The notes beneath the pieces are model-generated. The model saw only the letters and a list, made by a program, of their open reading frames with translations, ran no database searches and was not told the origin of the DNA. A DNA stretch of 64,000 nucleotides from Arctopsyche grandis. Lineage: Eukaryota > Arthropoda > Insecta > Trichoptera > Hydropsychidae. The number at the start of each line of letters is the position of its first letter. The stretch's first letter is position 1. Location of the stretch: contig NC_135360.1 in NCBI RefSeq assembly GCF_051622035.1, forward strand, positions 9,290,001 through 9,354,000, given 5' to 3'. The translations under genes and the position numbers were made by a program. Shown piece after piece: positions 1 to 64,000 of the stretch.

Positions 1-3000
1 TACAATCTCGAATTCTTTGATTTCTGTGATGGTTAGGTTAGGTTGGGTTAGGTTTGGTGAGGTAAGCGAGTTTTGTGAATAACTTACAATCTCGAATTCT
101 TTGATTTCGGTGTTGGTTAGGTTAGGTTGGGTTAGGTTTGGTGAGGTAAGCACGTTTTGTGTATATTTGTGCAATGTCGAATTCTTTAATTTCGGTGTTG
201 GTGAAGTTAGATTGGGTTAGGTTTGGAGAGGTTAGCACGTTTTGTGTATATTTTTGGAATGTCGATTTCTTTGATTGCAGTGTTGGTTAGGTTAGGTTGG
301 GTTAGGTTTGGTGCGGTAAGCGAGTTTTGTGAATACTTTACAATCTCGAATTCTTTGATTTCTGTGATGGTTAGGTTAGGTTGGGTTAAGTTTGATGAGG
401 TAAGCGAGTTTTGTGAATAACTTACAATCTCGAATTCTCTGATTTCGGTGATGGTTAGGTTAGGTTGGGTTAGGTTTGGTAAGGGTAGCACGTTTTGTTT
501 ATATTCTTGTAATGTTGAATTCTATGATTTCGGTGTAGATTAGGTTAGGTTGGGTAAGGTGTCGTGAGGTAAGCACGTTTTGTGTATATTCTTGCAATGT
601 CGAATTCTTTGATTTCGGTGTTGGTTAGGCTAGGATGGATTAGGTTTGGTGTGGTTAGCGAGATTTGTGAATAGCTAACAATCTCGAATTATTTGATTTG
701 GTGATGGTAAAGTAAAGTTGAGTCTGTTTTGATGAGGTAAGCGAGTTTTGTGTTAATCTTACAATCTCGAATTCTTAGATTTCGGTGATGGTTAGGTTAG
801 GTTGGGTTAGGTTTGGTGAGCTTAGTACGTTTTGTGTATATTTTTGCAATGTCGAATTATTTGATTTCGGTGATGGTTACGTTAGGTTGGGTTAGGTTTG
901 ATAAGGTAAGCGAGTTTTGTGAATAACTTACAATCTCGAATTCTCTGATTTCGGTGATGGTTAGGTTAGGTTGGGTTAGGTTTGGTGAGGTTAGCACGTT
1001 TTGTTTATATTCTTGCAATGTTGAATTCTATGATTTCGGTTTGGTTAGGTTAGGTTGGGTTATGTTTGCTGTGGTTAGCGAGATTTGTGAATAACTAACA
1101 ATCTCGAATTGTTTGATTTCGGTGATGGTTAGGTTAGGTTGGGTTTGGTTTGGTGAGCTTAGCACGTTTTGTGAATATTTTTGCAATGTTGAATTCTTTG
1201 ATTTCGGTGTTGGTTAGGTTTGGTGAGGGAAGCGCGTTTTGTGTATATTTTTACAATGTCGAATTCTTTGATTTCGGTGTGGGTTAGGTAAGGTTGGGTT
1301 AGATTTGGTGAGGTAAGCGAGTTTTGTGAATTACTTACAATCTCGAATTCTTTGATTTCGTTGTTGGTTAGGTTAGGTTAGGTTACGTTTGGTGAGCTGA
1401 GCACGATTTGTATATATTTTTGCAATGTTGAATTCTTTGTTTTCGGTGATGGTAAGGTTAGGTTCGGTTTGGTTTGGTGGGCTTAGCACGTTTTGTGTAT
1501 ATTTTTGCAATGTTGAATTCTTTGATTTCGGTGTTGGTTAGGTTTGGTGAGGGAAGCGCGTTTTGTGTATATTTTTACAATGTCGAATTCTTTGATTTCG
1601 GTGTTGGTTAGGCTAGGTTGGGTTCTGTTTGCTGTGGTTAGCGAGATTTGTGAATAACTAACAATCTCGAATTGTTTGATTTCGGTGATGGTTAGGTTAG
1701 ATTGGGTTAGGTTTGGTGAGGTTAGCACGTTTTGTGAATATTTTTGCAATGATGAATTCTTTGATTTCGGTGTTGGTTAGGTTTGGTGAGGGAAGCGCGT
1801 TTTGTGTATATTTTTACAATGTCGAATTCTTTGATTTCGGTGTTGGTTAGGCTAGGTTGGGTTATGTTTGCTGTGGTTAGCGAGATTTGTGAATAACTAA
1901 CAATCTCGAATTGTTTGATTTCGGTGATGGTTAGGTTAGATTGGGTTAGGTTTGGTGAGGTTAGCACGTTTTTTGTATTTTTTTGCAATGTCGAATTCTT
2001 TGATTTCGGTGTTGGTTAGGTTAGATTGGGTTAGGTTTGGTGAGGTGAGCTCGTTTTGTGTATATTTTTGGAATGTCGATTTCTTTGATCTCCGTGTTGG
2101 TAAGGTTAGGTTGGGTTAGGTTTGGTGAGGTTAGCGAGTTTTGTGAATAACTTACAATCTCGAATTCTTTGATTTCGGTGATGGTTAGGTTAGGTTGGGT
2201 GAGATTTGGTGAGGTTAGCGAGTTTTGTGAATAACTTAAAATCTCGAATTCTTTGATTCCGGTGATGGTTAGGTTAGGTTGGATAAGGTTTGGTGCGGTT
2301 AGCACGTTTTGTGTTTATTTTTGCAATGTTGAATTCTTTGATTTTGGTGTTGGTTAGGTTTTGCTGGGTTGGGTTTGGTGAGGAAAGCGCGTTTTGTGTA
2401 TATTTTTGCAATGACGATTTCTTTGATTTCGGTGTTGCTTGGGTTAGTTTGGTTTAGGTTTGGTGAGGTAAGCACGTTTTGTGTATATTCTTGCAATGTT
2501 GAATTCTATGATTTCGGTGTTGGTTAGGTTAGGTTGGGTTAGGTTTTGTAAGGTTAGCACGTTTTGTGTAAATCTTACAATCTCGAATTCATTGATTTCG
2601 GTGATGGTTAGATTAGGTTGGGTAAGGTTTCGTGAGGTTAGCACGTTTTGTGTATATTCTTGCAATGCCGAATTCTTTGATTTCGGTGTTGGTTAGGCTA
2701 GGTTGGGTTAGGCTTGGTGTGGTTAGCGAGATTTGTGAATAACTTACGATCTCGAATTCTTTGATTTCGGTGTTGGTTAGGTTAGGTTGGGTTAGGTTTG
2801 GTGAGTTTAGCGAGTTTTGTGAATAACTTACAATCTCGAATTCTTTGATTTCGTTGTTGGTAAGGTTAGGTTGGTTTAGGTTTAATGAGGTTAGCACGTT
2901 TTGTGTATATTTTTGCAATGTCGAATTTTTTGATTTCGGTGTGGGTTAGGTTAGGTTGGTTTAGGTTTGGTGAGGTAAGCACGTTTTGTGTATATTCTTG

Positions 3001-6000
3001 CAATGTTGAATTCTATGATTTCGGTGTTAGTTAGGTTAGGTTGGGATAGGTTTGGTGAGGTAAGCATCTTTTGTGTATATTTTTGCAATGTCGAATTCTT
3101 TGATTTCGGTGTTGGTTAGGCTAGGTTGGGTTAGGTTTGGTGTGGTTATCGAGATTTGTGAATAACTAACAATCTCGAACTCTTTGATTTCGGTGATGGT
3201 TACGGTAGGTTGGGTTAGGTTTGATGAGGTAAGCGAGTTTTGTGAATAACTTACAATCTAGAATTCTCTGATTTCGGTGATGGTTAGGTTAGGTTGGGTT
3301 AGGTTTGGTGAGGTTAGCACTTTTTGTTTATATTCTTGCACTGTTGAATTCTATGATTTCGGTTTGGTTAGGTTAGGTTGGGTTAGGTTTGGTGAGGTGA
3401 GCGAGTTTAGTGAATAACTTACAATCTGGAATTCTTTGTTTTCGGTGATGGTAAGGTTAGGTTCGGTTAGGTTTAGTGAGGTTAGCACGTTTTGTGTATA
3501 TTTTTGCAATGTCGAATTCTTTGATTTCGGTGTGGGTTAGGTAAGGTTGGGTTAGATTTGGTGAGGTAAGCGAGTTTTGTGAATTACTTACAATCTCGAA
3601 TTCTTTGATTTCGTTGTTGGTTAGGTTAGGTTAGGTTACGTTTGGTGAGCTGAGCACGATTTGTATATATTTTTGCAATGTTGAATTCTTTGATTTCGGT
3701 GATGGTAAGGTTAGGTTCGGTTTGGTTTGGTGGGCTTAGCACGTTTTGTGTATATTTTTGCAATGTTGAATTCTTTAATTTCGGTGTTGGTTAGGTTTGG
3801 TGAGGGAAGCGCGTTTTGTGTATATTTTTACAATGTCGAATTCTTTGATTTCGGTGTTGGTTAGGCTAGGTTGGGTTATGTTTGCTGTGGTTAGCGAGAT
3901 TTGTGAATAACTAACAATCTCGAATTGTTTGATTTCGGTGATGGTTGGGTTAGGTTGGGTTTGGTTTGGTGAGCTTAGCACGTTTTGTGAATATTTTTGC
4001 AATGTTGAATTCTTTGATTTCGGTGTTGGTTAGGTTTGGTGAGGGAAGCGCGTTTTGTGTATATTTTTACAATGTCGAATTCTTTGATTTCGGTGTTGGT
4101 TAGGCTAGGTTGGGTTATGTTTGCTGTGGTTAGCGAGATTTGTGAATAACTAACAATCTCGAATTGTTTGATTTCGGTGATGGTTAGGTTAGATTGGGTT
4201 AGGTTTGGTGAGGTTAGCACGTTTTGTGTATTTTTTTGCAATGTCGAATTCTTTGATTTCGGTGTTGGTTAGGTTAGATTGGGTTAGGTTTGGTGAGGTT
4301 AGCTCGTTTTGTGTATATTTTTGGAATGTCGATTTCTTTGATCTCCGTGTTGGTAAGGTTAGGTTGGGTTAGGTTTGGTGAGGTTAGCGAGTTTTGTGAA
4401 TAACTTACAATCTCGAATTCTTTGATTTCGGTGATGGTAAGGTTAGGTTGGGTTAGGTTTAGTGAGGTAAGCACGTTTTGTGTATATTTTTGCAATGTCG
4501 AATTCTTTGATTTCGGTGTGGGTTAGGTAAGGTTGGGTTAGATTTGGTGAGGTAAGCGAGTTTTGTGAATTACTTACAATCTCGAATTCTTTGATTTCGT
4601 TGTTGGTTAGGTTAGGTTAGGTTACGTTTGGTGAGCTGAGCACGATTTGTATATATTTTTGCAATGTTGAATTCTTTGTTTTCGGTGATGGTAAGGTTAG
4701 GTTCGGTTTGGTTTGGTGGGCTTAGCACGTTTTGTGTATATTTTTGCAATGTTGAATTCTTTGATTTCGGTGTTGGTTAGGTTTGGTGAGGGAAGCGCGT
4801 TTTGTGTATATTTTTACAATGTCGAATTCTTTGATTTCGGTGTTGGTTAGGCTAGGTTGGGTTCTGTTTGCTGTGGTTAGCGAGATTTGTGAATAACTAA
4901 CAATCTCGAATTGTTTGATTTCGGTGATGGTTAGGTTAGATTGGGTTAGGTTTGGTGAGGTTAGCACGTTTTGTGAATATTTTTGCAATGATGAATTCTT
5001 TGATTTCGGTGTTGGTTAGGTTTGGTGAGAGAAGCGCGTTTTGTGTATATTTTTACAATGTCGAATTCTTTGATTTCGGTGTTGGTTAGGCTAGGTTGGG
5101 TTATGTTTGCTGTGGTTAGCGAGATTTGTGAATAACTAACAATCTCGAATTGTTTGATTTCGGTGATGGTTAGGTTAGATTGGGTTAGGTTTGGTGAGGT
5201 TAGCACGTTTTGTGTATTTTTTTGCAATGTCGAATTCTTTGATTTCGGTGTTGGTTAGGTTAGATTGGGTTAGGTTTGGTGAGGTTAGCTCGTTTTGTGT
5301 ATATTTTTGGAATGTCGATTTCTTTGATCTCCGTGTTGGTAAGGTTAGGTTGGGTTAGGTTTGGTGAGGTTAGCGAGTTTTGTGAATAACTTACAATCTC
5401 GAATTCTTTGATTTCGGTGATGGTTAGGTTAGGTTGGGTGAGATTTGGTGAGGTTAGCGAGTTTTGTGAATAACTTAAAATCTCGAATTCTTTGATTCCG
5501 GTGATGGTTAGGTTAGGTTGGATAAGGTTTGGTGCGGTTAGCACGTTTTGTGTTTATTTTTGCAATGTTGAATTCTTTGATTTTGGTGTTGGTTAGGTTT
5601 GGTGAGGTTGGCAAGTTTTGTGCATATTTTTGCAATGTCGAATTCTTTGATTTCGGTGTTGGTTAGGTTTGGTGAGGGAAGCGCGTTTTGTGTATATTTT
5701 TACAATGTCGAATTCTTTGATTTCGGTGTTGGTTAGGCTAGGTTGGGTTAGGTTTGGTGAGGTTAGCGAGTTTTGTGAATAACTTACAATCTCGAATTCT
5801 CTGATTTTGGTGATGGTTAGGTTAGGTTGGGTTGGGTTTGGTGAGGGTAGCACGTTTTGTTTATATTCTTGTAATGTTGAATTCTATGATTTCGGTGAAG
5901 GTTAGGTTAGGTTGGGTAAGGTGTCGTGAAGTAAGCACGTTTTGTGTATATTCTTGCAATGTCGAATTCTTTGATTTCGGTGTTGGTTAGGCTAGGATGG

Positions 6001-9000
6001 ATTAGGTTTGGTGTGGTTAGCGAGATTTGTGAATAGCTAACAATCTCGAATTATTTGATTTCGGTGATGGTAAAGTAAAGTTGAGTCTGTTTTGATGAGG
6101 TAAGCGAGTTTTGTGTAAATCTTACAATCTCGAATTCTTAGATTTCGGTGATGGTTAGGTTAGGTTGGGTTAGGTTTGGTGAGCTTAGTACGTTTTGTGT
6201 ATATTTTTGCAATGTCGAATTATTTGATTTCGGTGATGGTTACGTTAGGTTGGGTTAGGTTTGATAAGGTAAGCGAGTTTTGTGAATAACTTTCAATCTC
6301 GAATTCTTTGATTTCGGTGATGGTTAGGTTAGGTTGGGTTAGGTTTGTTGAGGTTAGCACGTTTTGTTTATATTCTTGCAATGTTGAATTCTATGATTTC
6401 GGTTTGGTTAGGTTAGGTTGGGTTAGGTTTGGTGAGGTGAGCGAGTTTTGTGAATAACTTACAATCTGGAATTCTTTGATTTCGGTGATGGTTAGGTTAG
6501 ATTGGGTTAGGTTTGGTGAGGTTAGCACGTTTTGTGTATTTTTTTGCAATGTCGAATTCTTTGATTTCGGTGTTGGTTAGGTTAGATTGGGTTAGGTTTG
6601 GTGAGGTTAGCTCGTTTTGTGTATATTTTTGGAATGTCGATTTCTTTGATCTCCGTGTTGGTAAGGTTAGGTTGGGTTAGGTTTGGTGAGGTTAGCGAGT
6701 TTTGTGAATAACTTACAATCTCGAATTCTTTGATTTCGGTGATGGTTAGGTTAGGTTGGGTGAGATTTGGTGAGGTTAGCGAGTTTTGTGAATAACTTAA
6801 AATCTCGAATTCTTTGATTCCGGTGATGGTTAGGTTAGGTTGGATCAGGTTTGGTGCGGTTAGCACGTTTTGTGTTTATTTTTGCAATGTTGAATTCTTT
6901 GATTTTGGTGTTGGTTAGGTTTGGTGAGGTTGGCAAGTTTTGTGCATATTTTTGCAATGTCGAATTCTTTGATTTCGGTGTTGGTTAGGTTTGGTGAGGG
7001 AAGCGCGTTTTGTGTATATTTTTACAATGTCGAATTCTTTGATTTCGGTGTTGGTTAGGCTAGGTTGGGTTAGGTTTGGTGAGGTTAGCGAGTTTTGTGA
7101 ATAACTTACAATCTCGAATTCTCTGATTTTGGTGATGGTTAGGTTAGGTTGGGTTGGGTTTGGTGAGGGTAGCACGTTTTGTTTATATTCTTGTAATGTT
7201 GAATTCTATGATTTCGGTGTAGGTTAGGTTAGGTTGGGTTAGGTTTGGTGAGGTGAGCGAGTTTTGTGAATAACTTACAATCTGGAATTCTTTGTTTTCG
7301 GTGATGGTAAGGTTAGGTTAGGTTAGGTTTAGTGAGGTTAGCACGTTTTGTGTATATTTTTGCAATGTCGAATTCTTTGATTTCGGTGTGGGTTAGGTAA
7401 GGTTGGGTTAGATTTGGTGAGGTAAGCGAGTTTTGTGAATTACTTACAATCTCGAATTCTTTGATTTCGTTGTTGGTTAGGTTAGGTTAGGTTACGTTTG
7501 GTGAGCTGAGCACGATTTGTATATATTTTTGCAATGTTGAATTCTTTGATTTCGGTGATGGTAAGGTTAGGTTCGGTTTGGTTTGGTGGGCTTAGCACGT
7601 TTTGTGTATATTTTTGCAATGTTGAATTCTTTGATTTCGGTGTTGGTTAGGTTTGGTGAGAGAAGCGCGTTTTGTGTATATTTTTACAATGTCGAATTCT
7701 TTGATTTCGGTGTTGGTTAGGCTAGGTTGGGTTATGTTTGCTGTGGTTAGCGAGATTTGTGAATAACTAACAATCTCGAATTGTTTTATTTCGGTGATGG
7801 TTAGGTTAGGTTGGGTTTGGTTTGGTGAGCTTAGCACGTTTTGTGAATATTTTTGCAATGTTGAATTCTTTGATTTCGGTGTTGGTTAGGTTTGGTGAGG
7901 GAAGCGCGTTTTGTGTATATTTTTACAATGTCGAATTCTTTGATTTCGGTGTTGGTTAGGCTAGGTTGGGTTATGTTTGCTGTGATTAGCGAGATTTGTG
8001 AATAACTAACAATCTCGAATTGTTTGATTTCGGTGATGGTTAGGTTAAATTGGGTTAGGTTTGGTGAGGTTAGCACGTTTTGTGTATTTTTTTGCAATGT
8101 CGAATTCTTTGATTTCGGTGTTGGTTAGGTTAGATTGGGTTAGGTTTGGTGAGGTTAGCTCGTTTTGTGTATATTTTTGGAATGTCGATTTCTTTGATCT
8201 CCGTGTTGGTAAGGTTAGGTTGGGTTAGGTTTGGTGAGGTTAGCGAGTTTTGTGAATAACTTACAATCTCGAATTCTTTGATTTCGGTGATGGTTAGGAT
8301 AGGTTGGGTTAGGTTTGGTGAGGTTAGCGAGTATTGTGAATAACTTACAATCTCGAATTCTTTGATTCCGGTGATGGTTAGGTTAGGTTGGATAAGGTTT
8401 GGTGCGGTTAGCACGTTTTGTGTATATTTTTGCAATGTTGAATTCTTTGATTTTGGTGTTGGTTAGGTTTGGTGAGGTTGGCACGTTTTGTGCATATTTT
8501 TGCAATGTCGAATTCTTTGATTTCGGTCATGGTTAGGTTATGTTGGGTTAGGTTTCGTGAGGTAAGCAAGTTTTGTGTCTTATCTTCAATCTCGAATTAT
8601 TTGATTTCGGTGATGGTAAGGTTAGGTGGGTTTAGTTTGGTGAGCTTAGCGAGTTTTGTGTTAATCTTACAATCCCGAATTCTTTGATTTCGGTGATGGT
8701 TAGGTTAGGTTGGGTTAGGTTTGGTGAGGTAAGCACGTTTTGTGTATATTTTTGCAATGTCAAATTCTTTGATTTTGGTGATGGTCAGGTTAGGTTGGGT
8801 TAGGTTTGGTGAGGTTAGCACGTTTTGTGTATATTTTTGGAATGTCGATTTCTTTGATTTTGGTGTTGGTTAGGTTAGGTTGGGTCAGGTTTGGTGAGGT
8901 TAGCGAGTTTTGTGAATAACTTACAATCTCGAATTCTTTGATTTCTGTGATGGTTAGTTTAGGTTGGGTTAGGTTCGGTGAGGTTAGCACGTTTTGTGTA

Positions 9001-10495
9001 TATTTTTGCAATCTCGAATTCTTTGATTTTGGTGATGGTTAGGTTAGGTTGGGTTAGGTTTGGGGAGGTAAGCACATTTTGTGTATATTTTTGCAATGTT
9101 GAATTCTTTGATTTCGGTGATGGTTAGGTTAGGTTGGGTTAGGTTTGGTGAGGTAAGCACATTTTGTGTATATTTTTGCAATGTCGAATTCTTTGATTTC
9201 GGTGTTGGTGAGGTTAGATTGGGTTAGGTTTGGAGAGGTAAGCGAGTTTTGTGAATAACTTACAATCTCGAATTCTTTGATTTCGGTGATGGTTAGGTTA
9301 GGTTGGGTTAGGTTTGGTGAGGTAAGCACGTTTTGTGTATATTTTTGCAATGTCAAATTCTTTGATTTTGGTGTTGGTTAGGTTAGGTTGGGTTAGGTTT
9401 GGTGAGGTTAGCGAGTTTTGTGAATAACTTACAATCTCGAATTCTTTGATTTCGGTGATGTTTAGGTTAGGTTGGGTTAGGTTTGGTGAGGTAAGCACGT
9501 TTTTTGTATATTTTTGCAATGTCGAATTCTTTGATTTCGGTGATGGTTAGGTTATGTTGGGTTAGGTTTGGTGAGGTAAGCACGTTTTGTGTATATTTTT
9601 GCAATGTCGAATTCTTTGATTTCGGTGTTGGTTAGGTTAGGTTGGGTTAGGTTTGGTGAGGTAAGCACGTTTTGTGTATATTTTTGCAATGTCGAATTCT
9701 TTGATTTTGGTGTTGGTTAGGTTAGGTTGGGTTAGGTTTGGTGAGGTTAGCGAGTTTTGTGAATAACTTACAATCTCGAATTCTTTGATTTCGGTGATGT
9801 TTAGGTTAGGTTGGGTTAGGTTTGGTGAGGTAAGCACGTTTTTTGTATATTTTTGCAATGTCGAATTCTTTGATTTCGGTGATGGTTAGGTTAGGTTGGG
9901 TTAGGTTTGGTGAGGTAAGCACGTTTTGTGTATATTTTTGCAATGTCGAATTCTTTGATTTCGGTGTTGGTTAGGTTAGGTTGGGTTAGGTTTGGTGAGG
10001 TAAGCACGTTTTGTGTATATTTTTGCAATGTCGAATTCTTTGATTTTGGTGTTGGTTAGGTTAGGTTGGGTTAGGTTTGGTGAGGTTAGCGAGTTTTGTG
10101 AATAACTTACAATCTCGAGTTCTTTGATTTCGGTGATGGTTAGGTTAGGTTGGGTAAGGTTTGGTGAGGTAAGCACGTTTTGTGTATATTTTTGCAATGT
10201 CAAATTCTTTGATTTCGGTGTTGGTGAAGTTAGATTGGGTTAGGTTTGGAGAGGTTAGCACGTTTTGTGTATATTTTTAGAATGTCGATTTCTTTGATTG
10301 CGGTGTTGGTTAGGTTAGGTTGGGTTAAGTTTGGTGCGGTAAGCGAGTTTTGTGAATAACTTACAATCTCGAATTCTTTGATTTCGGTGATGATTAGGTT
10401 AGGTTGGGTTAGGTTTGATGAGGTTAGCGAGTTTTGTGTAAATCTTACAATCTCGAAGTCTTATATTTCGTTAATGGTTAGGTTAGGTTGGACCG
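1..10495. repeat. 84-85-bp satellite array with TTAGG-like half-units
   Basis: The whole stretch is a tandem array of units 84-85 bp long (successive TACAATCTCG/TGCAATGTCG landmarks at 1, 85 and 170). Each unit has a G/T-rich half, built from GGTTAGGTTAGGTTGGGTTAGG-like runs ending in TTTGGTGAGGT, and an AT-richer linker around CGAATTCTTTGATTTCGG. Two linker types occur, one with GAATAACTTACAATCTCG and one with GTATATTTTTGCAATGTCG. TTAGG is the canonical insect telomere repeat, so the G-rich half resembles degenerate telomeric DNA, but perfect (TTAGG)n is absent and a subtelomeric position is only inference. Because 84 is a multiple of 3, long open frames run through the array with a 28-residue period; they are by-products. 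The array runs off the left edge and ends sharply near GGTTGGACCG. Confidence 0.95.
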
Positions 10496-10630
10496 AATAA
10501 TAACTTACCGGACAAATAATTAAAATACTGACCATCTATACATATTGCAATACTTCATAAAATTATTTACAAGTTAACAAGTATACAAATCAGTCAGTTT
10601 ATTGAGTAAATACATGTAGTGATAAATTAA

Positions 10631-10812
10631 GAATATTCTCGATAATTGCGAGATTCTAATAAATGATTTCTCGAGATACGAGAATCTCGAATTTTCGTAA
10701 TAAAATATTCTCGAGAAATGAGAATCTCGAAATTTTACAATAAAATATTCTCAAGAAACGAGAATCAAAATTTCTCGAGAATTCTCGAGAAATCTTGAGA
10801 CGAGATTTCTCG
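10631..10812. repeat. ~50-bp tandem repeat rich in CTCGAGA palindromes
   Basis: About three to four imperfect copies of a ~50-bp unit of the form TTCTCGAGAAACGAGAATCTCG followed by AATTTT(A/C)GTAATAAAATA. Each unit contains self-complementary TTCTCGAGAA-type stretches, so the tract can fold into several small hairpins. It lies just beyond the satellite edge. No gene is seen here. Confidence 0.75.
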
Positions 10813-12138
10813 ATCACAACCTCTATTTCCACCCAACCAACCAATAATCAACCAACCAACCAATGTTACAAACAAAGTATCTTTCGAAATTGTATATTGA
10901 ATTGGTGATTCTCATATTTGTATGAATTGAATAGAATTAAATTATTGCTTGGAGACGAAGTAAGACTTAATATTGTCTACCAAAATACACAATTTTGACT
11001 TTTGACACTGAACATAAAGTGATTAAAATTGATAAACAAATTTTGTTACTCAAATCTTATTCCAATATATTTTATAATTCCAATCCCAATTAAAAAGTAA
11101 AAACAAATTATTTAACACAAAGATACTTAAAGTTTCTTCAAAACTTATTCGAAATCTAATATATAATTTCGTAAGAAACTTTGTATGTATGTATAAATAC
11201 TGAGCTGAAATATAAATACGGAGCTGAAATATAAATACGGAGCTGAAATAACCTTCCAATCCCGGAAGGTTATTTCCGCTTCGGGATTGCGGTGCTGGGA
11301 ATTTTCGATCCCGGGATCAAATCAAATGTATAAGAAAAAAAAATGTTCAATTCCATATTTTCATATTTCAAAAGCGTTCAATAGCATTATACAAACTATT
11401 TTGATGTTTCGCGCAAAAAGTACTACCATGTTGGCGAAAGCGTTCTTGTTTCGAGAACTTGGATTGGAAGCCCTAGTATGTAAGGCTTAATGTATGTATG
11501 TATGTAAGATGGGTGGTAGAATCCGTGACGTAAAATTTAATAAAAAAACAATGAATATTCAAATAAATTTCAATAAAATAATACTGTTCAAATAAATTTA
11601 ATACAATGTTTACTATTAGATTAGACATGTTTAAGCGGTTTATATTACAAATACCGAGCGGAGCTGGGTAAAACCATTAGTTATTTAGAATTCAATATCT
11701 TATTTCCATGTAGGGGAAGAACCATAGTGCTTGGCCGGTACTAACAACTTGGTTAATCCTAAATTTAAAAACAAACCCTATAACATTGATGAGAAACTTG
11801 TTTATCCACAAATCAACCTCAGATTACAATTATCTACAGATATACATATGTACATAAATATATATATGAAAAAAAACCAAAATACGTATGTGACAAAAAA
11901 AACTGGTTATTATTTAAATTTATTAGTCATTTGTTTTCAATACCTACAATAGAGTGATTTTATATGTTGCATATACAAAATCCTTAGTTTTAGTACGAGT
12001 CCTACTTTCATCTTTTCTCCAGATCTATGTAAGAAAATACAATAATTTAATATTAAAATATTATAACACTTCCTTGGTTCTCCATTTCAAAATGCATAGT
12101 ACAGATATATGTATGCATTTTACTTGTATTTACATATA
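10813..12138. other. Non-coding spacer
   Basis: AT-rich sequence without a supported gene. It includes a short tandem repeat (11193-11250), a copy of a dispersed TTTTGACTTTTGACACTG motif near 10994 that recurs near the serpin loci, and simple (TATG)n runs around 11490. The small open frames here have no recognisable domain. Confidence 0.6.
11193..11250. repeat. 19-bp tandem repeat, three copies
   Basis: The unit GAGCTGAAATATAAATACG is repeated about three times. It is followed at once by a short inverted repeat, AACCTTCC-AATC-CCGGAAGGTT. Function unknown. Confidence 0.8.
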
Positions 12139-12684
12139 TGTTACAACGAATCCATGAAATTGTCTATTACACGCATTCGGCAAGAGAATTGCCGAATGCG
12201 TCAAAAATCCGTCGTCCAGTTCACGCATTCGGCAAAATCTTTTAGACAGATATAGGCAGTACTTTAACATTAAATAAATACTTTAAATTTGGTGCATTTC
12301 ACAGGAGTAGTTAAAGTGTAAAGAATTAATGATAAAAAAAACAATGGCCACTAGAAATAATGTACCATCAATTATAATTGAAATGCATATAGCTTGTGGG
12401 TATAAAGGGGAAAAGAAAACCTAAAACAAAATTCCAGAACACTGCAAATATACTGATTGTTATTGTGAAAATGTTTATTGAACAGTGTGTGAGGTCCACG
12501 GAGAAAGAAGAGCTCCCAAGCTATGTGGCCTTTTACAGTATCAGTCTTTAACTAAAGAGGACAAATACTTGGTGGATTTCCAAAGTTTAACTATGCGTGA
12601 CCTGGGCGACGTGCTTGCATTTTTCACGCATTCGGCAATTCTCTTGCCGAATGCGTATAATAGACAATTTCACGGATTCGGCGT
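12139..12684. mobile_element. Non-autonomous TIR element with hairpin-forming ends
   Basis: The two ends are inverted copies of about 55 bp. The left end reads GAATCCATGAAATTGTCTAT and onward; the reverse complement of the right end reads GAATCCGTGAAATTGTCTAT. Each end contains a perfect internal hairpin, CGCATTCGGCAA-GAGAA-TTGCCGAATGCG (12172-12200 and 12628-12656), and a further CGCATTCGGCA copy lies at 12223. A likely 8-bp target duplication TACATATA flanks the element (12131-12138 and 12685-12692), though it is low in complexity. The interior has no recognisable transposase; a 72-codon frame beginning near 12485 matches nothing I know. The superfamily is not determined. Confidence 0.75.
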
Positions 12685-12915
12685 TACATATACATACATG
12701 TAGATATGTTTGAATATATAATTATAAATTAATTTACACGTTAATTATTAGTTATAATTTAATAATTATACCAGAAATTAAATTATATCATACATTAAAA
12801 GTCTCATTTTGTATAATATAAATATTTACTAGACCAAACAAAAATGAAGTAGTAATATAAAAATCTGCGTGTATAAAAAATTAGCGCTTTTACATTGGAA
12901 AATGGAAATATTTTA

Positions 12916-13292
12916 TCTACATACATATGTATACAATATATAAAAATGAATGTCAGTTTGTCTATCTGTACCGTATAGGCTGCTAAATAACTCGACGATT
13001 ACGGTGAAACTTTCAGGATTTGTTGTAGGTATGCATGTCCGGGAAGCTTACTATAAAAAAATCGCCCAAAAACGGAAAAGGAAACGGGGAAAATGGCAAT
13101 GAGTGGCATTGCAACGCAATAATTTCAAATATTTTTAGGGTAAAAAAAACGAACAATGGAATAATTTCAAATGTGTTCGCTTCCTGCATTTGAATGGGAA
13201 CGGAAACAGAAACGGGAACGAGAACGGAAACGGGAGCGCAACGGGAACGGAAACGTTACTGTGGTATTGCAACGCATACTGGGTTCAGCTAG
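12916..13292 (+). mobile_element. Helitron-like non-autonomous element
   Basis: The 5' side reads TCTAC...TATAAAAATGAATGTCAG. The 3' side ends in GCAACGCATACTGGGTTCAG followed by CTAG before T, the CTRR-T terminus expected of Helitrons. The middle contains a purine-rich run of GGGAACGGAAACG copies near 13195-13255. A second copy with the same 5' and 3' ends is present at 57780-58037. No Rep/helicase coding sequence is present, so the copy is non-autonomous. Confidence 0.65.
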
Positions 13293-13455
13293 TAGCATAT
13301 AAAAACATATTAAATATAAATAATATTATTTCATTATATAAATTACATATATACAACTAAAATAAAAAATATAGATTAAGATATATATAATATAATTTCA
13401 ATATATTTCAGTAATTTCAATAATATAATTCAACAATTTCAATAATATACATAAT

Positions 13456-15652
13456 TTAAGCTCCAATATATTTTCCACAGAAAATTATATCATCTTTGTT
13501 CATCAACATATAGAAGAATGGATGATCAGCCGTGAAGAATACTTCATCAATTCGAAGTGAAATTAATTGAATTTTAAATTCTGAAATAAAAATATGATTT
13601 TTGTTGTATCACTTTTTTTTTTTTTTTAAACTGATGCTTTTATTAAAAATACCAGTAACAACACCAGCTTCAGTTCCATGCTCATTCACTTCAATGAAAG
13701 CCTTTTGGTTAGCATCTGATACGGAAACTTGTTCGTGGCTTTTCAATAAATTGTGTAAATCCGCCTTTTGTTCGTTGAAAATCAATTTTATTCCAAGCTA
13801 AAATAAAAAAAAACTGAATTACATATATACAATTAATAATAAATAATGAAATCAATTGATTACGGCACACACTTCTGGTAAAACGTGTTTTAGATCAATG
13901 GTCGATTCAATCTTGAATTTTGGAATGGCAACATGGACTTCGCTTTCTCTCATTTTATTTAAAACATCAACCATGTTGGCATTATAAATTTTTTCTTCTA
14001 AGGCTGCGAGTCCATCAACTTTTTTGGGTAAAATTATGACTAAATATGTGTCGTTATTTTTATAAGGCAATGACAAAATCTACATAATATCAGAAAACAG
14101 GAAATAAATATAATTATAATACAATATGCACATTTGCATCCACGCATTCAAGTATATACATATTTATGTATCAAATCGAATTTACAAAATAGTAATTACT
14201 TCAGAGTCCCATTCTGGTAGATTGGCGTAAGGGAAATCGTCGGTTTGATACATCATGTCAACGTCAACATTGTCAATTTTATTTTTTGTAAATTTGCTTT
14301 TATGTACCGAGTCTTTATTGAATGGTTTTTTCCAATTACCCTGAAAGTAATCAAAATATAGTCCACATACAGAAGATACAATTTAGCTAATAAATTCTTC
14401 CTCATTAAGAAAATTGATTTTAAAAATAAATTAAATGTACATAACCTGTAAATATTAATTTGCTTTTTAATACCTGGAAATAAATTGCGTTAATTAGCAT
14501 AACGCGAGTGTTCTCATCAAATATGTCTGGTGATACAAAATCCTTTATTTTATTATTAGTCTTACTCTCAACCTTTCAACAATTAATAATAATATACTAT
14601 AACACAATAGCTAAAAAATATATCTCCATAGGTTGGGCATTAAATAATGCAAAATTTACCCATTCATTGATTGTATTAGCCGCTCGAGTGGCTTTTGAAA
14701 AATCGATATTTTCAACATCAGAAGAAAATTGATCTACAGCAACGGATTTAAACACAGGATTTAGTTTGAAGGCTTCGCCGTCTTTCACATATACTTTATT
14801 AGCAATGTTTAAAACTACTCCTTGAATATTGCTTAGCTTTCCCATTGTAGATTGGAAAGTAGATTTTATCTGAAAAGGAAGAACAAATATTAACAATCAT
14901 TCAACCAGAAAATTATTTGTTGTTATTTGTAAAATTTCGTTAACTATTTCTGGATCCGGAAAATGTAGAGAATCGCTTATTTCCTTTTGGGTGTCACCAC
15001 GGGCACTTGTAGACAGAAGTCCAAGGAGTACTTCAGCTGAAAGTGGCGACATTATTAAGTTCTTTCCAGCATTTTTATTTGCAGCCTCCTACATAGAAAT
15101 AAAAATGTAATTAAATAAAAGTATGGCATAAGTTGTGCATAAATTTATTTTATAAGAGCAAATAAATACTTTATAGAATTCCAATGAAAATCGATTTATT
15201 GTGTTGGTTGTTTGTATATTTTTGGTTGGTGTTGATACAACCGACACCACCATAAAGAAACATATATAAGCTGAAAAAAATAGTGTGTTAGTATATAATT
15301 ATAATTATATTATGTTATAAAGCTACAGTAAATGCTATTGAAAACTATAAAATCTTAAAGTAGTACTTGAAAATGCTCTTAGTTATACACAATTTTCTGT
15401 GGGGATATCTAAAAGTTAAGGTCATCTGTATGCCAAGAAATCGCAATCATAACCCTGGAAATGATCTGCCAAATTTGTAAGCATTAGACCGAAACAAATG
15501 TGAAATCGAAGAAAATGGCATTCCATGCACTTTTAGATGATGAAATATTTGAATCTCATTTACCATGCCTTTTTAATTGTGTAAATTCTAAAATCCGGGA
15601 GGATCTATTGCCTCTATTGATATAATTATTTACCTTCAGATATTTTTTTCAT
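13456..15652 (-). CDS. Secreted serpin A (9 coding exons, ~396 aa)
   Basis: Serine protease inhibitor family protein, probably secreted into haemolymph or another extracellular fluid. Coding exons in transcription order: 15634-15652, 15170-15270, 14945-15088, 14660-14869, 14474-14572, 14200-14340, 13873-14079, 13653-13797, 13456-13580. Joined they total 1191 nt with consistent phases. The start MKKISE plus exon 2 gives a hydrophobic signal peptide (YICFFMVVSVV). Family landmarks are NLIMSPLSAEVLLGLL, NTINEWVESKTNNKI, VMLINAIYFQGNWKKPF, the hinge EVNEHGTEAGVVT and the C-terminal FFTADHPFFYMLM. The RCL is split by the last intron. Counting from P15 Gly gives P1 Ile and P1' Ser (KIQLI/SL). Exon boundaries match the neighbouring serpins, indicating tandem duplication. 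Inhibitory function is inferred from the hinge, not shown. Confidence 0.9.
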
Positions 15653-15744
15653 GGTGATATTGACTGGTTTACCGCTTGATGTTAAACAATCAACTACAAA
15701 TGATGTAAAACAATCAAACAATGTTATACATAGACACTTTGTAT

Positions 15745-15765
15745 ATCAGTGCTTCTCATACTTAT
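15745..15765 (-). promoter_or_regulatory. Conserved upstream block of serpin A
   Basis: On the coding strand this reads ATAAGTATGAGAAGCACTGAT, beginning after GT so that a TATAAG box overlaps its 5' end. Its near edge lies 93 bp upstream of the start codon. The same block at the same 93-bp distance precedes serpin B, and a diverged version precedes serpin C, so it is probably core promoter or 5' UTR sequence kept after duplication. Confidence 0.45.
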
Positions 15766-17261
15766 ACTATAATAATATTTAACACTTGCCAACATTGCTT
15801 AAGTATTTCGCATTTATTTTAACTTTTTTCTTTCTATGTCCTTTTTTTTCGGTCAACTCAACCGAGTACTCGTCTAATCTTACACAAAGCCAGTACTCCG
15901 CTGAAAGAACTGGTCGATAAAAACGGACGCTTACTCGGCTAAGTGCTCGTCAGATGTAAACAGAGCTTTATGTATTTTTTATTGTATCTAAATAGGTAAA
16001 TAATATTTTTAGTTTTGTTTTTGTTACTAATAATACGTTTTGTTACTAATAATACGCTGCCAGATGAGATTATGTATAAATTAAGGTAATATTGATAAAT
16101 TTCTGATAGCTCTAAGCAAGCCCGACCCGAGAGTATGTATATGGTGGTCCTAGGCATATTAGTTGTCAGCGCTCCCCCTTAATTTTTTAATATATTATAT
16201 GTATATATTGTAACATCGCAAACTTTTGTTTACACTTTTTCAGCTTCAATATATTGCTGGAAGATTCTAACTGATAATTTCTGAAATTAAAAATAATTTC
16301 TCTAGTGCCATAATTGAGGAAGGGAGAAGTCTAATTAGTTTGTATTGACAAGGCGCTAGTGTCCAGCCCTCTTAAATAATAATTAAAAAATTCTAAAAAA
16401 AAAATTGCAATACTTTAAGTATGTGAAAATCGTGATTTCTTCTAATTTTTGAAAGTTTTTTTTAATTTAACACCAACTTAGTGTTAAGTTTATTTTTTTT
16501 ATTCCCCTTATCGTATCAACAGGGTAATTTCATATAAAAAAATCTCACATGATTTGTACATGTCTATGAATATATTATTATTTGTATATAAAGCTATATT
16601 TTACATGCATAAATTAATAAATAAATACAGTAAAAGCCTCAGAAAAAATATTGAAACGAGCTCATTTTTACCAGCTTGTGTATGTGAAAAGCTACACCCC
16701 GTTATAACTTTATATTATACTTGTTTATAATATTCAAATAAAAAGATGAAACGTACGCTCTGGGTCAATTCACATTCGATCAACTGTCAAATACTAAATT
16801 TGGTCGGCTTGCTATAGGAAAACATCGGGTTTATAAATAAATATTGTACCCACACAATTACGTAAATTTTCTTATGATCCTTATTCATATTTTTAAATTA
16901 CTGCATACATTTTCCATTGATTTGATTTATTTTATAGGTGAAATTTGGGTGGCGACTGCTCAACTTATTGTAAAACATGGAAAAAATAAATTTTGTTTGC
17001 CAAAATAAACTAAATTGACTTTTGACACTGTATTATGTGATTAAAATTGATAAACAATTATTTTCATACTAATTGCTTTCTTATCCATTCTTCGACGTTT
17101 TTTGACGAAAAGATACTATAGTTTCATCCAAGGTTAAAATTAATTTAATTTTCAATAAATTAGACAGCGTAGACGGAAAGCCAGGCTCCAGCTGCTTCAA
17201 AAACATATGTATTTCTCCAGTGCTAAAACGTTTTTCTAACCACTAAAAATAATAATGAAAA
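15766..17261. other. Non-coding spacer 5' of serpin A
   Basis: No supported gene. A truncated TTAA MITE lies at 16285-16375, and a copy of the dispersed TTGACTTTTGACACTG motif near 17016. The rest is AT-rich and without structure I can name. Confidence 0.55.
16285..16375. mobile_element. Truncated end of TTAA MITE
   Basis: The last ~90 bp match the right end of the complete element at 36241-36780 (ATAATTTCTCTAGTGCCATA ... GTGTCCAGCCCTCTTAA). The other end is missing, so this is a fragment. Confidence 0.8.
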
Positions 17262-17830
17262 ATCACATTTGCCCAGCGTTGCTCGGTGTTTTTTCTTTTG
17301 CGGTATTTTAACTCCCAAGCTCCAAGCTCTCCCAAAACACGTGTATAATACTGTTGCGTAGGGGTGGGTGGAGGATCCAAGTAAAAGGCCAAAGTCGTTT
17401 CACAGCATTTATTGGTGATTAAGGAGATACACGCACCGGCAGTGCTCCGTCCAGAATGTCTTGATATCGCCTAAGTACCGCCTTATAACGGATAGGTCTC
17501 TCAGGGCATCTTCGACGTCCAGTTTGTTTACCTATTGTTATGGTCATGTACTCGGATATATATTCCCACGACACTCAGTCCCACGGTATCGGTCACTTCT
17601 GAGAAAGGACCAGTAGCGGCCAATTCGGTGGCCATTGTTTAGCTAACATGCACTAAGTCTAGAGATAATCCTTGAAACCAATTATAACGGTCACACAGTC
17701 TCTGGGATGCTACTCGGCCTAATCCGATTGCACTTACTCGGCGGTGTACGTAACAATACTAAGCTACATAAATAACCTTGATATATTAACACACTTGTAT
17801 AGTGCTAAAAGTCGTTCCCAGGATTTGAGC
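17262..17830 (+). repeat. Dispersed repeat copy interrupted by a solo LTR
   Basis: GTTTTTTCTTTTGCGGTATT and onward, and the stretch AAACACG...ATACTAAGCTA, align with 25312-25470 in the same orientation. The left copy is interrupted by an LTR (17352-17755); the right copy is uninterrupted at that point. The nature of the host repeat is unknown. Confidence 0.7.
17352..17755 (-). mobile_element. Solo LTR of the 48-51 kb retrotransposon family
   Basis: The reverse complement begins TGTTACGTACACCGCC and ends CCCCTACGCAACA, matching the LTRs at 48058-48441 and 50933-51316 with visible divergence. It starts TG and ends CA and is flanked by the 4-bp duplication ATAC on both sides (17348-17351 and 17756-17759). 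No internal sequence or second LTR follows, so it is a solo LTR, presumably left by LTR-LTR recombination. It is about 20 bp longer and more diverged than the full element's LTRs. Confidence 0.9.
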
Positions 17831-17849
17831 CTTTCCAAAGGGTTACACG

Positions 17850-18840
17850 ACAATTGGTGCAAGTCCAAAATGTTCAACGACAAAATGTACCCGAAAATTA
17901 GTGCACTGACAAAATGTACCCGCGACAAAATGTACCCGCGACAAAATGTAAACGGAAAAAATGTTCAAGTGACAAAATGTTCAAAAATGTTCAAAATGTT
18001 CAACCGTATCCAATATTTACGTATTTAAATTGAAAAAAAAAACTTTCCGAGCGTATGAACTGCAGATTACATTGCATTAGTTTATATGGCAGGGCTTCTC
18101 AACCGTCTCCAAAATTTTCTTTATTTCAAATGAATAATCTACTTTTCATCGTACACATCGCGGGCGTTATTAAATTAGTATAAATGTCAGGGGTTCTCAA
18201 CCGTATCCAATATTTTCTTATTTAAATTGAAAAAAAAAACTTTCTAAGCGTATGAACTCCAGATTACATTGCATTAGTTTATATGGCACGGCTTATCAAC
18301 CGTCTCCAAAATTTACTTTATTTCAAATGAATAATTTATTTTTTATCGTACACATCGCGGGCGTTATTAAATTAGTATAAATGACAGGGGTTCTCAACCG
18401 TATCCAATATTTACGTATTAAAATTGAAAAAAAAAACTTTTTAAGCGTATGAACTGCAGATTACATTGAATTAGTTTATATGGCAGGGCTTCTCAACCGT
18501 CTCCAAAATTTTCTTTATTTCAAATGAATAATTTACTTTTTATCGTACACATCGCGGGCGTTATTAAATTAGTATGAATGACAGGGGTTCTCAACCGTAT
18601 CCAATATTTACGTATTTAAATTGAAAAAAAAAAAACTTTCTAAGCATATGAACTGCAGATTATATTGCATTAGTTTATATGGCAGGGCTTCTCAACCGTC
18701 TCCAAAATTTACTTTATTTCAAATGAATAATTTAGTTTTTATCGTACACATCGCGGGCGTTATTAAATTAGTATAAATGACAGGGGTTCTCAACCGTATC
18801 CAATATTTACGTATTTAAATTGAAAAAAAAACTTTTTAAT
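17850..18840 (+). repeat. Left arm: minisatellite plus ~197-bp tandem array
   Basis: It begins with CGACAATTGGTGCAAG, then a short tandem block of GACAAAATGTACCCGC units (17880-17990), then about four copies of a ~197-bp unit marked by GGGCTTCTCAACCGTCTCC and GGGGTTCTCAACCGTATCC (successive copies near 18091, 18289, 18485 and 18683). The same two blocks occur in inverse order and orientation at 23520-25157, so the pair forms a large inverted repeat. Confidence 0.9.
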
Positions 18841-18861
18841 CGTATTGCAGATGTCATTGAA

Positions 18862-18867
<6 letters not shown>

Positions 18868-18928
<61 letters not shown>
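18868..18928. repeat. (TA)n microsatellite
   Basis: Uninterrupted TA dinucleotides of about 60 bp at the inner edge of the left tandem array. Frames through it encode only alternating Tyr-Ile. Confidence 0.95.
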
Positions 18929-18931
<3 letters not shown>

Positions 18932-19301
18932 CACCAGCAGCATAAAACGGAACGCTTGTGAATTTTGCGACATACGTGTTTGTTCTAATCATTACTTCGT
19001 TATTTGTAAATTTATCTTAGTTATTTCTTCTGTATATTGGTAAAAAAACGTAATTCTCTTTAACCATGTACAAAATACAGTTATCTTGTATGTATGCAAA
19101 ATAAAACAGACTTAGGTACAAAAAACCCGTAATATACCTGCTAAGGGTACGCCTTTGTTCATTGTGCGTCAAATGCTTTCAAACATTGAAAAGATCATGC
19201 TCAGCTGAGACCTTTTGCTGTATGATTGTTCTAAGGGTAATTATGGGTTTAATAGTTTTTATTTTATAAAATTGATGGATTTAATATTTAATTTTGAATT
19301 T

Positions 19302-19964
19302 TTAAATTAACAATATCGATTCTTCAGAAATTGGTCGCTGCAGGGATATTTCCGCCGAAAAAAAACTTTGATTGCTGCGTATTTGAAAGCGAAGAAGGTG
19401 TCCATGCGAAAAATTGCCAGAACAGAGTGTTTCGGTAAACACAGTTTCGAGAGTAACTCCGGAGTTTAGTTCTTGTACTAACTTCTCGGTTTTGGCTTGG
19501 AGACCTTGAAGGGCTTTCAAGAACTTCCACAGGTTTGGAAATTGGGCTCCAATTGTATAGCCAACTTTCATATGGAAGCCTTCCACTTCGTTGTCCGTTT
19601 TTCCATAATTATGTAATATTCGGTCTCGAACATTCCATATGTCTATGGAAGCTACACGAGGTTCACGTCTGACATATGGCCAAATGCGCAAGTAACGGGT
19701 TGCTTTTTCCATCTGTCCCAAAGTACCTACAGAAAAATCCAGGAATTGGGATTATCTGAATTTTACGATAATCAGGAAAATGCAATTAAATTTAAAATGG
19801 TATTGGCATTAGCATTTGTTCCTCCAGAAAATGTAGTCGAAAGCTGGGAGGAACTCCTCCAAATTCTCAACCCATGGCTATTGGCACAAGAACGAGAAAT
19901 CCAACAGAAGGTCGATGATTTCCTCATGTATTTTGAGGTTAATTACATTGGGAAAATCATTTAA
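19302..19964. pseudogene. MULE-type transposase fragment split by an inversion
   Basis: Two pieces of one Mutator-like transposase C-terminal region lie on opposite strands. The plus piece (about 19713-19964) contains TYRKIQELGLSEFY, LALAFVPPENVVESWEEL and YFEVNYIGK. The minus piece (19721 down to 19302) contains IDIWNVRDRILHNYGKTDNE followed by VEGFHMKVG and FPNLWKFLKALQ. In insect MULE proteins the ALAFVPP...YIG segment precedes the WNVYDR...EGWH...NIWKF segment on the same strand, so an inversion joined them tail to tail near 19712. Neither piece has a plausible start and the catalytic N-terminal part is absent. I recognise the family from motif order only. Confidence 0.65.
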
Positions 19965-20756
19965 CCAACCCTAACTACATAAAAAATGTTAAGATTCCTA
20001 GAAAAAGATTTGGTCGAAGCATATGCGCTTCAATACTTCGAAGACAATAGGTTATTTTGAGCTGAAAAATAAAATTCGATTTACAATCATTTTATTTTAA
20101 CCATGCATTTTTTTTCTCAACGTGTGAATTTGATTAGCAAAAAGTTGAATTTGATTTACAAAGGAGTGAATACGTAATAAATAATAAATGTAATTATTTA
20201 AAAATTCATCATTATCAGTATATAATAAAAAGAAGACAGTAGACATTTCCATGTTTTAATATTCATATAAATTATTGATATATTAATTATCTATTAACAT
20301 ATGTACAGTCCATCCTAAAATGCCGATGTAACACAAAACCGGACTACGGAATCACCTTAAAAACAAAATTAATTATGGTTGAAAATTATAATACATTGCT
20401 TGAAAGATAGTCTTCTTGATAAATATTGTGGTTCTAGCTTATTTGCCATAATTTTAAAGCCTATAAAATAATTTTTCGTAAACTGGTCAAGTACGGTTTG
20501 CATATTGCAAGATAAGGTTTTTTCTATATTCATTGAAGCTCAGGGTGCTGTTAGTGCTAAATTAAAAAGAACCAGGTCGGTGTTTAATTTTTACGACCCC
20601 CCCCCCTCGGTTTTTTTTTTACTAAAAAAAATTCGGGTGTGACCAACCCATGACTTTATCTATGTATTTGAGGAATATAAGAAGGTAACAAAACAAAATT
20701 CGATATTGAACTGATGACTATGATAGCGATACAAATTGAGCGCAAATGTATGGAAA
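19965..20756. other. Non-coding spacer
   Basis: AT-rich sequence with a poly-C/poly-T patch near 20600. No gene or clear element is seen. Confidence 0.5.
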
Positions 20757-21720
20757 CTTGCACAAAACAAAAAAAGTTCTACTTCCGGTTGTCAGATTTT
20801 GTTCAAATTTTTTTTATTACTAAAAATCACTATCAGTATTATACTCATTAAATATCAAGAAAATAAAAATAATTTTAAGGGTCAAAATAAAATAATGAAA
20901 TATTGTTTTAAAAAAAAATACTACTTCCGGTTTACAAATTCTGACCAAAACCCTACCAGCTCTAAGTTAGTACATAAAGGATAGAAATATAAATTTTCAG
21001 CTTAATACGTTTAGGGGTGTGGACAGAGTAGTGGGCACAACATTTTCAACCTTTCTAAGAGAAAAAAACCCACTTCCGGTTTATAAAATTTAATAATTTT
21101 TTTTTCTTTTCATCAAATTGCTACAAGAATTATACTTGAATTTTTTGTGACGAAAACACATGTTTAAGGGGTCGAAAAAAATAGTGGAAGAAAAATCGTA
21201 CAAGAGTAAACTACCACTTCCGGTTGAAAAATACTTACTAAATTTTATATATAACTTGGTATTAAGCTTAAACTTTTAGATATGAAATTTCAGTTCAATA
21301 AACTAAAAGGTTTCTGAGAAAAACATAAAAAACCTCGATTCTCTAGAGTAAAAGTACTACTTCCGGTTCAGATAGAAATATTTAAAAAATATAAAGTTAT
21401 AAAAATTATTATTTCTATCATATTTAAAAAAAATTCAGTCTGATTCAGTTAGTGGTTTGGGAGATAATTGAATTCAAAAACTTAAAAAAAAGAGGACACC
21501 TATAAGGGGAGGTACCATTTCCGGTCAACTTAAAAATTTGAAAAAAAATTACGACGTGTCGATAAGAATTTCATTAACCGATACTAAGTTTCATTTTGAT
21601 AGGACTAACGGTGCTAAAAATATCCCCAAAATACACACACACACACACATTTTTTCTAGATCATGAATACGTGATCAGCGATCGATTCTGAGTTCAAATC
21701 AGTCAAAATCTCGAGTTCGA
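20757..21720 (+). mobile_element. Dispersed element with recurrent ACTTCCGGTT blocks
   Basis: It starts at CTTGCACAAAACAAAA and carries six spaced ACTTCCGGTT-type blocks roughly 130-150 bp apart. It ends with ATATCCCCAAAATACACACA and a TTTTTTCTAGATCATG tail. A related copy lies in inverse orientation at 29440-30866, with the same boundary TTTTGTTTTGTGCAAG. No open reading frame of note is present, so the class is unknown. Confidence 0.65.
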
Positions 21721-23449
21721 ATTTTCGTATGATCACAAAACTTCATCTATTGTTACTATGTACATAGATAAAGTAATAAGTTGTATCCTAATATTGGTAG
21801 TTCAAATATTTATAAAAAAAATCAAATAATAATAAATATTCTCACTTGAACTAATCTCTTCAACATCTTTGATTTTGCCTAATCCTCTTCAACATCTTTG
21901 ATTTTGCAAAACCCGTGTTTGTGTGTCAACAGTAACATTTCCTTTTAGCAATTCTAAATCCATGTATGTCAAAAAACTATCAATTTTTAACATGTGAATT
22001 TAGAGATCACTATTCATTTAAGCTGAGTTCCCTCATTTTATGTATCCTCAAGTGTGTATGGTCAATAATTTAAAGAATGTTTTATTTCGAAGTTTTGGGT
22101 GGTTTTAGATAAAAAAGCCAATAAATTTCACTAAACGTCTTTTAAGTTTTGAATGTGCTCAGATTACTATTCGAGTGTTAGAACGAGATTCTGCTCACAA
22201 TATTTGGAATACAAAATTTTATGTGAAATTTTAGTCAAAATATTTTTTAATTGTACTCGAAAAACAATGTTTATATCAATCAAAGTGCCAGGGTGGCGAT
22301 TTGATTTAAAAGTTATATTATTAAACTTTCTAGCCATAACAATAAAACAATAACAACAAAATATTTCTTAACAATAACAATAAAACTTGACTCTTATATA
22401 TAGTTCAATGCACGACATTTTATAAATTATAAATTAATTACATACATATATGTATATTTTTCTATAATAAATGTGATCGAGCTTATCAACTGTGAATAGC
22501 TAAAAATTATTATTCCATTGCTACAAACCGACGTTGAAGAGGACATTGAAGAGATTTCGAACCCACCATTTGCCTATTGTCCTAGGGTTTTACGCAAAGA
22601 AAAAAATGCATTCAATAGCCTCTAACATGAGGGTAGTAAAATTTTATAACCCATTTGTCTTTTTACATATTTTCGTCCATTTGTGTAGACAATTCATCTG
22701 TCAATCATAGAACTAATTTCAAAATATATTATTGTTTTGCCATCTCTATTCAACGCGCGTGATTTTTTTTACATTTACATTTTAATTGTCTTTTACATGT
22801 CAAAATTATGCAACTTTGTATGCAACCCTTACGCATAATAGTTAGTTGTAAATGATGCAATATTAATGTGAAACATAAAGGAGGTATGTAAAAATAATTT
22901 TAGCTGTAAATTTCTAATGTCTGCCTTTTTTACATACCTCCTTTTTTCTACAATACAATGTCCGATTCATACATTTGTTTTTTTGCTAAACACTAAGTAA
23001 AATCTCTCCATCGTTAATCCGAATAGTCGTAATTCGAGACTTGACTGTAAAATAATACATTAAATTTATCTAAATTAATATTTGATATTCTTGCCTTATA
23101 ATTGTATAATGAAATATTAAGTTTAAAAAAAACTTTCATTTTACATATAGCTTGCGAATGTACACTAGAAGACTTATTTGCAGAAGAAATAAAATAATTG
23201 CATTTTTAAACAAAATTTTGGAAAAAAATTATGTGAATTTGATTTAGAGACGCCGTAAAGGTCACATTCAATGTTAAAACTCGAAGAACACGTGACCGCT
23301 GGCTGGGAACTGTTTTATCAAAATAAAACGTGGCGTTCAACGTTTATTTATTTATTTATTATCTTAGCTATAAAGCTAATTTTAAAAATACATCTTAATT
23401 ACTTAACTCTAAATAACTCTAAAATTTATAATTATCTTATATGTACTGT
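21721..23449. other. Non-coding AT-rich spacer
   Basis: No gene seen. It contains one inverted repeat with 18-bp arms, AAAGGAGGTATGTAAAAA at 22877-22894 and its complement at 22927-22944, that could form a stem-loop. The rest shows no structure I can support. Confidence 0.5.
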
Positions 23450-23481
23450 CCCTCACAGAGGTCTTTGCACCTCTGTGAGGG
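23450..23481. other. Perfect 13-bp hairpin
   Basis: CCCTCACAGAGGT and its exact complement are separated by six bases. It sits just outside the right-hand 197-bp array and has no poly-T tract, so a terminator role is not implied. Confidence 0.7.
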
Positions 23482-23519
23482 TGTTAAACTAATTCAATGA
23501 CATACGCTTAAAAAGTAAT

Positions 23520-25157
23520 TTTTTAAATTTAAATAAGTAAACATTGGATACGGTTTAGAACCCCTGACATTTAAACTAATTCATTGACATCTGCAATACG
23601 CATAAAAACTTTTTTTTTTCAATTTAAATAAGAAAAAATTGGATACGGTTGAGAAGCCCTGCCATATAAACTAATTCAATGTAATCTGCAGTTCATACGC
23701 TCAGAAAGTTTTTTTTTTCAATTTAAATACGTAAATATTGGATACGGTTGAGAACCCCTGTCATTTATACTAATTTAATAACGCCCGCGATGTGTACGAT
23801 AAAAAGTAAATTATTCATTTGAAATAAAGTAAATTTTGGAGACGGTTGAGAAGCCCTGCCATATAAACTAATGCAATGTAATCTGCAGTTCATACGCTCA
23901 GAACGTTTTTTTATTTCAATTTAAATACGTAAATATTGGATACGGTTGAGAACCCCTGTCATTTATACTAATTTAATAACGCCCGCGATGTGTACGATAA
24001 AAAGTAAATTATTCATTTGAAATAAAGTAAATTTTGGAGACGGTTGAGAAGCCCTGCCATATAAACTAATGCAATGTAATCTGCAGTTCATACGCTCAGA
24101 ACGTTTTTTTATTTCAATTTAAATACGTAAATATTGGATACGGTTGAGAACCCCTGTCATTTATACTAATTTAATAACGCCCGCGATGTGTACGATAAAA
24201 AGTAAATTATTCATTTGAAATAAAGTAAATTTTGGAGACGGTTGAGAAGCCCTGCCATATAAACTAATGCAATGTAATCTGCAGTTCATACGCTCAGAAC
24301 GTTTTTTTTATTTCAATTTAAATACGTAAATATTGGATACGGTTGAGAACCCCTGTCATTTATACTAATTTAATAACGCCCGCGATGTGTACGCTAAAAA
24401 CTAAATTATTCATTTGAAATAAAGTAAATTTTGGAGACGGTTGAGAAGCCCTGCCATATAAACTAATTCAATGTAATCTGCAGTTCATACGCTTAGAAAG
24501 CTTTTTTTTTTTCAATTTAAATACGTAAATATTGGATACGGTTGAGAACCCCTGTCATTTAAACTAATTTAATAACGCCCGCGATGTATACGATAAAAAG
24601 TAAATTATTCATTTGAAATAAAGAAAATTTTGGAGACGGTTGAGAAGCCCTGCCATATAAACTAATGCAATGTAATCTGGAGTTCATACGCTTAGAAAGT
24701 TTTTTTTTTTAATTTAAATAAGAAAATATTGGATACGGTTGAGAACCCCTGACATTTATACTAATTCAATGACATCTTAAAATGATATTCAATGAGTCAC
24801 AATGACATTCGCTTAAAATGTAATTGTTCAATTTAAATAAGAATATGTTGGTACGGTTGAGAACACCTTTAATTTATAATAATTTAATAACATCTGCGAT
24901 CTATACGATAAAAAGTACCATATACATCGATAAATATAATACAATAAAAAGTTACTTTTGCCATTAAAATAGGATAATTTAGGATTTTTGAACATTTTGT
25001 CGCTTGAACATTTTTTCCGTTTACATTTTGTCGCGGGTACATTTTGTCGCGGGTACATTTTGTCGCGGGTACATTTTGTCGCGGGTACATTTTGTCAGTG
25101 CACTAATTTTCGGGTACATTTTGTCGTTGAACATTTTGGACTTGCACCAATTGTCGC
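23520..25157 (-). repeat. Right arm: ~197-bp tandem array plus minisatellite, inverted
   Basis: About six copies of the ~197-bp unit (GGTTGAGAAGCCCTGCCATA marks near 23651, 23849, 24046, 24243, 24444 and 24641), then a degenerate stretch, then four to five TGTCGCGGGTACATTTTG units (25000-25110), ending in CTTGCACCAATTGTCG. This is the reverse complement of the arrangement at 17850-18840. Copies within this arm are highly similar to one another, suggesting recent homogenisation. Confidence 0.9.
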
Positions 25158-25311
25158 GTCCCCTTCCAAAGCCCATATATGGTACAAAATAAGGTACTAT
25201 GAAACAGTATAGGAAATTTGATGGTTTTCAGTTGAAAAATGTGAATTTGTATAGGGTTTTAGAAAGGGAAGGATTTTTTCCAAAGTTCGATAAAAAAACT
25301 ATTCAATAAAT

Positions 25312-25470
25312 GTCCAGCGTTGCTCTTGTGTTTTTTTTTTGCGGTATTTTAACTCCTAAGATCCAAGCTCTCAACAAAACACGATACTAAGCTAAGAACC
25401 TTAAGGTATTGAATCACTTATTCCGTAGTGGATAAACCCACTTGTGTAGTACTAAGAGCAACAACCAAGC
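25312..25470 (+). repeat. Second copy of the 17262-17830 repeat, without the LTR
   Basis: It aligns with 17285-17345 and 17756-17830 in the same orientation, and reads CACGATACTAAGCTA where the other copy holds a solo LTR. It therefore acts as an approximate empty site. Confidence 0.7.
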
Positions 25471-25743
25471 GATATTAATAACAAACACGTAAAGCGAGAA
25501 ATTAAACGTACCTATGTACTATGTATGTATGTATAATATGTATGCATATGTCTATGAATACTCTTTATTGAAAATATTCAATATTATTTCAAGTATTATA
25601 AAAATTAATAGTAAAAGTTCAGTGAAAATTATCAACTTTCAGTAGATAAACATATTTATTATCACGGGAAGCTCCATAATTTTAAATAATATAATATTCA
25701 TTATTATATTGCAGATGCACCCTATTACTTGTGAAAAATTATT

Positions 25744-25868
25744 TTAATCTCCAATATATTTTCCACAGAAAATTATATCATCCTTGTTCATCAACATATA
25801 GAAGAATGGGTGATCGGCTGTGAAATATTCTTCGTCAATTCGAGCTGAATCTGCTACAACTCTTAATT
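25744..25868 (-). other. Alternative terminal exon b of serpin B (RCL with P1 Asp)
   Basis: 125 bp, preceded by a TTGATTTCAG acceptor and ending in a stop. With the upstream G it encodes ELRVVADSARIDEEYFTADH and onward through PFFYMLMNKDD to KYIGD. Counting from P15 Gly of the shared hinge, P4 to P1 are V-V-A-D and P1' is Ser. The reading frame is intact, and the C-terminal serpin core after FTADHPF is almost identical to exon a. It is the distal copy, 319 bp downstream of exon a. Confidence 0.85.
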
Positions 25869-28392
25869 CTGAAATCAAAAATCCTTTTTGTAGTTAGTAC
25901 TTACCTCCTTTTTTACACACGTTAAAAATTAAACACGTCGGTGGTGTCTTCTAGAAGATTTCCCCCCGCCGGAAAAAAAAAAAAGTTAAGGTTGGCCCTA
26001 TGCATTTAAGATCGGTATTATTCAGTTTCAGTGTCACACGCGAGAACTGAGACAGTGAGACCGCATATTAATAAGGTAGACAAAAGGTGGAAGAGAAAAA
26101 CATTAAATACGAATGTTAATATTTCATTATATGCATTACAACTAATAATGTTAACATATTGGAGAAGCTACTCTTTAAAGTTATAATTTAATCTCCAATA
26201 TATTTTCCACAGAAAATTATATCATCTTTGTTCATCAACATATAGAAGAATGGATGATCAGCCGTGAAGAATACTGCATCATTTCTAAGTGACTCTATTT
26301 GAATTTTAAATGCTGAAATGAAAATTTATATTTACTGTCTATACTTTGTTTTTTGATACTACAGTTTTTATTGAAAAAACCTGTAACAACGCCAGCTTCA
26401 GTTCCATGCTCATTGACTTCAATGAAAGCCTTTTGTTTAGCATCTGATACGAACAGTTGTTCGGGGTTTTTTAATAAATTATGTAAATCTGCCTTCTGCT
26501 TATTGAAAATCAGTTTTATTCCGAGCTAAAAAAAAAACAGAATTACATACAAACAATAATAAACAAATAGACCAAGAAATTGTGGTAACACGACACATAC
26601 TTCCGGTAAAACATGTTTCAGATCAATGGTTGATTCAATCTTGAATTTCGGAATACCAACATGGACTTCTGTTTTTCTCATTTTATTTATAATATTGACC
26701 ATGTTGGCGCCATAAAGTTTTTCTTCTAAGGCCGCAAGTCCATCGACTTTTCTGGGTAAAATTATGGCTAAATATGTGTCGTTGTTTTTATAAGGTAATG
26801 CCAAAATCTAATGTTATGAAGCAAATAATCAATATCAGCATGACATAATATATACCGGTCTCCGTGACGAGACAGAATGTTAAATGACAGAAAACGCCAA
26901 TATCGGAAGGCAAAGATCGAAAATCGAATGATCTTAAGTCGAAAGATCAAAAAAAAAAGGTGCATGGTAAACGGTACATACTCACTTAATTTGCGCGAGC
27001 AGGATACAACAGGAACAAGAGAAACAGGCTTTTCCTCCCGTATTAATGTGCGCGCGCAGAATACGGGAGGAAAAGCATGTTCCTCTTGTTCCTGTTGTAT
27101 CCTGCTCGCGCAAATTAAGTGAGTATGTACCGTTTACCATGCACCATTTTTTTTGATCTTTCGACTTAAGATCTTTCGATTTTCGATGTTTGCCTTCCGA
27201 TATTTGCGCTTTCTGTCATTTAACATTCTGTCTTCGTCACGTAGACCCTATATATACATACATATTAATATAAATAATCCAATCGAAATAATTACTTCAG
27301 AGTTCCATTCTGGTAGATTAGCATAAGGGAAATCGTCAGTTTGATACATTATGTCAACCTCAACTTTGTCAATTTTATTTTTCTTAAATTTAGTTTTTTG
27401 TACCGAACGTTTATCGAATGGATTTTCCCAATTACCCTACAATTAATAAATGTATATAACAAAAACACACACATATGCTATACCTAAATATTCGTTTGTT
27501 TCTTAGTACCTGGAAATAAATAGCATTAACCAGCATAATGCGAGTGTTCTCATCAAATATGTCTGGTGATACAAAATCCTTAATTTTATTATTAGTCTTA
27601 CTCTCAACCTTTAAAAATTAATAAAAATATACTTTAACACAACAGTTTAAAAATAAATCTCCATTAATTGGGCATTAAATAGTGCAAAATATACCCATTC
27701 ATTAATTGTATTAGCCGCTCGAGTGGCTTTTGAAAAATCGATATTTTCAACATCAGAAGAAAATTGATCTACAGCAACGGATTTAAACACCGGATCTAGT
27801 TTGAAGGCTTCGCCGTCTTTCACATATACTTTATTGGCAATGTTTAAAACTACTCCTTGAATATTGCTGAGCTTTCTCATTGTAGTTTGAAAAGTAGATT
27901 TTATCTGAAATAGAAGAATAAAAAATATTAACAATCCTCAACCAGAAAATTATATGTCGATATTTATAAAATTTCATTTACTATTTCTGAATCCGGCAAA
28001 TGAAGAGCATCGCTTATTTCCTTTTGGGTGTCACCACGGGCACCTGTGGACAGAAGTCCAAGGAGAACTTCAGCTGAAAGTGGCGACAATATTAAGCTCT
28101 TTCCAGTATTTTTGTTTGCAGTCTCCTATGCAGAAATAAAAAAAATAGTCTAATGTGTAAGTATTGCATAAGTTACGTTTAATTATGCATAATAGCAAAG
28201 AAATACTTTGTAGAATTCTAATGAAAATTGGTTTATTGTATTTGTTGTTTGATTACTTGGCGCTAATACAACAGACACAACCAGAAAGAAAAATATTAAA
28301 GCTGAAAAATAAAATGGTGTGTCATTATAAATGCAATTATATTTATATTGTATTATAATTATAATTATACAGAATTCAGATATCTTTTTCAT
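25744..28392 (-). CDS. Secreted serpin B with two alternative terminal exons (~395 aa)
   Basis: Close paralogue of serpin A. Shared coding exons: 28371-28392, 28207-28301, 27982-28125, 27695-27904, 27510-27608, 27296-27436, 26601-26807, 26381-26525; then either 26188-26312 or 25744-25868. Either choice gives 1188 nt in frame. MKKISEF plus SLIFFFLVVSVVLAP makes a signal peptide. Landmarks are SPLSAEVLLGLLSTGARGDT, NTINEWVESKTNNKI, NAIYFQGNWENPF, PRKVDGLAALEEK and the hinge EVNEHGTEAGVVT. The shared exons end one base into a codon, and both terminal exons start with the two bases that complete it. This matches the Manduca serpin-1 arrangement, where terminal exons are chosen exclusively. The 26808-27295 intron holds a MULE foldback MITE. 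The donor before the terminal exons, G|GTTTTTTC, is weak, which may favour regulated splicing. Confidence 0.9.
26188..26312 (-). other. Alternative terminal exon a of serpin B (RCL with P1 Glu)
   Basis: 125 bp, same length and phase as exon b, with a CATTTCAG acceptor. With the upstream G it encodes AFKIQIESLRNDAVFFTADH and the standard end KYIGD. P1 is predicted as Glu and P1' as Ser. It is the proximal copy and closely resembles the terminal exon of serpin A. Confidence 0.85.
26857..27247. mobile_element. MULE-type foldback MITE in serpin B intron
   Basis: Nearly the whole element is one inverted repeat of ~190-bp arms around a centre near 27045. The arms read GGTCTCCGTGACGAGACAGA ... TTAAGTCGAAAGATC ... 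CTCACTTAATTTGCGCGAGC. An 8-9-bp duplication ATATATAC flanks it. Related copies are at 31024-31418, 44374-44761 and partly 39320-39535. Long TIRs and 9-bp duplications (clearest in the other copies) fit Mutator-like elements. It has no coding capacity and lies between serpin exons without touching splice sites. Confidence 0.8.
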
Positions 28393-28484
28393 ATTGATAG
28401 TTTCTGGTTTCAGCGTCTGTTCACAACTGATGAAAAATAATCAACTAATGGTATACATGGACATACATACATATGTAAGTTCAA

Positions 28485-28505
28485 ATCAGTGCTTCTCATA
28501 CTTAT
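28485..28505 (-). promoter_or_regulatory. Conserved upstream block of serpin B
   Basis: The coding-strand sequence AATAAGTATGAGAAGCACTG ending in AT lies 93 bp upstream of the start codon, as in serpin A. Nearly every base is shared with the serpin A block, although the surrounding sequence differs. Confidence 0.45.
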
Positions 28506-29189
28506 TAACAAAAACCCTGTCCGCTGTTCTTATTCAAAATATTAGCCATTTGCTTTCATAAAATTTTAGTATGAACTTTAACAAATTATCATTACTACAG
28601 TCTCTATTCTGAGACTTTGGAAAGCACGGCACTAATTAATTGCTGTCAACAAAAATAATTCTATTTTGACTTTTGAGACTGATCATGTGAGGCAACGATT
28701 AAAATAATTTAACGAATGTTGTTTCAAAAATATACATATACAATATACAATAACATAACAACATGTATTCATATGTATTTATACTTATAATACTTACATA
28801 TATTTCACAACTATACATAATAATATAGTTCAAGCTACACTTTAAAGAAGCTCCAATATATTTCCCACAGAAAATTATATCATCTTTGTTCATCAACATA
28901 TATAAAAAAATGGATAATCAGCCGTGAATAAAACTTGATCATTTTAAGTGACTCCAGTCGAATTTTATATTCTGAAATGAACATTAACAAATTTACTACA
29001 ATACCTAATCTGAGACTTTGCACACCAACACGTTGGGAAGCATAGCGCTAGTTAATTGTTGTCAACAAAAGTAAATCTATTTTGACTTTTGACTCTGACC
29101 ATGTATGGCTACGATTAAATTAAATAGATACATATTATGTCAATGACCACATATGTATGTAATTGTATTGAAAATATTACAAATCTCCT

Positions 29190-29439
29190 GCAAACGACGC
29201 GGCTGCATGCTCATTTCATACTTTTGTCTCGACTTTTGCCTTTTTAAACATGTCAGAAAGATCCAACTCAATTTTAATAATTGCCAATCATCAATGCACA
29301 TCGAAATGTCATCTGCGCAACCCAGTGCATATCTCGTCTTTCGTAGTCTTAAATTCAAACAGTCGCGAATTTCGCTGGATGCATACATGCAGGCGCGTTG
29401 TTTGCAGAGATTTGAAGCAAAACTAAATATCGTGGGTGT
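29190..29439. repeat. Relic related to the interior of the 35034-35379 MITE
   Basis: CAGAAAGATCCAACTCAATT TTAATAATTG and neighbouring sequence match the interior of the MITE in serpin D, but the terminal inverted repeats are missing. The open frames on both strands here are incidental. Confidence 0.6.
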
Positions 29440-30866
29440 GTCTGTGTGGGTGTGTATTTTGGGGATATTTTTAACACCGTTAAACAAATTTTTTTCAAAT
29501 TTTTAAGTTGACCGGAAATGGTACCTCGCCTTATAGGTGTCCTCTTTTTTTAAGTTTTTGAATTCAATCCCAAACCACTGATTGAATCGGACTGAATTTT
29601 TTTTAAATATAATACAAATAATAATTTTTATAACCTCATATTTTTTAAATATTTCTATCTGAACCGGAAGCAGTACTTTTACTCTAGAGAATCGAAGTTT
29701 TTTATATTTTTTTCAGAAACCTTTTGTTTTATTGAACTGAAATTTCATATCTAGAAGTTTAAGTTTAATACCAAGTTAATTATAAAATTTAGTTAGCATC
29801 CGTCTACCGGAAGTAGCAGTTTACTTTAATTTTTTCGACCCTTTAAACATGTGTGTTCGTCACAAAAAAATTCAAGTATAATTCTTGTTGCAATTTGATG
29901 AAAATGAAAAAAAATTATTAAATTTTATAAACCGGAAGTGGGATTTTTTTCCTCGTAGAAAGGTCAAAAATGTTGTGCCCACTACTCTGTCCACACCCCT
30001 GAACGTATTAAGCTGAAAATTTATATTTCTATCCTTTGTGTACTAACTTAGAGCTGGTAGGGTTTTGGTCAGAATTCGTAAGCCGGAAGTAGTATTTTTT
30101 TAAAAAACAATATTTCATTATTTTTTCATTATTTTATTTTGACCTTTTAAATTGTTTTAAGCTTCTTGATATTTAATGTGTATAATAAAAATAGTGATTT
30201 TAAGTAAAAATAAAAAAAAATTACTTAATTTAATGAACCGGAAGTGGGATTTTTTTCCTCGTAGAAAGGTCAAAAATGTTGTGCCCACTACTCTGTCCGC
30301 ACCCCTGATCGTATTAAGCTGAAAATTTATATTTCTATTCTTTGTGTACTAACTTAGAGCTGGTAGGGTTTTGGTCAGAATTCGTAAGCCGGAAGTAGTA
30401 TTTTTTTTAAAAACAATATTTCATTATTTTTTCATTATTTTATTTTGACCTTTTAAATTGTTTTAAGCTTCTTGATATTTAATGTGTATAATAAAATAGT
30501 GATTTTAAGTAAAAATAAAAAAAAATTACTTAATTTAATGAACCGGAAGTGGGATTTTTTTCCTCGTAGAAAGGTCAAAAATGTTGTGCCCACTACTCTG
30601 TCCGCACCCCTGAACGTATTAAGTTGAAAATTTATATTTCTATTCTTTATGTACTAACTTAGAGCTGGTAGGGTTTTGGTCAGAATTTGTAAACCGGAAG
30701 TAGTATTTTTTTTTAAAACAATATTTCATTATTTTATTTTGACCTTTAAAATTATTTTTATTTTCTTGATATTTAATGAGTATAATACTGATAGTGATTT
30801 TTAGTAATAAAAAAAATTTGAACAAAATCTGATAACCGGAAGTAGATCTTTTGTTTTGTGCAAGTA
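29440..30866 (-). mobile_element. ACTTCCGGTT-block element, expanded copy
   Basis: Inverse-orientation relative of 20757-21720. It includes three direct copies of a ~305-bp segment (starting near 29931, 30236 and 30540), each carrying AACCGGAAGTGGGATTTTT and CTAACTTAGAGCTGGTAGGG. It ends exactly where serpin C exon 4 is cut. No coding sequence. Confidence 0.75.
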
Positions 30867-31023
30867 ACGGATTTGAACACTGGAGCTAGTTTGAACGCTT
30901 CGCCGTCTTTCACATATACTTTATTGGCAATGTTTAAAACTACTCCTTGAATATTGCGTACCTTTCCCATTGTAGATTGGAAAGTAGATTTTATCTGAAA
31001 TAGAAGGAAAAATATTAAAAATC

Positions 31024-31418
31024 CGGTCTCCCTCACGGGACCGAAAGTGAAACGCCCAAAAATGCAAATATCGGAAGGCACAGATCGAAAATGAAAAGAT
31101 CTTAAGTCAAAAGATCAAAAAAGAAAGGGTGCACGGTAAACGGTACTATGTATATATAATATATATGAGTGGCATGCGGTGAAATTATCTCTCTTTTTGT
31201 CATACAGCCTTGTTTAATGTGCGCGCGCAGAATACGGGAGGAAAAGCCTGTTCCTCTTCTTCCTGTTGTATCCTGCTCGCGCAAATTAAGTGAGTATGCA
31301 CGACGGGGGGAGAGACCCTTTTTTTATCTTTCTACTTAAGATCTTTCGATTGTCGATCTTTGCCTTCCGATATTTGCGTTTTCGGGCGTTTCACTTTCGG
31401 TCCCGTGAGGCAGACCCC
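31024..31418. mobile_element. MULE-type foldback MITE in serpin C
   Basis: Same family as 26857-27247, more diverged and with an altered centre. It is flanked by the 9-bp duplication TTAAAAATC (31015-31023 and 31419-31427). The ends read CGGTCTCC... and ...GGCAGACCCC. Confidence 0.85.
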
Positions 31419-32084
31419 TTAAAAATCATTTAAACCAGAAAATTATTTGTCGATATTTGTAAAATTTCATTAGCTATTTCTGAATCCGGCAAATGAAGAG
31501 CTTCGCTTATTTCCTTTTGGGTGTTACCACGAGCACCTGTGGACAGAAGTCCAAGGATAACCTCAGCTGAAAGGGGCGACATTATTAAGTTCTTTTCTGG
31601 ATTTTTAATTGCAGCCTCCTACACAAATCAAAAATATAGTAAGAAAATATAAATATTTTATAAGTTTTATTTATTTATTTTATAATTGCAAATAAATACT
31701 TTGTAGAATTCTAATGAAAATCCATTTATAACATTTGGTGCTTCTCTTTCAGTAAAAGGCGTTGATACAACGGACCCAACCAGAATGAAAAATATAAAAT
31801 CTGAAAAAAGCAATAATGTCTGTGATTTCTTTATTCACTAATGTGAAATTTCAAATATCATCACAAGTATTTCATTGTAAATAAACACTTTTTATATATA
31901 ATTCAAATAAGGATTGATTAGTTTTGATTATATGTAAACAAAAAAATACACTAATTTAAATTTTTCTCAGAATTTAATATTACAGAGTGCGTATATTTTT
32001 TTCATGGTGATACTGATTAGTTTTTCGCCTTGTGTCAACTAAAAATAAATTAAAAAACAATGTTATATATAGGCACCTAACTAA

Positions 32085-32105
32085 ATCAGTGTTTCTCAAT
32101 CTAAT
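32085..32105 (-). promoter_or_regulatory. Diverged upstream block of serpin C
   Basis: The coding-strand stretch ATTGAGAAACACTGAT, 80 bp upstream of the serpin C start, matches most of the A/B block (ATGAGAAGCACTGAT). The forward sequence CAGTGTTTCTCAA also resembles common hAT ends, so an element origin is possible. Confidence 0.3.
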
Positions 32106-32597
32106 TCATTCTGTAAACCAAAGTGCTTCTAACCAAGGATTTTTTTTCAACTCACTTCTTGTTCAGTCTTTTATTATAAAAAAATATTTTCAAATTATAT
32201 TATACAAGTTGTTTTACCAGGTTTCGCTCAGTATTTGTAATATAAACAGCTTAAACATGGCGAATCTAATAGTAAATATTCATTTGTTTTTTTATTAAAT
32301 TTATTTGAATCGAAAAAAAGATCGAATCGTCGTCATAGAAACTTTCCCAACAGTTCCCAACCGAAGTTAAAAACAAACCTACTTACATACATACAAAGTC
32401 TCTTTCGAAATTATACATATATTAGATATAAGTAACATATTATAACAGAGCCACACAACCCTCACACGCGATCTCGCTCACACGCGTTAGATATATAATA
32501 CATCAGTCACCGTCACCGCATCGAATAGTAGAAAAATTGAAAATGTTCGTTTACCATGAATACATATGAAAAGCGGGTAGTATATATATATATATAT

Positions 32598-32755
32598 CAG
32601 TGGTGTGCGGTAAAACTCTCTCCCCCGCCGTATAGCCTCACTTAATTTGCGCGAGCAGGATACAAGAGGAACAGGCTTTTCCTCCCGTATCCTGCCCGCG
32701 CACATTAAGCAAGGCTGTACGACAAAAACAGAGATAATTTCATCGCATGCCACTG
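32598..32755. mobile_element. Short hAT-like MITE
   Basis: It begins CAGTGGTGTGCGGT and ends GCATGCCACTG as an imperfect inverted repeat. The interior shares CTTAATTTGCGCGAGCAGGA with the centre of the MULE MITEs. It sits in a TA-rich stretch, so an ATATATAT duplication is uninformative. Frames across it are incidental. Confidence 0.65.
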
Positions 32756-32782
32756 ATATATATTATATATACATACATGTAC

Positions 32783-32794
<12 letters not shown>

Positions 32795-32861
<67 letters not shown>
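32795..32861. repeat. (TA)n microsatellite
   Basis: Pure TA dinucleotides flanked by ACATACATG on both sides. Confidence 0.95.
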
Positions 32862-32867
<6 letters not shown>

Positions 32868-32892
32868 CATGTAGTACCGTTTACGACAGTCA

Positions 32893-32945
32893 ACGTCACC
32901 TTGCGTCAAAGTTGACTTTTCGACCAACTTTGACGCAAGGTGACG
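32893..32945. other. 22-bp perfect hairpin
   Basis: ACGTCACCTTGCGTCAAAGT TG and its exact complement are separated by nine bases. A further partial copy of the stem (TACGTGACGCAAG) follows. Function unknown; it may be the core of a degraded palindromic element. Confidence 0.75.
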
Positions 32946-33295
32946 TATGCTACGTGACGCAAGTCACCAGTGCCGGTTGCCTTGCGACAATTATTAAGCG
33001 TCGGCGAGTATTTAAATCTGGTCGGAGCTTCTTTAAGCCGTGGCAAAAGTTTATGGCACTCTCCTTCTTCCCATCGTGACTTAGAAATATCATGCAGCCA
33101 TAATCTTTTGGGTTTTCTGAGCTGTTCTTCTTCTTCGCATATCAGCGATACTATGATTGCGTCTGTTGCGTCCATCTCGCTCCAGGGTACCGAACGAATG
33201 ATTGACATAATTTACTGCAGAGTGACGCATTGCTGTCGTTCATGTGCGGTTTACCTAATATTGCCGCACGCTGCCGTTCGTGTCGCAGACGCATA

Positions 33296-34013
33296 GTGCG
33301 GTCAGACCTTTAAGATCTTTCGATTTTCGATCTTTGCTTTGCGATATTTGCTTTTTCGATCTTTCGACTTTCGATGCCGTGATGTGGACCCATAATATAT
33401 ATGTGGTGCTATAGGCTTCTACATACGTCTGTCGCAGCACACAAGTAGAAAAAATTGCGGCCTTAGTTAAGAAACCCTGCTTGCATAATATTTCGTGGAC
33501 CCCAGTGAGAAAATCATAAAGGCACAAAGAGTATCAAATAAATTTATTCGAATTTTATGAAATTATTATGTAGATATGGCGGACAATTTCAATAGAGTAA
33601 TTATTTTCGAAAACGCATTTAAAACATTGATTTTGCGCTGAATTGTTGATGCGCTGAATTGTCGTCCGCTGAGTTGCCAACCTTCCCCATCTCTTTAATG
33701 AAAATATGATTTTCGTATAAATATTTAATATATTATTACTTATTAAATGGTTAACTCATCAAAAAACATTTATATTATTTTAATTAATCTTTTATTCACA
33801 AAATGTGAGACTTTGAATCTTGAAAATCAAATATTGCTCGCACGAGCCACAGCACCCCAATTCATTTTATCGGGCTGCTAATAATAATAACAAACAAAAA
33901 TTAAAATAGCACAATATTCATATATATTTAAAATGAATAATATTCATATATATTTAAAATGAATGTCATACATAGTCAAAGTGAAAATAAATAGTAAACA
34001 GTATATTCATAGT
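33296..34013. other. Non-coding spacer with a degenerate MULE MITE piece
   Basis: 33300-33395 contains TTAAGATCTTTCGATTTTCG and GATGCCGTGATGTGGACCC, a worn half of the MULE MITE family. The rest down to the serpin D stop holds no gene that I can support. Confidence 0.5.
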
Positions 34014-36223
34014 TCAAGCTCCAATATATCTTCCACAAAAAATTATATCATCTTTATTCATCAACATATAGAAAAATGGATGATCAGCCGTGAAGATATG
34101 AGATTCAATTAATGACATCGGCACTGCTTTTAAATCTGAAATGAAAATTATATTGCATTGTTGATACATACTTTATTCAATTAATTTATTTATTTTTAAT
34201 TCAAAGAAATTGTATCAAACATGTAACAACACCAGCTTCAGTTCCATGCTCATTAACTTCAATGAAAGCCTTTTGTGTAGCATCCGATATGAATATTTGT
34301 TCGTGGTTCTTCAATAAATGTTGTAAATCTGCCTTCTGTCTATTGAAAATCAATTTTATTCCGAGCTAAAATTAAAAATAATATGTAATATATCAAACAC
34401 AATAATAAATCGTGATTGTAATAACACGAAACATACTTCTGGTAAAACATTTTTCAGGTCGATAGTCGATTCAATCTTGAATTTCGGAATGCCAACATTG
34501 ACTTCTGTTTTCCTCATCTTATTTAAAACATCGACAATGTTGGCGCTGTATATTTTTTCTTCTAAGGCTTCAAGTCCATCAACTTTTCTGGGTAAAATTA
34601 TAGTTAAATACGTGTCGTTGTTTTTATAAGGCAATGACAAAATCTAAAGTTTGAAAACACATGTTGAAAATATCAACATTATATAATATGTATGCATATG
34701 AATGACTAAATTAAAAAAAAACTACCTGAGAGTCCCATTCTGGTAGATCGGCATAAGGAAAATCTTCATTGTTATGCATCATGTCAATATCAATTTTGTC
34801 AATTTTATTTTTGTTGAATTTACTTTTTCGTACTAAAAGTTTATTGAATGGATTTTCCCAATTTCCCTGCAAGTAATCAAAATATTATACATACCTGTTG
34901 GAGTTCAATCTTCATATAGTTTGACTTATTAAGTTATCAAACATCAATATTAGAAAAATACTTATTCAAAATAAAAAATAAAAGGTGCATTTTTCATAAA
35001 GATTAAATATACATATATATTTTTTAACGATGCGGTGCAAACGATCGAAAAGCGCCAGACAGACTGAACCACAGATTAACGACACGTGTACCTTATGCGT
35101 GCGCACTGCTCGCACTTACACTAAGCGAAATCTACCCGAAGTCCAGACATACCTACCCTGTATACGTTCTGTGCTTCTGATACTTTAGTTCTGAATTTTG
35201 CCTTATTAAACTCGACAGAAAGATCCAACTCAATTTTAATAATTGCATCTGTGCACATCGAAAGGTTACTCGTCATCTGATGTGCAATCTATCATTCGTG
35301 AAGTCGATAATTGCGTTTAAAGCAGCCATCCAGTTAATCTGTGGTTCAGTCTGTATGGCGCTTGTCGATCGTTTGCACCAAACCCATTTTTTAATACCTG
35401 AAAATAAATAGCATTAACCAACATAACGCGAGTGTCCGGATCCAATGTTTTCGGCGATACAAAATCCTTTATTTTATTGTTAGTCTTACTCTCAACCTAT
35501 CAACGTACAGATATTTGGAAGTATGAATATGTAATTTTATTGGTACTGAATTTAGAAACGTAAACTGATTATATAATATTTTATTCATATTATGTATATT
35601 AATAAAATCTACCCATTCATTGATTATACTAGCAGCCGCTTCGGTCTTTGAAAAATTGATGTTCTCGACATCAGAATAAAATTGGTTTACAGCAATGGAT
35701 TTGAACGACGTAGCTAATTTGTATGATTTACCTTTTTTCACATATACTTTATTAGCAACGTTCAAAACTACTCCTTGAATATTTTTTAACTTTTCCATTG
35801 TAGATTGGAAAGTTGATTTAATCTGAAACAATACATAGAATAGGTATTAAAAATTATTAACCCGAATTTTTAGTTAATATCAACAGGAATTGTTTACTAT
35901 TTTTGAATCAGGCATACGAAGAGCGTCATTTATTTCCTTTTGGGTATCACCGCGGGCTCCTACAGATAAAAGTCCAAGAAGAACTTCAGCCGAAAGCGGA
36001 GACATTATTAAGTTCTTGTTAGCATTTTTATTTACAGCCTCCTTCACAAACAAAAAAAAATGTAATTAAACAACTATTACTTAGCGTATTATAATTTATT
36101 TATGATAATAAATACATACTTTATAGAATTCCAATGAAAAACGATTTATAATGTTAGGTGTTTGTTTCACTACAGTGGGCGGTATTGATAAAACGGACAC
36201 AATCAAAGAGAAAAATATAAAAG
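34014..36223 (-). CDS. Secreted serpin D (first coding exon not found)
   Basis: Serpin paralogue. Exons: 36120-36223, 35898-36041, 35613-35822, 35398-35496, 34726-34866, 34437-34643, 34221-34365, 34014-34135, all in phase. The first listed exon encodes most of a signal peptide (FIFFSLIVSVLSIPP) but needs one more base from an upstream exon that carries the ATG; a 540-bp TTAA MITE lies in that intron, and I could not identify the short start exon. Landmarks are NLIMSPLSAEVLLGLLSVGA, SIINEWV, NAIYFQ and EVNEHGTEAGVVT. The terminal exon adds YLKAVPMSLIESHIFTADHP. P4-P1' is A-V-P-M/S, the same pattern as the Met-Ser site of human alpha-1-antitrypsin. Elastase-type targets are inference. The stop is TGA rather than TAA. 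Confidence 0.85.
35034..35379. mobile_element. MITE with 47-bp TIRs in serpin D intron
   Basis: The left end GGTGCAAACGATCGAAAAGC and the reverse complement of the right end GGTGCAAACGATCGACAAGC stay aligned for 47 bp through GAACCACAGATTAAC. Both flanks contain ATTTTTTAA near the ends, a possible 8-9-bp target duplication. No coding capacity. It lies inside the intron between the exons at 34726-34866 and 35398-35496. Confidence 0.85.
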
Positions 36224-36240
36224 CTGAAAAAAAATAATCC

Positions 36241-36780
36241 TTAAGAGGGCTGTTCACCCGAAACCTTAATTTTGTTGCCGTTCCTTTCTTCGATATATAT
36301 ATTGAGTGAATGTATATATTGAGTAAATGCGACAATATATATCAATATATATATATATATATATATATAGTGAATGCGACAGTTGCGCTTCGACCAGATA
36401 ATACGTATTTCAAATCGACAAAATCGAGGTTTCGTATTCTCCTATTTTCTCCTTCAAAACTGGACCAATTTAAAAAAAAAATTCATCATTGGTATTAGAA
36501 AGATATTTATTAGCAATTATGCGCGTATTTTTTTTTAAATCGACCGTTAAATAAGCACACTGGACTCTTTTCGTGGGTGTAAAAAAGAGGCGATTTTATA
36601 GATGTTTGGCGGCTCCTAGCTCCTATAAAAAATAACTAATCGAAAAAATAAAACGATAAATGCATTCTAATGGTGGATATCCATAGCATATTAAAAAATA
36701 ATTTCTCTAGTGCCATAATTGAGGAAGGGAGAAGTCTAATACGTTTGTATGGACATGGCGCTGGTGTCCAGCCCTCTTAA
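36241..36780 (+). mobile_element. TTAA-flanked MITE in the 5' part of serpin D
   Basis: Bounded by TTAA on both sides with short inverted ends TTAAGAGGGCTG / CAGCCCTCTTAA. The interior has ATATATTGAGTGAATG runs. A nearly full copy in opposite orientation is at 40905-41426 and a fragment at 16285-16375. TTAA target sites are typical of piggyBac-type transposition, but the end bases are not the usual CCC, so the superfamily is tentative. Confidence 0.85.
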
Positions 36781-39143
36781 CTCTAATTAATTTATGCAGC
36801 AATTGCAAAATCATAAATTCCAGAATCATTTTAAATATTCACATATAAACATATATTGAAAATAAACTTTAATTAAGTTCTTTTCAGTAATATTTCATGC
36901 ATTTTATAAAAATAATATCAAATGAAAAAAAATAGACCATTTTTTGTATATGTCCGATGACCTCAATGCTGAAGTCATTACATATCTATAGATAAGTAAT
37001 TACTCTATAAGTAATCTACATATATACATAAAGAGGTCAAACAACTCAATTAAGATTAACTGTTTGTTTTTAGCAGTGTTTCTCAATCATGGTCCCTGCA
37101 GCCCTTTTGGTGAAATATTTCAAGATGGTCACAGCCCTAAAATCATTGTTTTGGAAGCCACAATCAGCTATATACATATGTGGGGAGGAGGGCTACAGTC
37201 AGAATTGAAATATTACTTGAAAATGATTAAAATTCAGTAAGTTAATTGTAATACATGTGTTATAATAATACGTGTGTTAATGTCGTAGTACGGAACAATG
37301 ATTATTTTTCCACCTTCATAAGGATCGATTCAATTATACATATTTAAATATTCCATATTGGGTGTAAATGTAATTGATGCTAAAATTATATTAAAACAAA
37401 GTCTCATAGAATGAAGGGTACGAATGCTCAAGTTAAATATTAAAAAAGTTTAAATAGCATGAGTAATGAAGTCGTAAGTACATATATTTATTCTATAGCT
37501 CTGGAAGAAGGTAAATTTATATATGCATTTCCAACATCTTGGTAATTCATCTCGTAACAAACTTTAATTTTCCCTCGACTAACTATGGGATGAAGGAGAA
37601 GGGCACATAAAAATATTGTATCAATATTATATTCAGAATACGGTGAACTTATTTCCCAGGACTCAAAACACAAAAAAAATTATGTGCCGCAGGCTGATTT
37701 TTTCCTGAAAGGTTGCCTGATGACATCACTGTTGGGTTTCGTTCGTTTTACGATCGAGCGATGTTGTACTATTTTTTCTGGAATGGTCAAAGGGGACATT
37801 GCCCTTGAGCTATGCATGTTTGTACAGGATCGATGATGAGATCACGGGTTTTGATTCGTAATAGCACAAGTCGTGCTATATTCCTACATTTGTTAATATA
37901 TATTTATATGATGATATTTGTTTTTATATTTATATAATGATTTGGAAAAATATGGAAATATGTATAATATTTGTTTCGTACATCAGGGGATGTACAAAAC
38001 GGGACAAATGAAACAAATTTACGAAAACGACAGGACGAACGCAAAGCACGCAAAAACGCGAGAGTCCCGGCCATAAAGGGACGTATGGTCATCCTAATTA
38101 AGAACTTAAATATATCAGGGGTCAATATCAAAATTTTGAGGAAAAGGGAATCGGGCCATACCAGGTTTATATACATATGTATATATTATTTTATATTCTA
38201 GAAATTTGCTGGAGCTTATGTTTGCTCTTTATAGTTTTTATAAAGATTTGAGATTCGTCTGCGAGCTAGACAAAACGCAGCCATGGGCCTCATTCTGGTT
38301 CACTGGCCGAAATTTGGGGACACCTGATCTACATATGTACATACACATTTCTACTAAAGCAAGCGAAAATAAATTGTAAATTTAATTTTTAATTCATCGT
38401 TCTAAAATCTAAAAGGGTATTGTTCGTTTTTATTGAAAATTAAAAGTATAAAAAAGTATTAAAAAAGTATTACAAAGTATGTGAAATTCCTTTTCCATTG
38501 TGGCTGATGGCAGTAATGATGGGTACTGGTGTGCTGTTTGGACGCAACTAATGAAGTTATCTATTGTGAACCACGATATTCTTAAAAATAAAATAACTCG
38601 GCCAATAAGAATTTCCTCATTTTCAAAATATGTACAATATTAGTGTGTTTTGTACATTAATATACTATACATTCATTTGTTCATTTGTATCAAGTGAATA
38701 AATTTTCCGCATATAAATCAGGTAAATTATATGAAAATATACTCATAATAATACATCCACAATCATGTGCCTCAATCCCAAGGATCATGATTATGATTAG
38801 TCATATAGTACTTTCATATGTACATACATATATATACATACATACATTAATTGAATATTATCGTAAAATAAATTATAATAATACAATATATATATTTTCC
38901 AAATATATATTATGTCATTATATATAAATTTTTTTTATCTAAAAGTCTAAAAGTTTATCAAAATAATTTAATAATAATAAAATTAATTCCCGACCTAATT
39001 TAATCATTGCAAAATTATCTCAGAGTTTAAAAGTTTATCAAACATTATTAATATTTCTTCCTCATGTATTTTTTTTTATGTATCTACATTTATGTAATGG
39101 CATACAATTTTATAAAATAATAAAAGCATAAATAAATATGTAA
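36781..39143. other. Non-coding spacer 5' of serpin D
   Basis: It should contain the serpin D promoter and start exon. AGCAGTGTTTCTCAATC near 37074 resembles the upstream block of the other serpins. A worn element end reading TTTGGGGACACCTGA is near 38315. No gene is otherwise recognisable. Confidence 0.45.
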
Positions 39144-39194
39144 ATGTATCATCATATCACCTGATAAACATTATCAGGTGATATGATGATACAT
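39144..39194. other. Perfect 24-bp hairpin with 3-base loop
   Basis: ATGTATCATCATATCACCTG ATAA pairs exactly with the following 24 bases after the loop ACA. Such a long perfect palindrome can extrude as a cruciform. No gene is adjacent. Confidence 0.85.
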
Positions 39195-39319
39195 ATTGTT
39201 GTCAAGTTTGGCTAAAATTAGGGTGAGCATATTTCACAGGACTCAAAACGGGACGCTCCACAAAATAAATACCCCCCCCCCCCGCCCTTATATAAAATAA
39301 AGTAAAAATGTGTTAATTT

Positions 39320-39535
39320 ATTTTTCCCTCATATTAATACGGTAGGAAAAGCCTGTTCCTCTTGTTCCTGTTGTATCCTGCTCGCGCAAATTAAGTGAGT
39401 ATGTACGTGAGTATGTACCGTTTACCATGCACCCTTTTTTTTTATCTTTCGACTTAAGATCTTTCGATTTTCGATCTTTGCCTTCCGATATTTGCGTTTT
39501 CTGTAATTTAACATTCTGTCTCGTCACGGAGACCG
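39320..39535. mobile_element. Half copy of MULE foldback MITE
   Basis: Matches one arm of the family (TACGGTAGGAAAAGCCTGTT ... CATTCTGTCTCGTCACGGAG). The partner arm is missing, and a poly-C run lies just outside. Confidence 0.85.
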
Positions 39536-40222
39536 CTTACTTTGATATCTTGTATTTTCAATAATAACATGTTATATTGTTGATATTTACTATATGTATT
39601 TTAATAAATGTTTATTGCCTTTTGACCCACGTAGACTTGTGATAGCAATTGATTGCTGGTTTTAATTTAATGAGCAACAAAATTAACTTCCTTTATTTTC
39701 ACCTACTCAGGGTTATCAATATTTTTGTGATAATTTTGCTCAAACAGTGACAACTTTTCATTTTTCATGTTACACGTTCAATATGTAACTATTGATTTGA
39801 GGGAATTACATTAAATGTACAATATATGTACCTATACTTAAACACAAACATAAATATCTATTTGTATTTACATTTGAAAATTATACATATAGAAAAAAAT
39901 GAAAAACCGTAATTTTTATGAAAGGTTTTAATATCCGAAAATCACATATTTATTTGTACATATTAAACACAAATTTTAATTTTTCAAATTATAGAATTAC
40001 AAACAATCAAATTTTGGTGAAATATTCATTCAAATATAATTATTAAAAATTTTATTCATAAGGAATATGTTGAGTTGTAGTCTGTGCAATTATTATTAAT
40101 ATAAAATCTGTACAATGTCGTCGGTAGTCAGAAACTGAAAATCAAAAAAAGAGACATTCATATGTATTTATTTAATGATATTAATTATTTTGAAAACTTA
40201 CCAGTCGTTTTATATTTCCAAT

Positions 40223-42583
40223 TTAAGCTCCAATATATTTTCCGCAGAAAATTATATCCTCATTGTGCATCAACATATAGTAGAATGGATGATCGGCAAT
40301 GAAGTCTACTTTCTTTGTTTTAACGTTACTCGATCCCCGTGTCATTTGAAAGTCTAAATTGAACACAAATTCACTTAAAAATGTATCAACAAATATAAAA
40401 TTCTATCTAATTACAGTCCATGTCCTTTACCAGTGGCAGCACCAGCTTCAGTACCCAACTCGTTTACTTCAATGAAAGCCTTCTGCGTAGCTTTGCTTAC
40501 GTACACACGTGCATGGCTCTTAAGTAAATGATGAAAATCTGCATTTGCACTAAACAGGGTTTTCATTCCGAGCTGAAAAACAGCAAAATACGTGCACATA
40601 GACGATATCAATTGATATTCAAACTCTGATCAATTCAATAAATAATACGGTACATACTTCTGGTAAGAGAGTTTTCAGATTAAAAGTTGATTCGATTTTA
40701 AATTTCGGAATGCTGACATCGACCTGCTTTGACTCCATCATGTTTAAAATTTGGTGAATTTCACAATTCAAAATTTTCTCCTCTAGCGCTTTGAGACCGT
40801 TCACCGTTTTAGGTAAAATTATTATTAAAGATGTATCACTATTCGTGTAAGGTAATGATAAAATCTGAAATTGCACTTAAATATATTAAAAAATGTCTTC
40901 TTCATTAAGAGGGCTGGACACCAACGCCTTGTCCATACAAACATATTAGACTTCTCCCTTCCTCAATTATGGTACTAGAGAAATTATTTTTTTATATCCT
41001 ATGGATATCCACCATTGGGATGCATCTATTGTTTTATTTTTTTGATTAGTTATTTTTTATATGAGCTAGGAGCCGCCAAACATCTATAAAATCGCCTCTT
41101 TTTTACACCCACGAAAAGAGTCCAGCGTGCTTATTTTACGGTCGATTTAAAAAAAAAATACGCACATAGTTGCACAGAAAATATCTTTCTAATACCGATG
41201 ATGATTTTTTTTTAAAAATTGGTCCAGTTTTGGAGGAGAAAATAGGAGAATACGAAACCTTGATTTTGTCGATTTGAAATACGTATTATCTGGTTGAAGC
41301 GCAACTGTCGCATTAACTCAATATATATATTGATATATATTTACTCAATATATACATTCACTCAACATATATATCGAATAAAGGACCGGCAACAAAATTA
41401 AGGTTTCGGGTGTACAGCCCTCTTAAGCATGTATTTGCTTTAAAAATCTCATCGAATTATTGAAAATTAAATTACATCAGAGTTCCATTCTGGTAATTCA
41501 GCATGGGAAAAATAACCTTTTTGACACATAAGATCAACGTCAACCGTATCCTTTTCATTTTTGTTGAATTTTTTCTTATGCGTTAATTTTTTGTTGAACG
41601 GTTTTTGCCAACTTCCCTGTAAATTTTAAATTTAAATTTTTATTTTTATTACAATAATTATTTAGTTTCTGTGATAATTTATGAGGAGGTAAAAAATTCA
41701 ATATTTCTATTACATATTTATCATAAACATAATATTTAATAAGTTAATTGATATTAAACCTGAAAGTAAATCGCATTCACTAGAACAAGTTCGGTTGTTT
41801 TATCGATTGTTTTTGGAGGAATGAAATCTTTGATTTTATGGTTGGTCTTACTTTCAACCTAAAAACATAAAACAGCATAATTTAAAAAATTACACCAAAT
41901 ATGTGTATACCTGTATATAATACTATTAAAATTAAATTCACCCATTCGTTGATAGCTCTAGTAACTTGTTCACTGTGTGAAAAATCAACATTTTGAACAT
42001 CTGAAGAAAAGTGATCAGCAGCAACGGATTTGAAAGCAGGAGATAGCTGAAAATTTTCACCATCTTTCACATATATTTTATTGGCAATATTCAGTTTTAT
42101 GCCTTCAATGCTATTTAGCTTGGCCATAGTAGCTTGGAAAGTAGATTTAATCTGAAATATTAGTATTAATGTAATCACACATTAAACAAGATTGCAAATT
42201 CAAATTTATGGATGTTTATTACCATTTCTGGATCTTGCAATTGAATGGCATTGTTTATTTCCTTTTGGGTGTTGCCACGAGCACCTACAGACAGAAGTCC
42301 AAGGAGAACCTCAGCGGAAAGAGGAGACATTATTAAGTTCTTATCAGCATTTTGAAGTGTCGCTTCCTTTATAAAATACACAAAATCATACATATCATGT
42401 ATTTACATATATAAATATACAGATCAATTGAAATAATATAAATAAAATTTTATAAACAATAAATACCTTGTAAAACTTCAATGAAAATGGATTAATAATA
42501 TTTGGATGTTCATCTACATTAAAAGATGTTGCTAAAATAGGTAGTAAAAATAAAGTAGCTGAAAATAAGAAAGAAAAAAACAA
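40223..42583 (-). CDS. Secreted serpin E (~396 aa)
   Basis: More diverged serpin. Exons: 42467-42558 (or extended to an ATG at 42583), 42223-42366, 41942-42151, 41760-41858, 41476-41616, 40658-40864, 40431-40572, 40223-40353. Reading straight on to 42583 gives MFFSFLFSATLFLLPILATS, a credible signal peptide, and a 1191-nt frame. Paralogy instead predicts a separate start exon because a TTTTCAG acceptor is kept at 42559. Landmarks are NLIMSPLSAEVLLGLLSVGA, RAINEWV, LVNAIYFQGSWQKPF and EVNELGTEAGAAT. The RCL continues DFQMTRGSSNVKTKKVDFIA then DHPFYYML. It is two to three residues longer than in its neighbours; P1 would be Gly by count or Arg if shifted one place. A TTAA MITE lies in an intron. 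Confidence 0.85.
40905..41426 (-). mobile_element. TTAA MITE, inverse copy, in serpin E intron
   Basis: Reverse-orientation copy of 36241-36780, about 20 bp shorter, bounded by TTAA at 40905-40908 and 41423-41426. It sits between the exons at 40658-40864 and 41476-41616. Confidence 0.9.
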
Positions 42584-42740
42584 ATAAAATGACTAGTCTT
42601 TCAACTTTCTGAGAAATAAAATATATTTAAAACAATTTATATAACTTATCTAACAATAAAAAAATATATAATGATAACATATCTTAAAATGCCAATGCTA
42701 GTGAAAGTTACAATTAAAACAATATTGTTAGCATTATGCA

Positions 42741-42943
42741 CAGTGCCGGTTTTAGGGGGGGGGCTGGGTCGGGCGGCGCCCGAGGGCGCCAAATAAATTA
42801 CGGCGCCGCTCGATGCGCTTTAAAATTTAAAATTAGAGCGTCAAAAGCCATACAAAATTTTAGATTAGAGATTATTAGATTTTTTTCTAAAGGTGTTTAG
42901 AAAAAATTGCCCGAGAGCACCATTGGGTGTAAGGCCGGCACTG
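42741..42943. mobile_element. hAT-type MITE with perfect 8-bp duplication
   Basis: It begins CAGTGCCGG and ends CCGGCACTG. The flanks carry ATTATGCA on both sides (42733-42740 and 42944-42951), an exact 8-bp target duplication as expected for hAT. The interior includes a GC-rich patch CGGCGCCCGAGGGCGCC. No coding capacity. Confidence 0.92.
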
Positions 42944-42951
42944 ATTATGCA

Positions 42952-44364
42952 ATGTAATACATAATATAATATCTATTTCAAATAAACTGTATGAAAAATA
43001 AAATAAAATGAGTCTTGAAATATTAAACGAATTATAAAATACAATTTTTTTCTACTAATTATAAAATAAAATAATATTTTTAATTACTGAGATAGCTGGT
43101 GAAAAATATCTCTCAAAAAAAAAAATAAAAATAGAAAGTAACTGATATCTTATCTTACTAAATACATATACCATGAGAATTTTTCTGTTTTTTTATTATA
43201 TTACCATATTCAAAAAAAAATAAATGTATTGTATGAAATAACGGCAGGTAGTCAAAGTATAGTAATATTTTACAATTGCAGAATATTCGAATTTAGAAAA
43301 TTAAAATATAATAAATTCACTTTCACTTGTATCAGGGACATGGATTTTTTTTCAAAATCGATCAAAATATAAATTTATTTCAGAATAATATCATATTTTG
43401 TCAATAGTTGATGTAAGAAACGATGTTTAAGGCACATCGATAATTACCTGGAAACGCGTTGATACTGGCGTTTGAGATACACGCGACAAAGTTTTTTATT
43501 GTAAAATAATTCAGTTTATATGATATAATATAAATAAAAATAAATAAACTACTTAAACGATGTATAAATTAAAAACAACCCTTCGAAAATCGGTTAAAAT
43601 CAAATATGTACAAATAAACAAATATTTTTTTTTAGAATTTTAGTATTATTTTATTCGGATTTGTTAACATCTCAACCATTGGGACATGACAAAATTCCCA
43701 AATGCGTCTCTACGATAAATAATGTACAATAGTAAAAAAATTATAATATAAAAATCGACAAAAATAAAAAAAAAGTAAATCATAAAAAATAATGCCAATA
43801 AAAAGCATGGAAAAAAAGAGACTATACTATACAGAAATAAAACAAACAACGAAATAAAAGAAATCATAATGTTCTCGATAAAAATTATCTATGAATTTAT
43901 TAAAATATACTCGAACGTGATGTGCCAGTGTGCCAAGGATAAAAAAGTACACAAAATTTAGACAAAAATTTTAGTTCCTCAAAAATTAATAGAGAGACCT
44001 TTTTTTCTATTAAGAAACACTAATTATAGTAAAAATTAAAAAAAAAGACGGCAAACAAACTAAATATTCAATAATAGGTAGAATTTAACAAGACATCATT
44101 CACAATAATTTAAATAATTTTATATAATATGTACATATATAGATGCTTGGAAACACAGATAAATTGGTATAGATATAATATTTACAGAAGAGAATATATA
44201 TATTCCCCATGATGATGGATGATGTTAACTAGTTGGATGTTCGTATGCGACTGCTACACAATCATATACCGAATTATTTAAATATAATATATGTATGTAC
44301 ATGCATACATGATGATAACCAATATCATTTAAATATGAATGTGAGCCAGATTAAAAATAAGTAT
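42952..44364. other. Non-coding AT-rich spacer
   Basis: No supported gene. A possible 5' UTR exon for serpin E ends at a TTTCCAG|GTAATT donor near 43450 on the minus strand, but nothing confirms it. Confidence 0.4.
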
Positions 44365-44373
44365 GTATTTCAC

Positions 44374-44761
44374 CGGTCTCCGTGACGGGCTCGAATGTGA
44401 AACGCCCGAAAACGCAAATATCGGAAGGCAAAGATCGAAAATTGAAAGATCTTAAGTCGAAAGATAGTAAAAGGGTGCATGATAAACGGTACATACTCAC
44501 TTAATTTGCGCGATCAGGATACAACAGGAACAAGAGGAACAGGCTTTTCCTCCCGTATTAATGTGCGCGCGCAGAATACGGGAGGAAAAACCTGTTCCCC
44601 TTGTTCCTGTTGTATCCTGCTCGCGCAAATTTAGTGAGTATGTACCGTTTACCATGCACCCTTTTTTTGATCTCTCGACTTAAGATCTTTTGATTTTCGA
44701 TCTTTGCCTTCCGGTATTTACGTTTTCGGGCGTTTCACATTCGGGCCCGTGAGGTAGACCC
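44374..44761. mobile_element. Complete MULE foldback MITE with 9-bp duplication
   Basis: Near-perfect inverted repeat with ends CGGTCTCCGTGACGGGC and GCCCGTGAGGTAGACCC, flanked by the exact 9-bp duplication GTATTTCAC (44365-44373 and 44762-44770). This is the best-preserved copy in the window, and the 9-bp duplication is the main support for Mutator-like origin. Confidence 0.92.
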
Positions 44762-45166
44762 GTATTTCACATATTAAAATATTTTTATCAGTTTATTTTT
44801 TATTTATTAAAAGTTCAGTTGACCTTAGATTGGGTGCTATAATTTACATAGTTTAATTTATAATGATAAAATTAACTCATTTGGCATATTCTACAAAATT
44901 TCAACCGTGTGATGTATCAAAACAGTACCCTCAGTAAATTTCCAAACTTTTACCTTATTATAATAGCAATAATAAAACGATACAGGGATTAAATAAATTG
45001 CAAAAAATATAACAAGTATTTTTGTAAAATCTAAACAATTATTTGTAAGCTGAATGGTTAGTTTATCACATAATACAAACTTTGAAGCTCGAACAATAGG
45101 AACTCTTACGTTCTTATGCATTCGAAACAGGAATTTTTGCAAATCTATCTAAAAAAAATTTGTTAT

Positions 45167-47721
45167 TTAAACTCCAGTATATTTTCCACAGAATATGATC
45201 AAATTTTTTTGTTTTATTATGAAAAAGAAAGGATGTTGGGCCTTAAATTCCATTCCTCGTCTCGGCAATCTTTCTTCTCGAGATTTTCCTAAAAATACAA
45301 ATATTATTTCATCACATTATTTAACCGATATACATATATGCATAATTTTATTATATAAATACATACCAATAGCAATATCCATCTCAATACCCTTTTCATT
45401 TACATCAACAAATGCTCGTTGTACAAATTCAGAAATGTAAAGCGTTTCATTGCTCTGTATCAAACTACTCAAATTAGATTTTTTGGAATCAAAGATAAGA
45501 TTTATACCAAGCTATAAAATCGAGGTTTATTATGTAAATATTTTTTTTGAAACTTTTGATGAACGAACAAATGCATATGTATTATATACAATGTACCTGT
45601 GATAATAAACTATTCAATTTGGTTTGCGATTCTATTTTAAATTTTGGAATGGTGACTTTGACCTCGGTTATTTTTAACCTATTGAAAATCTCATCGATAT
45701 TACAATTTTCTAATTTTCGCTCTAAGTCTGATAAGCCATTCACAGCATTTGGTAAAAATATCACCATTGACATATCTTCACCCAAGTAAGGAATTTCTAA
45801 AACCTGCGATTGATTTCTAATTAATACAATAGTGATTAAAACTTATATATATTAAAGGGTATTATATAATTTTCTGACCTTTGAGTTCCATTCTAATATT
45901 TCAGTAAAGCGGTACATATTCACACTACACATTATATCAATAATTATGTATTTTTCGGGATTTACATGGAATCGACTTGTTGATGTTTCAAAAGAGATCC
46001 TCCAATCACTCTTCAATGTTGAACAAGTATGTATGTTTTTTTAATAATAAATAAAAAATCGAACTGTTATATGATTATAGCCCAGAATTAAAGCACAAAG
46101 ATTTGGACCCCAAATAATATTATGATATTATATTCAAAACCATTCCGAATTCATGCTTGAAATTTTCCATATTTTTTCTGTATGTATACAGAACTATTAC
46201 TTCGTATTTGGGGTTCAAATTATTCGGCTAAAAATACACAGAAATAAATTAAAAATAAGTATACCATAAAATATATAGCATTTACGATGATCATACTGGC
46301 ATTTGAGTTGATTGTATCGGGTGATACTAAATTCTTTATTTTGGTATTTGTCTTGTTTTCAACCTTAAACATGAATATGTATATATAAATATCAACTTAA
46401 TTGAAAACAATACAAATTCAACTCACCCATTCGTTCATTATTAAAGTGACATTTTTGCCAGATTTAAAATTAGCATTTTCAATCTCAGAGAAAAACACAT
46501 TTTCCGTTAGTCTTACAAAGTTTGATTTAAAAGCAAACGATGTATTATCTTTTACATATATTTTACTAGCAATATTTAAAATTATATTCCGTGCAGAATT
46601 CAGTCTAGTCAAATGTCTTTTGAACGCCAATTTTACCTGCAAAGACATTGACAAATGAAATTTAATAAGGTTGTGGCTATTTGCAGGTACTGTATCTGTG
46701 AATTATTGGCTATTTGCAGGTACTATAGCGCAAAGCTTTCTGCGCATGCGCGTGAACTTATAATCCGATTATAATTTCTTACATTTAATGTATGCTAGAC
46801 TTGCTTAATCAATCGTTCATTATACTTGAGGCAAATAAATTTCGCACGTTATTATAATAGATTTATATCATTTAGCTAGTTCGCGGCTTGTACTTATATG
46901 TAGGTATTATACGTTTTATATGATAATAATTTTCTAACAATGATTAATATTAACTAATTTGGATTATATTTTTTACTCTACGTCACTTTACGAGTTCGAA
47001 CTAAATTATACGAGGTTTAAAACAAAATTTTAACAGTAAACACGCTGACAGTGACAGTTCACGCACATGCGCAGAAGGCTTTGCGCCTGTCGCAGATATA
47101 GTACCTGCAAATAGCCAATAATTCGCAGATACGGTACCTGCAAATAGCCACAACAATTTAATAATACCTTCTAAATGAAATTCAATATAAAAGTAATAAA
47201 TGTCAATTTGTTTAAACGACCCAACTCGACATTTTTTTTTTTTAGTATGGGTATCTTATTATAAATAAAAATGTCGTTATTACCGATAAAGCATTTGGTA
47301 TGTGTAAAACATTGTTTATTTCATGTTTAGTCAGTCCCCATGCGCCGAGAGATAATAGAGCCAAAGGTATCTCAGCCGAAAATGGGGATACTACGAAATT
47401 TTCGTCACCGACTTCATTTGCAGCATTCTAAAACAAAACAATGTGTGCAATGTGAATGTATTCTATGTAATATATAGGAAAACAATTTAAAATTATTATT
47501 CACCTTATAAAGCTCCAAGGAGAATTGATTAATAGAATCTGTAACTAATTCAATATCCAAATTGTGCTCTTGCTTGGTGGTTGTAATACTCGTCAAGATT
47601 AAAAACAAGATTAGAAATTCTGGTAATCACATAATTTCATATAATAGCGTATCTCAGAGGTGTGTGTTTTATAAAATTAAAATTTATACGAATTACCATA
47701 ACACATTGCTGTACAAGTCAT
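45167..47721 (-). CDS. Divergent secreted serpin F, probably non-inhibitory (399 aa)
   Basis: Most divergent member. Exons: 47697-47721, 47504-47619, 47284-47427, 46427-46636, 46265-46363, 45879-46010, 45597-45803, 45367-45511, 45167-45288, totalling 1200 nt in frame. The start MTCTAMCYEFLILFLILTSI is a signal peptide; an internal Met six codons on is an alternative start. Landmarks are NFVVSPFSAEIPLALLSLGA, LIMNEWV, IIVNAIYFM, VTIPKFKIES and KAQHPFFFII. The hinge reads VDVNEKGIEMDIAI: P14 Ile, P12 Met, P11 Asp and P10 Ile replace the small residues needed for loop insertion, so protease inhibition is unlikely. The RCL GKSREERLPRRGMEF is strongly basic. Exon 6 is three codons shorter than in the paralogues. 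A TIR element lies in the intron upstream of exon 4. Confidence 0.85.
46669..47154. mobile_element. TIR element with repeated terminal motif in serpin F intron
   Basis: Inverted ends GTTGTGGCTATTTGCAGGTA; the motif GGCTATTTGCAGGTAC is also repeated a second time inside each end, and GCGCAAAG(C)CTTCTGCGCATG extends the inverted match. AATTTAATAA flanks both sides (46659-46668 and 47155-47164) as a probable target duplication. No transposase. Confidence 0.85.
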
Positions 47722-48057
47722 CGTTATCTACAATGTTAACAGTTCAACAGCAAAAGTACATATAAATGATTAAACACATTTTATCCTTACGTAGTTTTGA
47801 TAATAAAGATTGTTATTAATAAATATTTTGTATTTCAACACAAAAATGGTCATTGAAAATACATTTGATATATTACACTATTCTATCAGAATATTCAAAT
47901 GCATATATGAATATATTTTCATGGATATTAATTTGATATCAGAAGCTAACAGTACATCACAACCAAATTACAATTCAATATTTAATTTAACAACTAAACC
48001 ATGGTATGAATATGAACAAAGTTTGGGAATATGTGGAATAATCAAATATGATAGTAA
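47722..48057. other. Short non-coding spacer
   Basis: Lies between the start of serpin F and the LTR element. It probably includes the serpin F promoter, but I see no clear TATA or shared block. Confidence 0.4.
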
Positions 48058-48441
48058 TGTTACGTACGCCGTGGATTGAGCGAATTGTACTTAGACCAAC
48101 GGATATCTGTTATCGAATTAACTAAATGCATGCACTTACTTCCAAAGATTATATCTGGACTCTAAGTGCATTTAGGCTAAACAATGACCGATATTAGTTA
48201 TTTCTCAGAATCGGTACGGGGAGACCCAATATCGGGGAAATACATATCCGAACACGTGACTATACAACAGGTAAACAGATTAGGCGTCCTGAGAGATCTA
48301 CCCTTTATAAGGCGGTACGTAGGCGATATAAGTCATTCTGGACGGAGCACTGGCAATACGTGTATCTCCTGAATCATCAATAAATGCTGTGAAACGACTG
48401 TTGGCCTTTTACTTGGATCCTCCACCCACCCCTACGCAACA
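48058..48441 (+). repeat. 5' LTR, 384 bp
   Basis: Starts TGTTACGTACGCC and ends CTACGCAACA. It contains a TTTATAAGG TATA-like site and a CAATAAATGC polyadenylation-type signal. It differs from the 3' LTR at one site that I found (A versus G in TATCG(A/G)ATTA). Confidence 0.95.
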
Positions 48442-50403
48442 CTGGTCGTCAGAAGTGGGATCCAAGATGGGCCGTGGAACAAAGTCACCAGCGAAGGAAG
48501 AGAAGCTACAGCGAAGCCATCCTCGGGAGCTGTAGGAGAGAGTTCGAGCCAAGGAGACACGAAACAAAAAAATGCAGTTTTCACTGCAACACACAGAATC
48601 GGTCATCACATTTTCGGTTGTCGAATTGCAGTTATCACTGCAACTCGACTTTGACATTATCGGCGGTGGCCGCCAAGAAGTCATCGGGATGACGGAAGGA
48701 GGTTACGAAACGGGAGGTTTCGTACAAGTGCTGCCGGGAGAGGACAACTTGAGGCGTTGTCAAGGGCAACATCGGAGAGCAGCATCCGGCAATTGCAGAG
48801 TCATCCAAAGGGCGACCGGGACGAGGGCAGTTCGCCAATTCGCCGCAAGTAGCAAGAATTAGCGGCTGTAGGTGACGACGATCCACGGGAAAGCATCGTC
48901 GTCAGAAGAGGAGCGGAGATCAGGAATGCGGAGGAGCAAGAATTCATCGGGATGACGGAAGGAGGTTACGAAACGGGAGGTTTCGTACAAGTGCTGCCGG
49001 GAGAGGACAACTTGAGGCGTTGTCAAGGGCAACATCGGAGAGCAGCATCCGGCAATTGCAGAGTCATCCAAAGGGCGACCGGGACGAGGGCAGTTCACCG
49101 GTCCACTTACGCCGCAAGTACCAAGAATTAGCGGCTGTAGGTGACGACGATCCACGGGAAAGCATCGTCGTCAGAAGAGGAGTGGAGATCGACTACAACT
49201 GAGAGATGTCGATTACAAGCCACTATTCCCTTCAACTGTTTGTTGACGGCAGATGTCAACAAACTGGGAAAAAAAATCTAATAGGAAACTAGTTAACTAC
49301 CTGTTATGTCACAGGTGGCATCTCGCAAAGAGTCGGAAAGTAAATGGAATTCAATCGGAACCATGCAACGGCAGAGAGGCACATCTATCAGATTGGATAA
49401 ATGTTGGTTGGTCAGTCGGCGGAGTCAATCAAGTCACTTTTTGGAGGATAGAGGCACCGCTTCAGAGGGAATGGCAACGGAAGCACGTTCTGGGTGGAAC
49501 GTTGGTCTGCAGCAGGATGCTGGGCCACATGACCGGAAGACGGAGCCACCGCAACAAATTTGGACGTTGGGGAAACGAGCGACTTGGATCAACCACGTGA
49601 GGGCATTTGAAACCGAAGAAACGCCAGATCGCGACTTCAACGAGAGAGAGCGGAACAATTGATATACGTCAACATCGAAAAAAAATCTAGTTGGAAACTA
49701 GTGGAAACACGAGTACCTGAAAAAATACATGGACAGTTGCAGCAGTGTTTAGATCATCTCGCAGATGTAACGGGAAAATACATCAGAAAGAAATGGATTT
49801 CAGTTGGGTCAATGGAACGGAAAAGAAGCACATTCAACAGAGTGGCAGACTGTTGGGTGCACATTTACCAAGGTCAATGGAACGGAAAAGAAACACAACC
49901 AGCAGAGTGGCAGACTGAGGTGTGCACATTTTCCAGGGTCAAGGGAACGGAAAAGAAGCACCACCAACAGAGTGGCAGACTGAGGGGTGCACATTTTCCA
50001 GGGTCAACCGTCATTTTTGTGAGGATGGTGGCGATTCTTGTGGGACATGGCTTTGGAGCACGTTCTGGGTTGAACGTTGGTCTGCAGCAGGATGCTGGGC
50101 CACATGACATAGGAACACTGGGCCACCGTAGCAAATTTGGACGATGGTGACACGAGAGACATGGACCAAGTCACTTTTGTGAGGATGGGAGCGATTCTTG
50201 TGGGACATGGCTTTGGAGCACGTTCTGAGTTGAACGTTGGTCTGCAGCAGGATGCTGGGCCACATGACAGGAATACGGGGCTGCCATAGCAAATTTGGAC
50301 TTTGGTGATACGAGCAACATGGACCAAACACGTGAGAAGTTTTGGACCGAAGAGCTAACAAATAATGATTTCCAAATGTAGAACATCGGATGACTAATTT
50401 TAG

Positions 50404-50790
50404 GCGAGTAGAAATGTAACTGTAACTGTTTCCATTGTAAAGGTGACGTAAAGTGAAGTGTAACGAAAGTTTAATGTAATTGTTTCCATTGTAAAGGTGA
50501 CGTAAAGTGAAGTGTAATGAAAGTTTTTATGTAATTGTTTCAATTGTAAAGGTGACGTAAATTGAAATGTAACGAAAGTTCAATGTAATTGTTTCCATTG
50601 TAAAGGTGTCGTAAATTGAAGGGTAACGAAAGGTTAATGTAATTGTTTACATTGTAAAGGTGTCGTAAATTGAAATGTAACGAAAGTTTAATGCAATTGT
50701 TTCCATTGTAAAGATGACGTTAATCTAACTGTTACAGAATTTAAATTGTAAAGGTAACGTTAATGTAACGGTAGTAGAAATTAAATGTCA
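50404..50790. repeat. ~60-bp tandem repeat within the LTR element
   Basis: About six to seven copies of GTAATTGTTTCCATTGTAAA GGTGACGTAAA...GTAACGAAAGTTTAAT, gradually degenerating towards the 3' LTR. Its role is unknown; internal tandem repeats are common in non-coding LTR elements. Confidence 0.85.
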
Positions 50791-50932
50791 TTGTTTTCAT
50801 TGTAACTGCAAAGATAACGGCTGTAATTGTAAATGTAACTATGACTGATATCGGAGATAAATGTAACTACTGTAGATTTATCAGTTATGATTTGTTGGTC
50901 AATCGGGACGATTTGACCTAAGAGGGAGGCAA

Positions 50933-51316
50933 TGTTACGTACGCCGTGGATTGAGCGAATTGTACTTAGACCAACGGATATCTGTTATCGGATTAACTAA
51001 ATGCATGCACTTACTTCCAAAGATTATATCTGGACTCTAAGTGCATTTAGGCTAAACAATGACCGATATTAGTTATTTCTCAGAATCGGTACGGGGAGAC
51101 CCAATATCGGGGAAATACATATCCGAACACGTGACTATACAACAGGTAAACAGATTAGGCGTCCTGAGAGATCTACCCTTTATAAGGCGGTACGTAGGCG
51201 ATATAAGTCATTCTGGACGGAGCACTGGCAATACGTGTATCTCCTGAATCATCAATAAATGCTGTGAAACGACTGTTGGCCTTTTACTTGGATCCTCCAC
51301 CCACCCCTACGCAACA
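50933..51316 (+). repeat. 3' LTR, 384 bp
   Basis: Same length and ends as the 5' LTR and followed by GTAA. The solo LTR at 17352-17755 is a more diverged relative. Confidence 0.95.
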
Positions 51317-51535
51317 GTAACATGCCTTCTAATCAAATTGAAAAGGAAAAACGTATACATATGTACATAAATATAATTAAAAAAAATTGTAATGCTGAGA
51401 AAAAATTCGTATATTTTTTACCAAAGAATTTCACTTTTTAATGTCATTTTCGCTCATAAGCATTAATAAAAAAAGAGAGAGAGAGAAAGAGTCATTATTA
51501 TTATTGGTAAACGGACTACTTACTAGTCATGTGTG

Positions 51536-51682
51536 AACCAGTCACAGGACAACCGGTCGCTCTAGATCGGTCACACGTGATCACCCGTCACACTAAAACT
51601 GGTCACGTGAAAACTGATCACACTCTAAAACTGGTCACGAGAAAACTGGTCACACCCTAAAATTGGTCACGAGAAAACTGAT
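51536..51682. repeat. Tandem ACTGGTCAC repeats
   Basis: Repeats of the form AAACTGGTCACGAGAAAACT GGTCACACCCTA in direct order, with degenerate forms (GATCGGTCACACG) at the left. The block runs directly into the GC-rich minisatellite. Confidence 0.8.
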
Positions 51683-51710
51683 TTTCTATTTTTTTCATAT
51701 TTTTCATTTT

Positions 51711-52218
51711 TGTGCTCCGGGCGCCGGAGGCGTCTGAAGCACTGGGAGCGAAGGCCCCGGGGCGTCGGCGGCGCTGGGGGCCAAGACTCCACGGTGCCAG
51801 GGGCAACGGGGGCCAAGCCCCCGGGGTGCCGAAGGCACCGGAGGCGCAGGGAGCGCCGGAGGCGTTGACGGCGCTGGGGGCGAAGGCCCCGGGGCGCCAA
51901 GGGCACTGGGGGCGAAGCCCCCGGGGTGCCGACGGCATCGGGGGCGCTGGGAGCGCCGGAGGCGTCGGCGGTGCTGGGGGCGAAGGTCCCGGAGCGTCGT
52001 AGGCGCCGGAGGCGATGGCCTCGGGGTGCCGGAGGCATCGGGGACGCTGGGGGTGTCGGAGGCGTAGACGTCGCTGGGGGCGAAGCCCCCAAGGTGCCGA
52101 AGGCATCGGGGGCGCTGGGGGCGAAGGCCCCGAAGCGTTGGAGGCGCCGGGGGCGAAGGCCCCGGGATGCCGAAGGCATTGGGGGCGCTGGGGGCAAAGG
52201 CGTCGGGGCGTCGGCGAT
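51711..52218. repeat. GC-rich minisatellite
   Basis: About 500 bp of very GC-rich DNA in an otherwise AT-rich region. It is made of degenerate units around GGGGGCGAAGGCCCCGGGG and TGCCGAAGGCATCGGGGGCG, apparently built on 9-bp sub-repeats. Several frames on both strands are open over its length (up to 204 codons, Pro/Ala/Ser-rich) only because sub-repeat length is a multiple of three. No start context, splice signals or known domain support a gene. Confidence 0.85.
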
Positions 52219-52314
52219 GCATAAAACGTAATTCGTAATTTGTCATTCGTAATTTCTAATTCGTGCATCAATTTTTTTCCGAAACCAGTCGATTCAATGT
52301 CTTTAACTTTATTT

Positions 52315-52524
52315 TTATTTGAGTTTCAATTCCTTTTCGAAAGCATCCGGGCCCAACACTAGTGTTAAAATAATATCCGATAATCTACGCTCACCGAGGT
52401 GGAAAATATCGCATTCAGCTCTTGGTATATGAGCCATTCGAAAAAGAAGTGTGCGAGCAGGAGATACAACCATTAAATGATGATATCTACCACGCACAAA
52501 ATTATTAGGTACATAAAGTCCCAA
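52315..52524 (-). other. Unrecognised 69-codon open frame
   Basis: It begins MGLYVPNNFVRGRYHHLMVV and contains RTLLFRMAHIPRAECDIFHL. The composition looks protein-like rather than repeat-derived, but I do not recognise a family. It lies between the minisatellite and the TA palindrome and may be a fragment of a mobile-element protein. Confidence 0.2.
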
Positions 52525-52570
52525 ATATATGATATATCATATAACTTTATATTATTTATTTATATATACA

Positions 52571-53600
<1,030 letters not shown>

Positions 53601-53759
53601 ACCACCCGTTGAAATTAGCATAACACAACACTAATAGTCACCATAAAGTTTTATTTTACAAAAAAATAATAAAAAATTGCAAATATAAAAAAAAAAAACA
53701 CATGTGTGCGCTAGGTCTAATAGGCAAAACCACGCGAATAATTTTGGATTGTGATAAAT

Positions 53760-54015
53760 AAATTTGTACTGGGATTGTGATTGTGAATGTGTTTGGCGTG
53801 AGCAGTTGTCGGCCTGCAGCCGATCCGTTGTAACCGAAACGGCCGTTGCGTTTGAACCGATCGGCTGACGGGTCGGCGATCAGTGACGGACACAGCCGGT
53901 AGAGATTCGTTAGCGCAGTTCGCGCTTTGACTCCCGCAGACGAGAACTGCTGGCATTCGAGGACTTCGAACCTCGACCCTCAGCACCCTTCGAAGTCTCG
54001 CAACTGCAACTGACC
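53760..54015 (+). promoter_or_regulatory. Cyclin B promoter / 5' UTR, GC-rich with CHR and Myb-type sites
   Basis: A CpG-rich stretch immediately upstream of the cyclin B ATG in AT-rich surroundings. It contains TTTGAA (53851-53856), the core of the cell-cycle homology region bound by DREAM/MuvB complexes, and two Myb-type sites CCGTTG (53825-53830 and 53843-53848). Mitotic cyclin promoters are known to use such sites; their use here is inference. No clear TATA box. A minus-strand frame through this region is a shadow. Confidence 0.45.
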
Positions 54016-54954
54016 ATGGAAGCCGCTCGTCGCCCTACCGCCCGCGCCCTACCGGTCAGTATCTCTCGCCACTCCTATTACACTTATTGTCACACACCTC
54101 TCACCTCTCCATGCAACAATAACACCCCCATTTTTTCCCGCATTTTTGTACGTCCATACCTCGCGATATGCAATTGGACTGATGTTTATACATACATATG
54201 TGTGATATATACATATGCTCTAAAATAAAAAAATACGCATACAGTAGTATTGATTTTCCGATATTTTTCAACTAATACGTAGTATGTATGTGTGTATATA
54301 TGAAAATAATAAGTCGAAATTCTCATCGAGCAAACTACTGCACCGGTAGGTAAAGCATTGGTGGGACAGAGTTGTGAAGAACAGATGATGTCAAGTGGGG
54401 GCAGGTTACGATATCTCCTGATGATTTGTGGATAATAAAGCAGAACGTGGGGAGAACTGATACTGATTTTTTATATACACATGTTATAGTGGAAGCATTA
54501 CCGTAATGATAGGTTCCAGTGGCGGCTCGTGAGAATTCATAGAGGGTTGGTTGCAGAGACTTATCCAGCTGTAGTAGCTCGTTGACCATGCCGGTGATCA
54601 AATGCAGACAAAATAGCATGCATATGTACTATACTGGAAGGTCTGCAGTCCTACAGTATATATGGACGGCAAAAATAACATGCATTTGTATTTTTGATCA
54701 AATGCAGACAAAATAGCACGCATATATACTATACTGAGAGGTCTGTAGCCCCGCAGTACATATAGACAAGCCACCACTGATATGTTCTTATTTAGGGATT
54801 GTAAACCCAATTGTGGATGGTGTGAAAGAATATGAATAAGGTGGGAAGGTAAATGCTATTGATTTAATCTGAGATTGGTTTCAATTATGTATATTTCAAA
54901 GTCCCGTTAGTTCTATTTGTAAAGAACAGATGGTTTTGTAGTAGTGAAAACTCA

Positions 54955-55006
<52 letters not shown>

Positions 55007-57764
55007 TTCCTTTTCCCCTTTCCTTTACTCAATTCTTATCTTATAATAAACTTTATCAATACAATTATTTGTCAAATACTAATAATCGTATTCTTGACCT
55101 AGCTATTAGTAGTTTCCCCTTATATATTTCTCGTGCTGACTCTACGCTAATCCATGAAGATTCTCATCATTTATCCTTTTGCATCTCAATAATTTACAAC
55201 AAATCTTCACCCTTGAATTATAATTATAATAAAACTTTCCTCTTTAGAAAAGCTGACTATGCTACAATTATTCCAATTTTAAGCGATATCAATTGGAATT
55301 CACTTTTGTCCAATTTAAATATTGATTTAGCTTGTAAAAAATTTTACGATAACTTACAAAATATTATTGAATGCCACGTCCCTTTTACTCTTAAATCTAA
55401 GCGTACCAAATATCCCCCTTGGTTTACATCGTCTCTTATTAAAATAATAAAAGAAAAAAACAAATTCCATAAAAAATTTAAAATTTATTCAAATCCCTTA
55501 GATTATCAAAGTTTTTCACTATTAAGAGCTCGAATTAAAAAATATTCTTTAATCTGCTTTAGAAATTATATTTCTCTTATTCAAAATAATATTAAAACTA
55601 ATCCCAAATCATTTTGGTCATATATAAATTCAAAAAAAAATACCTCCTCTTCATATCCTTCCGTAATGTATTATGGAAATAAGTCGGCTTCACATGGTTC
55701 TGAAATCTGTACCATTTTTGCTGACTATTTTGACTCCACTTTCAATAGTGATTCTACCATTAACCTTTCTATCTCTAATACAGATACTTCTTCTTGTAAC
55801 TTATCTACTTTTCATTTTGACTTATCTACTGTACTCAGTCACATCAACTCTCTCAATGTTAATCTTGGTGCGGGTTGTGATGGTTTGCCTTCTTTTTTCC
55901 TTGTTAAATGTGCTGTCCCATTATCTCTTCCCATAACAATCCTTTTCAATCTTTCTATGTCGAACGGTAAATTTCCTGACTATTGGAAATTATCTTACAT
56001 CACCCCTATTTTTAAAAAAGGTGATAAGAATCTTATTGAGAATTACCGTCCTATATCTAAACTATCTGTCATTAGTAAAATCTTTGAAAAAATTATCTAT
56101 AATTTCCTTTTCTCCAATTTCAAAAACTACATTATACCTGAACAACATGGTTTTTTTAAGGGGAGATCGGTAGAGACTAACCTGCTTAATTTCACTAGTA
56201 CTCTCACATCTTATATGGACAAACGAATCCAAATAGACGTCGTTTATACGGATTTCTCTAAAGCTTTTGATAAAATCAATCACAACCTTTTACTCAATAA
56301 ACTTTGGTCCCTTGGAATCCGAGGAAATTTATTTCGTTGGATCTCTTCGTATATACTAAATCGTCACCAAATCATAATTCTCAATGGTTTTAGATCATCA
56401 CTTAGACATATTCCTTCCGGTGTCCCACAAGGGTCGCATTTAGGTCCCTTATTGTTTTTACTCTATATTAATGATATCTCATACATCTTCAAACATTCCT
56501 TTATACTTCTTTACGCTGATGATTTAAAAATTTACAAACCTATATACACCATAGACGATTGTCATAAGATACAAGAAGATCTAGATAGATTCTCTATATA
56601 TTGTTTAAATAATGATCTTTTTATTAATCTAGAAAAATGCTCTATTTTAAATTTCACTAGAAATAAGTCAATTATTACTAATCAATATCAATTAAATCAT
56701 TCAATCCTTAACACGTCATCTTCTATTAAGGATCTTGGTGTAATACTCAATAATAAACTAGATTTCTCTGAACATATTTCTTTTATTACCAACAAAGCAT
56801 TTAAATCTCTTGGATTCCTACTCCGCTCAACAAAACCCTTTAATGATCCTTATGTACTAAAATTACTTTATTTTTCCTTTGTAAGGTCTCACCTTGAATT
56901 TGCCTCAATTATCTGGTCACCTTTTTATTTATCCCATATTAATTGTATTGAGAAAGTTCAACTTAAATTTATTAAATCCTTACGCTACCTTTTTCCTACC
57001 TATACCCATTCTACTGTTTCCGACATTTTAAAAATCCTTTCTTTTAACAATCTTTCTGTCAGGCGACGACATTCTGATGCTATATTCTTCTTTAAGCTCA
57101 TAAATGGTTTCCTTGATTGTTCTGATTTACTGAATAAGGTTAATTTCAGAATCCCAGTTCGATACCCTAGACGCGTTACACTCTTTTCACTTGATCCTTT
57201 CAATACTAATTCCCAAAAATATTTTTATCTGCAGCGCGTTTATCGTATGTTTAACGGAGAGCTGAATGAGGTTGATCTGTTTGGTATTTCCCTACATCAA
57301 TTCAGGTCTAACATCAAGAGAATCTTGACCGATTGATTCATTTTTTCTTCTATTCTATTTTTCCAATATTTCCATTATTTTTATACTTTAGTTTAGTTAT
57401 GTAATGTGCTATTTAATCATATTATAGCTTTCATTCCTTTCCATTTCATTTGTTTATTTTGTATTTACCTTTTTCATTTGTTTTTTATATTTGTAAATTT
57501 CAATTTCTTCTTATATTCTATCTTATAACCTTTTCCAAATATTTTAATACTATAGTTTAATTATGCAGTGTACTACATATTTTGTCATGCCTTTATTCTT
57601 TACTTTTTAATTTGTTTTCCTTATATTTATCTTTTTCATTTTTGTAAAAATCTATTATTGGACTCGGGTGTTACATATATTATTTATTTACTTTTTGTGT
57701 TTTTTATACCTATCTCTGTACATCCTGTCTGTTGATTTTTCAATTAATAAAATAAAATAAAAAT

Positions 57765-57815
<51 letters not shown>

Positions 57816-60639
57816 GAATGTCTGTGTGTCTCGAATAGGCTCCTAAGCCACTGAAACGATTACGATGGAACTTTCAGGTTTTTTTGTATGCATGTCCAGG
57901 AAGTGAATGAGTGTCATTTCAAATGTTTTCGCGTCGCAACCAACGTGTTCGCTGCATGCGTTCTTCCGACAATTGGGAACAGGAACTGGAATTGCATGGG
58001 TTATTGTGGCATTGCAACGCATGCGGGGCTCAGCTAGTTAAATATATAAAATCGAAACTTTATTAACAAGCCTCTTCCGAGAAGTATGAGTTTCATCATT
58101 TGTAAGAATTGAAAGGTTAAAATGGGTAGGCCATGTGGCAAGAATAGATAATACCCAAGTATTAAAGAATGTCTTGAATGCAGAACGATAGATGTAAGCT
58201 AAGGTGGATGCATTAGCGGACCAAGAAAATGGTCAAGGAGGGGGCCATTTAAATTGGAAATATAATACATGAAAAATATCCTGGGCCATAAATTTTAACA
58301 TGTGGATTTGGAAAAATTAAAACGCATGTTCATATGTATGTATATTTATGAAATTAAATTTTTCCTATGGGGGTCGTGGCACCCCCTCTTGGATCTGCAT
58401 ATTATCAGAAATGTGAGGATGGTGTATGTATCAAACTGGAGGATACGGTTTCCGGAGGAACCCAAATGCACTGCAGTCTCGAGAAATCCTAATCTCGAGA
58501 AGAACTCACCCAATAGAATTCCACAAAATCAACACCCTTGGATAACATAGAAATACCCTTTGACACATTTTTTTGTGGAATTCTATTGCGTTAGTTCTTC
58601 TTGAGCACCTTTGAAAATTAGGATGTCTCGAGGGTGCGGCTCTCTTGGGTGCATTTATCCGACCACTTAGTCCGATGTAGAGGATGATTTAGGGGATTCT
58701 TAGATTGTCAATTCATTTAGTAAATAATAATAGAACAAAACTTTACAAATCGAGAATGGAGATACTTTATTTGTGAGATGTATTTTATCGATTGTAATTT
58801 TCAGGCAATGAACATGCAAGAAAACATGTTTGTCAATAAGGCTAAGTCAGCTCTGTTGGCGAAAGACACGCTCACCAATGGCACGACGAAACGAGCTGTC
58901 TTGGGTAACCTCAATGGAAACATTCGCACACAGCCTATTGCAGCCAAAGGGAAACCAGTGGTTGCAGCGGAGAATCAAAATATGGCAGTGTCGAACTTGA
59001 GACCCGTCACTCGCAAGTATAAATTCATTTGAAACGTTTGTTTGATAAATATTTGAATTTGTTTTACGACTAAATACTAATAAATTGCAATTTTCAGTTA
59101 TAAAAATGTAAACGCCAAAGTCGATACAAGACTTCCTGTTAAGACTACCAATGGAACTACGAAGATATACGATGAAAATAATCCAAAGTTGTTACGTCGA
59201 GAGGAAAGCATGTCTTTGGTGGCAAACGCCGGAGCACTTGCCACCAAGCTCAAGCAAGCAAAGGTTAATATAAATCTTTGATATTCACATCACATTTAAC
59301 ATGTTTTTGTTTTGATTTGTATATAAAATTTACCTTCATTTTTTCAGATTTCAAATATCTTAACTAAGAAGACATCGTCGAAGGAGAATTTATTACCAAA
59401 CGAAAATGAAAAAGCTAAATCTAAATCAATCGACAGTAATCATGCACTGAATAGTAAACCTGCGAGTAAAGAATCAAAAGTAATTAGTAAAAAGAAGGAA
59501 TCGTACTCGGCGGAGTTGTTGGAAGGAGTCGAGGACATTGACTCTGGAGACGGGCATAGTCCAACTTTAATGGGAATTTATATTAAAGACATATACAATT
59601 ATCTGATGGAACTTGAATTGATGTATCCGATTAAGGAGCAACATCTTAAAGGACAAGTAAATACCCTTTTATATTACGATCCCAGGATCAGACTGTTTTT
59701 TTTATCATGACTTTTATTATAATTTTATATTATTCGTAGGCTTTTCTCACTCCGAGCATGCGTGCAACGCTCATCAATTGGCTCATAGAAGTTCACCACC
59801 AATTTAATCTCACATTGGAAACATTACATTTAACAGTCGCCATAGTCGATCGCTATTTCCAAGTAATGAAAATATTAACAATATATAAGTATTGGAATGT
59901 TCTTTACGCTCTTATCATTATCTAACGTATGATTTTAGGCTGTTAAAACCATCAAAAAGACACAAATCCAATTGGTCGGAATAACAGCTTTATTCGTTGC
60001 TAGCAAGTACGAGGAAATGTACGTTCCCGATGTTCAAGATTTCGTCTTCATAACCGATCACACTTATACAAAACACGAAATATTCCGCTGCGAGCGTTCT
60101 ATATTAGCTGAAATTAAATTTAGCCTCGGCAGACCTTTGCCGCTTCATTTCGAACGAAGGTAAGAGTAGCGGTGAGCCGTCACAAGACAGGAAGTATCCA
60201 GTTTTTATGGAACCAATAACTTAATACGTATCAAATTTGCTCTTTTTTTAGATTCATCAAAGCGGCCGGTGCACATTCGAGAAATCACTGCCTCGCCAAA
60301 TACTTAATCGACCTATGCTTAGTTGAATATGACATGGCTCATTATAGACCTTCCGAACTGGCGGCCGCCGCCGTCTGCATCTCCGTTTCGATCTTGCCAC
60401 CTATGAATTCGCCTGAAAAGTGCTGGACGCCGACGCTTACGTATTATTCCGGTTACAAATTCAGAGACATCCAGCCGATAATGACGAAGTTGGCCAGTAT
60501 TGCTATCTTGGCTAAAACCAACACTCATATGGCCGTAGTCAACAAATACAATTCGTCCAAATATGGACAAGTGCCATCGTATCCCGAACTCAAGGGGACG
60601 GCGATCAGAAACATTGCGAAAGATCCACAAGACTCTTGA
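54016..60639 (+). CDS. CycB: G2/mitotic-specific cyclin B (7 coding exons, 485 aa)
   Basis: Regulatory partner of Cdk1 for entry into mitosis, degraded by the APC/C. Exons: 54016-54054, 58805-59016, 59098-59263, 59348-59656, 59740-59862, 59939-60159, 60252-60639, totalling 1458 nt in phase. Residues 43-46 (RAVL, in [11 protein letters not shown]) form the destruction box and 151-153 a KEN box. Cyclin_N spans about 215-345 with the docking patch MRATL (249-253) in [12 protein letters not shown], and [20 protein letters not shown] is diagnostic of B-type cyclins. Cyclin_C spans about 347-470 ([38 protein letters not shown]). The start at 54016 has a strong context (GACCATGG) and joins in frame across a 4.7-kb intron. 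The ATG at 58808, giving MNMQENMF, is an alternative start if exon 1 is untranslated. Intron 1 hosts several mobile elements. Confidence 0.93.
54517..54779. mobile_element. hAT-type MITE in cyclin B intron 1
   Basis: Ends CAGTGGCGGCT and AGCCACCACTG; flanked by ATAGGTTC and ATATGTTC, an 8-bp duplication with one mismatch. The interior holds two ~100-bp direct copies starting GATCAAATGCAGACAAAATA (near 54594 and 54697). Confidence 0.85.
54957..55001. repeat. (TA)n microsatellite at LINE 5' boundary
   Basis: About 45 bp of TA immediately before the LINE coding sequence. Another TA run (57766-57811) follows the LINE 3' end, so the LINE may have inserted into a TA tract. Confidence 0.9.
55002..57768 (+). 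mobile_element. 5'-truncated jockey/CR1-type LINE
   Basis: An open frame runs from about 55002 to the stop at 57336. The N-terminus keeps only the tail of an APE-type endonuclease ([22 protein letters not shown]). Then comes a full reverse transcriptase: [55 protein letters not shown] and the catalytic YADD (codons 482-485 from 55069). A C-terminal region of about 200 residues follows. ORF1 and the endonuclease catalytic residues are missing, so the copy cannot be fully autonomous, yet the RT frame has no stop or frameshift, suggesting recent insertion. The 3' UTR ends in AATAAAATAAAATAAAAATA. It lies in cyclin B intron 1, sense orientation. Confidence 0.92.
57780..58037 (+). mobile_element. 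Helitron-like non-autonomous element, second copy
   Basis: TATAAATGAATGTCTGTGTG at the 5' side and GCAACGCATGCGGGGCTCAG CTAG before T at the 3' end, matching 12916-13292. CACTGAAACGATTACGATGG and TTTCAGGTTTTTTTGTATGC align with the first copy. No coding sequence. Confidence 0.65.
58460..58655. repeat. Imperfect inverted repeat, ~80-bp arms
   Basis: The left arm carries CTCGAGAAATCCTAATCTCG and CAATAGAATTCCACAAAA; the right arm carries their complements with small gaps. It lies in cyclin B intron 1, about 150 bp before exon 2. Probably a decayed foldback element. Confidence 0.75.
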
Positions 60640-61060
60640 GACGGGTGTGATTTTGTGTGATAATTTGAATTTTGAGACTTATTTCATGCAGTGAAATATG
60701 AGTGATATTTCATATACATTAGTTGCATATCGACAAGACTTATTGTATTCATATTATTTTTATTATTATCAATTTTTAGTGTTAATTTTTTTTTTGTGGT
60801 TTTTATTAATTATTTCAATTTGACATAATGTTTGCACATTTAAAATTTCCATTCCTTTTTTGTGCTGTTTTTTTTTTTTTTGGTATTTTTGCTCACTTGA
60901 GTGAACACAGCTTTGAATTGAAACGCCTTTCATCTTATTCTTAGTTTGTAGATGCATTTTTTATTTAATTCGCAATTTTTTTTGCTAAATTATAAATGCT
61001 TTTGTATTAAAATTAGGACTAGTATCTGATTATAATTGAAATAAAAATGTGTACGTTTAA
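60640..61060 (+). terminator. Cyclin B 3' UTR with polyadenylation signal
   Basis: U-rich sequence (several T7-T13 runs) after the stop codon, with an AATAAA signal at 61040-61045. TTTTTAT-type stretches resemble cytoplasmic polyadenylation elements known from maternal cyclin B mRNAs, but in AT-rich DNA this is weak evidence. Confidence 0.5.
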
Positions 61061-61208
61061 TACACATTAATATTAACGTGTTAATTATCATCAGATACTG
61101 GTTCTAATATCTATATAAAATGTATATGTATGTGCGGGTGTTGCTTTACGTAATGGAACTAACTAGCAACATGTAATTTCCCAACATCTGCTATCTTTGT
61201 CTCTACAA

Positions 61209-61283
61209 TATATAAAAGCAAACTTGTTCTATTTGGTAATAGTAGGCAAAAACAGAGACATCATACTATTCACTGTCTAAAGG
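61209..61283 (+). promoter_or_regulatory. Candidate TATA promoter and non-coding first exon of the downstream gene
   Basis: TATATAAAAG (61209-61218) followed about 65 bp later by an AAAG|GTAATA donor, with no ATG between. A pyrimidine-rich acceptor TTCTTTCAATTAAG lies just before the ATG at 62032. Together these could form a 5' UTR exon and intron for the TULIP gene. Speculative. Confidence 0.3.
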
Positions 61284-62031
61284 TAATAAAAGATTTTTTT
61301 TATATTCTAAAAAAAATATTGATGAATTAATGGATCAAAATTTCATAAGCAAGAGTTACATATTTATAGATATTGTGAATATGTTTGGGTTAGAAATAAG
61401 CAAAATGCATCTGCAATCATCTAAATATGGGATTGAAACAACTTAGATTCATAGTTACACATGTTTTACAATTATTCAATTTATATAAATATTGTCTATA
61501 TATTTAACATAAGCAAATGTTGTGTAATAAATGGCAAAACGAAATTGTAGTCGTATTTTTAGTGCTAATTGGTTTCGGAGATTCACCATGCATTTTACAT
61601 TATAAAAAAAAATAACAATTTTTCAATTTCTATTATTTTATTTATAATTAAATGATTTATTTAATAACTTTAGTGTACGATTATATTTTACATGTTGACC
61701 TTGTACCAAATACTGGAAATATTACTATTTTATAATCTGTCGATTCTTAACGTATTTTAAATCAACAATACGAAAGTTACATATCATCCAAGTAACATGA
61801 AAATCCATATTGATATTGTGTTATTTTAATTATAATGTGTGACAATAAATATTTCATTCCAATTAAAATTTTTGATTTTATTTTTGTATACGCAGATGTG
61901 TTGGAGTTATGACGTAGATAAGATGCTGTTTGCTGTTTAAAGGTTACGGCCTTTGATCCCTTTATGTAGTATGCGAGCATGATTCACATTCATATTGCTC
62001 TTCTTTCAATTAAGTTCAATACGCATTCGAT
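61284..62031. other. Non-coding spacer
   Basis: AT-rich, no supported coding sequence. It may be the first intron of the downstream gene if the candidate promoter is real. Confidence 0.4.
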
Positions 62032-64000
62032 ATGAAGCAGACAATTTTGACATTTGTATTACTCGTGCTGCACTCTTTCAATGTTTTGGCTTCCGGTGGT
62101 AAGTATTCTTCATTAGTTTTGTTCCATATTGAGATAATTGGGTTTTGGTGTGAAGTTTATATTGCGATATAATCATTGAATGACCAAGGAAAAATTTATT
62201 TTGTCTAAAATGGCGCCTATAATAATACACATGTCAAATTTACAATGTTACAAAATATATATATGTAGGATACAGATTCATTTAGAACTTATAATTTTCT
62301 ATTAGCTAAACATTCTTCCACGTCATATCAATTCTTCAATTATATTGGCTTCAATTCTTATTCTTCACCCACGTGTTTATTTTTCTTAATCACTTGCTAG
62401 GCCTAATTCACATAGAAATTTGGGCACAAAAGTCTCCATTATTTTGTGTGTCGTAGCGGTTTCTCCGACTTCTCAACCTGTCATAACACAATAATAATTG
62501 GATGGGTTATCCTTTTGTTCGTTGCTGACTTTTGAGGACTCGATAAATATTAAGTAATGTAAATTATAATCACAACACTCATTTTAACGATGAACTTTAA
62601 GATATAACCTTGAAATCACATTAAATAAAAGAAATTTTGGTTCAATAAAAAAATTTTAAAAATGAAGTTAAGAGATTTGTTGCTCATAAGGTCTATCATA
62701 ATGCTTTTAGCTAAGATAAATATAAGAATACATTATATAAGCAGTGACACATCTGACAGCAAATCTCTCAGTGAATGCCCACCTCAAATTTATATAACAC
62801 TATTTCACTCTCTTTAGATTAATAATTGACCAATTGCTTTTTAAAGTTTATTGTAAAGTCAAATAGTAGTTGGGTAAACACAACATTTTCCACATATGCT
62901 AGATTATACATAACTCTATAACTCAATCGGCCAATTATTATAAGCTATTACCAGTCAATTCCTGTGGTTTTTCAATGATTTTGTGTTAGTAAATTTCCTT
63001 CAGATCGATTTTCAGTACACATCGTTCAATATAAGCTGAAAAATAATTTTTATTTGATAGAAAATGTCGAAATTGGGCAAATATCGGAGGCTGAAAAAAA
63101 GTTAGCCAATCAAATTCTGAAAATCTTGGAACACTACAAACAAGAAGATCCTGTTGGTGTTCCCGGTGCTGAAATACCTGATCCTATGCCAATTCCTAAG
63201 ATGAAGCATAGCTTCCCTGCCGCCACAATGACATTCAACGATGTCAATGTCTATGGTTTGAGTAAATTTCGGATTATGTATGTAAAGTCAGAAATTTCAG
63301 CTATGGAGGTACTGTTTTCCTTATCTGTATTTTGATTTTGTCACGTTCAAACTGATTTAAGAAATAATTAAAAATGTTTCCAGGTGAATGCGGCGTTAAA
63401 AATAAAAAATCTTCAAGTAATTGGTAACTATACTATGTCCACTTGGATCAGCAGATCTCAGGGTCCATTTGTTGTAAATTTAACGGATGTCTATGTACAA
63501 GGATTGGCAAATTTGGCCATCGAAAGAGACGGTCGTCTTCAAGCTCAAGATATCAACATGGATATAACATTTAGTAATATCGCCATGAAGTTCGATAATT
63601 TAGGCTTTATGGGGTCTATATTCCAGGGTATACTCAATTCAGTGGGAACTTTCCTTTTTGAATCAATCAAACCGTTCGTTTTGAAAGAGGCTTACACCAA
63701 GATCAGAGATGAAGTAAATAAAAACCTCGAAAACTTAGCTGGAGAGATGCGATTTCCAAATTCTCTATCGCCGCTAGACATGGTGATTGCTGACACTCGT
63801 ACAAAGGTACGACAGATGAATTTAGATCCGATGCTGATACCAGATTATAATCATGTTACACCGTTTTATAGAGCAGATTTGTCGCATACTTGGGTCACAG
63901 GAATTTCGTCATTTTATCGTATGGGAAATATATCACTGTCGGTCGAAAACCACACGTTGATTGCCGACTTTGAAATAGGAACGCAAAAGCTCGAAGGGAA
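62032..64000 (+). CDS. Secreted TULIP/group-7-allergen-like protein, 5' part
   Basis: Partial gene running off the right edge. Exons: 62032-62098, 63061-63308 and 63384 onward, in phase. Exon 1 is a signal peptide, MKQTILTFVLLVLHSFNVLA. Exon 2 begins ENVEIGQISEAEKKLANQIL and includes DPMPIPKMKHSF. Exon 3 has VNLTDVYVQGLANLAIERDG, DINMDITFSNIAMKFDNLGF, MGSIFQGILNSVGTFLFES and then LDPMLIPDYNHVTPF, where a second related unit seems to start. The pattern (amphipathic strands, DVYV.G...L..D...DI..DI.F) fits the insect lipid-binding TULIP fold (group-7 mite-allergen / JHBP-like). The ligand is unknown and assignment within the fold is tentative. Intron 1 is ~960 bp, intron 2 ~75 bp. Confidence 0.75.

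Follow-up and report, generated by a model that had tools for sequence, protein, structure and literature searches.

Two candidate alternative terminal exons, both with an acidic P1 residue, in a clustered serpin gene of Arctopsyche grandis

The transcript of gene B, a serpin gene in the 64-kb stretch of Arctopsyche grandis DNA analysed here (the window; C6:9290001-9354000, from a genome of 475.7 Mb in 189 contigs), probably ends in either of two alternative terminal exons, designated 8a and 8b. Both lie behind a single hinge exon and each supplies the reactive-centre loop from P7 onward together with the C-terminal core. The gene is a new and minimal case of a known kind, and its twist is that the two loops each have an acidic P1.

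The shared body of gene B is intact (minus strand, 28392-25744), with exons 1a to 7 linked by GT-AG introns. The start codon is in exon 1a (28371..28392), which has frame and GT donor in place and a similar exon in paralogue A, and which opens a signal-peptide-like N terminus, MKKISEF, as judged by eye. It is followed by exons 1b (28207..28301), 2 (27982..28125), 3 (27695..27904), 4 (27510..27608), 5 (27296..27436) and 6 (26601..26807). The shared hinge exon, exon 7 (26381..26525, 145 bp), ends in EVNEHGTEAGVVT plus one G; it thus encodes P15-P8 as GTEAGVVT, and the single G is the first base of the P7 codon. Its donor, CAG|GTTTTT, outscored 21 of the 37 cluster donors. With the signal peptide judged by eye, gene B would be a secreted-type insect serpin, and this assignment together with the two alternative endings is, as a joint explanation, quite likely. 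Intron 5 holds a repeat element (26848-27255) of a family seen also at 31023-31417, 39330-39535 and 44372-44781; several copies are near-palindromic (~90% inverted repeat), and the family probably consists of miniature transposons.

Terminal exons 8a (26188..26312, minus strand) and 8b (25744..25868, minus strand) are both 125 bp long and end in TAA. Exon 8a encodes P7-P1 AFKIQIE, a P1' Ser and the C-terminal core, and exon 8b encodes P7-P1 ELRVVAD, likewise followed by a P1' Ser and the core. Each has an AG acceptor in the same phase and completes the codon opened by the hinge-exon G, giving a protein of 395 residues with either ending. By their coordinates, the introns from exon 7 are 68 nt to 8a and 512 nt to 8b, and the 8a stop and 8b are 319 nt apart. 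The Pfam Serpin domain (PF00079) was matched full-length, over residues 29-393, by the 8a and 8b isoforms at E-values of 3.3e-102 and 1.6e-102 (342.9 and 343.9 bits against a cut-off of 27), which places both in the superfamily and excludes chance. Gene B therefore has at least two complete loop-plus-C-terminus exons with one hinge exon, the same phase and their own stops. This is what a preliminary description of the region had reported, and its coordinates were exact, with both frames open.

The P1 register was set by phmmer comparison of the 8b isoform with solved-structure chains, using the Manduca sexta serpin-1 chains 1sek and 1k9o as reference. These two gave the top matches (~255 bits); the best-matching chains, 1sek, 1k9o, 3ozq and 4p0f, are serpins of Manduca, Tenebrio and Drosophila. 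The alignment to 1k9o and 1sek was gap-free between the hinge and a point beyond P1', and it placed the Asp of ELRVVAD|S on a Lys of 1k9o, the P1 residue of that chain, and on a Tyr of 1sek. By this alignment P1-P1' is Asp-Ser in 8b, and by equal spacing with 8b it is Glu-Ser in 8a (AFKIQIE|S). The register is supported by the P1' Ser common to 8a, 8b, gene A (EFKIQLI|S) and gene C (YLKAVPM|S). As aligned, P1 is acidic in both alternative loops of gene B. The gap-free alignment of 8b to Manduca serpin-1, and the equal spacing of 8a, also agree with the earlier statement that the variable part starts at P7; the variable region of Manduca serpin-1 presumably begins at the same residue.

PMC2770083 lists E/S at P1-P1' for Spn42De, and D/S, D/M and E/M in alternative exons of drosophilid Spn42Da orthologues, so an acidic P1 is already known among insect serpins and is not new in itself. 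The hinge of gene B, EHGTEAGVVT, agrees only in part with the drosophilid inhibitory consensus quoted in that paper: its His at P16 and Val at P10 deviate, and the remaining eight positions fit by eye. Because of these two departures inhibition by gene B is not certain, and inhibitory activity is rated as possible. The targets of gene B would be proteases cutting after acidic residues, and a single scaffold with two such loops would be expected to act on an unusual class of proteases.

Exon 8b is free of frameshifts and stops. In the C-terminal block, the last 27 codons, 5 synonymous changes and 1 replacement distinguish it from 8a; the 14 loop codons show 2 synonymous changes and 14 replacements (Fisher p = 0.004 for the contrast between block and loop). 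The neutral probability of at least 5 of 6 differences being synonymous was 0.001, or 0.011 with 30% of changes taken as synonymous. Among the copies compared, the synonymous states ACA, CAC and AAG occur in 8b only. Protein-level constraint was thus found in the C-terminal block of the alternative exons, over few sites, and 8b looks protein-constrained; this constraint may go back to a time when the exon belonged to a different gene. No claim of positive selection is made for the loop, where the excess of replacements (14 of 16 differences, p = 0.25) is not significant by itself. The C-terminal blocks of gene A (13580-13456) and 8a (26312-26188) have zero synonymous differences despite a dS of 0.38 and 0.57 between A and B in exons 6-7, which suggests gene conversion between the two paralogues.

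Both the anatomy and the splice position of gene B agree with Manduca serpin-1, Drosophila Spn42Da and Pteromalus Serpin-1, so that the earlier assignment to the Manduca serpin-1 type holds for the anatomy. In Manduca serpin-1, 14 copies of exon 9 are reported (PMC5691223) and the isoforms are proven; gene B has two candidate alternative terminal exons. Spn42Da (Spn4) of Drosophila is described as a gene in which alternative loop exons lie behind a constitutive core (PMC4006314), as in gene B. The D. melanogaster gene has four loop exons and both secreted and non-secreted N termini, in contrast to the two loop exons of gene B. Of 731 insect serpin genes in one clade, 192 are reported to undergo C-terminal alternative splicing, 161 of these at +1 after the hinge (PMC10513286). 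Gene B also splices at +1, GTEAGVVT being followed by one G, and this +1 splice with an extra G is shared with Pteromalus puparum Serpin-1 and the 192-gene set (PMC10513286). The position is not diagnostic, since the single-ending serpin genes of the cluster splice at the same +1 site. In the 192-gene set, as in gene B, the alternative region is more variable and the core constrained (PMC10513286). Serpin-1 of P. puparum has 21 C-terminal forms (PMC10513286), against the two of gene B, which sits in a cluster where ten genes were seen. Gene copy number and alternative splicing are reported to be negatively correlated in insect serpins, loop exons and gene copies being two routes to serpin diversity that are reportedly traded off (PMC10513286). 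The literature on insect serpins that was searched held no description of gene B, which says little.

Gene B lies among paralogues on the same (minus) strand: genes E (47617-45167), D (42558-40223) and C (36223-34014), all given here without their start exons, pseudogene P (31799 to 28848) and gene A (15652-13456). Pseudogene P retains exons 1b-3, exon 3 being cut at 30863 by the start of a repeat, and a terminal exon (28848..28971) that is stranded directly upstream of gene B and has lost frame and stop; its exons 4-7 were not found. The cluster continues beyond the window, with F1 and F2 just above it (locus L011) and Z, G1 and G2 ~95 kb below (loci L009 and L010). In gene C the hinge-exon donor at 34221 is weak: CAT|GTTTGA outscores just 4 of 37 donors. 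The altered final base of that exon makes P7 a Tyr. Below gene A there is an exon 4-like serpin scrap at 12010-11969 (minus strand; nhmmer E 0.0009).

A nucleotide profile of terminal exons identified seven in the window (A, 8a, 8b, C, D, E and P), the next matches in the window reaching only E 7.7 and 8.1. A pattern scan of the window and loci L009-L024 gave 20 hinge exons and 23 terminal exons; the terminal-exon pattern misses broken or divergent exons, among them those of pseudogene P and of a scrap in L010, and gene E appeared as a terminal exon without a hinge match. Two genes in these sequences have two terminal exons, namely gene B and a gene at L023 (C3:20886501-20892500, minus strand). 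In the C6 cluster two terminal exons were seen in one of ten genes, gene B only, and the claim that every other paralogue has a single terminal exon holds within the window and the scanned neighbouring C6 loci. Other array genes may exist, as the genome search for the serpin family scored 111 of 162 candidates, and several listed loci, such as some on C7 and one at C6:22.2 Mb, were covered only in part.

The gene at L023, which we liken to Spn42Da, has one hinge exon and, from 1771 and 1153, two terminal exons, one with the ending RLKRC...HDEF and one with GMMLMC...; the RLKR loop is the one with the HDEF (ER-retention-like) end. Given this separate Spn42Da-like gene, gene B is probably not an orthologue of Spn42Da. 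With one of ten cluster genes having two endings beside a pseudogene with a stranded exon, the region is a tractable case for the origin of exon arrays.

As to mechanism, the exon 7 donor would be joined either to the near acceptor (8a) or to the far acceptor (8b), so that one serpin scaffold would receive either loop, with P1 Glu-Ser or Asp-Ser, and a near-identical C-terminal core. As 8a contains a stop codon, the endings would exclude each other at the protein level with no dedicated device needed: an mRNA taking 8a would end its protein at the 8a stop irrespective of downstream sequence. Use of 8a and 8b is expected to be mutually exclusive. The acceptor of 8a scored 11.58 (above 28 of 39 cluster acceptors) and that of 8b 9.17 (above 16 of 39). 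The pyrimidine tract before 8b is thin, and a pyrimidine filter was failed by 8b and passed by 8a and one unrelated chance frame. Exon 8a may be the default ending, with 8b spliced in upon skipping of 8a. A TACTAAC before 8b was considered as branch-point support and dropped, since of the 39 cluster acceptor windows just 1 contains CTAAY, for which the background is 6%. Among the papers listed in a literature search on a docking/selector RNA mechanism, nothing was specific to serpins.

The 3' ends were examined for AATAAA and ATTAAA. Two AATAAA hexamers, candidate poly(A) signals, follow 8b (25655..25660 and 25564..25569, minus strand), and an ATTAAA overlaps the stop codon of both exons. No AATAAA is present between the 8a stop and 8b. 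With both AATAAA hexamers located beyond 8b, the simplest scheme is one in which the two acceptors compete and the 3' end is common, so that the 8a and 8b forms would be polyadenylated at the same place. This argument is weakened by gene A, which has neither AATAAA nor ATTAAA within 500 nt past its stop; the serpin genes of the cluster may use other poly(A) signals.

A different account of 8b is that it is the stranded last exon of a tandem neighbour that has lost its front. It would have stayed intact because this happened recently, and gene B would splice to it seldom or not at all. Stranded terminal exons do occur in the cluster, in pseudogene P and in the L010 scrap (2830-2672, minus strand), where a piece of exon 3 abuts a terminal exon that is broken, as though everything between them had dropped out. 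Nor does the acceptor of 8b stand out against that of the dead P exon, which scored 9.03 (also above 16 of 39); 3.2% (8b) and 3.4% (P) of 1586 AGs reach these scores. In a genome-wide comparison the best match to the 8b stretch is the terminal exon of A (161 bits, including 26 nt of upstream flank), followed by that of Z (149 bits, 29 nt of flank) and, marginally below both, by 8a (148 bits, 12 nt of flank). Against this account, 8b is undamaged in frame and nearly all differences from 8a in its C-terminal block are synonymous, and between 8b and gene A no further serpin exon scrap was found (best matches E >=0.2). The last codon GAT, moreover, is confined to 8a and 8b; it is GCT in A, C, D, Z, F1, F2 and H, CCC in G1 and GTT in E. 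On balance a stranded exon that gene B seldom or never uses is considered unlikely.

A bolder reading, advanced here as a speculation that is itself unlikely to be right, is that gene B captured the stranded terminal exon of a front-deleted, A/Z-like neighbour, and that the resulting pair forms an acidic-P1 switch (Glu versus Asp). If true, capture from a tandem duplicate would have turned gene duplication into alternative splicing in a single step, and the Glu/Asp switch would be aimed at proteases cutting after acidic residues. Phylogeny was rejected as a route to the origin of 8b. Supports beside 8b in the trees were 28 to 33%, and five topologies for 8b all fell within the 95% set (p-AU 0.19 to 0.78). 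As all five are statistically acceptable, the trees neither favour nor disfavour the proposal that the array is at an early or a reduced stage of growth.

It is less probable still, and regarded as quite doubtful, that both exons are used through separate poly(A) sites or an intron in the 3'UTR. In the latter case 8a would run to a donor-like GAG|GTAAGT at 25905 and from there to a downstream untranslated exon, while 8b would end at its own AATAAA. The donor-like site (GGAG|GTAAGT, 25899..25908, minus strand) outscores all 37 cluster donors and is the sole AGGTAAGT in the 64-kb window on both strands; gene D has a similar site 21 nt past its stop. The site runs into the TACTAAC before 8b (25893-25908, minus strand), and its cut lies 36 nt from the first base of 8b, which is too short for an ordinary intron and counts against one ending there. 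The acceptor of 8b is the only one in 26187-25500 above the lower quartile of cluster acceptors, which also counts against this reading. The hexamer GTAAGT alone is not rare, with 7 on the minus strand within 11-48 kb, and the site was noticed post hoc.

An assembly artefact, in which 8b would be an allele of some other terminal exon that was put in the wrong place or duplicated, might be suspected in a region rich in repeats and inverted-repeat elements, but it is highly improbable: no near copy of 8b was found (its top-scoring match elsewhere shares 83% identity over 155 bp), the flanks of 8b beyond ~30 nt upstream and ~14 nt downstream match 0 of 11 others (221 bp searched), and the window is without any N.

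An NF-kB-type (Dorsal/Dif) motif was counted in the window and dropped, its frequency not being above chance (44 observed against 54 expected, at most one mismatch). Elsewhere in the window, positions 1-10240 appear to be a long, strongly strand-skewed satellite array, and a TA repeat of ~0.9 kb occupies 52604-53570. A reverse transcriptase reading frame (PF00078) lies at 54868-57336, and a juvenile-hormone-binding domain (PF06585), barely at the cut-off, lies within 62979-63332.
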